A stretch of DNA of 64,000 bases. It comes from Bradyrhizobium sp. CCBAU 53340. GTDB lineage: Bacteria > Pseudomonadota > Alphaproteobacteria > Rhizobiales > Xanthobacteraceae. Below the pieces are notes generated by a model. It worked only from the letters and a program-made list of their open reading frames with translations, was not told the origin of the DNA and ran no database searches. Positions 1-64,000 of the stretch are shown piece after piece. How positions within the stretch are numbered: position 1 is the stretch's first letter; every line of letters begins with the position of its first letter. Location: assembly GCF_015291645.1 (NCBI RefSeq), contig NZ_CP030055.1, positions 5,642,001-5,706,000 on the forward strand, in the 5' to 3' direction. Both the position numbers and the translations under genes were made by a program.

Positions 1-755
1 ATCAGGCCGACCTCGTTCGAGAGCGTCACCAGCTTGAAGCCCATGTTGATGGCGCGCGCAGCGCCTTCCGCGCCGCTGCAATGGATGCCGGGGTTGAGGC
101 CGCGCTTGCCGCACTCCTTGATGATCTTCTCGTAGATCGCGAGGATCTCGGGTTCGGAGCGATCGAGCTTCGGCTCGAGGCCATAGGAGAAGCCGAGGTC
201 GGACGGGCCGATATAGACGCCGTCGATGCCCTCGACGTCGAGGATCGCTTCCATGTTCTCGACCGCGGTCCTGGTCTCCATCATCGGCAGCAGGATGGTG
301 TCGGCATTGGCGGTCTTCTGGTAGGAGCCCGCGGTGCCGTACATGCCGGCGCGGATCGGGCCGTTGGAACGGACGCCCTGCGGCGGATATTTCGAATAGG
401 AGACGAGGTTCCTGGCTTCCTGCGGCGTGTTGACCATCGGGCAGATCACGCCATAGGCGCCGCCATCGAGCACCTTGCCGATGATGCCGGGCTCGTTCCA
501 GGGCACGCGGACCATCGGGGTCACCGGGTGCTTGTCCATGGCCTGGAAGCACTGCACCATCGACAGATAGTCCTGCACGCCGTGCTGCATGTCGACGGTG
601 ACGCTGTCGAAGCCGCATTGCGCGATCATCTCGGCCGAGAAGCCGGAGGGGATAGCGAGCCACGCGTTGACCACGGCCTTGCCCGACTTCCAGATTTCCT
701 TGACCTTGTTCGCCACGTTGCCTTCCTTCTTTGTTGTTTGAGCCTTCGTCACCAT
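1..755 (-). CDS. hpaI: HpcH/HpaI-family class II aldolase (partial, C-terminus off window)
   Basis: The reverse strand reads a protein starting MVTKAQTTKK at 755 that runs off the left edge after about 251 codons. Family features seen: VTVDMQHGVQD, MVRVPWNEPG, GAYGVICPMVNT, LPMMETRTAVEN and DGVYIGPSDLGFSYG, which are the metal- and substrate-binding segments of HpcH/HpaI aldolases. Such enzymes cleave 4-hydroxy-2-oxo-heptane-1,7-dioate to pyruvate and succinic semialdehyde, the last step of homoprotocatechuate degradation. Its place beside hpaR and the hpaH-G operon supports that role. Related members cleave other 2-oxo-3-hydroxy acids, so the exact substrate is inferred. An alternative start is GTG at the 14th codon (VANKVKEIWK). 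Confidence 0.85.
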   Translation of the reverse strand, partial: MVTKAQTTKKEGNVANKVKEIWKSGKAVVNAWLAIPSGFSAEMIAQCGFDSVTVDMQHGVQDYLSMVQCFQAMDKHPVTPMVRVPWNEPGIIGKVLDGGAYGVICPMVNTPQEARNLVSYSKYPPQGVRSNGPIRAGMYGTAGSYQKTANADTILLPMMETRTAVENMEAILDVEGIDGVYIGPSDLGFSYGLEPKLDRSEPEILAIYEKIIKECGKRGLNPGIHCSGAEGAARAINMGFKLVTLSNEVGL

Positions 756-1042
756 GACGAGCGCCGTGACAGCGCCAGCCGGTGTTACCGCCAAAGGGAT
801 CGCCGCACTACGCTCGCAATGGCGCAAGACCTATGCGCTCGCCCACGGGATACTGGTTTCAAGGACACCAACCTCGCGGGCGGCGGCCACTATCGCCGTC
901 CGGCTGTCATCCGGCAAGAGGATGCCATTTCTGCTGCGCTTAGAAGCGGTTTTCGCCCCGGGATCGCGGGGAATCAGTACCTTTGACCGAAAAAAGCCGC
1001 GGATGTCCATCGCGGTTGTCGCGCGCTCGCGCATATCTGCCG

Positions 1043-1561
1043 TCATTCCCCGGTACCTGCCTCGTGGTCCGCACCAAGCCCCGCGAGACTCTGCTCCAGC
1101 TCTCCCAGCATCTCCTGCAACTCGGCGAGCTTGCGCGCGCCGAAACGCTGCGTGATCTCGGCATAGATCGCCTCTGAGGTCGGCGCCACGAAGGCCATCA
1201 GCCGCACGCCCTCCTTCGAGATCGAAACCATGCTCCGCCGCTGATCGGTCTTCGCCGTCTTGCGCTCGATCAGGTTGCGCGCCTCGAGATCGCGCAGGAT
1301 GCGCGACAGGCTCGGTCCGAGGAGAAATGCGGTGCGCGCGAGTTCCGTGACCTCGGCCGCCTCGATCGCCGCAAGCGCGCGCAGGATGCGCCATTGCTGC
1401 TCGGTCAGGCCGTGCTCGCGCAGCGAGGGGCGGAATTGCCGCATCACCGCCTCGCGTGCCCTGAGCAGCGACATCGGCAGCGAGCGCGAAAAGTCGCGCA
1501 TCGGCACCTGGCGCGCGGCAGGCGCACTTCCGTCGGTGGGATCAGCCGGTCTTTTCGCCAT
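1043..1561 (-). CDS. hpaR: MarR-family repressor, HpaR-like
   Basis: 172 aa. A winged-helix MarR domain is visible: REHGLTEQQWRILRALA, then the recognition region ELARTAFLLGPSLSRILRDL and the wing IERKTAKTDQRRSMVSISKEG. HpaR proteins repress homoprotocatechuate operons and are released by the aromatic substrate. The gene is divergent from hpaH and shares a 126-bp intergenic region that holds a perfect 16-bp palindrome, the expected site for a MarR dimer. The first ~20 residues are low-complexity and precede the typical HpaR start (RSLPMSLLRARE). The HpaR name rests on context plus this N-terminal similarity. Confidence 0.87.
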   Translation of the reverse strand: MAKRPADPTDGSAPAARQVPMRDFSRSLPMSLLRAREAVMRQFRPSLREHGLTEQQWRILRALAAIEAAEVTELARTAFLLGPSLSRILRDLEARNLIERKTAKTDQRRSMVSISKEGVRLMAFVAPTSEAIYAEITQRFGARKLAELQEMLGELEQSLAGLGADHEAGTGE

Positions 1562-1639
1562 GTCAGCCTTTCAAAGTCGGCCCTGTCGGGCCGCAAAACG
1601 TTTGCAGTGCAGCAAGCTCGAATTGTGTTTGACGCATTC

Positions 1640-1655
1640 ACTTAACATGTTAAGT
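1640..1655. promoter_or_regulatory. Perfect 16-bp palindrome, probable HpaR operator
   Basis: ACTTAACATGTTAAGT is identical to its own reverse complement. It lies between a -35-like TTGACG (1629-1634) and a weak -10-like AAGTAT (1652-1657) that point toward hpaH. A MarR dimer bound here would block RNA polymerase. The promoter boxes are a weaker call than the palindrome. Confidence 0.72.
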
Positions 1656-1687
1656 ATCTCCGGGCACCACGATTTGTAAGATCACGG

Positions 1688-2494
1688 ATGGCGCTTTCCA
1701 AAGACGATATCCAAGCCTGCGCGAGGCGTCTGCACCAGGCGGAGAAGACCCGGACCCAGATCCGGCAGCTGTCGCAGGATTTTTCGGACATCAGCATCGC
1801 CGATGCCTACGCGATTCAGAAGGCCTGGGTCGACCTCAAGATCGCCGAGGGACGCCTCGTCAAAGGCCACAAGATCGGCCTGACCTCGAAGGCGATGCAG
1901 AGCGCGCTCAACATCGACGAGCCCGACTCCGGCGTGCTGCTCGACGACATGTTCTTTGCCGATGGAGGCCTGGTTCCGACCGAGCGCTTCATCGCCACGC
2001 GCGTCGAGGCCGAACTCGCCTTTGTCATGAGCAAGCGCCTTGCTGGCCCGGACTGCACCATGTTCGATGTGCTCAACGCCACCGACTTCGTGGTACCGGC
2101 GCTGGAGATTCTGGACACGCGGGTCGAGCGCGTCGATCCCACGACCAAGGCGACGCGAAAAATCTTCGACACCATCGCCGACAATGCGGCGAATGCCGGC
2201 ATCGTGCTTGGTGGCCGTCCCATCCGCCCGCTCGACGCGGATCTGCGCTGGATCGGCGCGCTCTGTTTCAAGAACGGCCAGTTAGAGGAGACCGGCCTTG
2301 CCGCCGGCGTGCTCAATCATCCCGCGACATCAGTGGCCTGGCTCGCCAACAAGATCGCGCCGCTCGGCCTTGCGCTGGAGCCCGGCCAAATCGTGCTCGC
2401 CGGCTCCTTCATCCGTCCGATCGAGACCCGCAAGGGCGACACAATTCAAGCCGATTATGGCGCCTACGGCTCGGTCAGCTGCTACTTCGCCTAG
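1688..2494 (+). CDS. hpaH: 2-oxo-hept-4-ene-1,7-dioate hydratase
   Basis: 268 aa, the usual length of HpaH/MhpD hydratases. Conserved segments seen: VKGHKIGLTSKAMQ, DEPDSGVLLDDM, ATRVEAELAFVMSK, VVPALEILDTR and ADYGAYGSVSCYF. The family adds water to the 2-oxo-4-ene acid using a divalent metal held by acidic residues in the VEAELAF and ALEILD segments. It catalyses the step before the HpaI aldolase in homoprotocatechuate catabolism. It is the first gene of the rightward hpa operon, 30 bp upstream of hpaF. Confidence 0.93.
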   Translation: MALSKDDIQACARRLHQAEKTRTQIRQLSQDFSDISIADAYAIQKAWVDLKIAEGRLVKGHKIGLTSKAMQSALNIDEPDSGVLLDDMFFADGGLVPTERFIATRVEAELAFVMSKRLAGPDCTMFDVLNATDFVVPALEILDTRVERVDPTTKATRKIFDTIADNAANAGIVLGGRPIRPLDADLRWIGALCFKNGQLEETGLAAGVLNHPATSVAWLANKIAPLGLALEPGQIVLAGSFIRPIETRKGDTIQADYGAYGSVSCYFA

Positions 2495-2524
2495 AAAGCA
2501 GAAGAATACAGGGAGTGAAACCGG

Positions 2525-2923
2525 ATGCCGCATTTCACCATCGAATATTCGGCCAATCTCGACAGCCGGCTCGACATCGGCGCGGTGTGCGAAGTGGTGC
2601 GCAAGGCGGCGGTCGAGACCGGCATCTTCCCGCTCGGCGGCATCCGCGTTCGCGCTATCCGCTGCGAGCACTATGCGATCGCAGATGCCCGCAACGACTA
2701 CGGTTTCCTCGACATGGTGCTGCGCATCGGCGAGGGCCGCGATCTTCCGACGCGCCAGAAAGCCGGCGAACATGTCTTCCAGGCGCTCTCAAAGCATCTC
2801 GATCCCGTCTTCGCCGCCAGCAAGTTCGCCCTGTCGTTCGACATGCAGATCAACGACAAGGATACGAGCTGGAAGCGCAACAACATCCACGACGCATTGA
2901 AAGTGGAGGCTGCCCATGGATAA
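2525..2923 (+). CDS. hpaF: 5-carboxymethyl-2-hydroxymuconate isomerase
   Basis: 132 aa tautomerase-superfamily protein beginning MPHFTIEYSANL. Pro2, exposed after Met removal, is the catalytic base of this family (known of the family). RCEHYAIADARNDYGFLDM and MQINDKDTSWKRNNIHDA are typical CHMI segments. It isomerises 5-carboxymethyl-2-hydroxymuconate to 5-oxopent-3-ene-1,2,5-tricarboxylate for the decarboxylase. The last 8 bp overlap the hpaE start, which suggests translational coupling. Confidence 0.92.
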   Translation: MPHFTIEYSANLDSRLDIGAVCEVVRKAAVETGIFPLGGIRVRAIRCEHYAIADARNDYGFLDMVLRIGEGRDLPTRQKAGEHVFQALSKHLDPVFAASKFALSFDMQINDKDTSWKRNNIHDALKVEAAHG

Positions 2924-4454
2924 GCCCACGCCGAAAGCCGATGTGTTCCAGGCCAATCGCGACCGCGTCGCGCCGCTGCTGCAGAAGCTGAAAGCTGACG
3001 GCATCGGCCACATGATCGATGGCAAGATCGTGCCATCGATCTCGGGGCAGACATTCGAGACGAAGTCGCCAGTCGATGGCTCGGTACTCGCAAGAGTTGC
3101 CCGCGGCAATGCCGAGGACATCGATGCTGCCGCAACGGCAGCCGCCCTCGCCTTCAAATCCTGGCGCGACATGGGACCGGCGATGCGGCGCAAGCTGCTG
3201 CACCGGGTCGCCGACGCGATCGAGGACAATGCCGACGACATCGCCGTGCTCGAATGCATCGACACGGGACAAGCCTACCGCTTCATGGCCAAGGCCGCGA
3301 TCCGTGCCGCCGAAAATTTCCGCTTCTTCGCCGACAAATGCGCCGAGGCGCGCGACGGCCTCAACACGCCGAGCGACGAGCACTGGAACATCTCGACGCG
3401 CGTGCCGATCGGCCCCGTCGGGGTGATCACGCCGTGGAACACGCCGTTCATGCTGTCGACGTGGAAGATCGCCCCTGCGCTGGCCGCCGGCTGCACCGTC
3501 GTCCACAAGCCGGCCGAATGGTCGCCGGTGACGGCCGCCATCCTGGCGCGGCTCGTCAAGGAAGCCGGCGTGCCCGACGGCGTGCTCAACACCGTGCACG
3601 GGTTCGGCGAAGAGGCTGGCAAGGCGCTGACCGAGCATCCCGCCATCAAGGCGATCGGCTTCGTCGGCGAGAGCGCCACGGGATCGGCCATCATGACCCA
3701 GGGCGCGCCGACCCTGAAGCGCGTGCATTTCGAGCTTGGCGGCAAAAATCCTGTCATCGTGTTCGACGATGCCGATCTCGACCGCGCGCTCGATGCCGTC
3801 GTGTTCATGATCTACTCGCTCAATGGCGAGCGCTGCACCTCGTCGAGCCGCCTGCTGATCCAGCAGAGCATCGCGGACAAATTCGTGGAGAAGCTGACAG
3901 CGCGGGTGAAGGCGCTGAAGGTCGGCCATCCCCTCGATCCCGCCACCGAGATCGGGCCGCTGATCCACGAACGGCACCTCGCAAAAGTCTGCTCCTATTT
4001 CGACGTCGCGCGGCGGGACGGTGCGACCATCGCGGTCGGCGGCAAAGCCTATGACGGCCCGGGCGGCGGCCATTATGTCGAGCCGACCTTGGTGACCGGC
4101 GCGAGCGGCAAGATGCGCGTAGCGCAGGAGGAAGTGTTCGGTCCCTTCCTCACCGTGCTCCCTTTCAAGGACGAAGCCGACGCCATCGAGATCGCCAACG
4201 ATATCCGCTATGGCCTCACCGGCTATGTCTGGACCAACGATGTCGGCCGGAGCTTGCGCGTCGCCGATGCGCTGGAAGCCGGCATGGTCTGGCTCAACTC
4301 TGAGAACGTCCGTCATCTGCCAACGCCGTTCGGCGGCATGAAGGCTAGCGGCATCGGCCGCGACGGCGGCGACTACTCGTTCGACTTCTACATGGAAACC
4401 AAGCACGTTTCGCTGGCGCGGGGCACGCACAAGATTCAGAAACTGGGCATTTAG
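2916..4454 (+). CDS. hpaE: 5-carboxymethyl-2-hydroxymuconate semialdehyde dehydrogenase
   Basis: 512 aa NAD-dependent aldehyde dehydrogenase of full length. Catalytic Glu273 lies in VHFELGGKNP and nucleophile Cys307 in NGERCTSSSR. The oxyanion region ITPWNTPFML and the C-terminal PFGGMKASGIGRDGG are also present. It oxidises the semialdehyde released by the ring-cleaving dioxygenase to the dicarboxylic acid that HpaF isomerises. It overlaps hpaF and is followed 26 bp later by hpaD. The substrate comes from the complete hpa context, because ALDH sequence alone would not settle it. Confidence 0.92.
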   Translation: MDKPTPKADVFQANRDRVAPLLQKLKADGIGHMIDGKIVPSISGQTFETKSPVDGSVLARVARGNAEDIDAAATAAALAFKSWRDMGPAMRRKLLHRVADAIEDNADDIAVLECIDTGQAYRFMAKAAIRAAENFRFFADKCAEARDGLNTPSDEHWNISTRVPIGPVGVITPWNTPFMLSTWKIAPALAAGCTVVHKPAEWSPVTAAILARLVKEAGVPDGVLNTVHGFGEEAGKALTEHPAIKAIGFVGESATGSAIMTQGAPTLKRVHFELGGKNPVIVFDDADLDRALDAVVFMIYSLNGERCTSSSRLLIQQSIADKFVEKLTARVKALKVGHPLDPATEIGPLIHERHLAKVCSYFDVARRDGATIAVGGKAYDGPGGGHYVEPTLVTGASGKMRVAQEEVFGPFLTVLPFKDEADAIEIANDIRYGLTGYVWTNDVGRSLRVADALEAGMVWLNSENVRHLPTPFGGMKASGIGRDGGDYSFDFYMETKHVSLARGTHKIQKLGI

Positions 4455-4480
4455 GGAAACGGGCCGAGAGGGGAAACGCA

Positions 4481-5464
4481 ATGCCGGTACCGCAACACGT
4501 CTTCGAGCCGCCGTTCAACATCATCCGCTCCAGCCATGTCGTGCTCGACGTGACCGATCTGAAGCTGAGCCGCGAGTTCTACGAGACCACCGTCGGCCTG
4601 CATGTCGAGGATGCCGACGACAACGTGGTTTACCTGCGCGCCGCCGAAGAGCATCAGCATCACTCGCTGGTGCTGCGCAAAGCCGCGGCGCCGGCCTGCG
4701 CTCGACTCGGCTTCAAGGTTGGCAATGACGGCGACCTCGATAAGGCCGCGAAATTCCTTTCCGAGAATGGCCTCGCTTATGCGTTCGCCGACCAGCCGTT
4801 CCAGGGGCGCACCCTGCAATTCACCGATCCCTTCGGCTTCCAGATCGAGCTCTATGCGTCGATGGACCGGCGGCCGCATCTGCTACGCCGCTACGACCTC
4901 TACCGGGGATGCCACCCGCAGCGGCTCGACCATTTCAACGTCTTCGCGGCCGAGGTGCAAGATACCGTCGACTTCTATGCGCGGCTCGGCTTCCGCCTCA
5001 CCGAATATGCCGAGGAGGACGGGCCGAACGGTCGGATAGCTGCGGCCTGGATGCATCGCAAGGGCAACGTCCACGATTTCGCGATCACCAACGGCAAGGG
5101 CCCGCGGCTGCATCACTTCGCCTACTGGACGCCGACGGCGATGAACATCATCCATCTCTGCGACGTCATGGCCTCGCAAGGCTTTGTGAAGAACATCGAG
5201 CGCGGTCCCGGACGCCACGGCATCTCGAATGCGTTCTTCCTCTACGTGCGCGACCCCGATGGCCACCGCCTGGAGCTCTACACCAGCGATTATTTCACCG
5301 GCGATCACGACCACGAGCCGCTGCGTTGGTCGCTGCGCGATCCGCGCCGCCAGACGCTGTGGGGCGCGCCGGCGCCGCGTTCCTGGTTCGAGCAGGGCTC
5401 GCCCTTCACGGGCCAGGCCGTGCGTGAGCCGAAATTCGTGGCCGACGTTCTGGTGGCGGATTAG
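4481..5464 (+). CDS. hpaD: 3,4-dihydroxyphenylacetate 2,3-dioxygenase (extradiol, VOC type)
   Basis: 327 aa with two tandem vicinal-oxygen-chelate modules. The likely metal ligands are in the C-terminal half: His151 in RLDHFNVF, His211/212 in LHHFAYW and Glu265 in GHRLELYTSDYF. This is the type I extradiol architecture of homoprotocatechuate 2,3-dioxygenases, not the LigB-type HpaD of E. coli. It opens the aromatic ring next to the two hydroxyls to give 5-carboxymethyl-2-hydroxymuconate semialdehyde. Only 3 bp separate it from the next gene. Confidence 0.92.
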   Translation: MPVPQHVFEPPFNIIRSSHVVLDVTDLKLSREFYETTVGLHVEDADDNVVYLRAAEEHQHHSLVLRKAAAPACARLGFKVGNDGDLDKAAKFLSENGLAYAFADQPFQGRTLQFTDPFGFQIELYASMDRRPHLLRRYDLYRGCHPQRLDHFNVFAAEVQDTVDFYARLGFRLTEYAEEDGPNGRIAAAWMHRKGNVHDFAITNGKGPRLHHFAYWTPTAMNIIHLCDVMASQGFVKNIERGPGRHGISNAFFLYVRDPDGHRLELYTSDYFTGDHDHEPLRWSLRDPRRQTLWGAPAPRSWFEQGSPFTGQAVREPKFVADVLVAD

Positions 5465-5467
5465 GCG

Positions 5468-6337
5468 ATGAAGCTCCCTCGCCTCGCCACCTATTCCGTC
5501 AAGGGTGAAGCCCGCTACGGCGCCGTTCTCGAGGGCGGCATCGTCGATCTCTCCGCGCGCTACGCCAAGGACTATCCAACGCTGCGCGAGGTGATCGCCG
5601 CCGGCAAGCTTGTGCCCCTTGCCGAGGAGGCCGCCAGCCGCACGCCGGTTCACGCGCTCGGCGAGATCACATGGCTGCCGCCGGTGCCCGCGCCGGAGAA
5701 GATCATCTGCATCGGCGTCAACTATCCCGATCGCAACGCCGAGTACAAGGACGGCCAGGAGGCGCCGAAATATCCGAGCATGTTCATGCGCTCGCCCCGC
5801 TCCTTCGTTGGCCACGACACGCCTCTGGTGCGCCCGCGCGCGTCCGCGCAGCTCGACTATGAGGGCGAGATCGTGCTGGTGATCGGCAAGCAGGGCCGGC
5901 ACATCAAGGAGAGCGATGCCCTCGACCACATCGCCGCGCTCACGCTCTGCAACGAGGGTTCGGTGCGCGACTGGCTGCGCCACGCCAAGTTCAACGTCAC
6001 GCAGGGCAAGAACTTTGATTCCAGCGGCAGCCTCGGACCATGGCTCGTGCCGTATGTCAAGGAAGCGCAGCTTGCCGACATCAGGCTGACCACGCACGTC
6101 AATGGCGAGCTCAGGCAGGACGAGCGCACCAGCCGGCTGATGTTTCCGTTCCGCTATCTCATCAGCTATATCTCGACCTTCGCAACGCTCGTGCCCGGCG
6201 ACGTCATCGTCACGGGCACGCCGACCGGCGCTGGGGCGCGGTTCGATCCGCCGCGATACCTGAAGCCCGGCGACGTCATCGAAGTCGCGGCCGAGGGCAT
6301 CGGCACTTTGCGCAACGGCGTCGTCGACGAAGCCTGA
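5468..6337 (+). CDS. hpaG: Fumarylacetoacetate hydrolase-fold decarboxylase, HpaG-like
   Basis: 289 aa single-domain FAH-family protein. Core segments: EKIICIGVNYPDR, QLDYEGEIVLVIGKQGR, VRDWLRHAKFNVTQGKNFDSS, LGPWLVPY and VIVTGTPTGAGARFDPP, with the acidic metal ligands in DYEGE. In this operon it is the natural candidate for 5-oxopent-3-ene-1,2,5-tricarboxylate decarboxylase. E. coli HpaG is a two-domain fusion of about 430 aa with isomerase activity, so this is a one-domain version with the isomerase supplied by HpaF. Ureidoglycolate lyases and other FAH enzymes are similar in sequence. Confidence 0.83.
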   Translation: MKLPRLATYSVKGEARYGAVLEGGIVDLSARYAKDYPTLREVIAAGKLVPLAEEAASRTPVHALGEITWLPPVPAPEKIICIGVNYPDRNAEYKDGQEAPKYPSMFMRSPRSFVGHDTPLVRPRASAQLDYEGEIVLVIGKQGRHIKESDALDHIAALTLCNEGSVRDWLRHAKFNVTQGKNFDSSGSLGPWLVPYVKEAQLADIRLTTHVNGELRQDERTSRLMFPFRYLISYISTFATLVPGDVIVTGTPTGAGARFDPPRYLKPGDVIEVAAEGIGTLRNGVVDEA

Positions 6338-6362
6338 ACAATAACACGAATGGAATGATGCA

Positions 6363-7988
6363 ATGACCACCCTCACCGGCGGCGAAGCGATCGTAAGCGG
6401 GCTCGTCGCCCATGGCGTCGACACCGTGTTCGGCCTGCCAGGCGCGCAAGTTTACGGCCTGTTCGACGCCTTCCACCAGGCCCAGCTCAAGGTGATCGGC
6501 GCGCGGCACGAACAGGCCTGTGGCTATATGGCGTTCGGCTATGCGCGCTCCAGCGGCCGGCCCGGCGTATTCAGCGTGGTGCCCGGCCCCGGCGTGCTCA
6601 ACGCCAGCGCGGCACTGTTGACCGCCTATGGCTGCAACGAGCCGGTGCTGTGCGTCACAGGCCAGGTGCCGACGCAGTTTCTGGGCAAGGGCCGCGGGCA
6701 TCTGCACGAGATGCCGGACCAGCTCGCGACGCTGCGCACCTATGTGAAGTGGGCCGATAGAATCGAACATCCCGGCAATGCTCCGACCACCGTGGCGCGC
6801 GCCTTCCAGGAGATGACCTCTGGGCGGCGCGGCCCCGCCTCGGTCGAGATGCCATGGGACATCTTTACGCAACGGGCGGATACGGCCCCAGCGCAGGTGC
6901 TGGAGCCGCTGCCCGCGCCCTTACCCGATCCTGACATGATCAAGCAGGCGGCCGCGCTGATCAAGGCCAGCAAGGCGCCGATGATCTTCGTCGGGAGCGG
7001 TGCGATCGAGGCAGGCGAGGAAATCCTCGAGCTCGCCGAGATGATCGATGCGCCGGTCGTCGCCTTCCGCAGTGGCCGCGGCATCGTCTCCAATGCGCAT
7101 GAGCTCGGCCTCACCATGGCTGCCGCCTACAAGCTGTGGCCGAACACCGACCTGATGATCGGCATCGGCACGCGCCTGGAATTGCCGACTATGTCGCGCT
7201 GGCCGTACCAGCCCGACGGCCTCAAGAGCATCCGCATCGATATCGATCCGGTCGAGATGCGGCGCTATCCATCGAACACGGCGATCGTCGCCGATGCCAA
7301 GGCCGCAACCGCCGATCTCACGGCTGCCGTGCGCAAGGCCGGCTACAGCAAGACCGCCGGCCGCCGCGCCGCGATCCGCGAAGCGACCACGAGCGCGCTG
7401 ACGGAGATCCAGCGCGTCCAGCCACAGATGGCGTATCTCGACATTCTGCGTGAGGTCCTGCCGGCGAACGCGATCGTGACCGACGAACTGTCGCAGGTGG
7501 GTTTTGCCTCCTGGTACGGCTTTCCGATCTACCAGCCGCGCACCTTCATCACCTCAGGCTATCAGGGCACGCTCGGCTCTGGCTTCCCGACTGCGCTCGG
7601 GGCCAAGGTCGCCAATCCCGACAAGCCCGTGGTGGCAATCACCGGCGACGGCGGCTTCATGTTCGGCGTGCAGGAACTGTCGACCGCCGTGCAGTTCAAC
7701 ATCGGCGTGGTGACGCTGGTGTTCAACAACAACGCCTACGGTAATGTCCGTCGCGACCAGCGCGAGCGCTTCGACGGCCGCGTGGTCGCGTCGGATCTGG
7801 TCAACCCCGATTTCGTCAAGCTCGCGGAGTCCTTTGGCGTGGCGGCAGCGCGCGTCACCGCGCCGGATCAGTTCAAGGCGGCGATGGACAAGGCGCTCGC
7901 GCATGGCGGGCCGTATCTGATCTCGATCGAGGTGACCAGGGACTCCGAGGTGAGCCCTTGGGCGTTCATCCACCCGCCGAAGCCTTGA
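6363..7988 (+). CDS. Thiamine-pyrophosphate-dependent enzyme (acetolactate synthase/decarboxylase-like)
   Basis: 541 aa with all three TPP-enzyme domains. The N-terminal Pyr domain carries the catalytic Glu50 in GARHEQACGYMAFGYAR. A central FAD/nucleotide-fold domain follows. The C-terminal PP domain has the metal/TPP motif TGDGGFMF and VFNNNAYGNVRR. It is the last gene of the hpa operon, 25 bp after hpaG. It is not part of the textbook pathway. It could decarboxylate an aromatic 2-oxo acid upstream of homoprotocatechuate, or act on pyruvate or succinic semialdehyde produced downstream; neither is shown. True biosynthetic IlvB is unlikely, because there is no small-subunit gene beside it. Confidence 0.78.
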   Translation: MTTLTGGEAIVSGLVAHGVDTVFGLPGAQVYGLFDAFHQAQLKVIGARHEQACGYMAFGYARSSGRPGVFSVVPGPGVLNASAALLTAYGCNEPVLCVTGQVPTQFLGKGRGHLHEMPDQLATLRTYVKWADRIEHPGNAPTTVARAFQEMTSGRRGPASVEMPWDIFTQRADTAPAQVLEPLPAPLPDPDMIKQAAALIKASKAPMIFVGSGAIEAGEEILELAEMIDAPVVAFRSGRGIVSNAHELGLTMAAAYKLWPNTDLMIGIGTRLELPTMSRWPYQPDGLKSIRIDIDPVEMRRYPSNTAIVADAKAATADLTAAVRKAGYSKTAGRRAAIREATTSALTEIQRVQPQMAYLDILREVLPANAIVTDELSQVGFASWYGFPIYQPRTFITSGYQGTLGSGFPTALGAKVANPDKPVVAITGDGGFMFGVQELSTAVQFNIGVVTLVFNNNAYGNVRRDQRERFDGRVVASDLVNPDFVKLAESFGVAAARVTAPDQFKAAMDKALAHGGPYLISIEVTRDSEVSPWAFIHPPKP

Positions 7989-9205
7989 GGTGAATGCCGC
8001 CCTGTAGCCGCGCGGCCGCGATCGCCAGCAATCCGACGCCTGCAACCGCCCAGCAGGCGACCGGCGCCCAGTGCAGCAGCGGCGCGTATTCGGGGATCTT
8101 TTGCAGACCGCCGGCGACTGCCGCCATCCGCGCGAAGGTGCCTAGCGCCAGTGCGGAGAAGACGAGGCCCGTCACCTTGCCTTCCGCACCGGTCGAGCCG
8201 ATCGCAAGCGCAGCCGAGATGGCGCTCATCAGCATGCAGCCCCACGCAGCTCCGGCGAGGAACTGCGCGGCAACAAGCGCGTTGAGGCTGCCGGCGAATT
8301 CCCCCGCGGCGATCGCGAGCGCACCGAACAGTCCCGCCGCCCCCATCACGATCAAGCCACCGCGATGCTTGACGACGAGGCTCGCCGGAAACATCGCGAT
8401 ATTGAAGCCGATCCAGAACACCGGCATCAGCCATGCCAGCTCATCGGGCTTGGCAAAGCGCAGATAGAGCGGCGCACTGTTCACGGCAAAGTGCAGCTGA
8501 TAGCCGAGCGCCAGCGCGATCGTCGCGACGATGAAAATGATCGAAATCATGCCGAGCGGCTTTGCCGCCTGATCGGACGCCGGCGGCGCATCCTGCGCAA
8601 CATCATGTTCGATCCGCGACAGCCCGAGCGCCGTGAGCAGCACCACCACGCTGGAGATCACGAACGGCAACCGCGCATCGTGCTCGCGCAGCACGACGCC
8701 GAGATAGGGCGAGATTGCGCCGGCGACGCCATATCCGAGCATCGCGACCGCCGCGAGAAACGGCACTTGCGGCTTGGCGCGGTATTTTCCGAGCAGGGTC
8801 AGCGGCGGCGCGCGCAGCGCCGACGAGGTGACCGCCCAGATCACGATCAATGCGATGAACCAGACTTGCGCGGCGCTGCCCGCTCCGGCAACGAAGGGCA
8901 GCGCGACAAACGCAGCGCAGGAGATCGCGGTCACCCCCCCCAACGAACAGGCCGAGCCTGCCGGCATAGGGCGCAAGTCTGTCGGCTGCGATCCCCATCG
9001 CGGTGTCGGCGATGGTGAAGATGGCCTGGTCCAGCATCAGGATGAGGATGACGGCGGATGGCGCGATGCCGACCTCGGCGGCGAGCCTTGGCAGGTAGAT
9101 GACGTAGGTCGTCCAGCCCAGCGTGAACACCAGTTGCAGCACGGCCAGATAAAGGCCCGTGCGATTGGCCGTTCCGGCGTCCGTCGAGAGCTGAGCTGTC
9201 GTCAT
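7966..9205 (-). pseudogene. MFS transporter split by a frameshift in an 8-base G run
   Basis: Two reverse frames together make one ordinary 12-helix major facilitator of about 412 aa. The first 90 residues (from 9205, MTTAQLSTDAGTANRTGLYL) end at AGRLGLFVGG. The rest reads VTAISCAAFVALPFVAG onward in the neighbouring frame to the stop at 7966. The switch falls exactly in a run of eight C on the + strand (8934-8941); seven would restore one reading frame. This may be a sequencing or assembly error, phase variation, or true inactivation. The 3' end overlaps the convergent TPP-enzyme gene by 23 bp. The substrate is unknown, though an aromatic acid is possible from context. Confidence 0.82.
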
Positions 9206-9257
9206 GTCGCCGCCTCCCCCGCTTGCAGCTTAGCCGAGCGAGGCCCGCGAGAAAACG

Positions 9258-9911
9258 TCAGCGCGTGCGGCGGAAGGTCAAATTGATCCTGATGCGGCCG
9301 AGCAGCGCATGCTCGCCGTCCGCGAGTGGCGCCACGCCGTGATAGGCGAGCCGTGATGGGCCGCCCCAGACCACGACATCGCCATGCACAAGCCGGAAGC
9401 GCCGAGGCTTGTCGCTGCGCGCCAGACCGCCGAACAGGAAGGTCGCGGGCAGGCCGAGCGAGACCGAGACGATCGGCGCCGAGTAATCCAGCTCGTCCTT
9501 GTCCTGATGCAGCGACAGCCGGGTGCCGGGCTCGTAGCGGTTGACCAGGCAGGCATCGGGGGCGAAGTCTTGAAAGCCGCCCTGCTCCGCGGCGCGGCGG
9601 GCCAGATCACGCAGCACCGGCGGCATCGCCGGCCACGGCGCGCCGGTTTTGGGATCGATGGGATCATAGCGATAGCCGGTGTGATCGGTGATCCAGCCGC
9701 GCTCACCGCAATTGGTCATCGCCACCGACATCAAATGGCCGCCGGGCGTGGTCATGCGGCGGAACGGCGATTGTGCCACGATGGCGCGAACGGCTTCGAT
9801 CAGCTCGCGCTCGATCGCCCTGACGAAGCCGCGCAACAGCACGGCGCCGTCGGCGATCTCCTCGCGCGACGGCTGGGCCTCGGCAACGCTGTCGAACAGA
9901 TCAGCCGTCAA
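9258..9911 (-). CDS. alkB: DNA repair dioxygenase AlkB
   Basis: 217 aa Fe(II)/2-oxoglutarate dioxygenase of normal AlkB length. Iron ligands: His135 and Asp137 in SLHQDKDE and His191 in RLAYHGVA. Arg208 and Arg214 (R-x5-R in RINLTFRR) fit the 2-oxoglutarate and base-flip positions. MTNCGERGWITDHTGYRYD is a typical AlkB substrate-side segment. It removes methyl groups from 1-methyladenine and 3-methylcytosine. The start is a TTG with GGAG just upstream; an in-frame stop lies a few codons further up, so no longer ATG start exists. It lies 9 bp after the next oxygenase gene. Confidence 0.93.
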   Translation of the reverse strand: MTADLFDSVAEAQPSREEIADGAVLLRGFVRAIERELIEAVRAIVAQSPFRRMTTPGGHLMSVAMTNCGERGWITDHTGYRYDPIDPKTGAPWPAMPPVLRDLARRAAEQGGFQDFAPDACLVNRYEPGTRLSLHQDKDELDYSAPIVSVSLGLPATFLFGGLARSDKPRRFRLVHGDVVVWGGPSRLAYHGVAPLADGEHALLGRIRINLTFRRTR

Positions 9912-9920
9912 TGGCTCCGC

Positions 9921-10667
9921 TCATTTGGCATCATGAAAGATCACACCCACCGTATGGCGCTGGCCGGACCTGATCCGGCTGACACCATGACGGAGATTAA
10001 CGCGGTAGGTGCCGCGTGTCCCCTGCACCGGCCGGTGATGCACAGCGAAGGCGACGGCGTCGCCCTGCATGAGGGGAACGACCTCAGCGCGGGATTGCAT
10101 GCGCGGACGTTGTTCCGTCAGCACGAACTCGCCGCCGGTGAAGTCGCGCCCCGGCTCGGACAAGAGGATCGCGACCTGGAGCGGGAACACGTGCTCGCCG
10201 TAGAGATCCTGATGCAGACAGTTGAAATCGCCGGCCTCGTATTGCAGCAGCAACGGCGTCGGCCGCGCCTGCCCCGCCTCGTGACAGCGCTTCAGGAACG
10301 CCGCGTGGCTTGCGGGATAACGGATGTCGATCCCCATCGCCTCGTTCCAACTGTTAGCGACGCCTTGCAGATGCGCGTAGAGAGCCGGACGCAGCTCCGC
10401 GATCACATCGGGCAGCGGATAGGAGAAATATTTGTACTCGCCGCGGCCAAAGCCGTGGCGGCCCATGACGATGCGGCTGCGGAAGTGCGCATCGTCCGGA
10501 TAGAGCGCAGAGATCGTGCGGCATTGGTCCGGCGTGAGCAGGCCCTTGAGGACGGCGCAGCCTTGGGAATCGAGCTCGGCCGTGATCTCAGGCCACGGGA
10601 GCATGTCGACATGGGTAGCGAGCTCAGTTCCAGCGTCGGATGCAGCAATACGTTTGGCGATGGCCAT
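9921..10667 (-). CDS. 2OG-Fe(II) oxygenase, prolyl-hydroxylase-like
   Basis: 248 aa with a double-stranded beta-helix iron site: His152 and Asp154 in NCLHQDLYGEHV, His210/211 in FAVHHRPV, and Arg222 in TYRVNLRHGVS for 2-oxoglutarate. The FTGGEFVL segment is typical of the P4H-like branch. Its substrate is unknown. It is transcribed with alkB (9 bp apart), so a role in damage repair or in modifying a translation or repair protein is possible but only inferred from the pairing. Confidence 0.82.
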   Translation of the reverse strand: MAIAKRIAASDAGTELATHVDMLPWPEITAELDSQGCAVLKGLLTPDQCRTISALYPDDAHFRSRIVMGRHGFGRGEYKYFSYPLPDVIAELRPALYAHLQGVANSWNEAMGIDIRYPASHAAFLKRCHEAGQARPTPLLLQYEAGDFNCLHQDLYGEHVFPLQVAILLSEPGRDFTGGEFVLTEQRPRMQSRAEVVPLMQGDAVAFAVHHRPVQGTRGTYRVNLRHGVSRIRSGQRHTVGVIFHDAK

Positions 10668-10686
10668 AGCGATATCCTATCCACAT

Positions 10687-10809
10687 CGTCATTCCGGGGC
10701 GCGACGCACTCGCGAGCTATGATGCGCAATTGCGCATCTGAGAATCCATAACCACGATCGGGAGTATGGATTCCGGGCTCGCGCCAAGAGGCGCGCCCCG
10801 GAATGACGG
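10687..10809. repeat. Intergenic inverted repeat, family F
   Basis: The ends CGTCATTCCGGGGCGCG and CGCGCCCCGGAATGACGG are complementary and would form a long hairpin. A second nested complementarity (ATCCATAACC against AGTATGGAT) lies inside. It sits upstream of the GT51-like gene, on the far side of the oxygenase gene start. Confidence 0.75.
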
Positions 10810-10934
10810 AAGGTGGGTGTGGCAGATCGTGGCTCGAACGGCCACCCGATTTCCGTGAGGCCAACCCGCCCCAATTCCGTCCGGTTCCACCGCGAGGTTC
10901 AACGCACCCGTCCCGCTCCCTCAGCCTGCACCCG

Positions 10935-11693
10935 ATGCGCAGATTTCTCGTCATTTCCGCCAAGACGGTGCTTGCCCTGGTCTCGCTCGCGGTCATAGGC
11001 CTGCTGGCCATCTCCGCCTGGCTGGTCTGGCACTACGGTTACAGCTTCGGACTTCCGACCGAAGCCCAGCTCGCAGCGGTTTCATCGACGGGCTCGGCGT
11101 GCAGGACCGATCCCGGGCGCACCACCATTCCCCTCGCCGATATGCCGCCCCTGCTCCGGGACGCCGTGATCGCCTATGAGCAGCCTGACTTCTACGATAC
11201 CTGGTCGTTGAATCCGATCGCCGAGATCGCGTTGGGTCTGGGCACCGGCCGCGGCCCAAGACCGTTCGGAATCATACAATCTGTCGCGCACTGCCTAAGA
11301 TTGCTTAATCCGGGGAATGACCGGCAGATCGATCCGATCGCCACGATCTACTTCATGCAGCGCGTCACCCGCAGCTTGTCCCGTAACAGGATCCTCGAGA
11401 TCTATCTCAATGAAGGCTATCTGGGCCGCGATGCCTATGGCATGGCAGCCGGGGCGGAGGCCTATTTTGGCAAGCCGCTCGCGGACCTCGATATCGACGA
11501 AATCGCGTTCCTCATGACGCGCGCACGACGGCCATATCCCAGTCGAACATTCGATACGGACTCGCGAAACCACGCCATCGATCGGATGCAGACGGCCGGA
11601 TTGATCAGCGATGCCCAGGCGGCAGCGGCCAAGAGCCGGCCGCTGCTCCTCAAGGACGTGCCAGGCGCGCAAGCCAGGCCGATCAACCAATGA
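10935..11693 (+). CDS. GT51 transglycosylase-like membrane protein with degenerate active site
   Basis: 252 aa. An N-terminal membrane anchor spans about residues 5-32, followed by a periplasmic GT51-like domain. The third and later motifs are good: SLSRNRILEIYLNEGYLG, then YGMAAGAEAYFGKPL and DEIAFLMTRARRP. The first catalytic motif, usually ED-x2-F-x2-HxG, reads YEQPDFYDTW with Glu82 but no His. The usual GGSTITQQ motif is replaced by GPRPFGIIQSVAHC. It may be a weak or non-catalytic relative of monofunctional peptidoglycan glycosyltransferases. Start chosen at the ATG just before the membrane segment; the upstream frame lies in repeat DNA. Confidence 0.68.
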   Translation: MRRFLVISAKTVLALVSLAVIGLLAISAWLVWHYGYSFGLPTEAQLAAVSSTGSACRTDPGRTTIPLADMPPLLRDAVIAYEQPDFYDTWSLNPIAEIALGLGTGRGPRPFGIIQSVAHCLRLLNPGNDRQIDPIATIYFMQRVTRSLSRNRILEIYLNEGYLGRDAYGMAAGAEAYFGKPLADLDIDEIAFLMTRARRPYPSRTFDTDSRNHAIDRMQTAGLISDAQAAAAKSRPLLLKDVPGAQARPINQ

Positions 11694-11702
11694 CGACGCC
11701 GG

Positions 11703-12389
11703 TCAGCCCCGCACCGGCAGCGTGACCACGTCGTAGCCGTGCTTGATCGTCCGCTTCAGCACCGGGTCTTCCAGCTCGAACTCGAAGCGCTCCGCGGGCC
11801 GGATGCCGCCCTTGGCAGCAAATGTGCCGCCGAACATGGCGCAGCCGTCGGGGAATTTGCCGCCCGCAAAGCCGCGCGCGATGAGGTCGTCGACCGGCAG
11901 CATCGCGTCCAGCGTGCCCTCCTGGTAGAGCACGCGCTCGCCCTTGATGGTGGCATAGGAACGCAGGATCATCTTGTCCCAATGGCCGACGACGTCTTCG
12001 AGCTCCCATAGCGTCGAGGCGATCGGCTTGTCGCACATCTGCTTGGACACCGTGACATTGTAGGCCTCGACCTTGCGGTCGGTGTGGTCGGAGCCGCAGC
12101 CGACGAAGACGCGGCCCTGCCAGCCGATCAGGACGAACTCGACCTCGCCCGAGGAATCGCCGCCGGTGCATTCGATGCTGTCTTCCTGCGTCAGCCGCCG
12201 CGCCGAGGCGCGGTAGTAGATCGGCGTCGAGGCCGGCGGGGCGATGCCCATCTCCTGCAGCTCGGCGATGTGCTTGTCGCGCGCGACGGGATCGCGACCG
12301 GTCCAGCCGGCGATAACCATCTGGTCGATCGCCAAGGTCAGCGGCGTGGTGGTGTCCTGAGCGTCGACGGTGAATGTGAGGTCAAACAC
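11703..12389 (-). CDS. DUF2848 family protein
   Basis: 228 aa. The protein matches what I recall of DUF2848 (segments IYYRASARRLTQEDSIECTG, SSGEVEFVLI, VGCGSDHTDRKVEAY, MFGGTFAAKGGIRPAERFEFEL), a family distantly like fumarylacetoacetate hydrolases. No reaction is established to my knowledge. Start chosen at GTG (12389) because GGAGG lies 9 nt upstream and the GTGTTTGA overlap with the amidase stop suggests coupling; the longer frame would need a TTG at 12422. It may act with the amidase on the same amide or acid substrate. Confidence 0.72.
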   Translation of the reverse strand: MFDLTFTVDAQDTTTPLTLAIDQMVIAGWTGRDPVARDKHIAELQEMGIAPPASTPIYYRASARRLTQEDSIECTGGDSSGEVEFVLIGWQGRVFVGCGSDHTDRKVEAYNVTVSKQMCDKPIASTLWELEDVVGHWDKMILRSYATIKGERVLYQEGTLDAMLPVDDLIARGFAGGKFPDGCAMFGGTFAAKGGIRPAERFEFELEDPVLKRTIKHGYDVVTLPVRG

Positions 12390-13731
12390 GAATGACGGCC
12401 TCCATGCCGGCGGCAAGTTCAAAGATGCGGCGATCGGAGCCGCCCGCGCCCGCCAGCATCAGGCCGACGGGAACGTCGCCCTCGCGATGGGCGGGCAGCG
12501 AGATGGCGCAGCCGTCGATCATGTTGATCAGCGTGCAATTGCGCAGCGCGCGAAGGTTTTGCGTCGTGAAGGCCTTGTCGTCGGCGAGATCGGCGATCTT
12601 CGGCGGTGTGTTGGCGGTGGTCGGCAGCAGCAGCGCGTCATAGGGCGCGATGTGCGCATTGACGCGGGCGATCAGCGAGCGGCGCTCGTTGAGGAGATCG
12701 ATGTAATCGGCCGCGCTCTGCGCCTCGCCGCGCATGATGCGGACCAACACGCGGGGGTCGTAGACATCGCCCTTGGAGGTGATGAGGTAACGGTGCCAGG
12801 CATAGCTCTCGGAAGCGGCAAAGCCGCCCTTGGCGTTCATCGGACCGATGTCGTGGAATTCCGCCATCTCGATGCGCTCGATGATGGCGCCGTGATCGGC
12901 GAGCGATTTCAGTGCGCGCTCGAAGGTCGCGGCAACCTCTGCATCGAGGTCGTCGAGCGCGATCGTGGTCGGCACGGCGAGCCGCGTGCCCTTCACCGGA
13001 CGTGGCCTCGGCGCCGTGATCGGCTCGTTGGCGAGCACCGCATCGAGAATGGCACAACAGCTGACCGATCGCGCCAGGGGGCCGATACTGTCGAGCGAGA
13101 AGGACAGCGGCACCGAGCCGTCGAGCGGCACACGCCGCTGCGTCGGCTTGTAGCCAACGATGCCGTTATAGGCCGCGGGAATGCGGCAGGAGCCGCCGGT
13201 GTCGGTGCCGAGCGCACCATGCGCCATGCCGTCGAGCACGGAGACCGCAGCGCCCGAGGACGAGCCGCCGGGCACGTGGCCCTCGGCCCGGTTCCAGCCA
13301 CCCTTCGGCGTGCCGTAATGCGGATTGATGCCGATGCCGGAATAGGCGAACTCGGTCATGTTGGTGCGCCCGATCACGACAAAGCCGGCCTTGCGCAGCC
13401 GCGCCACCGTCGCGGCATCCTGTTCGGCCGGCGAGGAATCGTCGAGCGCGCGGGAGCCGGCGCGCGTCACCTGGCCCTTGATGTCGAAGAGGTCCTTGAT
13501 CGAGACCGGGATACCGGCATAGCGCGACGGCGCAGCCTTGGCCTTGCGCAAGCCGTCCATCGCGTCCGCCGCCGCGAGCGCAGCGTCCTTGTCGACATGG
13601 ATGAAGGTGCGCTGGCCCTCGCCTGAGGGGTCGGCGATCCTGGCGATGCAGGCCTCGACCAGTTTTCGGGAGGTGGTGCGGCCGCTTTCGAGGTCCTCGG
13701 CGAGCTTCGCCAGTGTCGGGAAATCGGGCAT
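12382..13731 (-). CDS. Amidase (amidase-signature family)
   Basis: 449 aa. The Ser-cisSer-Lys catalytic triad is clear: Lys79 in GIPVSIKDLFD, the cis-Ser in VPGGSSSGAAV (about 158) and nucleophile Ser181 in GTDTGGSCRIPAA. The enzyme hydrolyses an amide to acid and ammonia in the cytoplasm. Because neither a GatB nor a GatC gene is beside it, it is probably catabolic and not the tRNA amidotransferase subunit GatA. It is translationally coupled to the DUF2848 gene, which suggests a two-gene operon. The substrate is not predictable. Confidence 0.86.
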   Translation of the reverse strand: MPDFPTLAKLAEDLESGRTTSRKLVEACIARIADPSGEGQRTFIHVDKDAALAAADAMDGLRKAKAAPSRYAGIPVSIKDLFDIKGQVTRAGSRALDDSSPAEQDAATVARLRKAGFVVIGRTNMTEFAYSGIGINPHYGTPKGGWNRAEGHVPGGSSSGAAVSVLDGMAHGALGTDTGGSCRIPAAYNGIVGYKPTQRRVPLDGSVPLSFSLDSIGPLARSVSCCAILDAVLANEPITAPRPRPVKGTRLAVPTTIALDDLDAEVAATFERALKSLADHGAIIERIEMAEFHDIGPMNAKGGFAASESYAWHRYLITSKGDVYDPRVLVRIMRGEAQSAADYIDLLNERRSLIARVNAHIAPYDALLLPTTANTPPKIADLADDKAFTTQNLRALRNCTLINMIDGCAISLPAHREGDVPVGLMLAGAGGSDRRIFELAAGMEAVIRV

Positions 13732-13747
13732 GTCTGTCTCACGGAAT

Positions 13748-13761
13748 ATTGCGCGCGCAAT
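13748..13761. promoter_or_regulatory. Perfect 14-bp palindrome between divergent genes
   Basis: ATTGCGCGCGCAAT is self-complementary. It lies 17 bp upstream of the amidase start, in the 176-bp gap to the divergent OB-fold gene, where a regulator of either operon could bind. No regulator gene is adjacent, so the role is inferred. Confidence 0.4.
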
Positions 13762-13907
13762 CTATAGCGCCGGCGCAGTTCGACACAAGCATTGTGCGCA
13801 TGATGGCATGCATGCTGCCGGCTGGACCGTTGACGCACGATAGCCGATTGTCGCATCAAGTTCGAAACAGGCGAGTGTAAAGCCTGTCCTTTGGGAGGTT
13901 TTCCGAG

Positions 13908-14321
13908 ATGGCCGAACCGCAGCGCGCGCGACCAAAACCGACACCGGAAACCCAGCATTTCTGGGACGGCACGAAGGTAGGCGAATTGCGCCTGCAGCGC
14001 TGCGATGGCTGCGCGCATGTCTATTTTCCGCCGCGCCCGTTCTGTCCCTCCTGCGCCTCGCGCAAGGTCTCTGTCTTCAAGGCGAGCGGCAAGGGTTTCC
14101 TCTACAGCTACGTGATCAACCACCGCCCGGCCGCGCCGGGCTTCACGCCGCCTTACGCGATCGCCGTGGTCGAGCTCGACGAGGGGCCGCGGATGATGAG
14201 CAACATCATCGATTGCCCGCAAACGCCCGAAGCGCTCGAGCTCGACATGAAGCTCGAGGTCGCGTTCCAAGAGCTGGACGACAAGATCACCCTCCCCGTC
14301 TTCCGTCCGGCGAAGGGGTAG
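13908..14321 (+). CDS. Zn-ribbon/OB-fold (DUF35) protein, thiolase partner
   Basis: 137 aa. The N-terminal zinc ribbon has four Cys in two pairs (CDGC at about 34-37 and CPSC at about 48-51). An OB-fold follows (GKGFLYSYVINHRPA, PYAIAVVELDEGPRMMSNI). Proteins of this type form complexes with thiolase-fold enzymes, for example in steroid side-chain retro-aldol reactions, and help bind acyl-CoA. The thiolase gene begins 3 bp downstream, which fits. A good ribosome site (GGGAGG) precedes the ATG. Confidence 0.88.
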   Translation: MAEPQRARPKPTPETQHFWDGTKVGELRLQRCDGCAHVYFPPRPFCPSCASRKVSVFKASGKGFLYSYVINHRPAAPGFTPPYAIAVVELDEGPRMMSNIIDCPQTPEALELDMKLEVAFQELDDKITLPVFRPAKG

Positions 14322-14324
14322 ACC

Positions 14325-15464
14325 ATGCGCAAGAACCAGGTTGCCGTCGTCGGCGCGGCCGAGACCACCGAGCTCGGAATCATCCCCAACGCCTCGCAGC
14401 TCCAGCTTCACGCGGATGCAGCACTCAATGCCATCGCCGATGCCGGACTGAAGCTCTCCGACATCGACGGCTTTGCCACGGCGGTCGAGACGCCGCAGCA
14501 GGTCTGCCACTATCTCGGCATCAAGCCGACCTGGGTGGACGGCACCTCGGTCGGCGGCTGCTCCTTCATGCTGCACGTCCGTCATGCCGCGGCGGCGATC
14601 GAGGCCGGCCTGTGCAAGACCGTGCTGATCACGCATGCCGAGAGCGGCAAGTCGATGATCGGCAAGGCGCCACGCTCGATCCCCGCCGACAGTCTGCAGG
14701 GCCAGTTCGAAGCGCCCTATGGCGTTTACGGCCCGCCCAGCATGTTCCCGATCCCCGTGCTGCGCTTCATGAAGACCTACGGCATCACGCACGAGCAGCT
14801 CGCCTCGGTCGCCGTCGTGCAGCGCGAATGGGCCGCCAAAAATCCGCGCGCGATGATGAAGGACCCGATCACGGTCGCCGACGTGCTCAACTCGCGCATG
14901 ATCGCCTATCCGTTCCGGCTGCTGCAGTGCTGCCTCGTCACCGACGGCGGCGGCGCGCTGATCCTGACCTCGGCCGACCGCGCCAGGGATTTTCCGAAGA
15001 AGCCCGTCTACATCATGGGCACCGGCGAGAGCGTCGAGACGCCGATGGTGAGCCAGATGGAGACGTTCAATTCCTCGCGCGCCTTCAAGACCGCGGGCCC
15101 CCTCGCCTTCAAGGAGGCCGGCATCGCGCACAAGGATGTCGATCATCTCATGATCTACGATGCCTTTGCGCATCTGCCGCTGTTCGGCCTCGGCGACCTC
15201 GGCTTCATGCCGTACGAGGAAACTGGCAGGTTCATCGCCGACGGCAACACGCGGCCCGGCGGCAAGCTGCCGCTCAACACCAATGGCGGCGGGCTCTCCT
15301 ACATGCATTCGGGCATGTACGGCATGTACGCGCTCCAGGAGAGCGTGCGGCAGATGCGCGGCATTGCGCCGGCGCAGGTGCCGAACGCGAAGATTTCGGT
15401 GTGCCACGGCGTCGGCGGCATGTTCGCCGCGTCAGGCACGATCGTGTTTACGAACGAGAGGTAA
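14325..15464 (+). CDS. Thiolase-family protein (acetyl-CoA acetyltransferase-like, SCP-x type)
   Basis: 379 aa thiolase-fold protein. Segments: AVVGAAETTELGIIPNASQL at the start, then a SVGGCSFMLHVRHAAAAIEAG helix and NTNGGGLSYMHSGMYGMYAL near the end. The HGVGGMFAASGTIVF tail carries the catalytic His region. The usual active Cys of degradative thiolases is not obvious at its normal place (the region reads GGCSFM), which is common in SCP-x/Ltp2-like members. With the OB-fold partner and the SDR 5 bp downstream it forms a beta-oxidation-like operon. Confidence 0.82.
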   Translation: MRKNQVAVVGAAETTELGIIPNASQLQLHADAALNAIADAGLKLSDIDGFATAVETPQQVCHYLGIKPTWVDGTSVGGCSFMLHVRHAAAAIEAGLCKTVLITHAESGKSMIGKAPRSIPADSLQGQFEAPYGVYGPPSMFPIPVLRFMKTYGITHEQLASVAVVQREWAAKNPRAMMKDPITVADVLNSRMIAYPFRLLQCCLVTDGGGALILTSADRARDFPKKPVYIMGTGESVETPMVSQMETFNSSRAFKTAGPLAFKEAGIAHKDVDHLMIYDAFAHLPLFGLGDLGFMPYEETGRFIADGNTRPGGKLPLNTNGGGLSYMHSGMYGMYALQESVRQMRGIAPAQVPNAKISVCHGVGGMFAASGTIVFTNER

Positions 15465-15469
15465 TCGAC

Positions 15470-16384
15470 ATGAGCAAATCACTGCAGGACAAGGTCATCA
15501 TCGTCACCGGCGCAGGCCGCGGCATCGGGCGCGAGATCGCGCTGCTGTGCGCGGCCGAGGGCGCCAAGGTCGTCGTCAACGATCCCGGCGGGGCCGCCGA
15601 CGGCGCCGGTTCGAGCGCCACGCCCGCGGAGGAAGTGGTCGAGGAGATCAAGAAGCGCGGCGGCACGGCGGTTGCCAATTTCGAGTCTGTCGCGGAAGCG
15701 ATCCCCGCCAGCAAGATCGTGAAGACCGCGACCGATGCCTTCGGCAAGCTCGACGGCGTCGTCAACAATGCCGGCATTTTGCGCGACATGATCTTCCACA
15801 AGATGAGCGTGGAGGCGTTCGAGGCCGTCATCAAGGTGCATCTGATGGGCTCGTTCTATGTCAGCCACGCCGCCGCGCGCATTTTCCGCGAGCAGGAGAG
15901 CGGCTCCTTCGTCCACTTCACCTCGACCTCCGGCCTGATCGGCAATTTTGGGCAAGCCAACTATGCCGCCGCCAAGCTCGGCATCGTCGGGCTATCGAAG
16001 TCTATCGCGCTCGACATGGGCCGCTTCAACGTCCGCTCGAACTGCGTCTCGCCGTTCGCCTGGACGCGCATGATCGGCACCATCCCGACCGAGACCGAGG
16101 CGGAGAAGGCGCGCGTCGAGAAGATCAAGCAAATGGGTCCGGAGAAGATCGCGCCGATCTGCGCCTATCTGCTCTCCGATGCCGCCAAGGACGTCAGCGG
16201 TCAGATCTTTGGCGCGCGCATGAACGAGCTGTTCCTGTTCAGCCAGAACCGTCCGCTGCGTTCGGTGCATCGAAGCGAAGGCTGGACCCCGCAATCGATC
16301 GCCGATCACGGCATGCCGGCGCTGAAGGGCTCGTTCTACAAGCTCGATCGCTCGGCCGACATCTTCCCGTGGGATCCCGTCTAG
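15470..16384 (+). CDS. SDR, 3-hydroxyacyl-CoA dehydrogenase-like (MFE-2 type)
   Basis: 304 aa. The Rossmann motif VTGAGRGIGREIAL begins at about residue 12. NNAGILRD, the catalytic Ser in HFTSTSGL and Y-x3-K in NYAAAKLG are all present. The VNDPGGAADGAGSSATPAEE insert after the second strand is typical of the (3R)-hydroxyacyl-CoA dehydrogenase of peroxisomal MFE-2 proteins. The role inferred is NAD-dependent oxidation of a 3-hydroxyacyl-CoA for the neighbouring thiolase. The C-terminal tail of about 40 residues goes beyond the normal SDR core. Confidence 0.87.
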   Translation: MSKSLQDKVIIVTGAGRGIGREIALLCAAEGAKVVVNDPGGAADGAGSSATPAEEVVEEIKKRGGTAVANFESVAEAIPASKIVKTATDAFGKLDGVVNNAGILRDMIFHKMSVEAFEAVIKVHLMGSFYVSHAAARIFREQESGSFVHFTSTSGLIGNFGQANYAAAKLGIVGLSKSIALDMGRFNVRSNCVSPFAWTRMIGTIPTETEAEKARVEKIKQMGPEKIAPICAYLLSDAAKDVSGQIFGARMNELFLFSQNRPLRSVHRSEGWTPQSIADHGMPALKGSFYKLDRSADIFPWDPV

Positions 16385-16407
16385 CCGTATTTTAGCAACC
16401 CTGTGCC

Positions 16408-16438
16408 GCGATCTCTGGTTGTCTCATCCAGAGATCGC
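16408..16438 (+). terminator. Hairpin after the OB-fold/thiolase/SDR operon
   Basis: GCGATCTCTGG and CCAGAGATCGC form a perfect 11-bp stem with a 9-nt loop, 24 bp after the SDR stop. Only a short CGCTTT follows, so this is a hairpin terminator or attenuator without a strong U tract. Confidence 0.5.
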
Positions 16439-16470
16439 CCCGCTTTATGCCTGAATGCGGGCGAATGGTG

Positions 16471-16495
16471 TCCTCCCAACACAATCTTGGGAGGA
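16471..16495 (+). promoter_or_regulatory. Hairpin sequestering the ribosome binding site of the SMP-30 gene
   Basis: TCCTCCCAA (16471-16479) pairs perfectly with TTGGGAGGA (16487-16495) across a 7-nt loop. The GGGAGG Shine-Dalgarno is wholly inside the stem and the ATG follows 4 nt later, at 16500. In mRNA this would hide the ribosome site until the stem is opened by heat, a ligand, a protein or coupled translation. This is read directly from sequence; the regulatory effect is inferred. Confidence 0.6.
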
Positions 16496-16499
16496 AACC

Positions 16500-17621
16500 A
16501 TGACAAGAATACTGACCAACTCCAACGATACCTCTTCGGCAACAGAACCGGGCGGCCTCGGCCGCCGCGATATTTTGAAAGGCGCGGCAGTGCTTGCTGC
16601 GTCCACCGCCTTCGCCTCGCGCAGTGAGGCCCGCGATTACGGCGCCAATGCCGAGCCGCAACGCTATCCCGACCCCGACATCGTCGTCATCGATCCCAAA
16701 CGCTTCAAGGCCAAGGTCGGCAACACGTCGATCAAACGGCTCTACACCGGCTGCCTGTGGGCGGAGGGACCTGCGTGGCATGCGCAGGGCCAATACCTCG
16801 TCTGGAGCGACATCCCGGCCAACCGGCAGCTGCGCTATCTCGACGACGACGGCCATATTTCAGAGCAGTTCCACAAGCCGTCGAACGAGGCCAACGGCAA
16901 TTCGTTCGACACCGAGGGACGCCAGATCAGCGCCGAACGCACGCGCCTCGTCCGTTACGAGCATGACGGTTCGGTGACGACGCTGGCGGAACAGGCCGAT
17001 GGCAAGCCGCTGAACGGCCCCAACGACATGGTCGTGCATCCCAACGACAAGTCGATCTGGTTCACCGATCCCGGCTATGGCGCGATCAGCATCTACGAGG
17101 GCAAGCTCGCCAATACTGGTTCGCTGCAGCCCTACCAGAAGGAAGCGGTCTATCGCCTCGACGCGCAGTCCGGCCAGCTGACGAAGGTCGCGGACGAGCC
17201 GTTCAAGCCGAACGGCATTGCGTTCTCGCACGACTACAAGAAGGTCTATGTCTGCGACACCGGCATCACACATTATCCGCAAGCCGAGAACGTGGTGTGG
17301 TCCTACGACCTCGACGGCCAGAAGCTGTCCAACCCGAAGCGGCTGATCGACATGAAGCTCGACGGCAAGTCAGGCTTTCCGGACGGCATGCGCGTCGACA
17401 CTGAAGGCAATATCTGGGTCGGCGCCGGCTGGGTCGGACCGGGCTATGATGGCGTGCAGGTGTTTGCGTCGACCGATGGCGCACGCATCGGCCAGATCAT
17501 GCTGCCCGAGACCTGCGCCAACCTCTGCTTCGGCGGCAAGAAGCGCAACCGCCTGTTCATGACCGCGAGCCAGTCACTATATTCGGTCTATGTGGAGACG
17601 CAGGGGGCGCATTTCTGTTGA
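16500..17621 (+). CDS. Exported SMP-30/gluconolactonase-like protein
   Basis: 373 aa. The N-terminus has a Tat-type signal, GLGRRDILKGAAVLAAST, followed by a likely cleavage region near ASRSEARDYG. The six-bladed propeller core shows LYTGCLWAEGPAWH (metal-ligand Glu), EANGNSFDTEGRQIS, LNGPNDMVVHPNDKSIWFTD and FPDGMRVDTEGNIWVGAGW. The Asn and Asp residues in these segments match the Ca/Zn site of the family. It probably opens a lactone in the periplasm. Start set by the strong GGGAGG site; the frame extends to 16455 but without a good ribosome site. Confidence 0.85.
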   Translation: MTRILTNSNDTSSATEPGGLGRRDILKGAAVLAASTAFASRSEARDYGANAEPQRYPDPDIVVIDPKRFKAKVGNTSIKRLYTGCLWAEGPAWHAQGQYLVWSDIPANRQLRYLDDDGHISEQFHKPSNEANGNSFDTEGRQISAERTRLVRYEHDGSVTTLAEQADGKPLNGPNDMVVHPNDKSIWFTDPGYGAISIYEGKLANTGSLQPYQKEAVYRLDAQSGQLTKVADEPFKPNGIAFSHDYKKVYVCDTGITHYPQAENVVWSYDLDGQKLSNPKRLIDMKLDGKSGFPDGMRVDTEGNIWVGAGWVGPGYDGVQVFASTDGARIGQIMLPETCANLCFGGKKRNRLFMTASQSLYSVYVETQGAHFC

Positions 17622-17635
17622 GCAAGCGCCCTCCG

Positions 17636-17719
17636 CGTCATGGCCGGGCTTGTCCCGGCCATCTACGCCTTGACTCCTGCAAAGAACGTGGATGCCCGGG
17701 ACAAGCCCGGGCATGACGA
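17636..17719. repeat. Intergenic inverted repeat, family A (copy 1)
   Basis: CATGGCCGGGCTTGTCCCGG is followed by CCCGGGACAAGCCCGGGCATG, with a short insert containing AACGTGGAT. It lies between the convergent SMP-30 and ppc genes and may serve as a bidirectional hairpin terminator. A second copy is at 26635. Confidence 0.82.
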
Positions 17720-17745
17720 CTGAGTGTGCCGCGCTTTCGCAGCCC

Positions 17746-20532
17746 TTACCCCGTATTCCGCAACCCCGCCGAGATGCCGTTGATCGTCAGCTGAATCCCG
17801 CGCAGCACCTGCTCGTCAGGGTTCTGCGCGCGATGCTCTCGGAGCAGCTCGACCTGCACGTGGTTGAGCGGATCGAGATAGGGGAAGCGGTGGCGCACGG
17901 AGCGCTCCAGTAGCGGATTGCCCTGCAGCAGGCGGTCCTGTCCCATGATGTCGAGCAACGTCTCGATGCAGGAATGCCATTCGCGGCGGATGCGGCCGAA
18001 GATTTTTTCGCGCAGGGCCTCATCCGGCACCAGCTCGGCATAGCGCGAAGCGATCGCGATCGAGCTTTTCGCCAGCACCATGTCCATGTTCGACAGCAGC
18101 ATGCGGAAGAACGGCCATTCCTTGTAGAGCTCTTTCAGGAACGGCATGCCCTTGTCGGGATGCTCCGCGATCCATTGCTCGACCGCGCTGCCGAAGCCGT
18201 ACCAGCCCGGCAGCATCAGACGACACTGCGCCCAGGAGAACACCCAGGGAATCGCGCGAAGATCCTCGATGGCGCGGGTCTTCTTGCGCGAGGCCGGCCG
18301 GCTGCCGATGTTGAGCGTCGCGATCTCGTTGATGACGGTCGAGGACCAGAAATAATCGACAAAGCCATCGGTCTCGTAGACAAGGCCGCGATAGGCCTTG
18401 AAAGCGAGGTTCGACAATTCGTCCATCGCCGTCAGATATTCGCGGCGCGGCGCGCTCTGGCTCGGCTGCAACAGGCTCGCATCCAGCGTCGCAGCGGCCA
18501 GGATTTCGAGATTGTTGCGGCCGACTTCGGCGTTGGAATATTTCGACGAGATGATCTCGCCCTGCTCGGTGATGCGGATCTGACCGTTCACCGCCCCGCC
18601 CGGCTGCGCGACGATGGCGTCATAGCTCGGGCCGCCGCCACGACCGACCGAACCGCCGCGGCCGTGGAACAGGCGCAGCCGCACATGGTGGCGCTCGAAC
18701 ACGCCGACGAGGCCGATCTCGGCCTTGTAGAGCTCCCAGCCCGAGGTGACGAAGCCGCCATCCTTGTTCGAGTCCGAATAGCCGAGCATGACCTCCTGCA
18801 CGCTGCCGCGGCTGTCGACCAGGCGGCGGTAATCGTGCAGCGACAGCATGCGATCCATGATGCCCGATGACGCCTGTAGATCCTCGATGGTCTCGAACAG
18901 CGGCACGATGTTGATGGCGCTGCGCCCGGAGGGATGGACGAGACCGACCTCCTTCAGCAGCACCGCGACCTCGAGCATGTCGGACATGCCCTTGCACATC
19001 GAGATGATGCACTGGGGAATGGCGTCCGAGCCGAACATCGCATGCGCTTCCGCGGCGGCATGGAAGACGTTGAGCTCGCCCATGGTCTCGTCGCTGTATT
19101 TGACGAAGGGCGACACCAGCGCACGCGTCGAGCGCAACTCGTTGGTGAGCAGCGAAATGCGCGCGTCCTCACCGAGCGCGAGATAGGACATGCCGGGGTT
19201 GGCGGCGTCCATCAGCTCCGCGACGGTGCGCTCATGCACTGCCGAGTTCTGGCGGATGTCGAGCCGAGCCAGATGGAAGCCGAAGCAATCGACCGCCCGC
19301 CGCAGCAACCGCAGCCGGCCACGGGCGATGACGCGGGCATTGTTGGAGATCAGCGAGCGGTGCAGCACGTCGAGATCGGCCTGGAACTCCTTGACGCTCT
19401 CGTAAGGCGCGCCCTTGCCGACCGGCCGGCGCGTGATCTCGACCTCGAGCTTTTCGGCCGTGGCCGTGAGGCGCGCATAGATGCCGGAGACCGCAAGGCG
19501 ATAAGGCTCGCCGCTCCGGTGCGGCGAGGTATCCGGCGAGCGCTCCGCCAGCGTGCGCAGCTCTTCCGAGACGTCGGCGAGATGCGCTGCGATCGACAGC
19601 TCGGAGCCGAGCACGTGAAGCTCGTTGAGATAGAACTGCATCACCCGGCTCGACTGCAGCCGCAACGTGCCGCGCATCACGTCGGCGGTGACGAAGGGGT
19701 TGCCGTCGCGGTCACCGCCGATCCAGCTTCCCATGCGCAGGAACGAGGCGAGCTCGCTGGCGGCCTGCTCGCCGCCCTCCTCCAGCTGGTCTTCCAGCAC
19801 GTTGACCAGCCGCGGCACCTCGCGCAGGAAAGTGTAATCATAGAACGACAGGCCGTTGGCGACCTCGTCGAGCACGGTGAGCTTGGTCCGGCGCAAGAGA
19901 TTGGTCTGCCACAGCGTCAGCACCTCGCGGCGGAGCTGCTCGTCGCTGGCCGCGGCCTCCTCGGCGGTCAAGGCAACCCGCTCGCGACGGTCGAGCAATG
20001 CCGCGACCTCCATCTCGCGGTCCATGGTGCTCTTGCGGCGGACTTCGGTCGGGTGCGCCGTCAGCACCGGGCTGACAAGCGCGCTCCTGAAGAAATTACG
20101 CAGCGCATCAGCGCCGATTCCCGCGACCCTGGCCTTGGCGAGCGTTTCCACCAGGACGCCGGAGCCGCCGCCCTTTCCGGCGCGCATCTGGCGGATGTTG
20201 TTCTGGTCCTCGGCGATGTTGGCGAGGTGGGAGAAATAGCTGAAGGCGCGGACGATCCGCACCGTTTCCGAGGTCGACATGCTGTCGAGGATCTGCTCGA
20301 GCTCGCGGCGGGCCAGCCTGTCCTCGTCGCGGTGGAACCGGATCGAGGTCTGCCTGATACGCTCGACCAGGTCGAACACGTCGGCCCCCTCCTGGTCGCG
20401 CACCGTGTCGCCCAGGATGCGCCCGAGCAGTCGGATGTCGTCGCGCAGCCGGGCGTCCGCCTCCAGAGCCTGGATGTCCTCAGGCCGGTTGGCGCGTTGA
20501 TCGCTGGCGTCAGATACGGTCTGGAGGGACAT
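17746..20532 (-). CDS. ppc: Phosphoenolpyruvate carboxylase
   Basis: 928 aa, normal length. Catalytic His160 is in [13 protein letters not shown]. The bicarbonate/PEP loop [16 protein letters not shown], the [15 protein letters not shown] segment, [13 protein letters not shown] and the C-terminal ...GLRNTG ending are all present. It carboxylates PEP to oxaloacetate to refill the TCA cycle, which suits growth on C2 and C3 products from the catabolic genes here. Start chosen at the ATG at 20532 with GGGGAG upstream; the frame remains open for 93 more codons, but that stretch has no homology-like features. No operon partner. Confidence 0.97.
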
Positions 20533-20689
20533 GGCTCGCTCCCCTGTTCGAGCTCCCAACGGCTCCTCGGTCCCGCAGAGTGTGCGATATTTTTCTACCG
20601 CAGTGCAAGATGAACTTGGTGGCGGCGCGGTAACATCGCCGGTCATGGGCGGATATGCGTCCTCGGTCTCGCGGCGCGGGCGCCCGAGC

Positions 20690-21200
20690 TTTGCTGTCCG
20701 TTTCGCCCTCGTCGAGAAGAAAGGGCGCAGGGAAGGCCGGGCGCCGGCTGGCACCCAAGGTCCGCACGCGGAAAACGCACGCGGGGGTGACCACAGGTGA
20801 TGCCGGGACATCCCGGCCTTCCCTGCGCAATGGTTTTACGGCTTATGGCGCGCTCTCCCCGGGGAGCGATGCACTATTGCCCCCGTCGCCTTGCGGATGA
20901 TCGATGCGCGCGCCCGGTCGGGCCGCTTCACCACCGCAAGCCTTGACGCACAGACTCCGGGCGCCAGGACCACACGCTTTTGCCGTCCGCGGACGTCCCT
21001 CCCAGACGTCCGGAAGCTCGCGCGTGCTCGCTCCCGGGGGCCGAAAGAAACGCTGTGACCGCACCGTGTCGATCCCGCGGATCGCGATGGCTCACGGTTT
21101 CGCCCGCCCTGCCATCCCGTCACGCGCCGGCGCTGCCGCGTCCATCGCATCCCGGCCTACGTGTCGTGACGATCGCGAAACGCCCCTTTGGCGGGCTGGG
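20690..21200. repeat. Probable long dispersed non-coding repeat
   Basis: The 932 bp between ppc and the Nudix remnant hold no credible gene. Within it, AAGGCCGGGCGCC (about 20735) and GGGACATCCCGGCCTTCCC (about 20806) are partly complementary, and GCGCTCTCCCCGGGGAGC (about 20850) is a hairpin. The whole stretch resembles, from memory, a common dispersed element of Bradyrhizobium genomes. From 21225 to 21464 the sequence becomes AT-richer and I see no feature in it. Confidence 0.45.
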
Positions 21201-21464
21201 ATGTCTTGCGGTTTACCCGAAACGATAAATTCGGTCAATCAGAATATTTGGCACCCGGTCATTGACCTGCATGTAGTGTGATTTGCCGGTCGCGTATCGC
21301 GAGACATGGCGTGTGCGGCATCGCCTGGCCGTGCCTAGCATGGCAAGGGATGTCCTCATCGACTGCACAAGCCGCAACCCGAGAAAAGCACGCGCCCTGC
21401 ATTCTGGTTTTGCCACCGACAGCCGGCGAAACGGACGAATGGAAATCAGGCCAACCCTCGTGCA

Positions 21465-22006
21465 TTACGCTCCTATCGCCCGCAGCGCCTTGTAGCCGGC
21501 GGCAACTGAAGACATGGATTTTATTTCTCCGCTTTCGAGCGCTTCAACTAAGTCCTGCTGCGACAGCTGGACTACTTCGAGGCCTGACGCAGTTTCCAGC
21601 TCGTCAAGACATTGCTTTCCTCCCAGCACGCAACCGCTCGCGAGGAAGATATGCACGAGATTTGTATTCTTGCTGGAATCGTCAAAGCAGGTTCCTAAGC
21701 TCTCGATACTGCTCGACCAATAGCCTGTCTCTTCTTCAAGCTCCCGCGCTGCTGCCATCTCCGGCGATTCCGACTGGAAGGTACCAGCCGGAGATTCCAA
21801 CGTGATTGACTGCACGCCATGCTTGTATTACCGAACGAGGACAAATTTACCCTCTGCGGTGAGCGGCACCGCAAGAGCCACATTGGCCCTTTCAGAGACA
21901 AAGTAGTCGTCAACAACGCGCCCATCAGGCAATCTAACGGTGTCTCGCCGCAGCCTGTACCATTAAAGGCGATTTCGCTCGACAATAGCGTCCAGGGCCG
22001 AATCAC
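21465..22006 (-). pseudogene. Degraded Nudix hydrolase
   Basis: Frames pieced together give an ADP-ribose-pyrophosphatase-like Nudix protein of about 180 aa. GTG at 22006 begins IRPWTLLSSEIAFN. The frame then shifts by one base near 21963 to WYRLRRDTVRLPDGRVVDDY and VALAVPLTAEGKFVLVR. An in-frame TAA (21830-21828) stands where family members have Gln (VR*YKHGVQSITLE). The Nudix box PAGTFQSESPEMAAAREL also has one residue fewer than G-x5-E. The GTG overlaps the TGA of the GNAT gene and has GAGGAA upstream, so it was once a coupled downstream gene. Two independent lesions make a sequencing error unlikely. Confidence 0.8.
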
Positions 22007-22500
22007 GAATCTTCCTCGCTCGGTGCATCGGCGGCTGAGTTGACTGGCCAGTTTCGGCTGCGCACCTCGAAGTAGGTTTTTCCCCCGCGTTGAAAGCCGG
22101 CGCCCTCGTAGAAGCGCAGGGTCGCCTCCCGCTTCGAGCCTGTCGCCAAATGGACTTTGTAACAATCGGCCCGCGCGGCAATATCGAGTGCGTGAGCGAG
22201 AACCCGTCGGCCAAGTCCCAGCTTACGATACTCAGCGTGAGTGACCACATTCTCGATCACCCCGTACGATCTACCGCCCCGAGAAAGGTTAGGCACGATT
22301 GCAAGAGTGCACGAAGATACAAGCAACTCTGCCGTTTGGGCCACGATCACCGTCATGAAGCCAGATGCAAGCAAAGTCATCCAAACCTGATTAGCTCTGG
22401 CCGCCTCCGGTGGAGGCTCATGCGGATGGAGGTGCTGATAAAGTTTCAACACCATAGGAAGATCGTCTTGCGTGGCAGATCGAATAATGGCTTCGTTCAT
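22003..22500 (-). CDS. GNAT-family N-acetyltransferase
   Basis: 165 aa. Acetyl-CoA binding motif A is visible as IENVVTHAEYRKLGLGRRVL, followed by the motif B region ARADCYKVHLATGSKREA and RFYEGAGFQRGGKTYFEV. The substrate is unknown. Its base composition is lower in GC than the flanking genes, and it lies between a 2H-phosphoesterase-like gene and the Nudix remnant, all on the same strand. This suggests a small transferred module. Confidence 0.86.
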   Translation of the reverse strand: MNEAIIRSATQDDLPMVLKLYQHLHPHEPPPEAARANQVWMTLLASGFMTVIVAQTAELLVSSCTLAIVPNLSRGGRSYGVIENVVTHAEYRKLGLGRRVLAHALDIAARADCYKVHLATGSKREATLRFYEGAGFQRGGKTYFEVRSRNWPVNSAADAPSEEDS

Positions 22501-22544
22501 TTAGTAAATCCATGGATCAAATAGACTAAGGGACTTTACCCTTA

Positions 22545-23144
22545 TCAGCACGCCGCAAGGCGAAAGCGCGCCAATATCTCGGACTCCAGCGACGGGTACC
22601 TGGTCTCGCGCACAAGCAAGATTTCCGAAATCCGGATGTCGAGCGCGCTGGCGCTGACAAGAGAGTCGGGACGCCCGTGTTCGGCGACGTCCAGAGTTCC
22701 GTACCTGAAGAGCGAGGTGTGCGCGATGTTTGGCACGCTCACCGCTCTGGGCAACGCCAACTCGCTAACGATCATTCTCCGAAGTGTTTGAAGGCTCCCG
22801 CAGCTTGCCGTCATCAGCACGATCGCCGTATCGAGCGCCTTGACCGTATTGAGGCTCAGCGACACGGGTTGGGTCGATGCGCAAACTTGCAAAAGACCAC
22901 GAGCCCATCCCTCTCGATTTCGCGCCCACGCCTCATCCGCTTCGAGTCCCATCCGCCAATGTAGAAGAGTTATCACAGTCAAGTGGATGGCCGGCTGCGG
23001 AACACGCCGCAGGCCCCCCACAGCGTTGTCCAACTTGTCCTGCATGGCCGAAATATGCCGAAGGGCGGCATCGGTAAATCGATATTGGAGGTGGTAGGCC
23101 GAACAAGGCTGGCCCCACATCGGATCAACGCGATAGCTCAGCAT
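22545..23144 (-). CDS. 2H phosphoesterase-like protein (2'-5' RNA ligase family fold)
   Basis: 199 aa. Two HxT/S motifs, the hallmark of 2H phosphoesterases, are present: His54-Leu-Thr56 in PAIHLTVITL and His142-Thr-Ser144 in IAHTSLFRYG. Their spacing of about 88 residues fits the family. Members hydrolyse cyclic nucleotide phosphates or ligate RNA ends. The overall sequence is otherwise unfamiliar, so the activity is uncertain. A second in-frame ATG at codon 9 is possible. Composition is AT-richer than the surrounding genome. Confidence 0.6.
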   Translation of the reverse strand: MLSYRVDPMWGQPCSAYHLQYRFTDAALRHISAMQDKLDNAVGGLRRVPQPAIHLTVITLLHWRMGLEADEAWARNREGWARGLLQVCASTQPVSLSLNTVKALDTAIVLMTASCGSLQTLRRMIVSELALPRAVSVPNIAHTSLFRYGTLDVAEHGRPDSLVSASALDIRISEILLVRETRYPSLESEILARFRLAAC

Positions 23145-23206
23145 CGAATACCACTTCTGCTTCGGGCTAACAGGCGATCTATAACAGACCGTGCGTGGAA
23201 GGCCGC

Positions 23207-23371
23207 CTACCGAAATCCGGCCGTCAGAATTGCTTGGAAGATTCGGGTGTCGCTATTCTCCAAGGCTGCATCAGCCGGGCGGAAATAGATCAGCTTCGGG
23301 TCACATGCGCCAATGAAGATCAAGCGAGGCAACCTCCGCTCTGCCCCCGGAAAGCTGAAGCCTCCCAACGG
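23207..23371 (-). other. Short coding-like remnant or small ORF
   Basis: Directly after the yccF stop, the same reverse frame stays open and reads IFIGACDPKLIYFRPADAAL, then ENSDTRIFQAILTAGFR and a stop. The composition looks like a real protein tail, but no ATG is present. A TTG with GGAGG 9 nt upstream could start a 38-residue peptide. It may be the 3' end of a gene truncated when the low-GC module entered. I do not recognise the family. Confidence 0.35.
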
Positions 23372-23374
23372 AGC

Positions 23375-23779
23375 CTAAGCCGGCACGATCACCTTGCCGA
23401 TCGGCCAGAGCGCGATGCCCGCAAGCTTCAGGTGGGCCCATGCGAAGGGGATGCCGATGATGGTGATCGCAAAGAGCACCGCCGTCAGCAGGTGGCCGAG
23501 CGCCAGCCACCAGCCGGCCAGCATGAGCCAGATGATGTTGCCCATCACCCCAAGCGGGCCGGTGCCGACATCGCTCATGCCGGTGACCTCCTCGCGGCTC
23601 ACCGCGCGCGAGCCGAACGGCAGCAATGTGTAGATGGCGATGTTGAACGCCGCCCGGGCCCAAGGCAGGCCGATGATGGTGATGGCCATGATGAGTGAGG
23701 CCACCAGCCAGCCGAATGCCATCCAGGCACCGCCGATGAGAATCCAGATGATGTTAAGCAGGATGGAAACTGGGGACAT
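23375..23779 (-). CDS. yccF: YccF-domain inner membrane protein
   Basis: 134 aa containing two copies of the YccF domain. Each has a hydrophobic helix with NIIW (ILLNIIWILIGGAWMAFGW; GNIIWLMLAGWWLALGH), followed by ITIIGLPWARAAFNIA or ITIIGIPFAWAHLKLA. About four membrane segments. The function is not established. Start at ATG 23779, because the longer frame would overlap the rhomboid gene's end and lacks a membrane helix. Confidence 0.88.
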   Translation of the reverse strand: MSPVSILLNIIWILIGGAWMAFGWLVASLIMAITIIGLPWARAAFNIAIYTLLPFGSRAVSREEVTGMSDVGTGPLGVMGNIIWLMLAGWWLALGHLLTAVLFAITIIGIPFAWAHLKLAGIALWPIGKVIVPA

Positions 23780-23828
23780 GGGATGATCCGGAGGATTGAT
23801 GAGCCCTCTTATAGCACGACCTCCGCGC

Positions 23829-24920
23829 TCATAGTCCATGACGCCTGTTGCGTTCAGCCCGCAGCGATGTGCCGACAAATCCGACATCCTCGATTCCGCG
23901 CGAAATCTCCTTCGCGCAGAGCCAAAGCGTCAGCGCAGCAACGCCGATCGCCGATAGCCCCGAGATGAGAACAGGATTGGGACAGAATATGACGAGAAGA
24001 TTATCGAGTGGAACGGATCCGGTCGGCCAGCGCGGCGCGCAATAAGTTCCCAGAGCCCAGCCCAAAAGCATCACCGCGGCCGCGTTCGCTGCGGCCAGCA
24101 CCGTCACGACGATCGCGAGACCCTTGGTCATGGAGAGCGCAAGATCAACCATCTTCACGACGGCACAAGCTGCGACCACAATTACGATGGCCAGGCCCCA
24201 GCCGGAAACTGCGGCGGCGATGGCCTGGGCCTGACCGCTCCAGGCCCAGAACGCAGCAACGCCGGCAAGCAGCGTCAGATTGACCTTCACGGCTTCCGGA
24301 AACTTGCAGCGGAGCACGTAAGGATTGGTCTTCTCGACGAGATCGAGCACCGCGCAGGCGATCAACCCGGCCGCAAACCCGCCGAGATGGACGCCCCAGT
24401 CGATCCGCGAATTGCCGAGCGCAAACGCAATGTTCAATCCGATATTGATCGCGAAGAAGTCGAACCTGACGTCGAGCTTGCCGAGGATCCACAGGCAGAG
24501 CAGCGCGCCCAGGATGCCCGACGTCGCACCGGACGCGCCGACCGTCAAATAGGGCGTGGCGTGGATGCCGTTGCCGATGATCGCGCCGAACACCATTGCG
24601 CAGAGATAGATGATGAGGAAGTAGGCCGGTCCGACCCGCCGCTCCAGATGCCCACCCCACAGCACGAGGCACAACATGTTCATGGTGAGATGGACGAAAT
24701 TGACGTGCAGGAAGCCATAGGCGACCAGGCGCCAATATTCATGCCGCACGATGGCGTTCGAATACATGCCGCCGTAGCGATAGAGCATCTCCGCCGGCGC
24801 TGCGGGGCCTCCCGCCTGGATAAAGCAAAATCCCGACGCGAGGACGGTTATCGTCATCAGCGCGTAGACAGCGGCATGGGGGACTTCGAAGAAGCCGGGA
24901 CTGGCACGGTATGAGGACAT
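23829..24920 (-). CDS. Rhomboid-family intramembrane serine protease
   Basis: 363 aa. The rhomboid core has HVNFVHLTMNMLCLVLWG (helix 2 His/Asn region), nucleophile Ser130 in TVGASGATSGILGAL and catalytic His178 in DWGVHLGGFAAG. Six core helices are followed by about three extra hydrophobic segments (AGVAAFWAWSG; IVIVVAACAVV; LISGLSAIGVAALTLW), so it is longer than the minimal rhomboid. It cleaves membrane proteins within the bilayer; the target is unknown. It lies 49 bp upstream of yccF and is probably cotranscribed. Start set at ATG 24920, where homology-like sequence begins. Confidence 0.87.
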   Translation of the reverse strand: MSSYRASPGFFEVPHAAVYALMTITVLASGFCFIQAGGPAAPAEMLYRYGGMYSNAIVRHEYWRLVAYGFLHVNFVHLTMNMLCLVLWGGHLERRVGPAYFLIIYLCAMVFGAIIGNGIHATPYLTVGASGATSGILGALLCLWILGKLDVRFDFFAINIGLNIAFALGNSRIDWGVHLGGFAAGLIACAVLDLVEKTNPYVLRCKFPEAVKVNLTLLAGVAAFWAWSGQAQAIAAAVSGWGLAIVIVVAACAVVKMVDLALSMTKGLAIVVTVLAAANAAAVMLLGWALGTYCAPRWPTGSVPLDNLLVIFCPNPVLISGLSAIGVAALTLWLCAKEISRGIEDVGFVGTSLRAERNRRHGL

Positions 24921-25048
24921 CGGCGATCGCAAGCGGCAGGAAACGGGACCGCAACCTAGCCGAGCCGATCGATGATTGCTACTCCTGCGTGTGACATTGG
25001 CATTTCCAGTGTCCCCGAAAGGCACAAGGCAATCCAGACAACAGTCCG

Positions 25049-26593
25049 TCAGATCTTGCGCCCCGCCTGTTCCCAATAGGGATCGCGCAGGCGGCGCTTG
25101 AAGATTTTTCCCGAATCTTCGCGCGGCAATCCGGTGCGGATCTCGATATGCTTCGGCACCTTGTAATCGGCGAGCGAGTTCTTCAGCCGCGCACGGATAC
25201 CAGCTGCATCCAGCGTGATGCCTGCCTGCGGCTCCACTACCGCCATCAGCGCCTCGCCGAATTCGGCATCGGGGATGCCGAACACGGCGCAATCATGCAC
25301 GCCTGATATGGCGTGCAGGACCGACTCGATCTCGGCCGGATAGATGTTGACGCCGCCCGAGATCACCATGTCGCGCTTGCGGTCGCAGATGAAGACGTAG
25401 CCGTCTTCGTCGATATAGCCGACATCACCCGAGGTGATGAAGCCATCGCGGTCGATCTCGGCGCGCTTCTCCGGCTTGTTGTGGTAGGTGAAATCAGCCA
25501 CCCCGGCCATGCGGGAATAGATCTCGCCGATTTCCCCGACGCCGAGCACACGGCCGTCGTCGCCGATGAAGCGCAGCTCGGCGCCGGGTGAGATCTTGCC
25601 GACCGTACCCGGCTTCTTCAGCGCGTCCTCTGAGGTCGCGAACGTCACGGCACTCGATTCGGTCGAGCCGTAGAATTCATAGATCACCGGCCCCCACCAT
25701 TCGATCATGGCGCGCTTGACGTCCGCCGGGCATGGCGCTGCAGCATGGATGATGTGGCGGAGCGAGGAGACATCGTACTTTTTGCGGACCTCCTCCGGCA
25801 GCTTCATCAGGCGGATGAACATGGTCGGCACCATGAAGATGGTGTCGATTTTGTACCGCGCGATCAACTCCAGAAACTCCTCCGCCTCGAAGCGTGGCAT
25901 CAAGACCAGGGCGCCGCCGAGTTTTCCCGCGCGGATGCCGAACGAATTCGGCGCGGAATGATAGAGCGGCCCCGGCAGCAGCGCGCGGGCACCGGGCTTG
26001 AGGCCATAGATCATCGCCCGCATGCGCTCGCCGGCGGCCTGCTGGTCCGGCGTCGGCGCATTGCGGCGGACGCCCTTGGGATGGCCAGTGGTGCCTGACG
26101 TGTAGATCATGTTCATCGGCTGCGGCACGACCGGGCCGTCATAGGGCTCGAATTGCGCGAGCCAGGATTCGAAGTCGATCGCGAAGTCCGGCGCCTTGAG
26201 GCGATCGAGATCGATCTTGTAGGTCTTCAGGATCTCCGGCGGCGTCGGCACGCTGAGCACGGTGACGCCGTTGGGGATCGCATCGCGCAAGTCATGCAGC
26301 ATGTCGGCATGGCCGATCAGTACGGAGGTGCCGGTGTCGCCAAGGATGTAATTGATCTCCTCCGGCTTGAAGTGCCAGTTGATCGGCACGCCATAGGCGC
26401 CGAGCCGCATCGCGGCGTAGGCCGCCTCGAGAAAGGCGATATCGTTGCGCATCAGCATGCAGACGCAATCCCCCTGCTTGACACCGATCTTGGCGAGACC
26501 TGACGCGATGCGATCGGCGCGGGCGGCGACATCGGTATGGGCCCGGCGGCGCTCGCCGGAGACGATGCCGAGGAAGTTGGACGTTTCACTCAT
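25049..26593 (-). CDS. Acyl-CoA synthetase (AMP-forming)
   Basis: 514 aa ANL-superfamily ligase. The adenylate motif is MNMIYTSGTTGHPKGV. YEFYGSTESS (A5), DGFITSGDVGYIDEDGYVFI (A7/A8 with the hinge near RKRDMVISGGVNIYP) and the C-terminal Lys in PREDSGKIFKRRL complete the enzyme. It activates a carboxylic acid to acyl-CoA at the cost of ATP to AMP. Chain length and substrate cannot be read. It is transcribed leftward, with the crotonase gene upstream on the same strand but separated by repeat A2. Confidence 0.9.
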   Translation of the reverse strand: MSETSNFLGIVSGERRRAHTDVAARADRIASGLAKIGVKQGDCVCMLMRNDIAFLEAAYAAMRLGAYGVPINWHFKPEEINYILGDTGTSVLIGHADMLHDLRDAIPNGVTVLSVPTPPEILKTYKIDLDRLKAPDFAIDFESWLAQFEPYDGPVVPQPMNMIYTSGTTGHPKGVRRNAPTPDQQAAGERMRAMIYGLKPGARALLPGPLYHSAPNSFGIRAGKLGGALVLMPRFEAEEFLELIARYKIDTIFMVPTMFIRLMKLPEEVRKKYDVSSLRHIIHAAAPCPADVKRAMIEWWGPVIYEFYGSTESSAVTFATSEDALKKPGTVGKISPGAELRFIGDDGRVLGVGEIGEIYSRMAGVADFTYHNKPEKRAEIDRDGFITSGDVGYIDEDGYVFICDRKRDMVISGGVNIYPAEIESVLHAISGVHDCAVFGIPDAEFGEALMAVVEPQAGITLDAAGIRARLKNSLADYKVPKHIEIRTGLPREDSGKIFKRRLRDPYWEQAGRKI

Positions 26594-26634
26594 TTTTTGT
26601 TCTTCTTTGTTGTTCAGCGACGGGCTTAGTTATT

Positions 26635-26724
26635 CGTCATCACCGGGCTTGTCCCGGTGATCCACGTTCTTGCTTCGCCGCCTGGATCAAGAACGTGGAT
26701 GGCCGGGACAAGCCCGGCCATGAC
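26635..26724. repeat. Intergenic inverted repeat, family A (copy 2)
   Basis: ACCGGGCTTGTCCCGGTGATCCACGTTCTT pairs with AAGAACGTGGATGGCCGGGACAAGCCCGGCC. The stem of nearly 40 bp has a short loop (GCTTCGCCGCCTGGATC). It lies between the crotonase stop and the acyl-CoA synthetase start, so it may attenuate read-through. Confidence 0.85.
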
Positions 26725-26732
26725 GGAGAGCC

Positions 26733-27542
26733 TCAATCCACATAGTTCGCCGCGCGCTTCTCCAGATTGGAGCGCACCGCTTCGGTCTGGTTCGGGCTGC
26801 CGATCAGCTTCTGCTGCTCGACCGACTCGGCAAGCAGCGCGGGCCCCGGATCGAGCGAGAGATTGTTCAGCAGTCGCTTCGCGGCGCGGATCGCATCGGG
26901 GCTCTTGCCGGCGATCTCGCGCGCGACTTCGAGCGCCGCAGCGCGCGGATCATCGCAGATGCGGGTGGCGAGGCCGTAAGCCATCGCCTCCTGCGCGGAG
27001 AAGATGCGCCCCGTGTAGGTCAGATCGCGCAGGATGTCGTCACGCACGAGCGAGGCCAGGATCGGCGTGCCCGCCATGTCAGGCACAAGGCCCCATTTGA
27101 TTTCCATGATCGACATCCGCGCATCGGGGCTCAGGAAGCGCATATCGGCGCCCAGCGAGAGCTGGAAGCCGCCGCCGAAGGCAACGCCGTGCACGGCCGC
27201 AATCACCGGAACAGGAAGCTGGCGCCAGCCCCACACCGCCTGTTGCGGAAAATTCGCCTGGCCATGCGTACGCTTGGTCAGATCGCGATTTTCGCCACCC
27301 GGAATTCCGTTGCCGCCCTTCTCCTTCATGGCGGCAAAACGCCCCATGTCGAGACCGGCGCAGAAAGCGCGGCCCTCGCCCGACAGTACGACGACGCGCA
27401 CGCCTTTTTCCTTCGAAAGCCGCTCGGTCGCCGCGACAAGGGCCTCGAACATGGCTTGATCGAGCGCATTCATCTTGTCGGCGCGCACCAAACGCACGTC
27501 GGCGACGCCTTCCGAGATCGAGATCGAGACGCGCTCTTCCAT
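26733..27542 (-). CDS. Enoyl-CoA hydratase/isomerase (crotonase family)
   Basis: 269 aa. Oxyanion-hole segments are AFCAGLDMGRF and VHGVAFGGGFQLSLGADM. The catalytic acid region is SIMEIKWGLVPDMAGT, with Glu and Asp available. An insert of about 20 residues after the first motif (KEKGGNGIPGGENRDLTKRT) is longer than in short-chain crotonases. It probably hydrates or isomerises an unsaturated acyl-CoA. It is divergent from the SDR gene at 27647, with an imperfect palindrome in between. Confidence 0.9.
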   Translation of the reverse strand: MEERVSISISEGVADVRLVRADKMNALDQAMFEALVAATERLSKEKGVRVVVLSGEGRAFCAGLDMGRFAAMKEKGGNGIPGGENRDLTKRTHGQANFPQQAVWGWRQLPVPVIAAVHGVAFGGGFQLSLGADMRFLSPDARMSIMEIKWGLVPDMAGTPILASLVRDDILRDLTYTGRIFSAQEAMAYGLATRICDDPRAAALEVAREIAGKSPDAIRAAKRLLNNLSLDPGPALLAESVEQQKLIGSPNQTEAVRSNLEKRAANYVD

Positions 27543-27599
27543 GGATCAATTCTCCCTGTTCTTGTTCGGTGCCGCTTTACAGAAAGCTGACGGCCGGAT

Positions 27600-27623
27600 T
27601 TAGTCAATCGACCAATTAACTGA
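27600..27623. promoter_or_regulatory. 24-bp imperfect palindrome in a divergent promoter region
   Basis: TTAGTCAATCGACCAATTAA followed by CTGA matches its reverse complement at 16 of 24 positions (pattern TNAGTNAATNGNNCNATTNACTNA). It lies in the 104-bp gap between the crotonase and SDR starts. Its size and symmetry suit a TetR- or GntR-type regulator of acyl-CoA genes. No such regulator is encoded in the window. Confidence 0.5.
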
Positions 27624-27646
27624 CGATACGTACGGGAGAAACAGCC

Positions 27647-28519
27647 ATGTTCAAGGAAAATCTTCTGGCTGGGCGGAGCATTCTCGTGACCGGCGGCGGC
27701 ACCGGGCTCGGCAAATCGATGGCGGCGCGCTTCCTCCAGCTTGGCGCCGAGGTTCACATCTGCGGACGACGCAAGATCGTTTGCGACGAGACCGCGATTG
27801 AGCTGATGGGTGAGTATGGCGGCCGGGTCACCAGCCACGGCGTCGACATTCGCAACGCGCTCGCCGTCGAGGAAATGATCGAGACCATCTTTCGCGACGC
27901 GCCGCTGACCGATCTCATCAACAACGCGGCCGGCAATTTCATCTCGCGCACGGAGGAGCTGTCGCCACGTGGCTTCGATGCCGTCGCCAACATCGTCATG
28001 CACGGCACGTTCTATGTGACACAGGCTGTCGGCAAGCGCTGGATCGCCTTGAAGCAGCCGGGCAACGTCGTCTCGATCACCGTGACCTGGGTGCGCAACG
28101 GCTCGCCCTACGTCGTGCCGTCGGCGATGAGCAAGTCTGCAATCCACGCCATGACGATGTCGCTCGCGACCGAATGGGGCCGCCACGGCATCCGCCTCAA
28201 CACCATCGCGCCGGGTGAGATCCCGACCGAGGGCATGAGCAAGCGCATCAAGCCGGGCGATGAGGCCGGCGCGCGCACCAAGGCGATGAACCCGATGGGC
28301 CGCGTCGGCACCATGGAGGAATTGCAGAACCTCGCGGTGTTCCTGATCTCCGGCGGCTGTGACTGGATCAATGGCGAGACCATCGCCATGGACGGCGCGC
28401 AGGCGCTCGCCATGGGCGGCAATTTCTACCAGCTCCGCGACTGGAGCGACGACGACTGGAAGACCGCGCGCGAGAGCATCATGGCGCAGAACGAGAAGGA
28501 CCGGGCGAAGCGGGGGTGA
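27647..28519 (+). CDS. SDR, 2,4-dienoyl-CoA reductase-like
   Basis: 290 aa. It has VTGGGTGLGKSMAARFLQLG near residue 13, NNAAGNFISRTEELS, a C-terminal GGCDWINGETIAMDGAQAL, and the LNTIAPGEIPTEGM lid. NFI-x-R-x-EELS and the absence of the usual Tyr in Y-x3-K (the region reads VPSAMSKSAIHAM) place it with NADPH-dependent 2,4-dienoyl-CoA reductases (DECR-like), which lack the classical Tyr. It probably removes double bases of unsaturation during beta-oxidation. Confidence 0.83.
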   Translation: MFKENLLAGRSILVTGGGTGLGKSMAARFLQLGAEVHICGRRKIVCDETAIELMGEYGGRVTSHGVDIRNALAVEEMIETIFRDAPLTDLINNAAGNFISRTEELSPRGFDAVANIVMHGTFYVTQAVGKRWIALKQPGNVVSITVTWVRNGSPYVVPSAMSKSAIHAMTMSLATEWGRHGIRLNTIAPGEIPTEGMSKRIKPGDEAGARTKAMNPMGRVGTMEELQNLAVFLISGGCDWINGETIAMDGAQALAMGGNFYQLRDWSDDDWKTARESIMAQNEKDRAKRG

Positions 28520-28552
28520 TCTCTTTGCAACGGAAGCTGCTCCGCACTCGAT

Positions 28553-28674
28553 CGTCGTCCCGGCGAAAGCCGGGACCCATAGCCACCGAATTGGATTTGG
28601 CGAAGACTGGCAATGATCAGTCTTCGCTAAATTGCGTTTAGTGGTTATGGGTCCCGGCTTTTCGCCGGGACGAC
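28553..28674. repeat. Intergenic inverted repeat, family B (copy 1)
   Basis: CGTCGTCCCGGCGAAAGCCGGGACCCATAGCCAC pairs with GTGGTTATGGGTCCCGGC..GCCGGGACGAC. An inner stretch ATTGGATTTGGCGAAGACT recurs in the other B copies. It lies between two co-oriented genes. Confidence 0.85.
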
Positions 28675-28768
28675 ATTCGTGAAACGCTCGCGCCCCTCCT
28701 CTATCTTGTCTTCGCCCACGGATGACGCCACACTCCACCGCACAAAAACAAAACGCTACGGGAGAGAC

Positions 28769-30346
28769 ATGTCCACACAGCCATTGGCTGATCTCGCCGA
28801 CATGGTGCGCGAGCGCGCGGCGAGCCGCGGCAACGCGATCGCTTTCGAGTTCGAGGGCCGCGTCACCAGCTTTGCCGAGTTCGACGTCAAGACCAACAAG
28901 GTCGCCAACGCGCTCTTCGCGATGGGCGTGACGAAAGGCGACCGCATCGCCTATCTCGGCAAGAACAGCGACCTCTATTTCGAGCTGCTGATGGGCGCGA
29001 TGAAGGCCGGCGTGGTGATGGCGCCGGTGAACTGGCGGCTCGCCGGGCCCGAGGTCGCCTTTATCGTTTCGGATTGCGGGGCGCCGGTGCTGTTCGTCGG
29101 ACCGGAATTCATCACGCTCGCTCGCCAGATCAGGGACCGGCTGCCCGGCGTGCGCACCATCATCACGACCGAAGGCGGCGCCCCGGAGTGGCAGGATTTT
29201 GCGGCCTGGCGCGATGCGCAGAGCGACGACGATCCCAGAGTGCCGGTTGACACCAAGGACATCGCGATCCAGCTCTACACGTCGGGCACGACGGGCAAGC
29301 CGAAGGGCGCGATGCTGAGCCACGCGAGCTTCCTCAACCTCGTGCAAACGGGCAATGCCGAGGACAAGCCGGAGTGGAACCGGTGGTCGACCGATGACGT
29401 CTCGCTGGTGGCAATGCCGATCTTCCATATCGGCGGCTCCGGCTGGGGCGTGATGGGGCTTTATCACGGTGCTCGCGGCGTCATCGCGCGCGAGTTCGAT
29501 CCGACCAAGGTGCTGGATTTCTTCGAGCAGTCGGGCATCACAAAGCTGTTCATGGTGCCGGCGGCGATGCAATTCGTGGTGCGGCAGCCGCGCGCGAAGA
29601 CGGTCGATTTCTCCCGGCTGAAATACATGCTGTACGGCGCCTCGCCGATTCCAGCGGCGCTGCTGAAGGAATGCATCGAGGTCTTCAAATGCGGCTTCGT
29701 GCAGATGTACGGCATGACCGAGACAACGGGCACCATCGTCGCGCTGCCGCCCGAGGATCATGTCGAGGGGCTGGAGCGGATGCGCTCGGCCGGCAAGGCG
29801 CTGCCGGGCGTCGAGCTCGCGATTTTGGATGTGGACGGCAAACCGCTGCCGCCGCGCCAGGTCGGCGAGATCGCGACGCGCTCGGGCTCCAATATGGCGG
29901 GTTACTGGAATTTGCCCGAAGCGACCGCCGCGACGCTGCGCGGCGATGGCTGGCTGCGCACCGGTGATGCCGGCTTCATGGACGAGGACGGCTATCTGTA
30001 TATCCACGACCGCATCAAGGACATGATCATCTCCGGCGGTGAGAACATCTACCCCGCCGAAGTCGAGAGCGCGCTGTGCGATCACCCCGACGTCGCCGAA
30101 GCTGCCGTGATCGGCGTGCCCGACGATAAATGGGGCGAGGCGGTGAAGGCCGTCGTGGTGATGAAGCCCGGCAAACAGGCGAGCGCCACCGACATCATCA
30201 ACTTCACCCGCGAGCGTATTGCCGGCTATAAGACGCCGAAGAGCGTGGAGTTCTTGCCGGCGCTGCCGCGCAATCCGAGCGGCAAGATTCTGCGGCGGCA
30301 GTTGCGCGAGCCGTATTGGGCGGGGAAGGATCGGCGGGTGAATTGA
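28769..30346 (+). CDS. Acyl-CoA synthetase (AMP-forming), fatty-acid ligase-like
   Basis: 525 aa. Motifs: AIQLYTSGTTGKPKGAM (AMP binding), VQMYGMTETTGTI, GDGWLRTGDAGFMDEDGYL, the hinge IKDMIISGGENIYPAEVE and the catalytic Lys in LPRNPSGKILRRQLRE. It makes acyl-CoA from a free acid. It could supply substrate to the kinase/ACAD system downstream, as LvaE does in the levulinate pathway; that link is inferred. Start chosen at ATG 28769 after GGGAGAG; the upstream 30 codons overlap the end of repeat B1. Confidence 0.9.
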   Translation: MSTQPLADLADMVRERAASRGNAIAFEFEGRVTSFAEFDVKTNKVANALFAMGVTKGDRIAYLGKNSDLYFELLMGAMKAGVVMAPVNWRLAGPEVAFIVSDCGAPVLFVGPEFITLARQIRDRLPGVRTIITTEGGAPEWQDFAAWRDAQSDDDPRVPVDTKDIAIQLYTSGTTGKPKGAMLSHASFLNLVQTGNAEDKPEWNRWSTDDVSLVAMPIFHIGGSGWGVMGLYHGARGVIAREFDPTKVLDFFEQSGITKLFMVPAAMQFVVRQPRAKTVDFSRLKYMLYGASPIPAALLKECIEVFKCGFVQMYGMTETTGTIVALPPEDHVEGLERMRSAGKALPGVELAILDVDGKPLPPRQVGEIATRSGSNMAGYWNLPEATAATLRGDGWLRTGDAGFMDEDGYLYIHDRIKDMIISGGENIYPAEVESALCDHPDVAEAAVIGVPDDKWGEAVKAVVVMKPGKQASATDIINFTRERIAGYKTPKSVEFLPALPRNPSGKILRRQLREPYWAGKDRRVN

Positions 30347-30360
30347 TTCCGCTCTATCCG

Positions 30361-30483
30361 CGTCGTCGTCCCGGCGAAGGCCGGGACCCATAGCCACAAG
30401 ATTGAGTTTGGCGAAAATTCGGAGTTGCCATCTCGCGCAACGACTCCTCCCTGGGGTGATGGGTCCCGGCCTTCGCCGGGACC
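30361..30483. repeat. Intergenic inverted repeat, family B (copy 2)
   Basis: CGTCGTCCCGGCGAAGGCCGGGACCCATAG at one end and ATGGGTCCCGGCCTTCGCCGGGACC at the other, around an inner region with TTTGGCGAA and CCTCCCTGGGGTG that recurs in copy 3. It lies between convergent genes. Confidence 0.85.
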
Positions 30484-30511
30484 ACTCGGGGAGAGAGAGC
30501 GCGGCGCAAGC

Positions 30512-31786
30512 CTAATGCTTCCCCGGCCCCATATATCCAAACAGGAACCCCGCAACCTTGCGCATCTGGATCTCCTCGCTGCCTTCGGTGATGCGATAGC
30601 GGCGGTGGTGGCGGTAGATGTGCTCGAATGGCTTGTGGCGTGAGTAGCCCATGCCACCATGGACCTGCATGGCGCGGTCGGCGGATTCGCAGCAGAGGCG
30701 GTTTGCCCAGTAGTTGCACATCGAGACGCGGTCGGAGAGCGTGCGCTCGATCTGCTCCTCGGTGAGCTGGTCCATCTCCCAGGCGGTCTTGCGGATCAAC
30801 AGACGCAGCATCTCGGCTTGCGTCGCGAGCTCCACCAGCGGGAACTGGATCGCCTGGTTCTCGGCGAGCGCCCTGCCGAACGGCTTTCGCTCGCGAGCGT
30901 ATTTGACGCTCTCGTTGATGCAATAGACGGCGGCGCCGAGCGAGCTCGCGGCCTGGCGGATGCGGTTCTGATGGACAAAGCACTGCGCCAGCGACAGGCC
31001 GCGGCCGACCTCGCCAAACTGGGCATCCTCGGGCACGAACACGTCGGTGAAGCTGACGCGCGGATGGTCGGTCGGCATGTTGAAGGTCCACATATACTCT
31101 TCAACCTTCACGCCGTGGCTCTTGGCCGGCACCAGGAAGCAGGTGATACCGCGGGCATCGCCGTCATTGCCCGAGGTACGCGCGAACAGCGCGCAATGCG
31201 TTGCCACATGCATGCCTGTGGTCCACATCTTCTCGCCGTTGATGATCCAGCCCTTGACGTTGTCTCTGACAGCAGGCACCGCACGCGTCTCCATGTGGGT
31301 CGCGTCCGAGCCGTGATGCGGCTCGGTGAGGCCAAAGGTGATGCGGTACTTGCCCTTGATCGAGCCGTCGATCATCGCCTTCTGGTCGTCACGGCCGTAG
31401 CGGTCGAGCATGGTGACGACGGGGAAATTGCCGACGATCGAGTGCTCGTTCTGCAGGTCGTTGTGCAGGCCGAGCCCCTTTGCGGCAAAATGCTCGCGGA
31501 TCACGGCCATCCAGAGGTTGGAGCCGTCCTTGCCGCCATATTGCTTGGGCACCGGAAAGCGCAGATGACCGGCGGCGTCCGCGAGATCCTTGGCCTTGCG
31601 CAGCAGCGCTTCCCATTCATGACGCGGCAGGCCGCCGTTCTCGAAATCGGTGCGCGCCCATTCGCGGCGATGATCGAAGAAGCGGATGTTGTCGTCGGCC
31701 TCCTCCAGCGGCTTGATCTTGCGCTCAATGAAGCGATCGAGTTCTCCGAGATAGGCGACGAGGTCGGCAGGCAATGAGAAATCCAC
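30512..31786 (-). CDS. Acyl-CoA dehydrogenase
   Basis: 424 aa FAD enzyme. FAD/substrate segments are FGLTEPHHGSDATHMETR and WIINGEKMWTTGMH. The C-terminal region has MQVHGGMGYSRHKPFEH and YRITEGSEEIQ, the normal ACAD signature around the catalytic base. It forms 2,3-enoyl-CoA and passes electrons to ETF. The start is GTG with GGGAGAG upstream. It is divergent from the crotonase gene at 32000 with 213 bp between, where I see no clear operator. Confidence 0.92.
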   Translation of the reverse strand: MDFSLPADLVAYLGELDRFIERKIKPLEEADDNIRFFDHRREWARTDFENGGLPRHEWEALLRKAKDLADAAGHLRFPVPKQYGGKDGSNLWMAVIREHFAAKGLGLHNDLQNEHSIVGNFPVVTMLDRYGRDDQKAMIDGSIKGKYRITFGLTEPHHGSDATHMETRAVPAVRDNVKGWIINGEKMWTTGMHVATHCALFARTSGNDGDARGITCFLVPAKSHGVKVEEYMWTFNMPTDHPRVSFTDVFVPEDAQFGEVGRGLSLAQCFVHQNRIRQAASSLGAAVYCINESVKYARERKPFGRALAENQAIQFPLVELATQAEMLRLLIRKTAWEMDQLTEEQIERTLSDRVSMCNYWANRLCCESADRAMQVHGGMGYSRHKPFEHIYRHHRRYRITEGSEEIQMRKVAGFLFGYMGPGKH

Positions 31787-31999
31787 AGGTTCTCTCCCGG
31801 ATTGATCTTATCGTTTTGCGTTAAGGCGCTAGGCGCATTCTTGCTTGGCTCGATTAAGGTGAGAAGAGCACGCGCAAGTCAAGCAAGCCGAGGCGCGTGA
31901 GAGGCGCAAGGCGCACCCGCGCAATTCGATGGTGCCGTGACGCCGGCGCGCGGTAGTATGACGGCAATAGTCCCTGGGGAGAAAATGCGGGAGCGCGCG

Positions 32000-32779
32000 A
32001 TGGAGCTGAAATTCTCAAAGGTGGAACGCAAAGGGCCGATCACGGTCGTCACGCTGTCGCGGCCCGAAGTCTACAACGCGCTGCACACCGACGCGCATTT
32101 CGAGTTGCAAAAGGTGTTTGATGATTTCGCTGCCGATCCCGAGCAATGGGTCGCAATCGTTACAGGCGCCGGCGACAAGGCGTTCTGTGCCGGCAATGAT
32201 CTGAAGTGGCAGGCGGCGGGCGGCAAGCGCGGCTGGGACAAAGGCGGCTTTGCCGGCCTTACCGCGCGCTTCGACTGCGACAAGCCGATCGTTGCCGCGG
32301 TGAATGGCGTTGCCATGGGCGGCGGCTTTGAAATTGCGCTGGCCTGCGATCTCATCATTGCCTCCGAGAATGCGACCTTCGCCTTGCCCGAACCGCGCGT
32401 CGGTCTTGCTGCGCTCGCCGGCGGCCTGCACCGCCTGCCGCGCCAGATCGGTCTCAAGCGCGCCATGGGCATGATCCTCACCGCACGCCATGTCAGCGCC
32501 AAGGAGGGCCAAGAGCTCGGCTTCGTCAACGAGGTGGTGCCGCAGGGCGAGGCACTCGCCGGCGCGCTGCGCTGGGCAGAGATGATTACCAAGAACTCGC
32601 CGATGTCGATCCGCGCCTCGAAGCAGGCGATCCAGAAAGGGCTCGGCGTTTCGCTGGAGCAGGCGATCGAGGAGCAACGGGAATATCCCGCGGTGAAGGC
32701 GATGGTCGCCTCGCAGGACTATATCGAGGGCCCGAAGGCGTTCTCGGAGAAGCGGCCGCCGAAATGGGTGGGGAAGTAG
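32000..32779 (+). CDS. Enoyl-CoA hydratase
   Basis: 259 aa, typical crotonase length. AFCAGNDLKWQ and NGVAMGGGFEIALACDL make the oxyanion hole; FALPEPRVGLAALAGGLHRL carries the catalytic Glu position; a C-terminal FSEKRPPKWVGK tail is usual for the family. It probably hydrates enoyl-CoA formed by the divergent acyl-CoA dehydrogenase. Start at ATG 32000 (GGGAG 6 nt upstream) preferred; an ATG at 31985 with GGGGAG is also possible. Confidence 0.92.
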   Translation: MELKFSKVERKGPITVVTLSRPEVYNALHTDAHFELQKVFDDFAADPEQWVAIVTGAGDKAFCAGNDLKWQAAGGKRGWDKGGFAGLTARFDCDKPIVAAVNGVAMGGGFEIALACDLIIASENATFALPEPRVGLAALAGGLHRLPRQIGLKRAMGMILTARHVSAKEGQELGFVNEVVPQGEALAGALRWAEMITKNSPMSIRASKQAIQKGLGVSLEQAIEEQREYPAVKAMVASQDYIEGPKAFSEKRPPKWVGK

Positions 32780-32818
32780 GGCGCGCCATTTTCGGGGCAC
32801 GCCTGCCTCGAGATCTCA

Positions 32819-32924
32819 GCCGTCATGCCCCGCGAAGGCGGGGCATCCAGTACGCCGCGGCTTCTCGATCAAACCACAGCCGTCTCGGAGTGCTGGATCG
32901 CCCGCCTTCGCGGGCGATGACAGC
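32819..32924. repeat. Intergenic inverted repeat, family C (copy 1)
   Basis: GTCATGCCCCGCGAAGGCGGGGCATCCAGTACGCCGCGGC and the opposite end AGTGCTGGATCGCCCGCCTTCGCGGGCGATGACAG each form a hairpin and also pair with each other. It lies between convergent genes. Copies at 36471 and 52580. Confidence 0.87.
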
Positions 32925-32944
32925 GAATATGGAGTAAGACGTCC

Positions 32945-33322
32945 CTACCCGTCTCGCCCCAGCTCCCGCTTGTAAGAGGCGTAGTTCGGCTGATCGACGG
33001 CGAGCTTGTCCATCGTGGTCGCCCATAAATGCTCTGCAAGGCCGGGCGTTGTGAGATCCACCTCACCCTTGGTTATACGATCGGCGAGCGTGCGGTTGAG
33101 CTCGGTCACCGAACCGTCCATGCCGAGCAGCGCACGCAACCGCTCTACTTCTCTCGCATCACTCCCCTCCTCCTGTGTCAGCTGGCGCGTCACGAGATCG
33201 AGGATGTTGATCGCCACCCGCAGCTTGAACGATTGATGGCCCGAGATCAGCGGCGTGATGTCGTTGCGGAGGAAATCGGCGACTGCCTTGGTCAGCTCGA
33301 TCGGCGTCGGTTCGTCCTGCAT
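32945..33322 (-). CDS. DUF6285 protein, likely partner of the adjacent APH-type kinase
   Basis: 125 aa, no signal or membrane segment, mostly helical and charged: IELTKAVADFLRNDITPLIS, FKLRVAINILDLVTRQL, VERLRALLGMDGSVTELN, LADRITKGEVDL. This matches what I recall of DUF6285, whose genes sit next to aminoglycoside-phosphotransferase-like genes. In the levulinate pathway a small protein (LvaB) of this size is needed by the kinase LvaA; equating the two is my inference. Start at ATG 33322 with GGGAG 6 nt upstream; the frame also has a TTG that overlaps the kinase stop. Confidence 0.77.
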   Translation of the reverse strand: MQDEPTPIELTKAVADFLRNDITPLISGHQSFKLRVAINILDLVTRQLTQEEGSDAREVERLRALLGMDGSVTELNRTLADRITKGEVDLTTPGLAEHLWATTMDKLAVDQPNYASYKRELGRDG

Positions 33323-33324
33323 GG

Positions 33325-34311
33325 TCAACTCCCGCGCGGCGCGATCAGCCGCAACAGATCAATCTCGGTCTCGGACGCGCGACGACCGATCATCGCACGC
33401 TCCATGGAATGATCAGGCCCTTCGCGAAAACGCTGCATCATGCCGCCACACATGATGCCCCAGCGCAGCGTGCCCATCACTTCCCAGAATTTGACGCGTG
33501 CCGGATCGACCTTCCGCCCCGCCGCCTCATAGCCCGCGAACAGCTCCTCGCGCGAACCAAAGCCGCCGACGGGCTTGTCGATCTCGCCAAAGCGCCAGGA
33601 GTTGACGCAGACCCACCCGAGATCCTCCATGGGATCGCCGAGATGAGCGAGCTCCCAGTCCAGCACGGCACGGACGCCGTCGGCGCCGATGATGAGATTG
33701 CCGTTGCGGAAATCGCCATGCACCAGCGTCACTTCAGTCGACGGCCCGGGATCGTGGTCGCGCAGCCAGCGCAGCGCCAGCTCGAATACGGGCTTTGGCC
33801 AATTCAGGCTGCGATAGTCGCGGTCGAACTCGGCGATCTCCTGTGTCGCCGACCTGCTGCGCAACACGGGCAATTTGTCCTGAGGCAGCTTGTGCAACTC
33901 GGCAAGCACGCCACCGATCTGCCGTGCGAGAAGCGGTCGCGCCGCCGCGAATTCGTCATCGCGAAGAATCTTGCGGGCGATGGTTTCGCCCTCGACCCGC
34001 TGCATGATGAAGCCGATGCCAAGATCCTCGTCCGGCGTCAGCACATGCAGCACCCGCGGTGACGGCACGCCCGCCTCGTAGGCGAGCTGCATCAGCTGCG
34101 CTTCAGCTGCGAGACCCGCTGCGCGCGTCGGCGCTGCGCCATACCCCTTCGGCGAGCGGCGCAGGATCGCGCCGATCAGGCCGTCGGGATGGGTGATATC
34201 GAAACGCCAGGTCTCCTGGCTGGCGCCGCCCGACAGCTTTGCCGCGCCGGTGACGCCGGTCGCGCCGGGACACCAGCGCTGGACGCTGCGGGAAAGCTCT
34301 GCCTCGATCAT
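33325..34311 (-). CDS. APH-type phosphotransferase, LvaA/ACAD11-N-like acyl-CoA kinase candidate
   Basis: 328 aa protein-kinase-like fold. Catalytic loop TLVHGDFRNGNLII (His198-Gly-Asp200 with Asn) and metal motif VLDWELAHLGDP (Asp218) are intact, and GGASQETWRFDI is the N-lobe loop. This is the family of the N-terminal domain of human ACAD10/ACAD11 and of bacterial LvaA, which phosphorylate 4-hydroxyacyl-CoA. True antibiotic kinases are less likely in this acyl-CoA setting. The ATGA overlap with the upstream crotonase and near-overlap with DUF6285 downstream make a tight three-gene operon. Confidence 0.85.
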   Translation of the reverse strand: MIEAELSRSVQRWCPGATGVTGAAKLSGGASQETWRFDITHPDGLIGAILRRSPKGYGAAPTRAAGLAAEAQLMQLAYEAGVPSPRVLHVLTPDEDLGIGFIMQRVEGETIARKILRDDEFAAARPLLARQIGGVLAELHKLPQDKLPVLRSRSATQEIAEFDRDYRSLNWPKPVFELALRWLRDHDPGPSTEVTLVHGDFRNGNLIIGADGVRAVLDWELAHLGDPMEDLGWVCVNSWRFGEIDKPVGGFGSREELFAGYEAAGRKVDPARVKFWEVMGTLRWGIMCGGMMQRFREGPDHSMERAMIGRRASETEIDLLRLIAPRGS

Positions 34312-35096
34312 TTGCCTTTGAACTGTGCGGGCCGCTTTTCCAGGAACGCACCGACGCCCTCCCGGAAATCTTGCGTGTCGCCGGCGCGGAGCTGGCACTG
34401 GAATTCGAGATTGAGCTGGTCCTCGAAGGAGTTTTCGGGGCTATCCCAATAGAGCTTGCGGATCAGCGACAGCGCCACCGTCGGGCCGCTGGCCAGCTCA
34501 CGCGCAAGCTTCATCGCTTCTTCCATCAGCACGCCATCGTCATACACGCGGTTGACGAGGCCCCATTCCAGCGCCTTCTCCGCCGGCAGCCGCTCGCCCA
34601 TGAGCGACAGCTCGATCGAGCGCGCCTTGCCGATCAGACGCGGCAACAGCCAGGTCGAGCCGCAATCCGGCACAAGGCCGATGCGGCGGAAGGCTTGCAG
34701 GAAATAGGACGAACGCGCGCACAGGATCATGTCGCCGAGCAGCGCGAAGCTCATGCCGGCGCCTGCCGCCGGTCCGTTCACCGCCGTGATGATGGGACAG
34801 TGCAGATTGCGGATACGGCGCAGGAAGGGATGAAAGCCAGTCTCCAGCGTCAGGCCGGCCTTGGTCTTCTTCGACTGGTTGTTTCGCCCTTGCAGATTCG
34901 CACCGGTGCAGAACGCGCGCCCCGCGCCCGTCAGCACGACACAGCGCACTTCATCCTTCCTCTCCTCGATCGCATCGAGCGCCTCGGCGAGCCCACCCAG
35001 CATATCCACGGAGACCGCGTTCATCACCTCCTGATGGTCGAGCTTGAGGATCGCAACCGAACCATCGAGATCGAGCGTGACGTGTTTGAACTGCAT
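34308..35096 (-). CDS. Enoyl-CoA hydratase/isomerase (PaaG-like)
   Basis: 262 aa. Oxyanion segments AFCTGANLQGR and VNGPAAGAGMSFALLGD; the acid region FRRIGLVPDCGSTWLLPRL carries the Asp used by PaaG-type isomerases, in place of the Glu pair of hydratases. First gene of the crotonase-kinase-DUF6285 operon, coupled to the kinase by ATGA. Start taken at MQFKHVTLDL (ATG 35096); the frame is open much further upstream but overlaps the divergent SDR gene. Confidence 0.9.
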   Translation of the reverse strand: MQFKHVTLDLDGSVAILKLDHQEVMNAVSVDMLGGLAEALDAIEERKDEVRCVVLTGAGRAFCTGANLQGRNNQSKKTKAGLTLETGFHPFLRRIRNLHCPIITAVNGPAAGAGMSFALLGDMILCARSSYFLQAFRRIGLVPDCGSTWLLPRLIGKARSIELSLMGERLPAEKALEWGLVNRVYDDGVLMEEAMKLARELASGPTVALSLIRKLYWDSPENSFEDQLNLEFQCQLRAGDTQDFREGVGAFLEKRPAQFKGK

Positions 35097-35262
35097 GGTT
35101 TCCTCGTCAGTTGCAGCCTGCATCAATTTCGCAGACCGGAATTCGTTTTGCCGGGGCGCATATTTGATTTTTGGCGCGGTCTTGTCCATGGTGATCGGAG
35201 CATAGCAAGCAATCTTGTGCGCAGCGGCTGATGAGCCCCGTGCCAAGAACAGGAAACGCGCC

Positions 35263-36042
35263 ATGAACCTTTTCGACCTCACCGGCCGCGTTGCCGTGAT
35301 CACCGGCGGCAATGGCGGCATCGGGCTCGGCATCGCGCAGGCGCTCGTCGGCCAGGGCTGCAATGTCTCGATCTGGGGCCGCAATGCTGACAAGAACAAG
35401 GCTGCTGCCGCGAGCATGGCGGGGCTATCAGGCAAGGTCGACACCCGCGTCTGCGACGTCACCGATCCCGCTTCCGTGAATGCAGCTATGAAGGCAACGC
35501 TCGACGTTTTCGGCCGGGTCGATGGCTGCTTCGCCAATGCCGGTATCGGCGGCGGTGGCCGCAGGTCCTTCATCGAGCGCACCGAGGCGGAATGGCACAC
35601 AATGTTTGCGACCAATCTCGACGGCGTGTTCCACGCCTTCCAAGCGGCCGCCAAGCACATGACCGATCGCGCCAATGCCGGCGATCCCTTCGGCCGGCTG
35701 GTCGCAACTTCGAGCCTCGCTTCGATCTTCGGCACCGCGCGCAACGAGCATTACGCCGCAACCAAGGCCGCCATCAACGCTCTGGTACGCGCGCTCGGCG
35801 TCGAGCTCGCCCGCCACGGCGTCACCGCGAATGCGATCCTGCCCGGCTGGATCAAGAGCGACATGACGGCGGGTCTGATGGGCAATGAAAAGTTCGTCGC
35901 CAACGTGATGCCGCGGATTCCGATGCGGCGCTTCGGCGAGGCATCCGATTTCGGCGGCATTGCCGTGTACCTGATGAGCAAGGCGTCGTCGTATCACACA
36001 GCGGATACGTTCGTGATCGACGGCGGCTATACCGCGTTTTAA
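35263..36042 (+). CDS. Short-chain dehydrogenase/reductase
   Basis: 259 aa classical SDR. VITGGNGGIGLGIAQALVGQG, FANAGIGGGG, catalytic Ser in VATSSLASIFG, Tyr and Lys in HYAATKAAINAL, and a C-terminal DTFVIDGGYTAF. NAD(P)-dependent oxidation or reduction of a hydroxy/oxo group, possibly of an acyl-CoA or levulinyl-CoA-like compound given its place beside the kinase operon (inferred). Start at ATG 35263 after AGGAA; it faces away from the crotonase-kinase operon. Confidence 0.89.
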   Translation: MNLFDLTGRVAVITGGNGGIGLGIAQALVGQGCNVSIWGRNADKNKAAAASMAGLSGKVDTRVCDVTDPASVNAAMKATLDVFGRVDGCFANAGIGGGGRRSFIERTEAEWHTMFATNLDGVFHAFQAAAKHMTDRANAGDPFGRLVATSSLASIFGTARNEHYAATKAAINALVRALGVELARHGVTANAILPGWIKSDMTAGLMGNEKFVANVMPRIPMRRFGEASDFGGIAVYLMSKASSYHTADTFVIDGGYTAF

Positions 36043-36073
36043 GTCTGGTAATCAGAACAGGAAGGGGCAAACG

Positions 36074-36454
36074 ATGTTCTCGCACGTCATGATTGGCACC
36101 AACGACCTCGACAAGGCCAAGGCCTTCTACGACAGCCTGCTGAGCACGCTCGAAGTGCGGCCGGCGCGGGTCGATGGCCACCGCATCTTCTACATCACCA
36201 AGACCGGCGTGTTCTCGGTGTCGAAGCCGATCAACGGCGAGCCGGCAACGTGTGCGAACGGCGGCACCATCGGCTTTGCTGCCAATTCGCCCGAGCAGGT
36301 CGAGGCCTGGCATGCGGCCGGCATCGCGGCCGGAGGAAAGCCGATCGAGGATCCGCCCGGCATGCGCGAGGGTTCGGGCGTCAAGCTCTACCTCGCCTAT
36401 TTGCGCGATCTCGACGGCAACAAGATCTGTGCGATGCATCGGATGCCGAACTGA
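36074..36454 (+). CDS. VOC-superfamily (glyoxalase-like) protein
   Basis: 126 aa single VOC module: HVMIGTNDLDKAKAFYDSLL at the start, VFSVSKPINGEPAT, GGTIGFAANSPEQVEAWH, and DLDGNKICAMHRMP at the end, where a metal ligand usually sits. His4 or His37 may be the other ligand. Function not predictable; the position 31 bp after the SDR suggests cotranscription. Confidence 0.83.
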   Translation: MFSHVMIGTNDLDKAKAFYDSLLSTLEVRPARVDGHRIFYITKTGVFSVSKPINGEPATCANGGTIGFAANSPEQVEAWHAAGIAAGGKPIEDPPGMREGSGVKLYLAYLRDLDGNKICAMHRMPN

Positions 36455-36470
36455 TTCAGCCGCAACCACC

Positions 36471-36583
36471 GCTGTCATGCCCCGGCTTGACCGGGGCATC
36501 CAGTACGCCGCGGCCCATCGGGTTCTATCGCTGCGGCCTCTGGAATACTGGATCGCCCGGTCTTCGCCGGGCGATGACAGCGG
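36471..36583. repeat. Intergenic inverted repeat, family C (copy 2)
   Basis: GTCATGCCCCGGCTTGACCGGGGCATCCAGTACGCCGCGGC at one end and CTGGAATACTGGATCGCCCGGTCTTCGCCGGGCGATGACAG at the other. It occupies the first part of the 302-bp gap before the acyl-CoA dehydrogenase; the remaining 170 bp hold only the leader, with no clear operator. Confidence 0.87.
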
Positions 36584-36756
36584 AGAGTGAGGCGCGCACC
36601 CGCTGCCTCCTCCGCCGCCATTCAAACAACATTTCAAACGCCCTCGCGATATTCCATCGCATGGCATGGCGCGCGCGGGAAAATACGCGCTCGCACTTTC
36701 GTGGCGCTGCGACTATTCTCCCGGCCAATACGATCTCTGACGTCCCGGGAGGAACA

Positions 36757-38034
36757 ATGACAAAGCACACCTATATTCCCCGCACCACCAACTACACGCT
36801 CAATCCCGGCGATGAGCTCAATGATCTCAGGATGTCGGACCAGGTCCGGCCGCTCTACGATCACGTCAAGAAGTTCATCCGCGACACCGTCGAGCCGATG
36901 TCGATCGAATTCGCCAAGGCCGGCGAAGGCAAGGAGGATCGCTGGAGCTTTACGCCGAAGCAGCTCGAGGTGCTGGAGAAGGCCAAGAACAAGGCCAAGC
37001 AGGAAGGCCTCTGGAACTTCTTCCTGCCCGATGACGAGACCGGCCAGGGCCTGAAGAATCTCGACTACGCCTATATCGCCGCCGAGCTCGGCAAGAGCCC
37101 GCTGGCCTCTGAGACCATGAACTGCTCGGCGCCCGACACCGGCAACATGGAGGTGCTGGAGCGCGTCGGCACCAAGGAGCAGAAGGAGAAGTGGCTGAAG
37201 CCGCTGCTCAACGGCGAGATCCGCTCCGCCTATGTCATGACCGAGCCGAACGTCGCCTCCTCCGATGCCAAGAACATCTCGACCACCGCAAAGCTCGTCG
37301 GCGACGAATGGGTCATCAACGGCGAGAAGTATTACATCTCCGGTCTCGGCGATCCCCGCTGCAAGATCCTCATCGTGATGGTGAAGACCAATCCCGACGC
37401 GGCGCCGAGCAAGCAGCAGTCGCAGATTCTGGTGCCGCGCGACACGCCCGGCGTCGAAGTGCTCGGGCCCATGTACGTGTTCGGTCAGGACCACGCGCCG
37501 CGCGGCCACATGCATATGCGCTTCAACAATGTGCGCGTGCCGAAGGAGAACATGCTGCTCGGCGAAGGCCGCGGCTTCGAGATCTCGCAGCTCCGCTTAG
37601 GGCCGGGCCGCATCCATCACTGCATGCGCACCATCGGCAAGGCCGAGAAGGCGCTCGATTTGATGGTGCAGCGTGGCCTCACCCGCGAAGCCTTCGGCAA
37701 GAAGATCGCCCATCTCGGCGGCAACATGCAGATCATCGCGCAGGCCCGCTGCGAGATCGAGGCGATGCGGCTGATGGTGCTGAAGGCCGCCAAGGCCATG
37801 GATGTGCTCGGCAACAAGGAAGCCCGCGTCTGGGTCTCCATGGTCAAGGCCATGGTGCCCGAGCGCGCCTGCAAGATCATCGATCAGGCAATCCAGATGC
37901 ACGGCGCCACCGGCATCTCGCACTGGACCCCACTCGCGGAAATGTACCAGGACGTCCGGCACCTGCGCTTCGCCGATGGTCCGGACGAGGTACACTGGAT
38001 GGTGGTCGGCCGCCACGAACTGAGCATGGCGTGA
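36757..38034 (+). CDS. Acyl-CoA dehydrogenase, ACAD10/11-like (LvaC candidate)
   Basis: 425 aa. Hallmarks of the ACAD10/11 branch are visible: YVMTEPNVASSDAKNIS, YYISGLGDPRCK, HHCMRTIGKAEKALDLM and LRFADGPDEVHWMVVGRHEL at the C-terminus. In mammals this domain is fused to an APH-type kinase, and in Pseudomonas its counterpart LvaC handles the 4-phosphoacyl-CoA. Here the kinase is a separate gene 2.4 kb away on the other strand. The strong GGGAGG before ATG 36757 sets the start. Confidence 0.9.
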   Translation: MTKHTYIPRTTNYTLNPGDELNDLRMSDQVRPLYDHVKKFIRDTVEPMSIEFAKAGEGKEDRWSFTPKQLEVLEKAKNKAKQEGLWNFFLPDDETGQGLKNLDYAYIAAELGKSPLASETMNCSAPDTGNMEVLERVGTKEQKEKWLKPLLNGEIRSAYVMTEPNVASSDAKNISTTAKLVGDEWVINGEKYYISGLGDPRCKILIVMVKTNPDAAPSKQQSQILVPRDTPGVEVLGPMYVFGQDHAPRGHMHMRFNNVRVPKENMLLGEGRGFEISQLRLGPGRIHHCMRTIGKAEKALDLMVQRGLTREAFGKKIAHLGGNMQIIAQARCEIEAMRLMVLKAAKAMDVLGNKEARVWVSMVKAMVPERACKIIDQAIQMHGATGISHWTPLAEMYQDVRHLRFADGPDEVHWMVVGRHELSMA

Positions 38035-38064
38035 AGGTCTCTGCTCTTCCCACTCGGGAAGAGC

Positions 38065-38195
38065 CGTAGGGTGGGCAAAGGCGCGCACTTCGCGCGCCGT
38101 GCCCACCATCCTGCCTAGGCGAGAGGTGGTGGGCACGCTTCCGCCTTCGCTCTTCGAGTGAGCTACGGCGGACAAGTCGCTTTGCCCACCCTACG
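38065..38195. repeat. Intergenic inverted repeat, family D (copy 1)
   Basis: CGTAGGGTGGGCAAAGGCG and CGCTTTGCCCACCCTACG are complementary ends around inner palindromes (GGCGCGCACTTCGCGCGCC; GCCCACCATC/GGTGGTGGGC). It lies between the convergent acyl-CoA dehydrogenase and GST genes. Confidence 0.85.
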
Positions 38196-38206
38196 AGATC
38201 TGCGAG

Positions 38207-39088
38207 TTAGGCAGTCTTCGCGGCCTCAATCTTGTCCTGCGTCCTGGTCTCGAAGTCACTCGCGTCGTGCCGCTCGTGGAGCTGGCTGGCGGGATCGCCG
38301 GAGACGCGATTGACCATGCGGCCGCGCTTGACGGCGGGACGCTGCGCGATCTGGTCGGTCCAGCGCTGCACGTTCTTGTAATCCTGCACCGACAAGAATT
38401 CGCCGGCGCCGTAGACCAGCCCCTTGGCGAGCGCGCCGTACCAGGGCCACACGGCAATATCGGCGATGGTGTACTCCTTGCCCGCGAGATATTCGTGATC
38501 GGCGAGGCGACGGTCGAGCACATCGAGCTGACGCTTGGTCTCCATCGCGAAGCGGTCGATGGCGTATTCGATTTTGAACGGCGCGTAGGCGTAGAAGTGG
38601 CCGAAGCCGCCGCCGAGATAGGGCGCGCTGCCCATCTGCCAGAACAGCCAGGACATCGCCTCTGTGCGGGTCTTGATATCCTTGGGCAGGAAGGCACCGA
38701 ACTTCTCGGCCAAATAGAACAGGATCGAGCCGGACTCGAACACCCGGATAGGCTCCGGACCCGAGCGATCCATCAGTGCCGGAATTTTCGAGTTCGGGTT
38801 GATGTCGACAAAACCGCTGCCGAACTGGTCGCCATTGCCTATTCTGATCAGCCAGGCGTCGTATTCGGCGCCCTTGTGGCCCAGCGCCAGAAGCTCCTCC
38901 AGCATCACCGTGACCTTCACCCCGTTCGGCGTCGCCAGGGAATAAAGCTGCAGCGGGTGCTTGCCGACGGGCAGCTCCTTGTCGTGGGTGGGGCCAGCGA
39001 TCGGCCGGTTGATGCTGGCGAATTGGCCGCCATTCTCCTTGTCCCAGGTCCAGACTTTGGGCGGCACGTAAGCGGGGGCGTCGGTCAT
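38207..39088 (-). CDS. yghU: Glutathione-dependent disulfide-bond oxidoreductase, YghU-like
   Basis: 293 aa GST-fold protein, longer than canonical GSTs as in YghU. It has the extended N-terminus (PPKVWTWDKENGGQFASINR) and the thioredoxin-fold segment LYSLATPNGVKVTVMLEELL with the Thr-Pro-Asn-Gly turn that binds glutathione. PNSKIPAL, VFESGSILFYLAEKF and YTIADIAVWPWYG follow. It reduces disulfides using two glutathione molecules. Start at MTDAPAYVPP (ATG 39088); the extra upstream frame overlaps the next gene's leader. Confidence 0.9.
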   Translation of the reverse strand: MTDAPAYVPPKVWTWDKENGGQFASINRPIAGPTHDKELPVGKHPLQLYSLATPNGVKVTVMLEELLALGHKGAEYDAWLIRIGNGDQFGSGFVDINPNSKIPALMDRSGPEPIRVFESGSILFYLAEKFGAFLPKDIKTRTEAMSWLFWQMGSAPYLGGGFGHFYAYAPFKIEYAIDRFAMETKRQLDVLDRRLADHEYLAGKEYTIADIAVWPWYGALAKGLVYGAGEFLSVQDYKNVQRWTDQIAQRPAVKRGRMVNRVSGDPASQLHERHDASDFETRTQDKIEAAKTA

Positions 39089-39346
39089 GCGAGGGCTCCG
39101 GCGGAAAGATGCGTGTGCATTAATTAGCCCGCGCATGGCCGATGGCAAGCCCCGCCCGCTCTGCGTCCGGCGCGGGCCTGAGGCCGGCGTCATGCATTCG
39201 GTGAACCTCGCTCGACAGCGCATCGGTGCGGCCGGGATGGCCCATCGCACCACGTGACGCCTGCACGCAAGATGCGCGCGGGAATCCGGCATGGCATCGC
39301 ACATGACGATGGGCGCAGCCGCGTCGAGACCCGCCGGGAGAGAACC

Positions 39347-40480
39347 ATGAAATCGCCGATCTGCGACATGCTGGGAATCGAGTTCCCCCTGCTCGCCTTC
39401 AGCCATTGCCGCGATGTGGTCGCGGCCGTGAGCCGCGCCGGCGGCTTCGGCGTGCTGGGCGCCACCGTGCACACACCTGACACGCTCGAACGGGAACTGA
39501 AATGGATCGACGATCACGTCGACGGCAAGCCCTACGGCATCGACGTGCTGATCCCGGAAAACATCTCCACCGCAGGCGAGAAGCACGTCACCTGGAAGAG
39601 CCTGGAAGCGCGCGTACCGCAGCAGCACCGCGCCTACACGCGCGACCTCCTGAAGAAATACGATATCGAGCTGACGACGACAGAGGTGGACGACAACCAG
39701 CCCCAACCGTTCGACGCCGAGACCGCGCTGGAGCTGCTAAAAGTCTCTTTCAATCATCCGATCCGCCTGATCGCGAATGCGCTCGGCGTGCCGCCGAAGG
39801 CGATGATCGAGATGGGCAGGAAACACAACGTGCCCGTCGCCGCGCTCGTCGGCGCCAAGGAGCACGCGCTGCGCCAGGTCGCGGCCGGCGTTGACATCCT
39901 CGTGGTGCAGGGCACCGAAGCCGGCGGCCATTGCGGCGAGGTCTCGACCATGGTGCTGGTGCCGGAGGTGATCAAGGCGATCAAGAAGGTCCGCGACGTG
40001 CCGGTGCTGGCGGCCGGTGGCATCATGACGGGCCGGCAGATGGCGGCCTGCATGGCGATGGGTGCGGCCGGCGCGTGGACCGGCTCGGTGTGGCTGGCGA
40101 CGGTCGAATCGGAGACCAGCGAAATCTTTCGCGAGAAGATGATCGCGGCCTCATCGCGCGATGCGATCCGCTCGAAGGGGCGCACCGGCAAGCCGGCGCG
40201 GCAGCTGCGCTCGGTCTGGACCGATGCCTGGGATCGCGCGCCGGAAAGCCCCGGCGCGCTGCCGATGCCGCTGCAGAGCATCGTCAGCCGCGACGCCTTC
40301 CACGCGATCGACCGCGCGGCGGCCGCCGGCAACGCCAAGGCGCGCGACCTCGTCAGCTATTTCGTCGGCCAGGGTGTCGGATTGATCGACAGTGTGAAAT
40401 CGGCCGGCGCCGTGGTGCAGGAGTTCAAGGAGGAGTTCGCCGAAGCCGTCGAGCACATGAACGCGCTGGTCGCGGAGTGA
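39347..40480 (+). CDS. Nitronate monooxygenase-like FMN enzyme
   Basis: 377 aa TIM-barrel flavoprotein of the 2-nitropropane dioxygenase family. Segments: the N-terminal EFPLLAFSHCRDVVAAVSRAGG, VDILVVQGTEAGGHCGEV (FMN phosphate side), VPVLAAGGIMTGRQMAACMAMGA and the C-terminal helices. The usual AGGHxG motif appears as AGGHCG. Members oxidise nitronates or act as enoyl reductase-like proteins. In an acyl-CoA island its physiological substrate is unclear. Start at ATG 39347 (GGGAGAG). Confidence 0.82.
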   Translation: MKSPICDMLGIEFPLLAFSHCRDVVAAVSRAGGFGVLGATVHTPDTLERELKWIDDHVDGKPYGIDVLIPENISTAGEKHVTWKSLEARVPQQHRAYTRDLLKKYDIELTTTEVDDNQPQPFDAETALELLKVSFNHPIRLIANALGVPPKAMIEMGRKHNVPVAALVGAKEHALRQVAAGVDILVVQGTEAGGHCGEVSTMVLVPEVIKAIKKVRDVPVLAAGGIMTGRQMAACMAMGAAGAWTGSVWLATVESETSEIFREKMIAASSRDAIRSKGRTGKPARQLRSVWTDAWDRAPESPGALPMPLQSIVSRDAFHAIDRAAAAGNAKARDLVSYFVGQGVGLIDSVKSAGAVVQEFKEEFAEAVEHMNALVAE

Positions 40481-40510
40481 GCGCCGTGTGGCTGGATTCG
40501 AGTTCGCGGC

Positions 40511-40646
40511 CCATCCTTCGAGGCTTGCCCGACGGCGCGTTGCGCCGCCGACCTCGCACCTCAGGATGACGCTGTCCCCGTAGCCGTCATCCTGAGGTGC
40601 GAGCAGCACGGTGCGCAGCACCGCGCAGCGAGCCTCGAAGGACGAC
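40511..40646. repeat. Intergenic inverted repeat, family E (copy 1)
   Basis: CCATCCTTCGAGGCTTGCC and CGAGCCTCGAAGGACGACGG are the ends, around CTCGCACCTCAGGATGACG and CGTCATCCTGAGGTGCGAG, which pair perfectly over 19 bp. The right end lies just 40 bp before the thiolase-like start. Confidence 0.85.
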
Positions 40647-40682
40647 GGCGTGCTACGGATTTTGAGAGTGAAGCAAGAAGAA

Positions 40683-42197
40683 ATGACCAAGACCAACATC
40701 CCCGAAGACCGCATCCCCGTCATCGTCGGCATCGGCGAGATCGTCGACCGCCCCAAGGAGATCGCCGAGGGCCTCGAGCCCCTCGACCTGCTCGAACAGG
40801 CCTTGCGGCGGGCCGAGGCTGACGCCGGCGCAAAGCTGCTTGGCGAGATCCGGTCGCTCGACGTCGTCAACTTCCTGAGCTGGCGCTATCGCGATCCGGA
40901 GAAGCTGCTGGCGCAGCGCCTCGGCGTCTCGCCGACGCATTGCTATTACGGCCCGGTCGGCGGTGAGAGCCCGATCCGCTACATCCACGAGGCGGCAAAG
41001 CGCATCGCGCGCGGGGAGTGCACCGTGGCGGCCGTCTGCGGCGCCGAAGCGCAATCGACTGCGACGAAAGCCGATCGCGCCGGCGTCAAGCTGCCATGGA
41101 CGCCGTTCGCGCATGATGTGGCGGAGCCCAAGCGCGGCGCCGCGTTTCAGAAACCGCTCGCCGTGAAGCTCGGCGTGTTCCGTCCTGTCACGGTCTATCC
41201 GTTCTACGAAGCTGCCTCCTCCGCGCATTGGGGCCAGACGCCGCGCGAGGCGATGGCAGAATCGGGAACGCTGTGGTCGCGCTATTCGGACGCCGCCGCG
41301 CAAAATCCCAATGCCTGGCTGAAGCGGCGCTATGCCCCTGAGGAGATCACGACGCCGACGGCCGACAACCGGCTCATCGCCTGGCCCTACAACAAGCTGA
41401 TGGTGGCCAACCCCAGCGTCAACATGGGCGCCGCGCTGTTGCTCACCAGCCTTGCCAAGGCGCGCGCGCTCGGCGTCGCGGACGACAGGCTGGTGTATCC
41501 GCTCGGCGGCGCGTCTGCCGAGGAGCCGCCTGATTACCTCTTGCGCGACCAGTTCTACGAGAGCCATCCGCAGAATGCGGTGCTGAAGGCCGCGATGAAT
41601 CTCGCCGGCGGGGACGGAAAACAGTTCGACGCGATCGAGCTCTATAGCTGCTTCCCCTGCGTGCCAAAAATGGCGCGACGGACGCTGGGCCTTTCCGCCG
41701 ACGTGCAGCCCACCGTAACCGGCGGCCTCACTTTCTTCGGTGCGCCGCTCAACACCTACATGACGCATGCGGCCTGCGCGATGGTGCGTCGGATTCGCGA
41801 TGGCGCCGGACTTGGCCTGCTCTACGGCCAGGGCGGCTTCGTCACCAAGCATCATGCGTTGGTCGTCTCCAAGACGCCGCCGCGCGAGGCGCTGGCGCAG
41901 GAGACGAGCGTGCAAGGAGAGGCTGACCGCAACAAGCGCGCCGTTCCGGAATTCATCACGGAGATCTCGGGCAAGGGTAAGGTCGAGAGCTTTACGGTGC
42001 TCTATGGCCGTGGCGGCGATGTCGAGCACGGCGTGGTGATGCTGCGCACGGAGGATGGCCGGCGCACGCTGGCACGGATTCCGGCGAGCGATAGTGCAAC
42101 GCTAGGGCATTTGCTGAACATGGATCGCACGCCGGTGGGCTCGCTCGGCGAGATCACGATGGCTGCGGATGGCGTGCCGGAGTGGCGGGTGGCGTAG
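40683..42197 (+). CDS. Thiolase-fold acetyl-CoA acetyltransferase-like protein
   Basis: 504 aa. Thiolase fold: RIPVIVGIGEIVDRPKEIAE, a CGAEAQSTATKADRAG segment at the usual active-Cys helix position, YSCFPCVPKMARRTLG, and VTGGLTFFGAPLNTYMTHA near the C-terminal active His region. Longer than degradative thiolases by about 100 residues, with a C-terminal OB-like extension (KGKVESFTVLYGRGGDVEHG, then VMLRTEDGRRTLARI) resembling a fused DUF35 partner. A beta-ketoacyl-CoA cleaving or condensing role is inferred. Confidence 0.82.
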   Translation: MTKTNIPEDRIPVIVGIGEIVDRPKEIAEGLEPLDLLEQALRRAEADAGAKLLGEIRSLDVVNFLSWRYRDPEKLLAQRLGVSPTHCYYGPVGGESPIRYIHEAAKRIARGECTVAAVCGAEAQSTATKADRAGVKLPWTPFAHDVAEPKRGAAFQKPLAVKLGVFRPVTVYPFYEAASSAHWGQTPREAMAESGTLWSRYSDAAAQNPNAWLKRRYAPEEITTPTADNRLIAWPYNKLMVANPSVNMGAALLLTSLAKARALGVADDRLVYPLGGASAEEPPDYLLRDQFYESHPQNAVLKAAMNLAGGDGKQFDAIELYSCFPCVPKMARRTLGLSADVQPTVTGGLTFFGAPLNTYMTHAACAMVRRIRDGAGLGLLYGQGGFVTKHHALVVSKTPPREALAQETSVQGEADRNKRAVPEFITEISGKGKVESFTVLYGRGGDVEHGVVMLRTEDGRRTLARIPASDSATLGHLLNMDRTPVGSLGEITMAADGVPEWRVA

Positions 42198-42200
42198 CTC

Positions 42201-42293
42201 TTGTAGGGTGGGCAAAGCGAAGCGTGCCCACGTTTTGCTTATTTGATGAAAAGACGTGGGCACGGCGCAAGAGCGCCTTTGCCCCCCTACAAG
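42201..42293. repeat. Intergenic inverted repeat, family D (copy 2)
   Basis: TTGTAGGGTGGGCAAAG at the left end and CTTTGCCCCCCTACAAG at the right pair with one mismatch; GTGCCCACGTTTTGC and AGACGTGGGCAC pair inside. It lies between the convergent thiolase-like and efflux adaptor genes and could terminate both. Confidence 0.85.
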
Positions 42294-42300
42294 ACCGAAC

Positions 42301-43497
42301 CTAGCTCTTCGGCGGCTGCTTCTCCGACGCGGTCGCCGGCTTGCCGCCGGCGCCGACGACGCGCACCTGATCGCCGTCGGACAGGCCGTCCGGCGGGGCG
42401 GTGATGATGCGGTCATCTGCTGCAATCCCCGAGGCAAGCTCGATCTCGCGGCCAAGATCACGGGCGATGGTCACGGTCTTGAACTGCACCTTGTCGTCGG
42501 CGCCTACGGTCGCGACGCGCAGGCCGCTGCCGTTGAAGATCAGGGCGCTGGCGGGAATGCTGAGCGGCGCGGAATCGCGCTGGAGGCTCAGCTTGACACT
42601 GGCATAGCCGCCCGGCATCAGCTCGCCGCTCGAATTGTCGAGGCCAAGCTGCATGCGCGTAGTCCCCGAGGCGACATCGACGGCCTGAGAGGACGCCTCC
42701 ACCGTGGCCTGGAAAGTCCGGTTCGGATATTCCGGCAGCGAAATGGTGGCCTTGGCACCGAGCTTGATCGCCGGCACGTAGTTCTGTGGCACGTTGACGT
42801 AGACGCGCAGCTTGGTGATATCGGAAACCACGAACATCGCCGGGCCCGAGCTGCCGCCGGCGTTGATCAGCGCGCCGACGTCGGTGTCGCGCGCGGTCAC
42901 CACGCCGTCGAACGGCGCGGTGATCTTCTTATAACCGGCGAGCGCCTCAAGCCGCTCGACATTGGCCTGGCCGGACTTGACGGCGGCGTTCTTGTTGGAG
43001 AGATCGGCGCTGCGTTCGTCGATTTCCTGCGCCGAGACGAAATTGGAGGCGACCAGCGTCTTGCGCCGGTTCAGCGTGGCTTCCGACAGCCTGGCGCTCG
43101 CCTGCTGGCTGGCGAGATCGGCGCGGGCCTGCAGAAGCTGCTGGTCGAGATCGGGCGCCTCGATCTCGGCGATCACCTGCCCTGCTTTGACGCGGGCGCC
43201 GATGTCCGCACTCCAGCCCTTGAGATAGCCGGAGACGCGCGCGAAGATCGGCGCGCGGTAATAGGCCTCGAGCCGGCCCGGCAGATCGATGGTGGCGTTC
43301 AGGGTCTTGGCGTTCGGCAGCGTCACCGCCACGCTTGGAATGGCCTGGTCGTCGGTCCATTCCTTCAGCTTGGAGTCCTGCTCCTCGCGAGCGCGGATGC
43401 CGGAGCCGACCACGAGGCCCGCCGCGATCAGCGCCGCCACGCCGAAAATGCCCAATTTCCGGTGCGACACCGGGGAGCGGGGTTCAGTGGGCAACAT
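42301..43497 (-). CDS. RND efflux periplasmic adaptor (membrane fusion protein)
   Basis: 398 aa. An N-terminal membrane anchor (IFGVAALIAAGLVVGSG), a split lipoyl domain (ARVSGYLKGWSADIGARVKA; KKITAPFDGVVTARD), a coiled-coil hairpin between them (QQLLQARADLASQQASARL through NVERLEALAGY), and beta-barrel and membrane-proximal domains. It links the inner-membrane pump to an outer-membrane channel; no TolC-like gene is in the window. It overlaps the permease gene by 14 bp. Start at MLPTEPRS (ATG 43497). Confidence 0.93.
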   Translation of the reverse strand: MLPTEPRSPVSHRKLGIFGVAALIAAGLVVGSGIRAREEQDSKLKEWTDDQAIPSVAVTLPNAKTLNATIDLPGRLEAYYRAPIFARVSGYLKGWSADIGARVKAGQVIAEIEAPDLDQQLLQARADLASQQASARLSEATLNRRKTLVASNFVSAQEIDERSADLSNKNAAVKSGQANVERLEALAGYKKITAPFDGVVTARDTDVGALINAGGSSGPAMFVVSDITKLRVYVNVPQNYVPAIKLGAKATISLPEYPNRTFQATVEASSQAVDVASGTTRMQLGLDNSSGELMPGGYASVKLSLQRDSAPLSIPASALIFNGSGLRVATVGADDKVQFKTVTIARDLGREIELASGIAADDRIITAPPDGLSDGDQVRVVGAGGKPATASEKQPPKS

Positions 43498-46400
43498 GCG
43501 GAGTCTCCAAAGGGGCGGCGGCTTTGGCGCCTTGTTTCTTGTGTACCATGCTGAACACCACAGGAACAAACATCAGCGTGGCGAAGGTTGCAAAGATCAG
43601 GCCGCCGATCACGGCGCGGCCGAGCGGCGCATTCTGCTCGCCGCCCTCCCCTAACCCCAATGCCATTGGCGCCATGCCGATGATCATGGCGAGCGCGGTC
43701 ATCAGCACCGGGCGGAAGCGGACGAAGCCAGCCTCGAGCGCCGCCGCGATGGGGTCGCCGAGCTCCTCATAGCGCTCGCGTGCGAACGAGATCACGAGCA
43801 CGCTGTTGGCGGTGGCGACGCCCATGCACATGATGGCGCCGGTCAGCGCCGGCACCGACAGCGTGGTCTGTGTCGTGAACAGCATCCAGACGATGCCGGC
43901 GAGCGCGGCCGGCAGCGCCGTGATGATCACGAAAGGATCGGACCAGGACTGGAAGTTCACGACGATCAGGAAGTAGATCAGCACGACGGCCCCTAACAGG
44001 CCGAACAAGAGACCCGTGAAGGCGCTATTCATGGTCTGCACCTGACCGAGCAGCACCACAGAGGAGCCTTTCGGCACCTCCTTGGCAGTATCGGCGATCA
44101 GCTGACGGATGTCGGCGGATACCGCACCGAGATCGCGGCCCGAGGTGGTCGCAAAGATCTGAACCATGGACTGGATATCGTATTGCGACACCACCGCGCT
44201 CGACACTGAACGCTTGATGTCGGCGATGCCGCCGAGGATCGGCGACTGCGAATTGCCTGATGCGGTAATCGGCAGTGTCTGCAGCGCGCTGAGCGAGTCG
44301 ATCTGGTATTGCGGTGTCTGCATCACGATCGAATAGGACACGCCGTTGTCAGGGTTGAGATAGTAGGTCGGCGCGACCTGCGAGGAGCCAGCAAGATTGA
44401 CCACAAGGCTGTTGGTGACGTCGCGCTCGGTCAGGCCGACATATTGCGCGCGGGTCCGGTCGACGTCGATGTTGAAGGTCGGGTTGCTCGGCGATTGCTG
44501 GATGCGTGCATCGGCAACACCCGGAATCCGGCGGACCTTGGCCAGCAGATCGTTGGCGTAAGCGAAGTTCGCGCCGAGATTGGCACCGCGGATCTGCAGG
44601 TCGATCGGCGCCGGCGCACCGAAATTCAGGATCTGGCTGACGATGTCGGCGGGCAGGAACGCGAAGCTGACGCCTGGAAACATGCGCGGCAATTGCTCGC
44701 GCAACACGCGCACATGCTCCTCGGTCGGCTTGTGGCCTTCCCTGAGCTTGATCTGGATGTCACCGTCCTGTGGACCGATCACACCGGTGTTGTTGTAGGT
44801 CATGTTGATGCCGGAAATCGGCATGCCGATATTGTCGGTCATGGTCTCGATCTCGCCCGGAATCAGCTTGCGCACCGCCTTCTGCACGTCGGCAAGCTGG
44901 TTGGCGGTCTCCTCGACGCGGGTGCCGACCTGGGTGCGGACATGCATCAGGATGTTGCCGGCATCGACCGCGGGGAAGAAGTTGCGGCCCAGGAACGGCA
45001 CCAGCGCGAAGGACGCGCCGACCACGCAGAGGAAGCCGACGACGAACACCATGCGATGCGCCAGCGCGAGGCCCAGGAGGTTGTGATAGAAGCCGCGAAT
45101 GCGCTCGAAACGCTTCTCGAAACCGCGCTGGAACCAGACGAGCGGATTGCGCGACTTCGGCGGCTCGCCCTCGTGATGGACATGCGCGTGCAGCAGATAG
45201 TTCGCCATGGTCGGCACCAGCGTGCGCGACAGGATGAACGACCACATCATCGCGAACATCACCGCTTCCGCCATCGGCACGAACAGGAAGCGCGCGACGC
45301 CGGTGAGGAAGAACATCGGCACGAACACGATGCAGATACAGAGCAGCGAGACGAAGGCCGGCGTCACGATCTGGTTGGCGCCGTCGAGGATCGACTGCTC
45401 GACCGGCTTGCCCTGCTCGAGATGGTAATTGATGTTCTCGATGGTCACCGTGGCGTCGTCGACGAGGATGCCGACCGCGAGCGCGAGACCGCCGAGCGTC
45501 ATGATGTTCAGCGTCTCACCGATCGCCGACAGCATGATGATGGCGCCGAGCACGGAGAGCGGGATGGAGACCGCGATGATGACCGTCGATCGCCAGCTGC
45601 CGAGGAACAAAAGGATCATGACGCTGGTGAGCAGCGCTGCGATGACACCCTCGAAGGCGACGCCCTCGATCGCGCCGCGGACGAACACCGACTGGTCGCC
45701 GATGAAGCCGATCTTCAGCGCATCCGGCATCTGGTCCTTGACGTCGATCACCTTCTGCTTGATGCCGGCAATGATGTCGAGCGTCGAGGTCGCTCCCGCC
45801 TTCAGCACCATCATCAGCACCGAGCGGTTGCCGTCGACATGGACGATGTTGGTCTGCGGTGGATTGCCGTCCCTGACGGTTGCGACATCGCGGACATAGA
45901 CCATCGCGCCGTTGACGGTCCTGATCGGCAAATTGCCGAGCTCGTCGATCTTCAGCGGCGAGTTGTTGAGCTGGATGTTGTACTCGAACTGGCCGATCTT
46001 CTGGGTGCCGACCGGCGTGATCAGGTTTTGCGCCGCCAGCGCATTGGCGACGTCCTGGCCCGATAGCCCGCGCGCCTGGAGCGCGGTCGGGTCGAGGTCG
46101 ATCTGGACCTGGCGCAGCTTGCCGCCGAAGGGATACGGGATCGCGGCGCCCGGCACGGTGACCAGCGGCGTGCGGAGCTGGTTGATGCCGATGTCGGCAA
46201 GGTTCTGCTCGGTCAGGCCGTCACCGGACAGCGCGACCTGGATGATCGGCACGGTCGAAGCGGAGTAGTTTAGGATCAGGGGCGGCGTCGCGCCCGGCGG
46301 CATCTGCTTGATCAGCGTCTGCGAGATCGCGGTGACCTGCGCGTTCGCGGTGCGGATGTCGACGTTGGGCTGGAAGAAGATCTTGATGATACCAAAGCCG

Positions 46401-46663
46401 TTATAGGAATTGGCGGTGATGTGCTCGATGTCGTTGACGGTCGTCGTCAGCGCCCGCTGGAACGGCGTGGTGATGCGGCCGGACATCTGGTCGGGCGGCA
46501 GGCCCGTGTACTGCCAGACCACGCCGATGACGGGGATACGGATGTCCGGAAAGATGTCAGTCGGCGTCCGCAGTGCCGCCAGCGGTCCGATGATCAGAAG
46601 CAGGAGCGCCAGCACGACAAACGTGTAGGGCCGGCTCAGGGCAATGCGGACCAGAGCAATCAT
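43484..46663 (-). CDS. RND-family multidrug efflux permease
   Basis: 1059 aa, full length for AcrB-like pumps with 12 helices and two large periplasmic loops. TM4 carries the proton-relay acidic pair in GILVDDATVTIENI. The start MIALVRIALSRPYTFVVLAL and PTDIFPDIRIPVIGVVW are typical. A proton-driven exporter with the adaptor gene downstream. The first gene of the pair; no local repressor gene, so regulation is not evident. Substrates unknown. Confidence 0.95.
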   Translation of the reverse strand: MIALVRIALSRPYTFVVLALLLLIIGPLAALRTPTDIFPDIRIPVIGVVWQYTGLPPDQMSGRITTPFQRALTTTVNDIEHITANSYNGFGIIKIFFQPNVDIRTANAQVTAISQTLIKQMPPGATPPLILNYSASTVPIIQVALSGDGLTEQNLADIGINQLRTPLVTVPGAAIPYPFGGKLRQVQIDLDPTALQARGLSGQDVANALAAQNLITPVGTQKIGQFEYNIQLNNSPLKIDELGNLPIRTVNGAMVYVRDVATVRDGNPPQTNIVHVDGNRSVLMMVLKAGATSTLDIIAGIKQKVIDVKDQMPDALKIGFIGDQSVFVRGAIEGVAFEGVIAALLTSVMILLFLGSWRSTVIIAVSIPLSVLGAIIMLSAIGETLNIMTLGGLALAVGILVDDATVTIENINYHLEQGKPVEQSILDGANQIVTPAFVSLLCICIVFVPMFFLTGVARFLFVPMAEAVMFAMMWSFILSRTLVPTMANYLLHAHVHHEGEPPKSRNPLVWFQRGFEKRFERIRGFYHNLLGLALAHRMVFVVGFLCVVGASFALVPFLGRNFFPAVDAGNILMHVRTQVGTRVEETANQLADVQKAVRKLIPGEIETMTDNIGMPISGINMTYNNTGVIGPQDGDIQIKLREGHKPTEEHVRVLREQLPRMFPGVSFAFLPADIVSQILNFGAPAPIDLQIRGANLGANFAYANDLLAKVRRIPGVADARIQQSPSNPTFNIDVDRTRAQYVGLTERDVTNSLVVNLAGSSQVAPTYYLNPDNGVSYSIVMQTPQYQIDSLSALQTLPITASGNSQSPILGGIADIKRSVSSAVVSQYDIQSMVQIFATTSGRDLGAVSADIRQLIADTAKEVPKGSSVVLLGQVQTMNSAFTGLLFGLLGAVVLIYFLIVVNFQSWSDPFVIITALPAALAGIVWMLFTTQTTLSVPALTGAIMCMGVATANSVLVISFARERYEELGDPIAAALEAGFVRFRPVLMTALAMIIGMAPMALGLGEGGEQNAPLGRAVIGGLIFATFATLMFVPVVFSMVHKKQGAKAAAPLETPHVAH

Positions 46664-46857
46664 TCGTCAGGCAATTCCAAATACGGGGACACGGAACACG
46701 CCCCCGCGGTTCCTATTGCCATTTACCCGAACATCGCGGAAATGGCCAACGACAGCGTCTCACGCGCGGTCACTTCCCTGCTATCGCACTGCGAAATCGC
46801 ATTCCAGATATGCAGCCTCGCGTTCGGAAGACCGCGGAGCGCGCCTCTTCAGCGCGC

Positions 46858-46884
46858 AAAAAAGCAGCGCCCGAAGGCGCCGCT
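46858..46884 (-). terminator. Rho-independent terminator of the chemoreceptor gene
   Basis: On the reverse strand AGCGGCGCC-TTCG-GGCGCTGCT forms a 9-bp stem (one G-U) closed by a UUCG-type tetraloop and followed by six T. It ends 24 bp after the chemoreceptor stop. The rest of the 244-bp gap to the efflux permease holds nothing else I can identify. Confidence 0.9.
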
Positions 46885-46907
46885 TTCAAACCTGCACCGT
46901 CTTGGGC

Positions 46908-48599
46908 CTACGCTGCGCGAACCGAGCCCAAGAACTTGCTGACCTCGTTCTTCAACCGGCTCGAATCGTTGGACAGCATTTGCGCCGCCGACAGCACCTG
47001 AGAGGAGGCCGTGCCGGTCTCGGTCGCTCCGCGCTGCACGTCGGTGATGTTGGAAGAGACCTGCTGGGTGCCATGCGCGGCCTGCTGCACGTTGCGGGCG
47101 ATCTCCTGGGTCGCTGCGCCCTGCTCTTCAACGGCCGCTGCAATCGCCGACGAGATCTCCGAGAGGCGCTCGATGGTCGAGGAGATTTCCTTGATCGCTC
47201 CGACGGAGTCATTGGTCGCAGCCTGGATGCCGGAGATCTGCTGACCGATCTCGTCAGTCGCCTTCGCGGTCTGCTCGGCGAGCGCCTTCACTTCGGAGGC
47301 GACCACGGCGAAGCCGCGACCGGCTTCACCGGCGCGCGCCGCCTCGATGGTGGCGTTCAGCGCCAGCAGGTTGGTCTGGCCGGCGATGGTATTGATCAGT
47401 TCGACGACATCGCCGATGCGCGAGGCGGCCTTGGACAGCTCGCTGACGCGCTCGGTGGTGGCGCGCGCCTGGACGACGGCGTCACCCGCCATCCGCGCCG
47501 ATTCCTGCACCTGACGGCTGATCTCGCCTACCGACGACGCCATCTCCTCGGTCGCCGAAGCCACCGACTGCACGTTGGTCGAGGCTTCCTCCGAGGCTCC
47601 GGCAACGGTGGTCGCCAGCCTTTGGGAGCGGTCGGCGGTCGACGTCAGCGTCGAGGCGGAGGCCTCGAGCTGGGTCGAGGCCGACGACACGGTCTGAACG
47701 ATTTCGCCGATCATCGTCTCGAATTCGCGGGTGATGTTGTCGACGCGGCGTCCCCGCTCGATCTTGGCCTCGGCGTCGGCCGCAGCAGCCTCGTCGGCAG
47801 CCTGCTTCGCGATCAGGGCTTCCTTGAAGACCTGAAGCACGTCGGCCATCGCGCCGATCTCGGTCTTCTCACCCCGGTGCGGGACCTCGGCGGAGAGGTC
47901 GCCGTGGCCCAGCGCCTGCATTGGCCGGGTGATCGAGTCGATGCCGGCTGAAACGTCCCGGACGAGGTAGAAGCCGACGCCGATGCCGGCCATCACGGCA
48001 GCACCGAGAATGATCGCGACCAGCATGAACGCGAAGGAATAGCTGTCATCGGCATCCCGGGCGGCCTGGTCGCCGCCCCTGGTGTTGAGCTCGATAGCTT
48101 TCGCCAGGACCTCGTCAGACTTCAGACCGATCTTGTTGACGGTCTTGGTGTTCAACTCATGTGCCGCGTGCGGGACCTTGCCAAACGCGTTGCGCGACAA
48201 TTCCATGACGTCTTCGGCGCCCTTCTGATATTCGGCCCACAGTGTTGACCACTCCTCATAGAGCGCCCGCTCTTCCGGCGAAGTGATCATGGCCTCGTAG
48301 GTCTTTCGGGTTTTGCCCAGCGCCTCGGTCACAGTCGCCGCAGTCGTTTCAGCCGCCAACTTGTCATCCAGGGTCTCGGACAGCATGTGCTCGCGAAGGA
48401 CGTTGCGATAGGTGATGACGCCAGCCCGCAGCTCGCCAAGCACGCGCACGCTGGGCATCCAGCTCGTGGTGATGTCGACGGTATTGGCGTTCATCGACCG
48501 CATCTTCATGACGGCGAGCAGGCCCATGCCGGTCATGGCAAGCAGCAGGAACGCCAAGACGCTGATGATCTTGGCGCGGATGGAGATCTTGGCGAGCAT
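46908..48599 (-). CDS. Methyl-accepting chemotaxis protein
   Basis: 563 aa. TM1 at about residues 12-30, then a helical periplasmic sensor of the four-helix-bundle kind (about 31-190). TM2 is at about 190-212 ([20 protein letters not shown]), followed by a HAMP domain ([20 protein letters not shown]). The signalling domain has the hairpin tip [20 protein letters not shown] and [16 protein letters not shown]. It relays ligand binding to CheA/CheW. No CheB/CheR-type C-terminal pentapeptide is present. Start at [10 protein letters not shown] (ATG 48599). Confidence 0.95.
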
Positions 48600-48703
48600 A
48601 ATCAGGTCTCTCGTGCTGGCGCGGGCGTGCGTCCGGACGTCTTGGGAATCAACCAAAGGGAGCTGCGCCGGCATCCAGCCACAGGGCAGATGCAAGCGGT
48701 GAC

Positions 48704-48719
48704 TCCGTACCGGTACGGA
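48704..48719. promoter_or_regulatory. Perfect 16-bp palindrome upstream of the chemoreceptor gene
   Basis: TCCGTACCGGTACGGA is identical to its reverse complement. It lies about 105 bp upstream of the chemoreceptor start and 40 bp after the otnK stop. No T tract follows on the reverse strand, so it looks more like an operator than a terminator. Confidence 0.45.
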
Positions 48720-48758
48720 ACCCGAAAGAGATGAACAGCGCGCTAAGATGCCCTGCGC

Positions 48759-50036
48759 TCAGTGCATGAGTCTCATCGCATCCGAGAAAAACTCCGGCCC
48801 GCCGAAGTTGCCGGACTTCAGCGCCAGCAACATCTCGCCGGCCGCAGCGCCTACCGCACGCAACACCGGGACGCCCGCGGCGATCTCCGCTCCGACGAGA
48901 AATCCGGGAATCTTCAGCCGATCAACGACCGCTCCGGATGTCTCACCACCTGCGACGATCAGCCGCCGCACGCCTGATTTCACGAGATTTTCGGCGATCT
49001 CGGCCATCATCTGCTCGATCGCGTGCCCGGCAGCGTCGCGGCCGTGGCGCGCCTGAAGCGCGGCAACGTCAGCCGGCGTCGCGCTCGACGCAATCAGCAC
49101 AGGACCTTGGGCCAACCGCGGCGCCGCCCAGTCCAGCACGCGCTGCGTTTCATTTTCCCCCGTAAGAATACGGTCGGTGTCGAGATGCAACACCGGCATG
49201 ACGCGTTCGGCGTTGGCGATCTGCTGCAGGGTGGCCTGCGAACAGCTGCCGGCGAGGCACGCCACCTGTCCGCCGACGGCGGCTCCCTGCTGGCTGCCGG
49301 CTGCGGCCGATTTGACCTTGCCGGTCGACACCAGCGCGCGGGCGAGCCCAAGGCCGATGCCGGAGGCGCCGACCGAGAGCCGGTGCTCCGCCGCCACAAG
49401 GCCGATGGTCTCGAGGTCGCGGTCGAACACGGCGTCGATGATCGCAGCGCCAATGCCCTTGGCCGAGAGTTCGGCAAGCCGGCTCCGCACGGCCTCCGAC
49501 CCGCGCGAGAGTGTCGCGAGGTCGATAAGGCCGACCTGCGTCTTGCTCTGGCGCGCCAGAACACGCACCAGGTTGGAATCGTGCATCGGATTGAGCGGGT
49601 GGTCCTTCAGCGGGCTTTCGTTCAGCGGCACGGCGCCGACGAACAGATTGCCCTGATAGACAGTGCGGCCGGTCTCGGGAAAGGCCGGCGTCACCAGCAC
49701 GACGGCCTCGCCGCAATCGGCGCGCAGCGCGTCCATGACAGGGCCGATATTGCCTGCATCGGTGGAATCGAAGGTCGAGCAGATCTTGAACAGCACATGG
49801 CGCGCGCCGCGGCCGCGCAGCCATGTCTCGGCCGCACGGGAGCGCGACACGGCAAGCCCCGCCTCGATCGAGCGGCTCTTCAGCGACACCACGACGGCAT
49901 CGACCTCGGGCAGCGCCAGATCATCGGCGGGCACGCCGATGGTTTGCACCGTGCGCAGGCCCGCGCGCGTCAGCGTGTTGGCGAGATCGGAGGCGCCGGT
50001 GTAATCGTCGGCGATACAGCCCAATGCAAGTGTCAC
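48759..50036 (-). CDS. otnK: 3-oxo-tetronate kinase
   Basis: 425 aa four-carbon acid sugar kinase (former DUF1537 family). The N-terminal substrate domain starts LGCIADDYTGASDLANTL; KICSTFDSTDAGNIG is the second sugar-acid segment; the C-terminal nucleotide domain has VAGGETSGAVVDRLKI and LKSGNFGGPEFF. It phosphorylates 3-oxo-tetronate at O4. The start is GTG overlapping the otnI stop (GTGA), so the two are coupled. It is the last gene of the leftward ltnD-otnI-otnK operon. Confidence 0.93.
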   Translation of the reverse strand: MTLALGCIADDYTGASDLANTLTRAGLRTVQTIGVPADDLALPEVDAVVVSLKSRSIEAGLAVSRSRAAETWLRGRGARHVLFKICSTFDSTDAGNIGPVMDALRADCGEAVVLVTPAFPETGRTVYQGNLFVGAVPLNESPLKDHPLNPMHDSNLVRVLARQSKTQVGLIDLATLSRGSEAVRSRLAELSAKGIGAAIIDAVFDRDLETIGLVAAEHRLSVGASGIGLGLARALVSTGKVKSAAAGSQQGAAVGGQVACLAGSCSQATLQQIANAERVMPVLHLDTDRILTGENETQRVLDWAAPRLAQGPVLIASSATPADVAALQARHGRDAAGHAIEQMMAEIAENLVKSGVRRLIVAGGETSGAVVDRLKIPGFLVGAEIAAGVPVLRAVGAAAGEMLLALKSGNFGGPEFFSDAMRLMH

Positions 50037-50815
50037 GGCTTCACTCCCGCATAGGGCTTGAACCAGGCAAGACCGTCGGTGGTCTTGCCGCGCGGATTGT
50101 ATTCGCAGCCGACGAAACCGGCATAGCCGAGGCGGTCGAGCTCGTCGAACAGGAACGGATAATTCAGCTCCTCGCCATCGGGCTCGTTGCGCGACGGGAT
50201 GCTGGCGATCTGGATGTGGCCGATGATCGGCATCATCTCGCGCAGCCGCATGGTGACGTCGCCATGAATGATCTGGCAGTGATAGATGTCGAACTGGAGC
50301 TTCAGGTTCGGAAGCCGCAGCTCCTGGATCAGGTCACGCGCGAAGCCGAAATCGTTGAGGAAGTAGCCGGGCACGTTGCGGGCGTTGATCGGCTCGAGCA
50401 CGATGTCGATGCCGTGCGGCCCAAAGAATTCCGCGGTCCACGCCACCGATTTGTAGAAGGCCTCGATCGCGACGCGCTCGCCGCGATTGGCAATGCCGGC
50501 CATCAAATGCAACCGCTTGACGCCGGTCGCCTTGGCGTAAGGCAGCGCGGTCTCCAGGCTTGCCTTGAGATCATTGAAGCGCGAGGGAAGCGCGGCAAAG
50601 CCTTTCTCGCCCGCGCTCCAGTCACCCGGCGGCAGGTTGAACAGCGCCTGGGTCAGGCCGTTGCGCTTCAGCCGCTCGCCAACCGCTTCGACCGGATGAT
50701 CATAAGGAAAGAGAAACTCGACGGCGGTGAACCCGGCCCGCGCAGCGGCATCGAAGCGATCGAGGAACGGCACCTCGGTGAACATCATCGAGAGGTTGGC
50801 GGCAAAACGGGGCAT
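50033..50815 (-). CDS. otnI: 2-oxo-tetronate isomerase
   Basis: 260 aa TIM-barrel isomerase of the hydroxypyruvate-isomerase family. Landmarks: FAANLSMMFTEVPFLDRFDA, GFTAVEFLFPYD, DIVLEPINARNVPGYFL, LQFDIYHCQIIHGDV, and YAGFVGCEYNPRG, carrying the metal-binding Glu, Asp, His and Glu positions. With OtnK and LtnD beside it, the role is 2-oxo-tetronate to 3-oxo-tetronate, not hydroxypyruvate/tartronate semialdehyde. 13 bp downstream of ltnD. Confidence 0.92.
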   Translation of the reverse strand: MPRFAANLSMMFTEVPFLDRFDAAARAGFTAVEFLFPYDHPVEAVGERLKRNGLTQALFNLPPGDWSAGEKGFAALPSRFNDLKASLETALPYAKATGVKRLHLMAGIANRGERVAIEAFYKSVAWTAEFFGPHGIDIVLEPINARNVPGYFLNDFGFARDLIQELRLPNLKLQFDIYHCQIIHGDVTMRLREMMPIIGHIQIASIPSRNEPDGEELNYPFLFDELDRLGYAGFVGCEYNPRGKTTDGLAWFKPYAGVKP

Positions 50816-50828
50816 TGGAAATCCTCTC

Positions 50829-51746
50829 CTACTTGTCGCCGGGAAGCTTGACGCCGGTCACCTGCGCGTACATGCGCGCGACCGAGGCGTCGTCATCGCG
50901 GCCCATGCCGGCGGCAGCCGTCATCAGGAACATCTGGAGCGCCGCGGCCGAGACCGGCACCGGAAATCTGGCGCTGCGCGCCATGTCCTGGATGATGCCG
51001 AGATCCTTGACGAAGATCTCGACGGCACTGCGCGGCGTGTAGTCCCCGTCGAGCACATGCGGCATGCGGTTCTCGAACATCCAGGAATTGCCGGCCGATG
51101 CCGTGATCACCTCATAGACCTTGCGAATGTCGAGGCCCTGCTTGGCGGCAAACGCCATGGCTTCGCTGGCGGCGGCGATATGCACGCCGGCGAGCAGTTG
51201 GTTGATCATCTTGAAGGCGGCGCCCTGCCCTGCGGCATCGCCAAGCTCGTAGAGCTTCGCGGCCATGGCATCAAGCGCCGGGCGCGCCTTGGCGAACGCT
51301 GCCGGGCTGCCGGAAGCAAGGATCGTCAGTTCGCCCTGGGCTGCCCGCTGCGCGCCGCCGGAAATCGGGGCATCGAGATAGTGTCGACCGGTCGCCTCCA
51401 ATTGCTTGGCGAGGCGACGCGCAACGTCCGGGTCCATGGTGGCGGAGGAAATGAAGACGCTGTCCTTCGGCATGGCGTCGGCGGCGCCATCCTTGCCAAA
51501 CAGGATCGCTTCGGTCTGCGCGGCATTGACGACCACGCTGACAACGATATCGGCGTCCTTGGCCGCCTCGGCCGGCGTTGTTGCGCCGGCGCCGCCGTCC
51601 TTCACAAAAAGAGCGACCGTATCGGCCGAAAGGTCGCAGCCGGTGACGGCATGGCCGGCGCGCTTCAGCGAGGTCGCCATGCCGTATCCCATCGAGCCGA
51701 GCCCGATGACGGCGATGCGCTGGTTTTGTGAGGTGGAGGCGGACAT
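50829..51746 (-). CDS. ltnD: L-threonate dehydrogenase
   Basis: 305 aa beta-hydroxyacid dehydrogenase. NAD-binding RIAVIGLGSMGYGMATSLKR, the substrate segment YLDAPISGGAQRAAQGELTI and the catalytic Lys in AAFKMINQLLAGVHIAAASE are intact. In this operon it oxidises L-threonate to 2-oxo-tetronate; the erythronate route uses an unrelated dehydrogenase, so the family choice points to threonate. First gene of the operon. Start at MSASTSQNQR (ATG 51746). Confidence 0.9.
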   Translation of the reverse strand: MSASTSQNQRIAVIGLGSMGYGMATSLKRAGHAVTGCDLSADTVALFVKDGGAGATTPAEAAKDADIVVSVVVNAAQTEAILFGKDGAADAMPKDSVFISSATMDPDVARRLAKQLEATGRHYLDAPISGGAQRAAQGELTILASGSPAAFAKARPALDAMAAKLYELGDAAGQGAAFKMINQLLAGVHIAAASEAMAFAAKQGLDIRKVYEVITASAGNSWMFENRMPHVLDGDYTPRSAVEIFVKDLGIIQDMARSARFPVPVSAAALQMFLMTAAAGMGRDDDASVARMYAQVTGVKLPGDK

Positions 51747-51817
51747 ACAACTAACCCTTGCGAACGTTTCCTGGACGGCCGGCCTTTGCGACGGCTCGCG
51801 ATCTCGCATAACACGGC

Positions 51818-51833
51818 TTGGCCACGCTGCCAA
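51818..51833. promoter_or_regulatory. Inverted repeat between ltnD and otnC
   Basis: TTGGC-CACGCT-GCCAA is a 16-bp interrupted palindrome, embedded in the looser GCTTGGC/GCCAAAGC. It lies in the 105-bp divergent region and could bind a regulator of both threonate transcripts. No regulator gene is adjacent. Confidence 0.4.
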
Positions 51834-51851
51834 AGCGTGAGACAAGCGGGC

Positions 51852-52538
51852 ATGACGGCCATGAGAACTGAGACGAGCAACGAGACAAGGCTGCGCGAGG
51901 ATATCTGCCGGTTCGGACGGTCGCTGTTCGAGCGCGGGCTGACGCCGGGCTCCTCCGGCAATATCAGCGTCCGCCTGGACGGCGGCGGCTGGCTGGTGAC
52001 GCCGACCAACGCCTCGCTCGGCTTCCTCGATCCGGCAAAGCTGTCCCGGCTGGACGATCAAGGCCGGCTGGTGTCGGGCGATGCGCCGACCAAGGAAGTT
52101 CCACTACACACTGCGCTCTACGACACGCGCGGAAGCGCACGGGCAATCGTGCATCTGCATTCAACGCACTCGGTCGCGCTCTCGATGCTGCCCGAGATCG
52201 ACCCACGCGCCGCGCTGCCGCCGATGACGGCCTATTATCTGATGAAGTGCGGCGCCACCGCGCTCGTGCCCTACTACCGTCCGGGCGATCCTGCGGTCGC
52301 GGATGCGATCAAGGGACTGGCGGGAAAATATTCGTCCGTGCTGCTCGCCAATCACGGCCCCGTCGTTGCCGGCGACACGCTGGAAGCGGCGGTGTTCGCG
52401 ACCGAGGAGCTGGAGGAGACGGCGAAGCTGTACCTGCTGCTGCGCGGGATGAACCCGCGATATCTGTCACCGGAGCAGGTCGCAGATTTGGTGAAAGTGT
52501 TCGGGGTGACGTTGCCGGAGCATGGGCACGGGCATTGA
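51852..52538 (+). CDS. otnC: 3-oxo-tetronate 4-phosphate decarboxylase (class II aldolase fold)
   Basis: 228 aa class II aldolase/adducin family. TPGSSGNISVRLDGGGWLVT binds phosphate; PTKEVPLHTALYDTR has the catalytic Glu; the zinc ligands are in VHLHSTHSVALS and in LLANHGPVVAG. It releases CO2 to give dihydroxyacetone phosphate, completing threonate catabolism. Divergent from ltnD, unlike arrangements with all genes on one strand. Start at ATG 51852; a second ATG lies three codons later. Confidence 0.91.
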   Translation: MTAMRTETSNETRLREDICRFGRSLFERGLTPGSSGNISVRLDGGGWLVTPTNASLGFLDPAKLSRLDDQGRLVSGDAPTKEVPLHTALYDTRGSARAIVHLHSTHSVALSMLPEIDPRAALPPMTAYYLMKCGATALVPYYRPGDPAVADAIKGLAGKYSSVLLANHGPVVAGDTLEAAVFATEELEETAKLYLLLRGMNPRYLSPEQVADLVKVFGVTLPEHGHGH

Positions 52539-52579
52539 CGGCGCGCGCTGCTGGGCCGACCAATGCCACCTCGCTCTCC

Positions 52580-52686
52580 GTTGTCATTCCCCGCGAAGGC
52601 GGGGAATCCAGTACGCCGCGGCTCATCCGAACCTCTCTGACGTCTCTGGAATACTGGATCGCCCGCCTTCGCGGGCGATGACACCG
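52580..52686. repeat. Intergenic inverted repeat, family C (copy 3)
   Basis: GTCATTCCCCGCGAAGGCGGGGAATCCAGTACGCCGCGGC and CTGGAATACTGGATCGCCCGCCTTCGCGGGCGATGACACC. It separates the convergent otnC and livF genes. Confidence 0.87.
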
Positions 52687-52717
52687 AGTATGTTGCGCGA
52701 ATGCGCGCCCAACACTT

Positions 52718-53422
52718 CTACAGCCCCAGATACGCCTTTCGCACGTCCGGGTTGCCCTTGATCTCCGCCGACGGGCCCTGCATCAGCACCCGACCGGTCT
52801 GCAGGATATAGGCGCGATCGGCGATCTCAAGGCACTCGGCCATGCGCTGCTCGACGATCAGCACGGTCATGCCGGCATCGCGGATGCGCAGCACCGCCTG
52901 AAAAATCTCGTCGACGAGCTTGGGCATGATGCCCTGCGACGGCTCGTCCAGCATCAACAGCCGCGGGCGCGTCATCAGCGCGCGGCCGATCGCGAGCATC
53001 TGCTGTTCGCCGCCGGAGAGCGTCTCGGCGCGTTGGTCGAGCCGTTCGGACAAGCGCGGAAACAGCTTGAAGACGAGCTCCAGCGGTCCCTCGCGATCCG
53101 CCTCGCCGCGATAGAGATAGCTGCCGAGGCGCAGATTGTCGCGCACGGACAGGCGCGGGAACAGGCGGCGATTCTCCGGCACGTAGGCGATGCCGGCCGC
53201 TGTGATGTGGTGTTGCGCCATGCCGTTGAGCTGCTTGCCATCGAAGGTCACGGTGCCCGAGCGCGGCCGCTCGGCACCGGCGATCGACTTCAGCAACGTC
53301 GACTTGCCGGCCCCGTTGGCGCCGGCGACACAGACGATCTCGCCCTTGGTGACCTCGATGCTGACCGCGGAGATCGCGACCAGGCCCTGATAGGCGGTCG
53401 TGACTTCACGCACGCTGAGCAT
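52718..53422 (-). CDS. livF: Branched-chain-type ABC transporter ATPase LivF
   Basis: 234 aa. Walker A GANGAGKSTLLKSI, signature LSGGEQQMLAIGRAL, Walker B LLMLDEPSQG. It hydrolyses ATP for a Liv/HAAT-type uptake system; overlaps livG by 17 bp. Last gene of the leftward liv operon. Ligand class (amino acid, amide or other) is set by the binding protein and is unknown. Confidence 0.95.
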   Translation of the reverse strand: MLSVREVTTAYQGLVAISAVSIEVTKGEIVCVAGANGAGKSTLLKSIAGAERPRSGTVTFDGKQLNGMAQHHITAAGIAYVPENRRLFPRLSVRDNLRLGSYLYRGEADREGPLELVFKLFPRLSERLDQRAETLSGGEQQMLAIGRALMTRPRLLMLDEPSQGIMPKLVDEIFQAVLRIRDAGMTVLIVEQRMAECLEIADRAYILQTGRVLMQGPSAEIKGNPDVRKAYLGL

Positions 53423-54137
53423 GACGATCTCCCAGATATGCGCTGATCACCTTGGGGTCGCGGACGACCTCGGTGGGCTTGCCCTCGACCAGCACCTTGC
53501 CGAGGTCGAGCACGATGGCGCGATCGACCAGCGGCATCACGATCTCCATGACGTGTTCGACCATCAGCACCGTGATGCCGGCATCGCGGACCTTTCGCAC
53601 CAGCGCCACGCCGGTCTGCGCCTCGGTCGGCGTCAGGCCGGTGAGGACTTCGTCGAGCAGCAGCAGCTTCGGTTCGGTCGCGAGCGCGCGGGCGACTTCG
53701 AGGCGGCGCTTCTCGGCCGGCACGAGATCGCTCGCGAGCACGTCGGCGCGCGCGGCAAGCCCGGTGAATTCCAGCACCTCATAGGCCTTGCGGCGCGCCT
53801 CGCGCATCACCGTATTGCGCACGAGAGCACCGACGATGACGTTGTCGATCACGGTCATGGTCTCGAAGCTCTTGACGACCTGGAAGGTGCGCCCCACCCC
53901 GCGCTGGCAACGCTCGGCCGCGGGCATGTGGGTGACATCCTCGCCATCGAACCAGATCGAGCCCTGCGTTGGCGGCAGGACGCCGGCGATGAGATTGAAC
54001 AGCGTCGACTTGCCGGCACCGTTCGGGCCGATCAGGCCGACGATCTCGCCGCGGCCGACCGAGATCGAGACGTCGCTGTTGGCGACGAGGCCGCCGAAGC
54101 GCTGCCAGACGCCGCGGGTTTCGAGGAGCGCAGTCAT
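53406..54137 (-). CDS. livG: Branched-chain-type ABC transporter ATPase LivG
   Basis: 243 aa. Walker A GPNGAGKSTLFNLIAG and Walker B PKLLLLDEVLTGL are normal. The signature helix reads DLVPAEKRRLEVARAL instead of LSGGQ-like, a variant also seen in some alphaproteobacterial LivG (from memory). Pairs with LivF. ATGA overlap with livM upstream. Start at MTALLETRGV (ATG 54137). Confidence 0.94.
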   Translation of the reverse strand: MTALLETRGVWQRFGGLVANSDVSISVGRGEIVGLIGPNGAGKSTLFNLIAGVLPPTQGSIWFDGEDVTHMPAAERCQRGVGRTFQVVKSFETMTVIDNVIVGALVRNTVMREARRKAYEVLEFTGLAARADVLASDLVPAEKRRLEVARALATEPKLLLLDEVLTGLTPTEAQTGVALVRKVRDAGITVLMVEHVMEIVMPLVDRAIVLDLGKVLVEGKPTEVVRDPKVISAYLGDRHAQRA

Positions 54138-55117
54138 CGCGTCGCCCCCGTTTTCTTCGCGCGTGAGAACAGGCTCACCAGACCCTGTGGCAGAGCCAGC
54201 GAGATCGCCACGATCAACGCGCCGTAGACAATGAGGTCGACGCCGCGCCCCGTGCCGCCGAACTTGTAGCGCGTCAGTTCGGTCAGCGGGATCAAGATGG
54301 CGGCGCCGAGCACCGGCCCCCACAAGGTGCCGATGCCGCCCAGCACGGCGGGCAACGCCATCAGCAGCGAGAACTGGAATCCCATGACGCTTTCCGGATC
54401 GATGTAGGAAACGAACTGGGCGTAGAAGCTCCCGCCCACCGCGACCAGGAAGGCGGAGACGGCGGCCGCGCCCATCTTCGAATTGAACACGTCAACACCG
54501 AGGCTCTCGGCTGCGTCCGGATTATCCTTCACCGCACGCCACCAGAAGCCCCATTTGGAATCCTCCAGCCACCAGGTGACGAACCAGGCAAGGCAGCACA
54601 GCACCAGCGCGAAATAGAAGTACGGCAGCTTGGTGCGCGGGAACTGGAATTTCAGCCAGCTGTCGCCGCGGATTGGGATGGTGATGCCCATCGCCGCCCC
54701 CGCCCAATCCCAGTTCTGGAACAGCAGCAGCCCGATCTCTGCGATGACGATGGTCGCAATCACGAAGTAATGGCCACGCAGGCGGAAGAAGGGATAGCCG
54801 AGCCCCATCGCGATGACAGCCGCGATCATGCCGCCGGCGAGCATGCCGAACCAAGGCAACACGCCGAACTTGGTGAACAGGAGCTCGGTGGTGTAGGCGC
54901 CAATGCCGAAATAGAGCGCGTGCCCCAGCGAAATCTGTCCGCAATAGCCGGACAGGATGTTCCAGCTCTGCGACAGTCCCGCATACATCAGCGTCAGGAT
55001 CAGGATGTTCTGGACGACGACGTCCTTCACGAACAATGGCGTCAGCGCGGCGATCACGGCGAGCACCGCGGCGATAATGAGGTCGCGGCGGCGCCGCGCG
55101 GCAAAATTCTTGTCCAT
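54134..55117 (-). CDS. livM: Branched-chain-type ABC transporter permease LivM
   Basis: 327 aa, about ten hydrophobic segments. LivM signature SWNILSGYCGQISLGHALYFG near residue 50 and VKDNPDAAESLGVDVFNSK in the cytoplasmic coupling loop. ATG 55117 overlaps the livH TGA as TGATG; a GTG one codon earlier is also possible. Confidence 0.94.
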   Translation of the reverse strand: MDKNFAARRRRDLIIAAVLAVIAALTPLFVKDVVVQNILILTLMYAGLSQSWNILSGYCGQISLGHALYFGIGAYTTELLFTKFGVLPWFGMLAGGMIAAVIAMGLGYPFFRLRGHYFVIATIVIAEIGLLLFQNWDWAGAAMGITIPIRGDSWLKFQFPRTKLPYFYFALVLCCLAWFVTWWLEDSKWGFWWRAVKDNPDAAESLGVDVFNSKMGAAAVSAFLVAVGGSFYAQFVSYIDPESVMGFQFSLLMALPAVLGGIGTLWGPVLGAAILIPLTELTRYKFGGTGRGVDLIVYGALIVAISLALPQGLVSLFSRAKKTGATR

Positions 55118-55995
55118 CACATCGACCCGAACAGGCCACGCGGCCGGATGAAGACCACGAGCAGGTACACGGCATAGATGCCGACCGACTTCAGCGAGGG
55201 CGGCAGCATCAGGGCGGTCATCGCTTCGACCAGGCCGACGATGATGCCGCCGGCGAAGGCGCCGAACACGCTGCCGAAGCCGCCGAGCGCCACGGTGACA
55301 TAGGCGATCAGCGCAAAGGACGCGCCGACGTCAGGATAGATATAGAAGAACACCGCCATGATCGCGCCGGCGAGACCGACCAGCGCGGCACCGAGACCCC
55401 AGCCGAGCGCGAACACGCGGTTCTTGTCGATGCCGACCAGCGCGACCGCGCCAGGGTCTTCGCGGGTCGCTTCCAGCGCTCGCCCGAAGTCGGTGCGATG
55501 GATGAAGACATAGAGGCCGGCAAAGGCAAGGATCGAGACCAGCGCGCCGATCAGCTGCGGCTCCGGCAGGAAGATTCCGGCGACCGAGATGGTCTTGCTG
55601 CCGAGCCAGGACTGCGGAATGCTGCGATAGTCCGGCGTAAAGAAGAACTGCGCAAGGCCCCTCATCACGATGGCGAGGCCAAAGGTGGAGAAGATCTGCA
55701 CCATGCCTGCATTGGTCTTGGCCCGCATGGCGAAGCGCACGATCAGCAGGTAGACCACCGCTCCGAGTACGAAGAGCGCGGCGGCAACCAGCGGCGCCGA
55801 CAGCAACGGATCGATGGCAAAGAACGTGAACAGGAAGAACGACACGTACATCGCGATCATCAGGAACTCGCCATGGGCGAAGTTCACGACGTCCATCAGG
55901 CCGAAGATCAGCGCGAGGCCGACCGCGATCAGTCCATAGAGCAGGCCCATCAGCAGGCCGCTCGCGAGACTTTGAATAATGGCTTGGGCTGTCAC
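55117..55995 (-). CDS. livH: Branched-chain-type ABC transporter permease LivH
   Basis: 292 aa, about eight membrane segments. It has GLLYGLIAVGLALIFGLMDV and NFAHGEFLMIAMYVSF, EATREDPGAVALVGIDKNRV (coupling helix) and FGSVFGAFAGGIIVGLVEAM. Start taken at GTG 55995 with GGGGA 8 nt upstream; an ATG at 56022 lies inside repeat E2 and is less likely. Confidence 0.93.
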   Translation of the reverse strand: MTAQAIIQSLASGLLMGLLYGLIAVGLALIFGLMDVVNFAHGEFLMIAMYVSFFLFTFFAIDPLLSAPLVAAALFVLGAVVYLLIVRFAMRAKTNAGMVQIFSTFGLAIVMRGLAQFFFTPDYRSIPQSWLGSKTISVAGIFLPEPQLIGALVSILAFAGLYVFIHRTDFGRALEATREDPGAVALVGIDKNRVFALGWGLGAALVGLAGAIMAVFFYIYPDVGASFALIAYVTVALGGFGSVFGAFAGGIIVGLVEAMTALMLPPSLKSVGIYAVYLLVVFIRPRGLFGSM

Positions 55996-56016
55996 CGCAT
56001 CATCCCCACACTCAGA

Positions 56017-56112
56017 CCTCATCCTGAGGAGCGCGCCCTCGGCGCGCGTCTCGAAGGATGGCCCACCCTCGTCCTTCGAGACGCGGGCTGCGCCCGCTCC
56101 TCAGGATGAGGG
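56017..56112. repeat. Intergenic inverted repeat, family E (copy 2)
   Basis: CCTCATCCTGAGGAGCGCGCCC and GGGCTGCGCCCGCTCCTCAGGATGAGG form the outer stem; CGTCTCGAAGGA and TCCTTCGAGACG form the inner one. It lies between the binding-protein gene and livH within one transcription direction, so it may lower permease expression relative to the binding protein. Confidence 0.87.
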
Positions 56113-56147
56113 TGGGAGCTAGCGTCGTTGCTCCCGCTTCGAAGCGC

Positions 56148-57392
56148 CTACTTCATCGGCCAGGTCGCTTCGGCGATCGCGGCCTGCGGCGGGAAGATCG
56201 TGACGAACTTGCCGCCGACATACTGCAGCAGCACGGGGTCGGCGTCGTTGTTCTGGCCCATCTCGTCGAACTTCACGCGCTTCCAGGGCATGATGGTCTG
56301 CTCGCCCGGGATCTCGGTGGCGGCCAGCGCGTCGCGGATCTTCTCGCCATCAGTCGACTTGGCGCGGTTGATGGCGTCCGCGAGGATGATCAGGCCCATG
56401 AACTGGCGCGAGGTGAGATCGTTGAAGTCCTTGCCAGAACGGGCCTTGAACATCTCGTTGATCTTGCCGACCATCGGACGCTTCTGCGCGAGATCGAGCG
56501 AGAAGGTGCCGCGGGAGATCACGCCTTCGAGCTTGTCGCCGACCGCGTCATAGAGCGCCTTCTCGGAGAAGCCGGCGTCCTGCGCCACGATCGCGTTCGG
56601 CTTGTAGCCGAGCTCGGCCATGGTCTTGACCAGCAGAATGCCGTCGGTTGTGTAGCTCGAGGGCATCAGCACGTCTGCATTTGCGGTCTTGAGCTGCTGC
56701 ACCTCGGCCGAGAGCGAGGGCGAGTTGGCGCGGTACTTGATGTTGGAGACGATCTTGTAGCCACGCTCGCCGGCGATCTTGGCCTGGGCGTTGCCGGAGT
56801 CGGTGCCGAAGATGGTATCCTCGTGAAACAGCGACAGCGTCTCGATCTTGATGCCCTTCTTCTTCATGGCGTCGAAGAAGTCGAACATCGCCGCCGAGTA
56901 CATCTCGTCATGCGGCGCGGCGCGGAAGTAATATTTCAGGCCGTTGCGATGCAGGCTCGGCGAGGAGTTGTCGGCCGAAACGAACGGGATCTGGTAGCGT
57001 TCGCAGATCTGGCTGACGGTGACGGCGACTGCACTCTGATAGGTGCCGATGATGGCGGAGACCTTCTCCTGCGTGATCAGGCGCTCGGCTTCGGCGCGGC
57101 CCTTCTGCGGATCGGCCTGATGGTCGGCGAACACGAGACGCACCTTGGCGCCGCCGAGGCCCGGCAGGCCCTCGCCCTTGGCCAGCGGCAGATCGAAATC
57201 GGTATCCTTGTTGATGACCTCGAGCGCGGTCTCGTAGGCCTTCTGCGCGTCGACGCCCTGCTGCGCGCTGCCGCCGGAGAACGGATAGATCACGCCGATC
57301 ACGACTTCGGAGGTCTGGGCACGCGCGGCGAGCGGCACCAGCGCGGCAGTGGCGGTAGCGCCGAGCAGAACATCGCGGCGAGAGATCGTCAT
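56148..57392 (-). CDS. Liv-type ABC transporter substrate-binding protein
   Basis: 414 aa periplasmic type I binding protein. The signal peptide MTISRRDVLLGATATAALVP has a twin-arginine (SRRDVLLG), with the mature start near AARAQTSEVVIGVI. VIGVIYPFSGGSAQQGVDAQ, IIGTYQSAVAVTVSQIC and YQIPFVSADNSSPSL are the ligand-cleft segments. It supplies ligand to LivHMGF. Residues that would define leucine binding are not conserved enough to name the ligand. Confidence 0.92.
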   Translation of the reverse strand: MTISRRDVLLGATATAALVPLAARAQTSEVVIGVIYPFSGGSAQQGVDAQKAYETALEVINKDTDFDLPLAKGEGLPGLGGAKVRLVFADHQADPQKGRAEAERLITQEKVSAIIGTYQSAVAVTVSQICERYQIPFVSADNSSPSLHRNGLKYYFRAAPHDEMYSAAMFDFFDAMKKKGIKIETLSLFHEDTIFGTDSGNAQAKIAGERGYKIVSNIKYRANSPSLSAEVQQLKTANADVLMPSSYTTDGILLVKTMAELGYKPNAIVAQDAGFSEKALYDAVGDKLEGVISRGTFSLDLAQKRPMVGKINEMFKARSGKDFNDLTSRQFMGLIILADAINRAKSTDGEKIRDALAATEIPGEQTIMPWKRVKFDEMGQNNDADPVLLQYVGGKFVTIFPPQAAIAEATWPMK

Positions 57393-57482
57393 GGCAGAGT
57401 CCCCTGTTACTAAATTTTGCGCGTATCGAATGAAGCGATTGACGAAGAGCGTAAAGCCTGAAGAAGCAGCAAATGCTGCCCG

Positions 57483-58298
57483 CTAGATCACGGCCATGTT
57501 CCTGTTCTTCAGATCCGTCACCAGCATCAGGCCGGGCGAGTGCGTGATCGCGAACGGAACCTTGGCGGCATTGATGACCGATTGCGGCGTGACGCCGCAG
57601 GCCCAGAACACCGGGATCTCGTCATCGGCGACAGGCACGGGATCACCGTAATCCGGTTTGGCGATGTCCTTGATGCCGATCAGATGAGGATGACCGAGAT
57701 GCACGGGCGCGCCGTGCACGGCGGGATAGCGCGAGGTGATCTGCACGGCGCGGATCGCATCCGCCGGCTTGAACGGGCGCATCGAGACGACCATCGGTCC
57801 CGCGAACGGGCCTGATGCGCCGCAGGCGATGTTGGTGCGGTACATTGGCACGCGCACGTTCTGCTCGATGTGGCGGATCGGCATGCCCTCGTCGAGCAGC
57901 GCCTCCTCGAACGAGAACGAGCAGCCGAGCACGAAGGTCACGAGGTCGTCGCGCCAGTAGCCGGTGATGTCGGTCGGCTCGTCGACCACTTCGCCGTCGC
58001 GCCAGACGCGGTAGCGCGGCACGTCAGTGCGAATGTCGAGATCGGCGCCAAGTGCAGGGATGTAGGGACTGCCGACATCGGACATACCGATGATCGGGCA
58101 CGGCTTCGGATTGAGTTGGCAGAAGCGGTGGAAGGCACTGGCGTAGTCCGCCGGCAGGATCGCAAGATTGCCCTGGACGAAGCCGGGGGCGATCCCCGCG
58201 GTAGAGCCGACCTGGCCGCTGCGATAAGCGAGCCGTGCCTGGCGGCTCGGGAGCGTGTCGGGTGTTTCAGTTTGCTGCACTGCCACCAAAACAGTCAT
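57483..58298 (-). CDS. UPF0317 / DUF1445 putative hydro-lyase (D-glutamate cyclase family)
   Basis: 271 aa, family-typical length. Landmarks: [69 protein letters not shown] and [12 protein letters not shown] with its conserved Cys, then [12 protein letters not shown]. Eukaryotic relatives interconvert D-glutamate and 5-oxo-D-proline. Its place upstream of the binding protein suggests it acts on the imported compound. Divergent from the LysR gene. Confidence 0.9.
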
Positions 58299-58379
58299 GC
58301 GATCGACCTGCCTATAAACTCGACAAAGACAGCCAACACCAAGCGTGCTATAAAGTCTAATCTTCCTTTCTAATCGATA

Positions 58380-58400
58380 TCGATAAATCTAATTTATCGA
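58380..58400. promoter_or_regulatory. Perfect 21-bp inverted repeat, probable LysR operator
   Basis: TCGATAAAT-CTA-ATTTATCGA is perfectly symmetric and contains the T-N11-A form of LysR sites. A second palindrome, ATCGATATCGAT (58373-58384), overlaps its left end. It lies 18 bp before the LysR start, in the 119-bp divergent gap to the UPF0317 gene, so one site could control both directions and the regulator itself. Confidence 0.72.
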
Positions 58401-58417
58401 ACGGGAAAATCCTTCCA

Positions 58418-59335
58418 ATGCTGGACTTCAGGTCGATCGAAACCTTCCTCTGGGTTGTGAAGCTCGGCAGCTTCCGAGGCGCCGCAGCACGGCTCAATAC
58501 GACCCAGCCGGCGATCTCCCAGCGCATCGCCCAGCTCGAACGCGAGATGGGCGTCAAGCTCCTGAACCGCGATCATCGCGTGGCCTCGCCGACGCCGAGC
58601 GGTCGGCAGATGATGGTCTATGCAGAGAAGCTGATCGGCTTGCGCGCCGCGATGATGGCCGAGATCGGCGACGCTTCCGCGATGCGCGGCGTGATGCGGC
58701 TCGGCGTCGCCGAGACCATCGTGCATACCTGGCTGCCGCGGCTGGTGAAGAGCGTCAACGAGATCTATCCGAACCTTTCGCTGGAGATCGAGGTCGACAT
58801 CACGCCGAACCTCACCGCGCGCCTGCTTGCGCAGGAGATCGAACTTGCTTTCGTGGTCGGACCGCTGTCGGCCTCGGGCGTACATAACCGGCTGCTCGCC
58901 GACTATCCAATCGGCTTTCTGGCGAGCCCATCGCTCGGGCTCGGCAAAGGCCCGGTGACGCCCACCGATCTCGCGCGGTTTCCGATCATCACCTTCCCGC
59001 GCAAGACCAGGCCCTACGAGGTCGTGCGCGAGCTGTTCGATCGGCCGGATCTGCCGCCAATCCGCCTGCACGCCTCCGCGTCGCTTGCGACTGTGATTCA
59101 CATGGCCGTGGAAGGGCTCGGGATCGCCGTCATCCCCGACGCCATCGTCGAGAACGAGCTCGCCGATGGCCGGCTGCAATTGCTCGATACCGATCTGAAG
59201 ATCGCGCCGCTGACATTCACGGCAAGCTGGCTCGCCTCGCCTGACGTCGTCGCGGTGCAGCGCGTCGCCGAGCTTGCATGTCAGATTGCGCAGAGCAGCC
59301 TCGCGGTTGACGCGCCCGCGCCGGCGCGTCATTGA
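58418..59335 (+). CDS. LysR-family transcriptional regulator
   Basis: 305 aa. The N-terminal helix-turn-helix is SFRGAAARLNTTQPAISQRI, then LEREMGVKLLNRDHR. A periplasmic-binding-fold sensor occupies about 90-295 (MRLGVAETIVHTWLPRLV; GIAVIPDAIVENELADGRL). It probably controls the operon that follows (32 bp to the next gene) and the divergent UPF0317/liv genes through the inverted repeat in front of it. Effector unknown. Confidence 0.93.
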   Translation: MLDFRSIETFLWVVKLGSFRGAAARLNTTQPAISQRIAQLEREMGVKLLNRDHRVASPTPSGRQMMVYAEKLIGLRAAMMAEIGDASAMRGVMRLGVAETIVHTWLPRLVKSVNEIYPNLSLEIEVDITPNLTARLLAQEIELAFVVGPLSASGVHNRLLADYPIGFLASPSLGLGKGPVTPTDLARFPIITFPRKTRPYEVVRELFDRPDLPPIRLHASASLATVIHMAVEGLGIAVIPDAIVENELADGRLQLLDTDLKIAPLTFTASWLASPDVVAVQRVAELACQIAQSSLAVDAPAPARH

Positions 59336-59367
59336 AAAAGGCGCCGGACAAACGAGAGAGCCAACGC

Positions 59368-60618
59368 ATGAGCCGAGCCGCGACCAACCTGCAAATCGAT
59401 TCCGCCCGCCTCTGGGGCTCCATCCACGAGACCGCGCAATTCGGCGCGACGGCCAAGGGCGGTGTGCGGCGGCTGACGCTGAGCAGCGAAGACAAGCAGG
59501 TTCGCGACTGGTTCCGAAAAGCCTGCGAGGACGCCGGCCTCGAAGTGCATACCGACGCACTCGGCTCGCAATTCGGCCTGCGCAAGGGCCGCGACATGTC
59601 GAAGCTGCCCGTCGGCATCGGCTCGCATCTCGACACCCAGCCGACCGGCGGCAAGTATGACGGCATTCTGGGTACGCTCGGCGCGCTCGAAGTGATCCGC
59701 ACCCTGAACGATGCCGGCATCGAGACCGAGGCGCCGATCTGCGTCGTCAACTGGACCAATGAAGAGGGCTCGCGCTTTGCCCCGGCGATGATGGCCTCCG
59801 CCGCTTACGTTGGCGATTTCACCACCGACGACATCCTCTCGCGCAAGGACATCGAGGGGACGAGCGTCGGCCAGGCGCTCGACAGCATCGGCTATCGCGG
59901 CGACAAGCCGGTCGGCTTCCAGAAGCTCGGCTGTTTCGTCGAATTGCACATCGAGCAGGGTCCGATCCTGGAAGCCGAAGGCAAGACCATCGGCGTGGTC
60001 GATTCCGGCCAGGGCGTGCTCTGGTACGACGGCAAGATTTCCGGCTTCGAGAGCCACGCCGGCTCGACGCCGATGCCGCTGCGGCGCGATGCGCTCGCGA
60101 CGCTGTCCGAGATCGTGCTGGCGATGGAGGCCATCGCCAAGAAGCACGGACCGAACGCGGTCGGCACCATCGGCGAGGCCGTGATCGCCAATCCCTCGCG
60201 CAACGTCATCCCCGGCGAGATCGCCTTCACCATGGACTGCCGCAGCGCCGACGGCGCCATCATGGATGCGCTCGATCGGGACTTGCGCGCCGCGATCGCC
60301 GAGATCGCCGCGCGGCGCAAGGTCGACGTCACGATTGATCTCGTCTGGCGCAAGCCGCCGACGCATTTCGATCCCAAGCTCATCGCAGCGGTCGAGAACG
60401 CCGCAAAGACGCTCGGCTATTCGTCCCGGCGCATCACCTCCGGCGCCGGCCACGACGCCTGCAACCTCAACACGATCATGCCGGCGGCGATGGTGTTCGT
60501 ACCGTGCAAGGACGGCATCAGCCATAACGAGCTGGAGGATGCCACGCAGCCCGATTGCGCCGCTGGCACCAACGTGCTGATGCACACCGTGCTGGCGATC
60601 GCCGGCGTCGCATCCTGA
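59368..60618 (+). CDS. Zn-dependent M20 amidohydrolase (N-carbamoylase/allantoate amidohydrolase-like)
   Basis: 416 aa. Zinc site: His87 in GIGSHLDTQPTGGKYDG with Asp98, and the Glu132-Glu133 pair in WTNEEGSRFAPAM. ELHIEQGPILEAEG and SGAGHDACNLN are the later ligand and substrate segments. This branch hydrolyses N-carbamoyl groups (N-carbamoyl-L-amino acids, beta-ureidopropionate, allantoate). Start at MSRAATNLQI (ATG 59368). 12 bp before the next gene. Confidence 0.9.
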   Translation: MSRAATNLQIDSARLWGSIHETAQFGATAKGGVRRLTLSSEDKQVRDWFRKACEDAGLEVHTDALGSQFGLRKGRDMSKLPVGIGSHLDTQPTGGKYDGILGTLGALEVIRTLNDAGIETEAPICVVNWTNEEGSRFAPAMMASAAYVGDFTTDDILSRKDIEGTSVGQALDSIGYRGDKPVGFQKLGCFVELHIEQGPILEAEGKTIGVVDSGQGVLWYDGKISGFESHAGSTPMPLRRDALATLSEIVLAMEAIAKKHGPNAVGTIGEAVIANPSRNVIPGEIAFTMDCRSADGAIMDALDRDLRAAIAEIAARRKVDVTIDLVWRKPPTHFDPKLIAAVENAAKTLGYSSRRITSGAGHDACNLNTIMPAAMVFVPCKDGISHNELEDATQPDCAAGTNVLMHTVLAIAGVAS

Positions 60619-60630
60619 TCGGAGACAGAC

Positions 60631-61542
60631 ATGCGCGGAGTATTCGTCGACGCCAATGAAGCGCTCGCCGTGATCATGGAGCGGCTGGAGAAGCCCGGTG
60701 ATCCCAAGGTCCGGATCCACCGGGACCCCGACATCAAGCCCGAACAATACCCTGAGATCCTCGACGGCGCCGAGATCGCGATCGTCGATCACACCGCGTT
60801 GCCGACCGAGGTCGCCAAGAAGTGCTCGGGCCTCAAGCATGTCGTGTTTCTCGGCACCGGCGCGCGCAGCTACATGAACCCGGAGGAGATCGCCGAGCTC
60901 GGCATCTCCGTGCATCTGATCAAGGGCTATGGCGACACGGCGGTGGCGGAATCCGCGATCGCACTGATGTGGGCTTCGGCCCGCGTCATTGCGATGATGG
61001 ACCGCGAGATGCGCGCCGGAAACTGGCTGCGCGAGGACGGCATGCAGCTCACCGGCAAGACGCTCGGCCTGATCGGTTTCGGCGGCATCGCCGCCGAGGT
61101 CGCGCGCATTGCGTCGGGCAGCGGCATGAAGGTGATTGCCTGGAACCGCTCGCCGAAGAGCCATCCGGGCGTGGAATTCACCGATCTCGATACGCTGCTG
61201 GCGCGGAGCGACGTGGTGTCGCTGCATCTGCTGCTCAACGACGAGACCCGTGGCATGATCACGCGCGAGACAATCGCGAAAATGAAGCCCGGCGTCGTTT
61301 TCATCAACACCGCGCGCGGCGCCATCGTCGACGAGCAGGCGATGATTGATGCCCTGAAGTCGGGCCATATCCGCCATGCCGGCCTGGATGTCTTCAACAT
61401 CGAGCCGCTGCCGGCGGACCATCCGCTGACGAAGATTCCGAACGTGACGCTGTCGGCGCATTCCGCCTTCCGCACGCCGGAAGCCAGCGAGAATCTGATT
61501 GAAGCGGCCTTGATCCACTGCCGCCGGATCGTGAAAGGATAA
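60631..61542 (+). CDS. NAD-dependent D-2-hydroxyacid dehydrogenase
   Basis: 303 aa. NAD-binding GKTLGLIGFGGIAAEVARIA, catalytic Arg in FINTARGAIVDEQAMID, Glu in DVFNIEPLPADHP and the His region in VTLSAHSAFRTPEAS. It interconverts a 2-oxo acid and its D-hydroxy acid, for example glyoxylate or hydroxypyruvate reduction. Middle gene of the hydrolase operon; 11 bp to the next gene. Confidence 0.91.
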   Translation: MRGVFVDANEALAVIMERLEKPGDPKVRIHRDPDIKPEQYPEILDGAEIAIVDHTALPTEVAKKCSGLKHVVFLGTGARSYMNPEEIAELGISVHLIKGYGDTAVAESAIALMWASARVIAMMDREMRAGNWLREDGMQLTGKTLGLIGFGGIAAEVARIASGSGMKVIAWNRSPKSHPGVEFTDLDTLLARSDVVSLHLLLNDETRGMITRETIAKMKPGVVFINTARGAIVDEQAMIDALKSGHIRHAGLDVFNIEPLPADHPLTKIPNVTLSAHSAFRTPEASENLIEAALIHCRRIVKG

Positions 61543-61553
61543 GAGCAACAACA

Positions 61554-62627
61554 ATGGCCGACTATCGCACCATCAAGGCAGAGGCGCTCGCCAACGTCGT
61601 CCGCGCCATCGTCAAGGCCGGCGGCTCCACAGACCGCGAGGCCGACCTCGTCTCTACCAACCTCGTCGAGGCCAATCTCAAGGGGCACGACTCCCACGGC
61701 GTCGGCATGATCCCGCGCTATGTCCAGAGCGTCGTCAATGGCGGCCTCGCCGTGAACGCGCACGTCAAGATCGTGCTCGACACCGGTCCGCTTCTCACCC
61801 TCGACGGTCTCACCGGCTACGGGCAGGTGATCGGCCATGAAGCGATGGAGCTGGCGGCCGCGCGGGCCAAGAGCAACGGCGTGTGTCTCGTCGGTCTCTC
61901 CAACGCGCACCACATCGGGCGCATCGGCCACTGGGCCGAGCAGTGCATCGACCACGGTCTGGTCTCGATCCACTTCGTCAACGTGATCTCGCGCCCGATC
62001 GTGGCGCCCTGGGGTGGCAGCGATGCGCGCCACGGCACCAATCCGTTCTGCGTCGGCATCCCGCGCCAGGGCAAGGAGCCGATCGTGCTCGACTTCGCCA
62101 CCAGCAGGATCGCGCAAGGCAAGACCCGCGTCGCCCACAACAAGGGCGCCGAACTCGAGCCCGGCACCATCATCGACAATGAGGGCAAGCCGACCGTCAA
62201 TCCGCGCTACACCGTGATCCCGCCCTACGGCGCCATCCTGCCATTCGGCGAGCACAAGGGGTCGGGGCTCGCGCTGGTGTGCGAAATCCTCGGCGGCGCA
62301 CTCTCCGGCGGGCAGGTGGTCAAGGGCCCGTCCGACGGCAAGCACAACGTCATCAATGGCATGCTCTCGATCATCATCGATCCGGGTAAGCTTGGCACCG
62401 GCGAAAACCTCGCGCGCGAAGTCGAAAGCTTCGTCGCCTGGCACACCGGCTCGCCGCCCGGCCCCGGGGTCGACAAGGTCAAGATCGCCGGCGATCCCGA
62501 ACGCGAGACCAAGAAGAAGCGTCTCGCCGAAGGCATCCCGGTCGATCCGACCACCTGGCAGGAGATCATCGAGGCCGGAAAGAAATTCGGGCTGGATCAG
62601 GTGGCGATCGAGAAGATCGCGGGTTAG
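61554..62627 (+). CDS. Ldh2-family NAD(P)-dependent dehydrogenase (ureidoglycolate/malate type)
   Basis: 357 aa. Family landmarks: NLKGHDSHGVGMIPRYVQSV (catalytic His), LVGLSNAHHIGRIGHWAEQC, PIVAPWGGSDARHGTNPFCV and FGEHKGSGLALVCEILGGAL. These enzymes oxidise or reduce 2-hydroxy/2-oxo (or 2-imino) acids; AllD (ureidoglycolate), sulfolactate and malate dehydrogenases belong here. With the amidohydrolase and hydroxyacid dehydrogenase the context is suggestive of a ureido-acid, but not decisive. Confidence 0.9.
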   Translation: MADYRTIKAEALANVVRAIVKAGGSTDREADLVSTNLVEANLKGHDSHGVGMIPRYVQSVVNGGLAVNAHVKIVLDTGPLLTLDGLTGYGQVIGHEAMELAAARAKSNGVCLVGLSNAHHIGRIGHWAEQCIDHGLVSIHFVNVISRPIVAPWGGSDARHGTNPFCVGIPRQGKEPIVLDFATSRIAQGKTRVAHNKGAELEPGTIIDNEGKPTVNPRYTVIPPYGAILPFGEHKGSGLALVCEILGGALSGGQVVKGPSDGKHNVINGMLSIIIDPGKLGTGENLAREVESFVAWHTGSPPGPGVDKVKIAGDPERETKKKRLAEGIPVDPTTWQEIIEAGKKFGLDQVAIEKIAG

Positions 62628-62652
62628 GCGGATACGCAGCAATCACAACCGG

Positions 62653-62807
62653 TGTCGTCCCGGACAAGCGCGCCCTAAGCGCGCGCCGATCCGGGACCCA
62701 TAACCAACAGGAAGTGATTTGGCGAAGACCCGCGGTTAGCAGCTTGTGCGACGACCTCTCCCTGGGGGTATGAGTCCCGGCCTTCGCCGGGACGACCCTG
62801 TGGTTGA
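62653..62807. repeat. Intergenic inverted repeat, family B (copy 3)
   Basis: GTCGTCCCGGACAAGCGCG at the left and GAGTCCCGGCCTTCGCCGGGACGAC at the right, with inner AAGTGATTTGGCGAAGACC and CCTCTCCCTGGGGG matching copy 2. It separates convergent genes. Confidence 0.83.
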
Positions 62808-62816
62808 TAGCCCGTC

Positions 62817-63890
62817 CTAATCCACCATATCCGCAACAGCCTTGCCGCAGGCCGTTGTGTCGGCATTGCCACCGAGGTCCTTGGTGCGCAACGTGCGCTC
62901 GGCCAAGGTCCGCTCGATCGCCTCGACGATCGACTTGCCGGCTTCCTTCTCGCCGAGATGCTCGAGCATCATCGCGCCCGACCAGATCATGCCGATCGGA
63001 TTGGCGATGCCCTGCCCCGCGATGTCAGGCGCCGAGCCGTGCACCGGCTCGAACACCGACGGGAAGTTGCCCTCGGGATTGATGTTGCCAGACGGCGCGA
63101 TGCCGATGGTGCCGGTGCAGGCCGGGCCCAAGTCAGAGAGGATGTCGCCGAACAGGTTGGAGCCGACGACGACGTCGAACCAGTCCGGATGCAGCACGAA
63201 ATTCGCGGTGAGAATATCGATGTGATACTTGTCCCACTTCACGCCGGGGAACTGCTTGGCCATCGCCTCCACGCGCTCGTCCCAATAGGGCATGGTGATG
63301 GAGATGCCGTTGGACTTGGTCGCCGACGTCAGATGCTTCTTCGGCCGCGACTGGGCGAGCTCGAAGGCGAACTTGAGGATGCGGTCGACGCCGGTCCGGG
63401 TCATCACCGTCTGCTGGGTGACGAACTCGCGGTCGGTGTCGGGGAACATGCGGCCGCCGACGGAGGAGTATTCGCCTTCGGTGTTCTCGCGCACGACCCA
63501 GAAATCGATATCGCCGGGCTTGCGACCCGCCAGCGGTGACGGCACGCCGGGCATCAGGCGGACGGGACGCAAGTTCACATACTGGTCGAACTCGCGCCGA
63601 AACTTGATCAGCGAGCCCCACAGCGAGACGTGATCCGGAATCTTTGCCGGCCAGCCGACCGCACCGAAATAGATCGCGTCGTGCTTGCCGATCTTCTCCT
63701 TCCAGTCGTCGGGCATCATCTGGCCGTGCTTCTCGTAATAGTCCCAGGACGAGAAGTCGAAATGATCGAAATGCAGCGACACGCCGTGCTTCTTCGCAGC
63801 TGCCTCCAGAACACGCTGGCCTTCGGGCATCACTTCCTTGCCGATGCCGTCGCCGGGAATGACTGCGATCCGGTATTGTTTCTTGCTCAT
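62817..63890 (-). CDS. Tartrate/D-malate dehydrogenase-like (isocitrate/isopropylmalate dehydrogenase family)
   Basis: 357 aa. IAVIPGDGIGKEVMPEG at the start, the RENTEGEYSSVGGR metal-site loop, DVVVGSNLFGDILSDLGPA with the acidic metal ligands, and FEPVHGSAPDIAGQGIANP for NAD. YLNLRP-type segment reads QYVNLRPVRLMPGVPSPL, typical of tartrate dehydrogenase/decarboxylase. It oxidises a 2-hydroxy dicarboxylic acid. Convergent to the Ldh2 gene. Start at MSKKQYRIAV (ATG 63890). Dimethylmalate or isopropylmalate activity cannot be excluded. Confidence 0.87.
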   Translation of the reverse strand: MSKKQYRIAVIPGDGIGKEVMPEGQRVLEAAAKKHGVSLHFDHFDFSSWDYYEKHGQMMPDDWKEKIGKHDAIYFGAVGWPAKIPDHVSLWGSLIKFRREFDQYVNLRPVRLMPGVPSPLAGRKPGDIDFWVVRENTEGEYSSVGGRMFPDTDREFVTQQTVMTRTGVDRILKFAFELAQSRPKKHLTSATKSNGISITMPYWDERVEAMAKQFPGVKWDKYHIDILTANFVLHPDWFDVVVGSNLFGDILSDLGPACTGTIGIAPSGNINPEGNFPSVFEPVHGSAPDIAGQGIANPIGMIWSGAMMLEHLGEKEAGKSIVEAIERTLAERTLRTKDLGGNADTTACGKAVADMVD

Positions 63891-64000
63891 CGAGAACGTC
63901 CTTGGTTGGTCCGGCAGCCGCCGCCTTTTTGATCGCACTGCAATGGACCAAACTCGGCAACAGTGCAACGCTGCACTGCAATGTTGACCATGGCGCAATC

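What the first reader, a model, noticed from the sequence alone, without database searches (positions are those of the whole stretch)
32945..38034. Split APH-kinase / DUF6285 / ACAD10-11-like set: candidate 4-hydroxyacyl-CoA phosphorylation pathway
The sequence shows an intact APH-type kinase (33325-34311) coupled by ATGA to a crotonase and directly followed by a DUF6285 gene. 2.4 kb away is an acyl-CoA dehydrogenase with the ACAD10/11 signatures MTEPNVASSD and LRFADGPDEVH. In mammals kinase and dehydrogenase are one protein (ACAD10/11). In Pseudomonas putida the lva genes use a kinase (LvaA), a small partner (LvaB), a dehydrogenase-type enzyme (LvaC), an SDR (LvaD) and a ligase (LvaE) to remove a 4-hydroxyl by phosphorylation. 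All five types occur here, on both strands and spread over the island rather than in one operon, with a PaaG-like isomerase coupled to the kinase. That arrangement and its substrate appear undescribed to me.
Basis: partly seen in the sequence, partly recalled or inferred. Interest (0 to 1): 0.82.

Follow-up and report, generated by a model that had tools for sequence, protein, structure and literature searches.

The report
Two-part hydroxyacyl-CoA kinase gene set
A soil bacterium carries a two-protein enzyme that probably tags hydroxy-fatty-acid molecules with phosphate so that they can be broken down, and its long-term partner appears to be a different dehydrogenase from the one first proposed.

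Summary
On the minus strand a crotonase, an APH-fold kinase (33325-34311) and a DUF6285 gene lie in tandem. DUF6285 is the LvaB family (an annotated LvaB matches PF19802), and natural kinase-DUF6285 fusions exist. The kinase is closer to LvaA (35%) than to the genome's own ACAD10/11-type kinase (28%). The dehydrogenase at 36757-38034 is of ACAD10/11 type (HCMR motif, catalytic Asp). The proposed pairing is only partly supported: that dehydrogenase adjoins the kinase in 4 of 4 same-genus loci and 0 of 15 loci of other genera of the family (three cut by contig ends). The conserved partner is another dehydrogenase, here ACAD2 (30512-31786), with catalytic Glu and no HCMR. In the class, 40 of 41 ACAD2-bearing genomes also carry DUF6285, often unlinked. 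Of 51 ACAD2 genomes checked, 50 also hold an ACAD10/11-type kinase. Some related kinases do stand beside an HCMR enzyme. Best reading: a second, LvaAB-like hydroxyacyl-CoA kinase system with its own dehydrogenase, parallel to the ACAD10/11-type pair. Substrate, and which dehydrogenase removes the phosphate, are unknown. New variant of a known kind.

The parts
33325..34311 (-). APH-fold kinase, LvaA-like; HGDFRNGN and DWE catalytic motifs intact
   Evidence: PF01636 E 8.2e-38; 35% to LvaA, 28% to own ACAD10/11-type kinase; motif alignment; trees
32945..33322 (-). DUF6285 protein, LvaB family; probable kinase subunit
   Evidence: PF19802 113 bits; annotated LvaB of L025 hits the same family, 85.3 bits; natural fusions
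34308..35096 (-). Crotonase 1 (PRK05981 family), translationally coupled to the kinase (ATGA)
   Evidence: NF004635 481.7 bits, cut-off 351; junction; ACAD2 is present in 29 of its 42 class genomes
30512..31786 (-). ACAD2: acyl-CoA dehydrogenase with catalytic Glu (ITEGSEEIQ), no HCMR; conserved partner of the kinase
   Evidence: Neighbourhood; co-occurrence; alignment
36757..38034 (+). ACAD10/11-type dehydrogenase (R282, HHCMR, DGPDEVH)
   Evidence: PDB 8v3u ACAD11 393 bits; 55% to the dehydrogenase next to the own ACAD10/11-type kinase, 29-31% to LvaC; invariant residues
31937..32779 (+). Crotonase 2, between ACAD2 and DUF6285; likely start about 32000
   Evidence: PF00378; in 14 of 18 family loci L031-L048
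35263..36042 (+). SDR 1, divergent from crotonase 1
   Evidence: PF13561; in 13 of 18 family loci
28679..30346 (+). Acyl-CoA ligase (PRK06187 family)
   Evidence: NF004837 658.9 bits, cut-off 476; matched, often in pieces, in 7 of 18 family loci
27647..28519 (+). SDR 2 (2,4-dienoyl-CoA reductase-like, below cut-off)
   Evidence: in 9 of 18 family loci
39254..40480 (+). Nitronate-monooxygenase-like protein (PF03060)
   Evidence: in 8 of 18 family loci
40611..42197 (+). Thiolase-like protein (PRK08257 family)
   Evidence: NF006106 924.8 bits, cut-off 684; in 11 of 18 family loci
36074..36454 (+). Glyoxalase-like protein; own-genus loci only among the family loci
   Evidence: PF00903; L031, L033, L035

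Best explanation
The kinase and the DUF6285 protein form a two-subunit kinase of the LvaAB kind. It phosphorylates a hydroxyl, most likely the 4-hydroxyl, of an acyl-CoA made by a ligase of the island. The phosphate is then lost as a leaving group and the resulting enoyl-CoA runs through crotonases, SDR and thiolase. ACAD2 is the committed dehydrogenase of this route. The ACAD10/11-type dehydrogenase next door is a later addition in this genus that can also serve it. Shown by sequence: the families, the order of genes, the co-inheritance with ACAD2 and the motifs. Inferred: kinase activity, the 4-hydroxyacyl-CoA substrate, the subunit interface here. Open: which dehydrogenase removes the phosphate. 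I put an HCMR (ACAD10/11- or LvaC-type) enzyme at about 0.55, ACAD2 itself at about 0.35, neither at about 0.10.
For: DUF6285 is the LvaB family. LvaB binds LvaA in a pulldown and is needed for growth on levulinate in P. putida (PMC6692424 citing Rand et al.; passages). Kinase nearer LvaA (153-156 bits) than the ACAD10/11-type kinase (67 bits); in a tree of 22 DUF6285-linked and 8 ACAD10/11-type kinases the two sets split at 100/100, no outgroup. Fusions: single ORF in 7 of 60 loci, and 120 of 120 listed hits of a fusion query (7987 in all) carry both Pfam domains. A natural fusion models with pLDDT 92.3, pTM 0.90. ACAD2: 17 of 20 DUF6285-positive and 0 of 80 negative genomes in the family; in the class 40 of 66 positive and 1 of 223 negative; 36 of 37 with a DUF6285 score of 85 bits or more (cut chosen after seeing the data). 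Kinase within the fetched flank in 59 of 80 named ACAD2 loci. HCMR motif seen in 54 of 54 DUF6285-positive genomes looked at, so an eliminating enzyme is at hand.
Against: No activity data. ACAD2 lacks the HCMR residues and has Glu, so it may be an ordinary dehydrogenase of a later step. 21 of 80 ACAD2 loci show no kinase in the fetched DNA, several of them short, but some with 10 kb on each side (e.g. Caulobacter vibrioides L157). Window-side kinases in L069 (two), L082 and L089, and an actinobacterial kinase 49% identical in Nonomuraea (L141), stand beside an HCMR enzyme instead. Of 66 loci L025-L090, 35 show neither ACAD2 nor an HCMR enzyme. Genomes are related, so counts are not independent. 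Crotonases, SDRs and ligase are common types.
Confidence: 0.6

Rival explanations
1. One reading: the kinase-DUF6285 pair and the adjacent ACAD10/11-type dehydrogenase (36757-38034) are one split ACAD10/11-like unit and ACAD2 is incidental.
For: The dehydrogenase has the published ACAD10/11 residues (PMC12440821, passages). It lies 2.4 kb away in 4 of 4 same-genus loci. Lva- or Thermus-type kinases have an HCMR dehydrogenase next door (L025, L026, L028, L085, L087, L088, L090), and so do some window-side kinases (L069, L082, L089) and the Nonomuraea one (L141). HCMR enzymes were seen in 54 of 54 DUF6285-positive genomes looked at. In the family an HCMR-like match is in 20 of 20 DUF6285-positive and 53 of 80 negative genomes, p 0.0013.
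Against: Absent beside the kinase in 15 of 15 loci of other genera of the family (L036, L038 and L039 are cut by contig ends). ACAD2 is far more specific: 0 of 80 DUF6285-negative family genomes have it. 50 of 51 ACAD2 genomes checked have an ACAD10/11-type kinase to account for their HCMR enzyme.
Confidence: 0.25
2. ACAD2 is itself the phosphate-eliminating enzyme, a second and unrelated solution to the LvaC/ACAD10-11 step.
For: At kinase-DUF6285 loci the two types seldom meet: of 66 loci L025-L090, 17 show ACAD2 only, 10 HCMR only, 4 both (L029, L031, L033, L035) and 35 neither; L144 and L220 among the 80 ACAD2 loci also have both. G222 holds one locus of each type (L068, L082). Co-inheritance with the kinase.
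Against: No Arg/His/Arg of the HCMR helix; catalytic Glu as in ordinary dehydrogenases. Best PDB match by sequence is caffeyl-CoA reductase CarC, 159 bits. HCMR enzymes were found in every DUF6285-positive genome looked at.
Confidence: 0.3
3. The kinase acts on another hydroxyl, for example a tertiary alcohol of a steroid or isoprenoid side chain, as 25-hydroxysteroid kinase does.
Confidence: 0.1

Closest known systems
Lva pathway (LvaABCDE) of Pseudomonas; here the lva operon of p12939-PER (L025) and S. stutzeri S116 (L026)
   Same: APH kinase followed by a DUF6285/LvaB gene; kinase 35% identical; acyl-CoA ligase, SDR and a dehydrogenase-fold enzyme nearby
   Different: Lva has LvaC (HCMR) in the same operon; here the local HCMR enzyme is of ACAD10/11 type (29-31% to LvaC), on the other strand and genus-specific, and the conserved partner is ACAD2. 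Crotonase coupled to the kinase.
ACAD10/ACAD11 of mammals and their bacterial counterparts
   Same: Kinase plus HCMR dehydrogenase chemistry; 36757-38034 carries the diagnostic residues
   Different: Separate genes; kinase of the DUF6285-linked set and only 38 bits from the ACAD11 kinase. The same genome has a separate pair at G000:C1:3356525-3358948 whose kinase is 256 bits from ACAD11.
25-hydroxysteroid kinase of Sterolibacterium denitrificans (PMC8449060; PDB 9ft5, 9fsg)
   Same: APH-fold kinase that makes a phosphate leaving group of an alcohol before elimination
   Different: Steroid side-chain tertiary alcohol; a DUF6285 partner is not mentioned in the passages I saw; not among the sequence hits of the window kinase at E up to 1e-8

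Membership tests
LvaAB-type two-subunit kinase | APH fold with intact catalytic HxD(x4)N and DWE | tested here: met
   motif names partly recalled
LvaAB-type two-subunit kinase | LvaB-family (DUF6285) gene directly downstream | tested here: met
LvaAB-type two-subunit kinase | Kinase nearer LvaA than ACAD10/11-type kinases | tested here: met
   pairwise scores; 22 DUF6285-linked and 8 ACAD10/11-type kinases split at 100/100, unrooted. Within the DUF6285 side the window sits in a 15-row set (97/91) apart from the 6-row Lva set (95/98), so it is a sister type, not LvaA itself. The 69-row tree has one ACAD10/11-type row and does not test this.
LvaAB-type two-subunit kinase | Phosphorylates 4-hydroxyacyl-CoA | not testable with these tools
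   needs an assay
lva operon | LvaC-type dehydrogenase in the same operon as the kinase | tested here: not met
   nearest HCMR enzyme is on the other strand, 29-31% to LvaC, 55% to the ACAD10/11-linked type
lva operon | PrpR/LvaR-like regulator and acetate-symporter-like LvaF/G | not tested
   no dedicated search; none among the window proteins scanned, which are not all of the window's genes
ACAD10/11-LvaC dehydrogenase (36757-38034) | HCMR helix with upstream Arg and catalytic Asp | tested here: met
   R282, H290-R293, D409 invariant in alignment A1 (numbering from 36751); residues per PMC12440821
ACAD10/11-LvaC dehydrogenase (ACAD2, 30512-31786) | HCMR helix with upstream Arg and catalytic Asp | tested here: not met
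   NRIRQAASS and ITEG in 22 of 22 rows
Antibiotic-resistance APH | Reaches a resistance equivalog cut-off | tested here: not met
   APH(3') 35.1 bits against 205; APH(3'') 26 against 325; Mph(F) 28.4 against 650

The most novel reading that the evidence does not exclude
Many Alphaproteobacteria run two parallel phosphate-activation routes for hydroxyacyl-CoAs: the ACAD10/11-type pair and a DUF6285-dependent kinase whose phosphate is eliminated by ACAD2, a dehydrogenase that evolved this chemistry without the HCMR site. The second route may serve the hydroxyacyl-CoAs the first refuses; ACAD10's kinase is reported to prefer the R form strongly, so the S form is one candidate.
Probability: 0.25. 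Interest if true: 0.75.

Novelty: new variant of a known kind. Interest (0 to 1): 0.55.

Why it matters
It gives DUF6285 a testable role as the second subunit of a hydroxyacyl-CoA kinase, supported by natural fusions, and points to an unassigned dehydrogenase family co-inherited with it, down to genomes of about 1.4 Mb. If ACAD2 removes phosphate, this chemistry arose twice in one fold. It also shows that the nearest ACAD10/11-like gene is not always the partner.

Tried and rejected
Antibiotic or thiamine kinase: the NCBIfam cut-offs are missed by far. Homoserine and choline kinases appear only as fold relatives, which says nothing of substrate.

ACAD10/11 neighbour as the conserved partner: rejected on synteny within the family. 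My first thought that G190 lacked an HCMR enzyme was wrong; two were found. My first kinase tree had a single ACAD10/11-type row and could not test the grouping; a second tree with eight did. The other APH genes of the own genome (L003, L005-L009) gave no usable match as outgroup rows in that script, so it has no root.

DUF6285 in the PDB: no convincing sequence match (best E 0.15). In the fold search the listed rows span model residues 1-335, so the DUF6285 part was barely tested and no new-fold claim is made. I had no coordinates, so where DUF6285 sits on the kinase is not known to me.

Substrate from gene context: no decisive clue. Papers: DUF6285 is in 0 papers of the held library. Searches for bacterial 4-hydroxyacyl-CoA routes returned, as relevant, the Lva and ACAD10/11 papers; only listings and passages were seen, and subscription papers and preprints are not held. 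The founding Lva paper (PMC5705400) is not held, so I cite it through PMC6692424 and PMC11342911.

The phylum-wide DUF6285 count (35 of 378) was made, but the matching ACAD2 count was not, because I spent the last genome search on the ACAD10/11-type kinase. The second structure job was not used.
Full report
What is there. The window is G000:C1:5642001-5706000 of an 8.7-Mb genome; the listed kinase relatives at 86-92% identity that bear an organism name are named Bradyrhizobium. On the minus strand crotonase 1 (34308-35096), kinase (33325-34311) and DUF6285 (32945-33322) follow each other with overlapping or nearly touching ends. Crotonase 2 (+) and then ACAD2 (-, 30512-31786) lie beyond. SDR 1, a glyoxalase-like gene and an ACAD10/11-type dehydrogenase (36757-38034) lie on the plus strand.

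What the proteins are. The kinase has the APH fold, intact catalytic motifs and misses resistance cut-offs by far. It is 35% identical to LvaA, 40% to a Thermus kinase and 49% to a Sulfitobacter one, but 28% to the kinase L014 of its own genome. L014 is of ACAD10/11 type: 256 bits to the ACAD11 kinase, against 38 for the window kinase and 60 for LvaA, and it stands beside an HCMR dehydrogenase. The DUF6285 protein belongs to PF19802, and so does the annotated LvaB of the lva operon on p12939-PER. Published work as cited in PMC6692424 (passages): LvaB binds LvaA in a pulldown, and deletion of lvaA, lvaB or lvaC stops growth on levulinate. The 36757-38034 enzyme has the residues that PMC12440821 (passages) gives as typical of ACAD10/11 and LvaC: upstream Arg, HCMR and catalytic Asp. 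Its best PDB match is ACAD11, 393 bits.

Kinase and DUF6285 belong together. I fetched 60 loci around DUF6285 hits from genomes of the family and class. A DUF6285-type kinase lies within 300 nt of, or in one ORF with, the DUF6285 gene in 59; the one without (L050) came from a hit below the family cut-off. In 7 loci (L068, L072, L074, L076, L080, L081, L086) both are one ORF. All 120 listed hits of a fusion query carry both Pfam domains (7987 hits in all, the rest not listed). A natural fusion modelled from 59 sequences gave pLDDT 92.3 and pTM 0.90, so the model holds the two domains in one arrangement with confidence. In a tree of 30 kinases, 22 DUF6285-linked and 8 ACAD10/11-type rows split at 100/100 (no outgroup). 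Within the DUF6285 side, window-type (15 rows, 97/91) and Lva-type (6 rows, 95/98) kinases form separate sets.

The partner is not the one proposed. In the 18 family loci L031-L048, ACAD2 is present in 15 (L038 and L039 end at contig borders; L046 lacks it). The ACAD10/11-type enzyme is present in 3, all of the window's genus; with the window that is 4 of 4 same-genus loci against 0 of 15 others. Genome-wide in 100 family genomes (own included), ACAD2 is in 17 of 20 DUF6285-positive and 0 of 80 negative ones (G027, below the DUF6285 cut-off, is counted negative). The three misses are G001 (Lva-type), G025 and G059. In 289 class genomes (own included) ACAD2 is in 41, of which 40 are DUF6285-positive (66 are positive); Fisher p about 3e-30, not corrected for kinship. 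Of 37 genomes with a DUF6285 score of 85 bits or more, a cut chosen after seeing the data, 36 have ACAD2. I compared gene positions in 20 of the 40: in 6 the two genes lie within 5 kb, in 14 they are far apart or on different contigs, so linkage does not explain it. A named sample of 80 ACAD2 loci (the best 80 of 580, chosen by similarity to the query) has the kinase within the fetched DNA in 59 and both kinase and DUF6285 in 46, mostly as kinase, DUF6285, ACAD2 on one strand; an HCMR enzyme is in 2. G224, the one ACAD2-only class genome, shows no kinase near ACAD2.

Results against a simple rule. Kinases on the window side of the tree stand beside an HCMR enzyme in L069 (two sets), L082 and L089, and so does a 49% identical kinase of the actinobacterium Nonomuraea (L141). 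Of 66 loci L025-L090, 17 show ACAD2 only, 10 HCMR only, 4 both and 35 neither. So adjacency alone does not fix the partner; the genome-wide count is the stronger evidence for ACAD2.

HCMR enzymes are available, but explained otherwise. All 57 DUF6285-positive genomes given to the search have a match to the HCMR profile at E up to 1e-50, and the motif was seen in 54 of 54 looked at (G066, G088 and G324 not looked at). They are less specific: at E up to 1e-140, 20 of 20 DUF6285-positive and 53 of 80 negative family genomes have one (this cut-off may admit relatives without the motif). An ACAD10/11-type kinase (E up to 3e-95) is in 53 of 59 DUF6285-positive genomes. It is missing in G001, G127, G152, G196 and G332, where ACAD2 is also missing and the HCMR enzyme is of LvaC type, and in G151. 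So 50 of 51 ACAD2 genomes in that list hold both kinases. Hence two arrangements: Lva-type loci with their own LvaC, and window-type kinases with ACAD2 in genomes that also run an ACAD10/11-type pair. Three genomes of about 1.4 Mb (G148, G273, G369) keep DUF6285, ACAD2, an HCMR enzyme and an ACAD10/11-type kinase at separate places.

What ACAD2 is. Matches share 61-99% identity with the window's, while the other dehydrogenases compared, apart from the Sulfitobacter orthologue (70%), lie under 31%. 22 of 22 rows have the catalytic-Glu motif ITEG[SA]EEIQ and NRIRQAASS in place of GRIHHCMR. It looks like an ordinary dehydrogenase by its base, yet with an unusual polar stretch. It may do a dedicated dehydrogenation, or the elimination by another route.

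Mechanism. Shown in relatives: a LvaAB or ACAD10/11 kinase makes a 4-phosphoacyl-CoA, and an HCMR enzyme converts it to enoyl-CoA (PMC11342911 and PMC12440821, passages). Inferred here: the same first step, with the window kinase and DUF6285. The ligase, SDRs, crotonases and thiolase-like gene fit entry and onward beta-oxidation but are not specific. ACAD10's kinase strongly prefers the R form, so a parallel kinase for another stereoisomer or chain type is a reasonable guess and no more.

Verdict. Observation confirmed; interpretation half right; new variant of a known kind, with a clear test of which dehydrogenase removes the phosphate.

Noticed in passing
G000:C1:3356525-3358948 (L014), G000:C1:4840230 (L015), G000:C1:5623264 (L016): Three further HCMR dehydrogenases in the genome; the first stands beside an ACAD10/11-type kinase as a complete pair, the third lies about 18 kb before the window.
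   Followed up: partly
window 32819-32924 and 36459-36593: Palindromic elements (39-nt arms, 82% complementary; 28-nt arms, 79%) with similar sequence, between genes on both sides of the kinase cluster; likely a dispersed intergenic repeat.
   Followed up: partly
L027 5947-7355: Cupriavidus pinatubonensis plasmid p2 has kinase and DUF6285 with no dehydrogenase of the acyl-CoA type annotated in the 13-kb stretch, beside an indolepyruvate ferredoxin oxidoreductase gene.
   Followed up: no
L026 6930-8047; L028 8932-9932: A histidine-phosphatase gene follows DUF6285 in S. stutzeri and Thermus. PMC6692424 reported the phosphatase but no lvaB in P. citronellolis; a small DUF6285 gene may have been missed there.
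   Followed up: no
L068 and L082 (both G222): One genome carries both a kinase-DUF6285 fusion beside ACAD2 and a separate kinase-DUF6285 pair beside an HCMR dehydrogenase.
   Followed up: no
window 38207-39097 (-); L238 9670-10494: The GST-family gene of the window has a close relative (443 bits) beside the DUF6285 kinase of a distant 1.7-Mb genome.
   Followed up: no
L083, L054, L077: A thiolase-like (L083, L054) and an HMG-CoA-synthase-like gene (all three; my reading of the sequence starts) lie near the kinase in small or distant genomes.
   Followed up: no
window 2916-7988 (+): Aldehyde dehydrogenase, catechol-2,3-dioxygenase-like, FAA-hydrolase and TPP-enzyme genes in a row, resembling an aromatic meta-cleavage set.
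   Followed up: no
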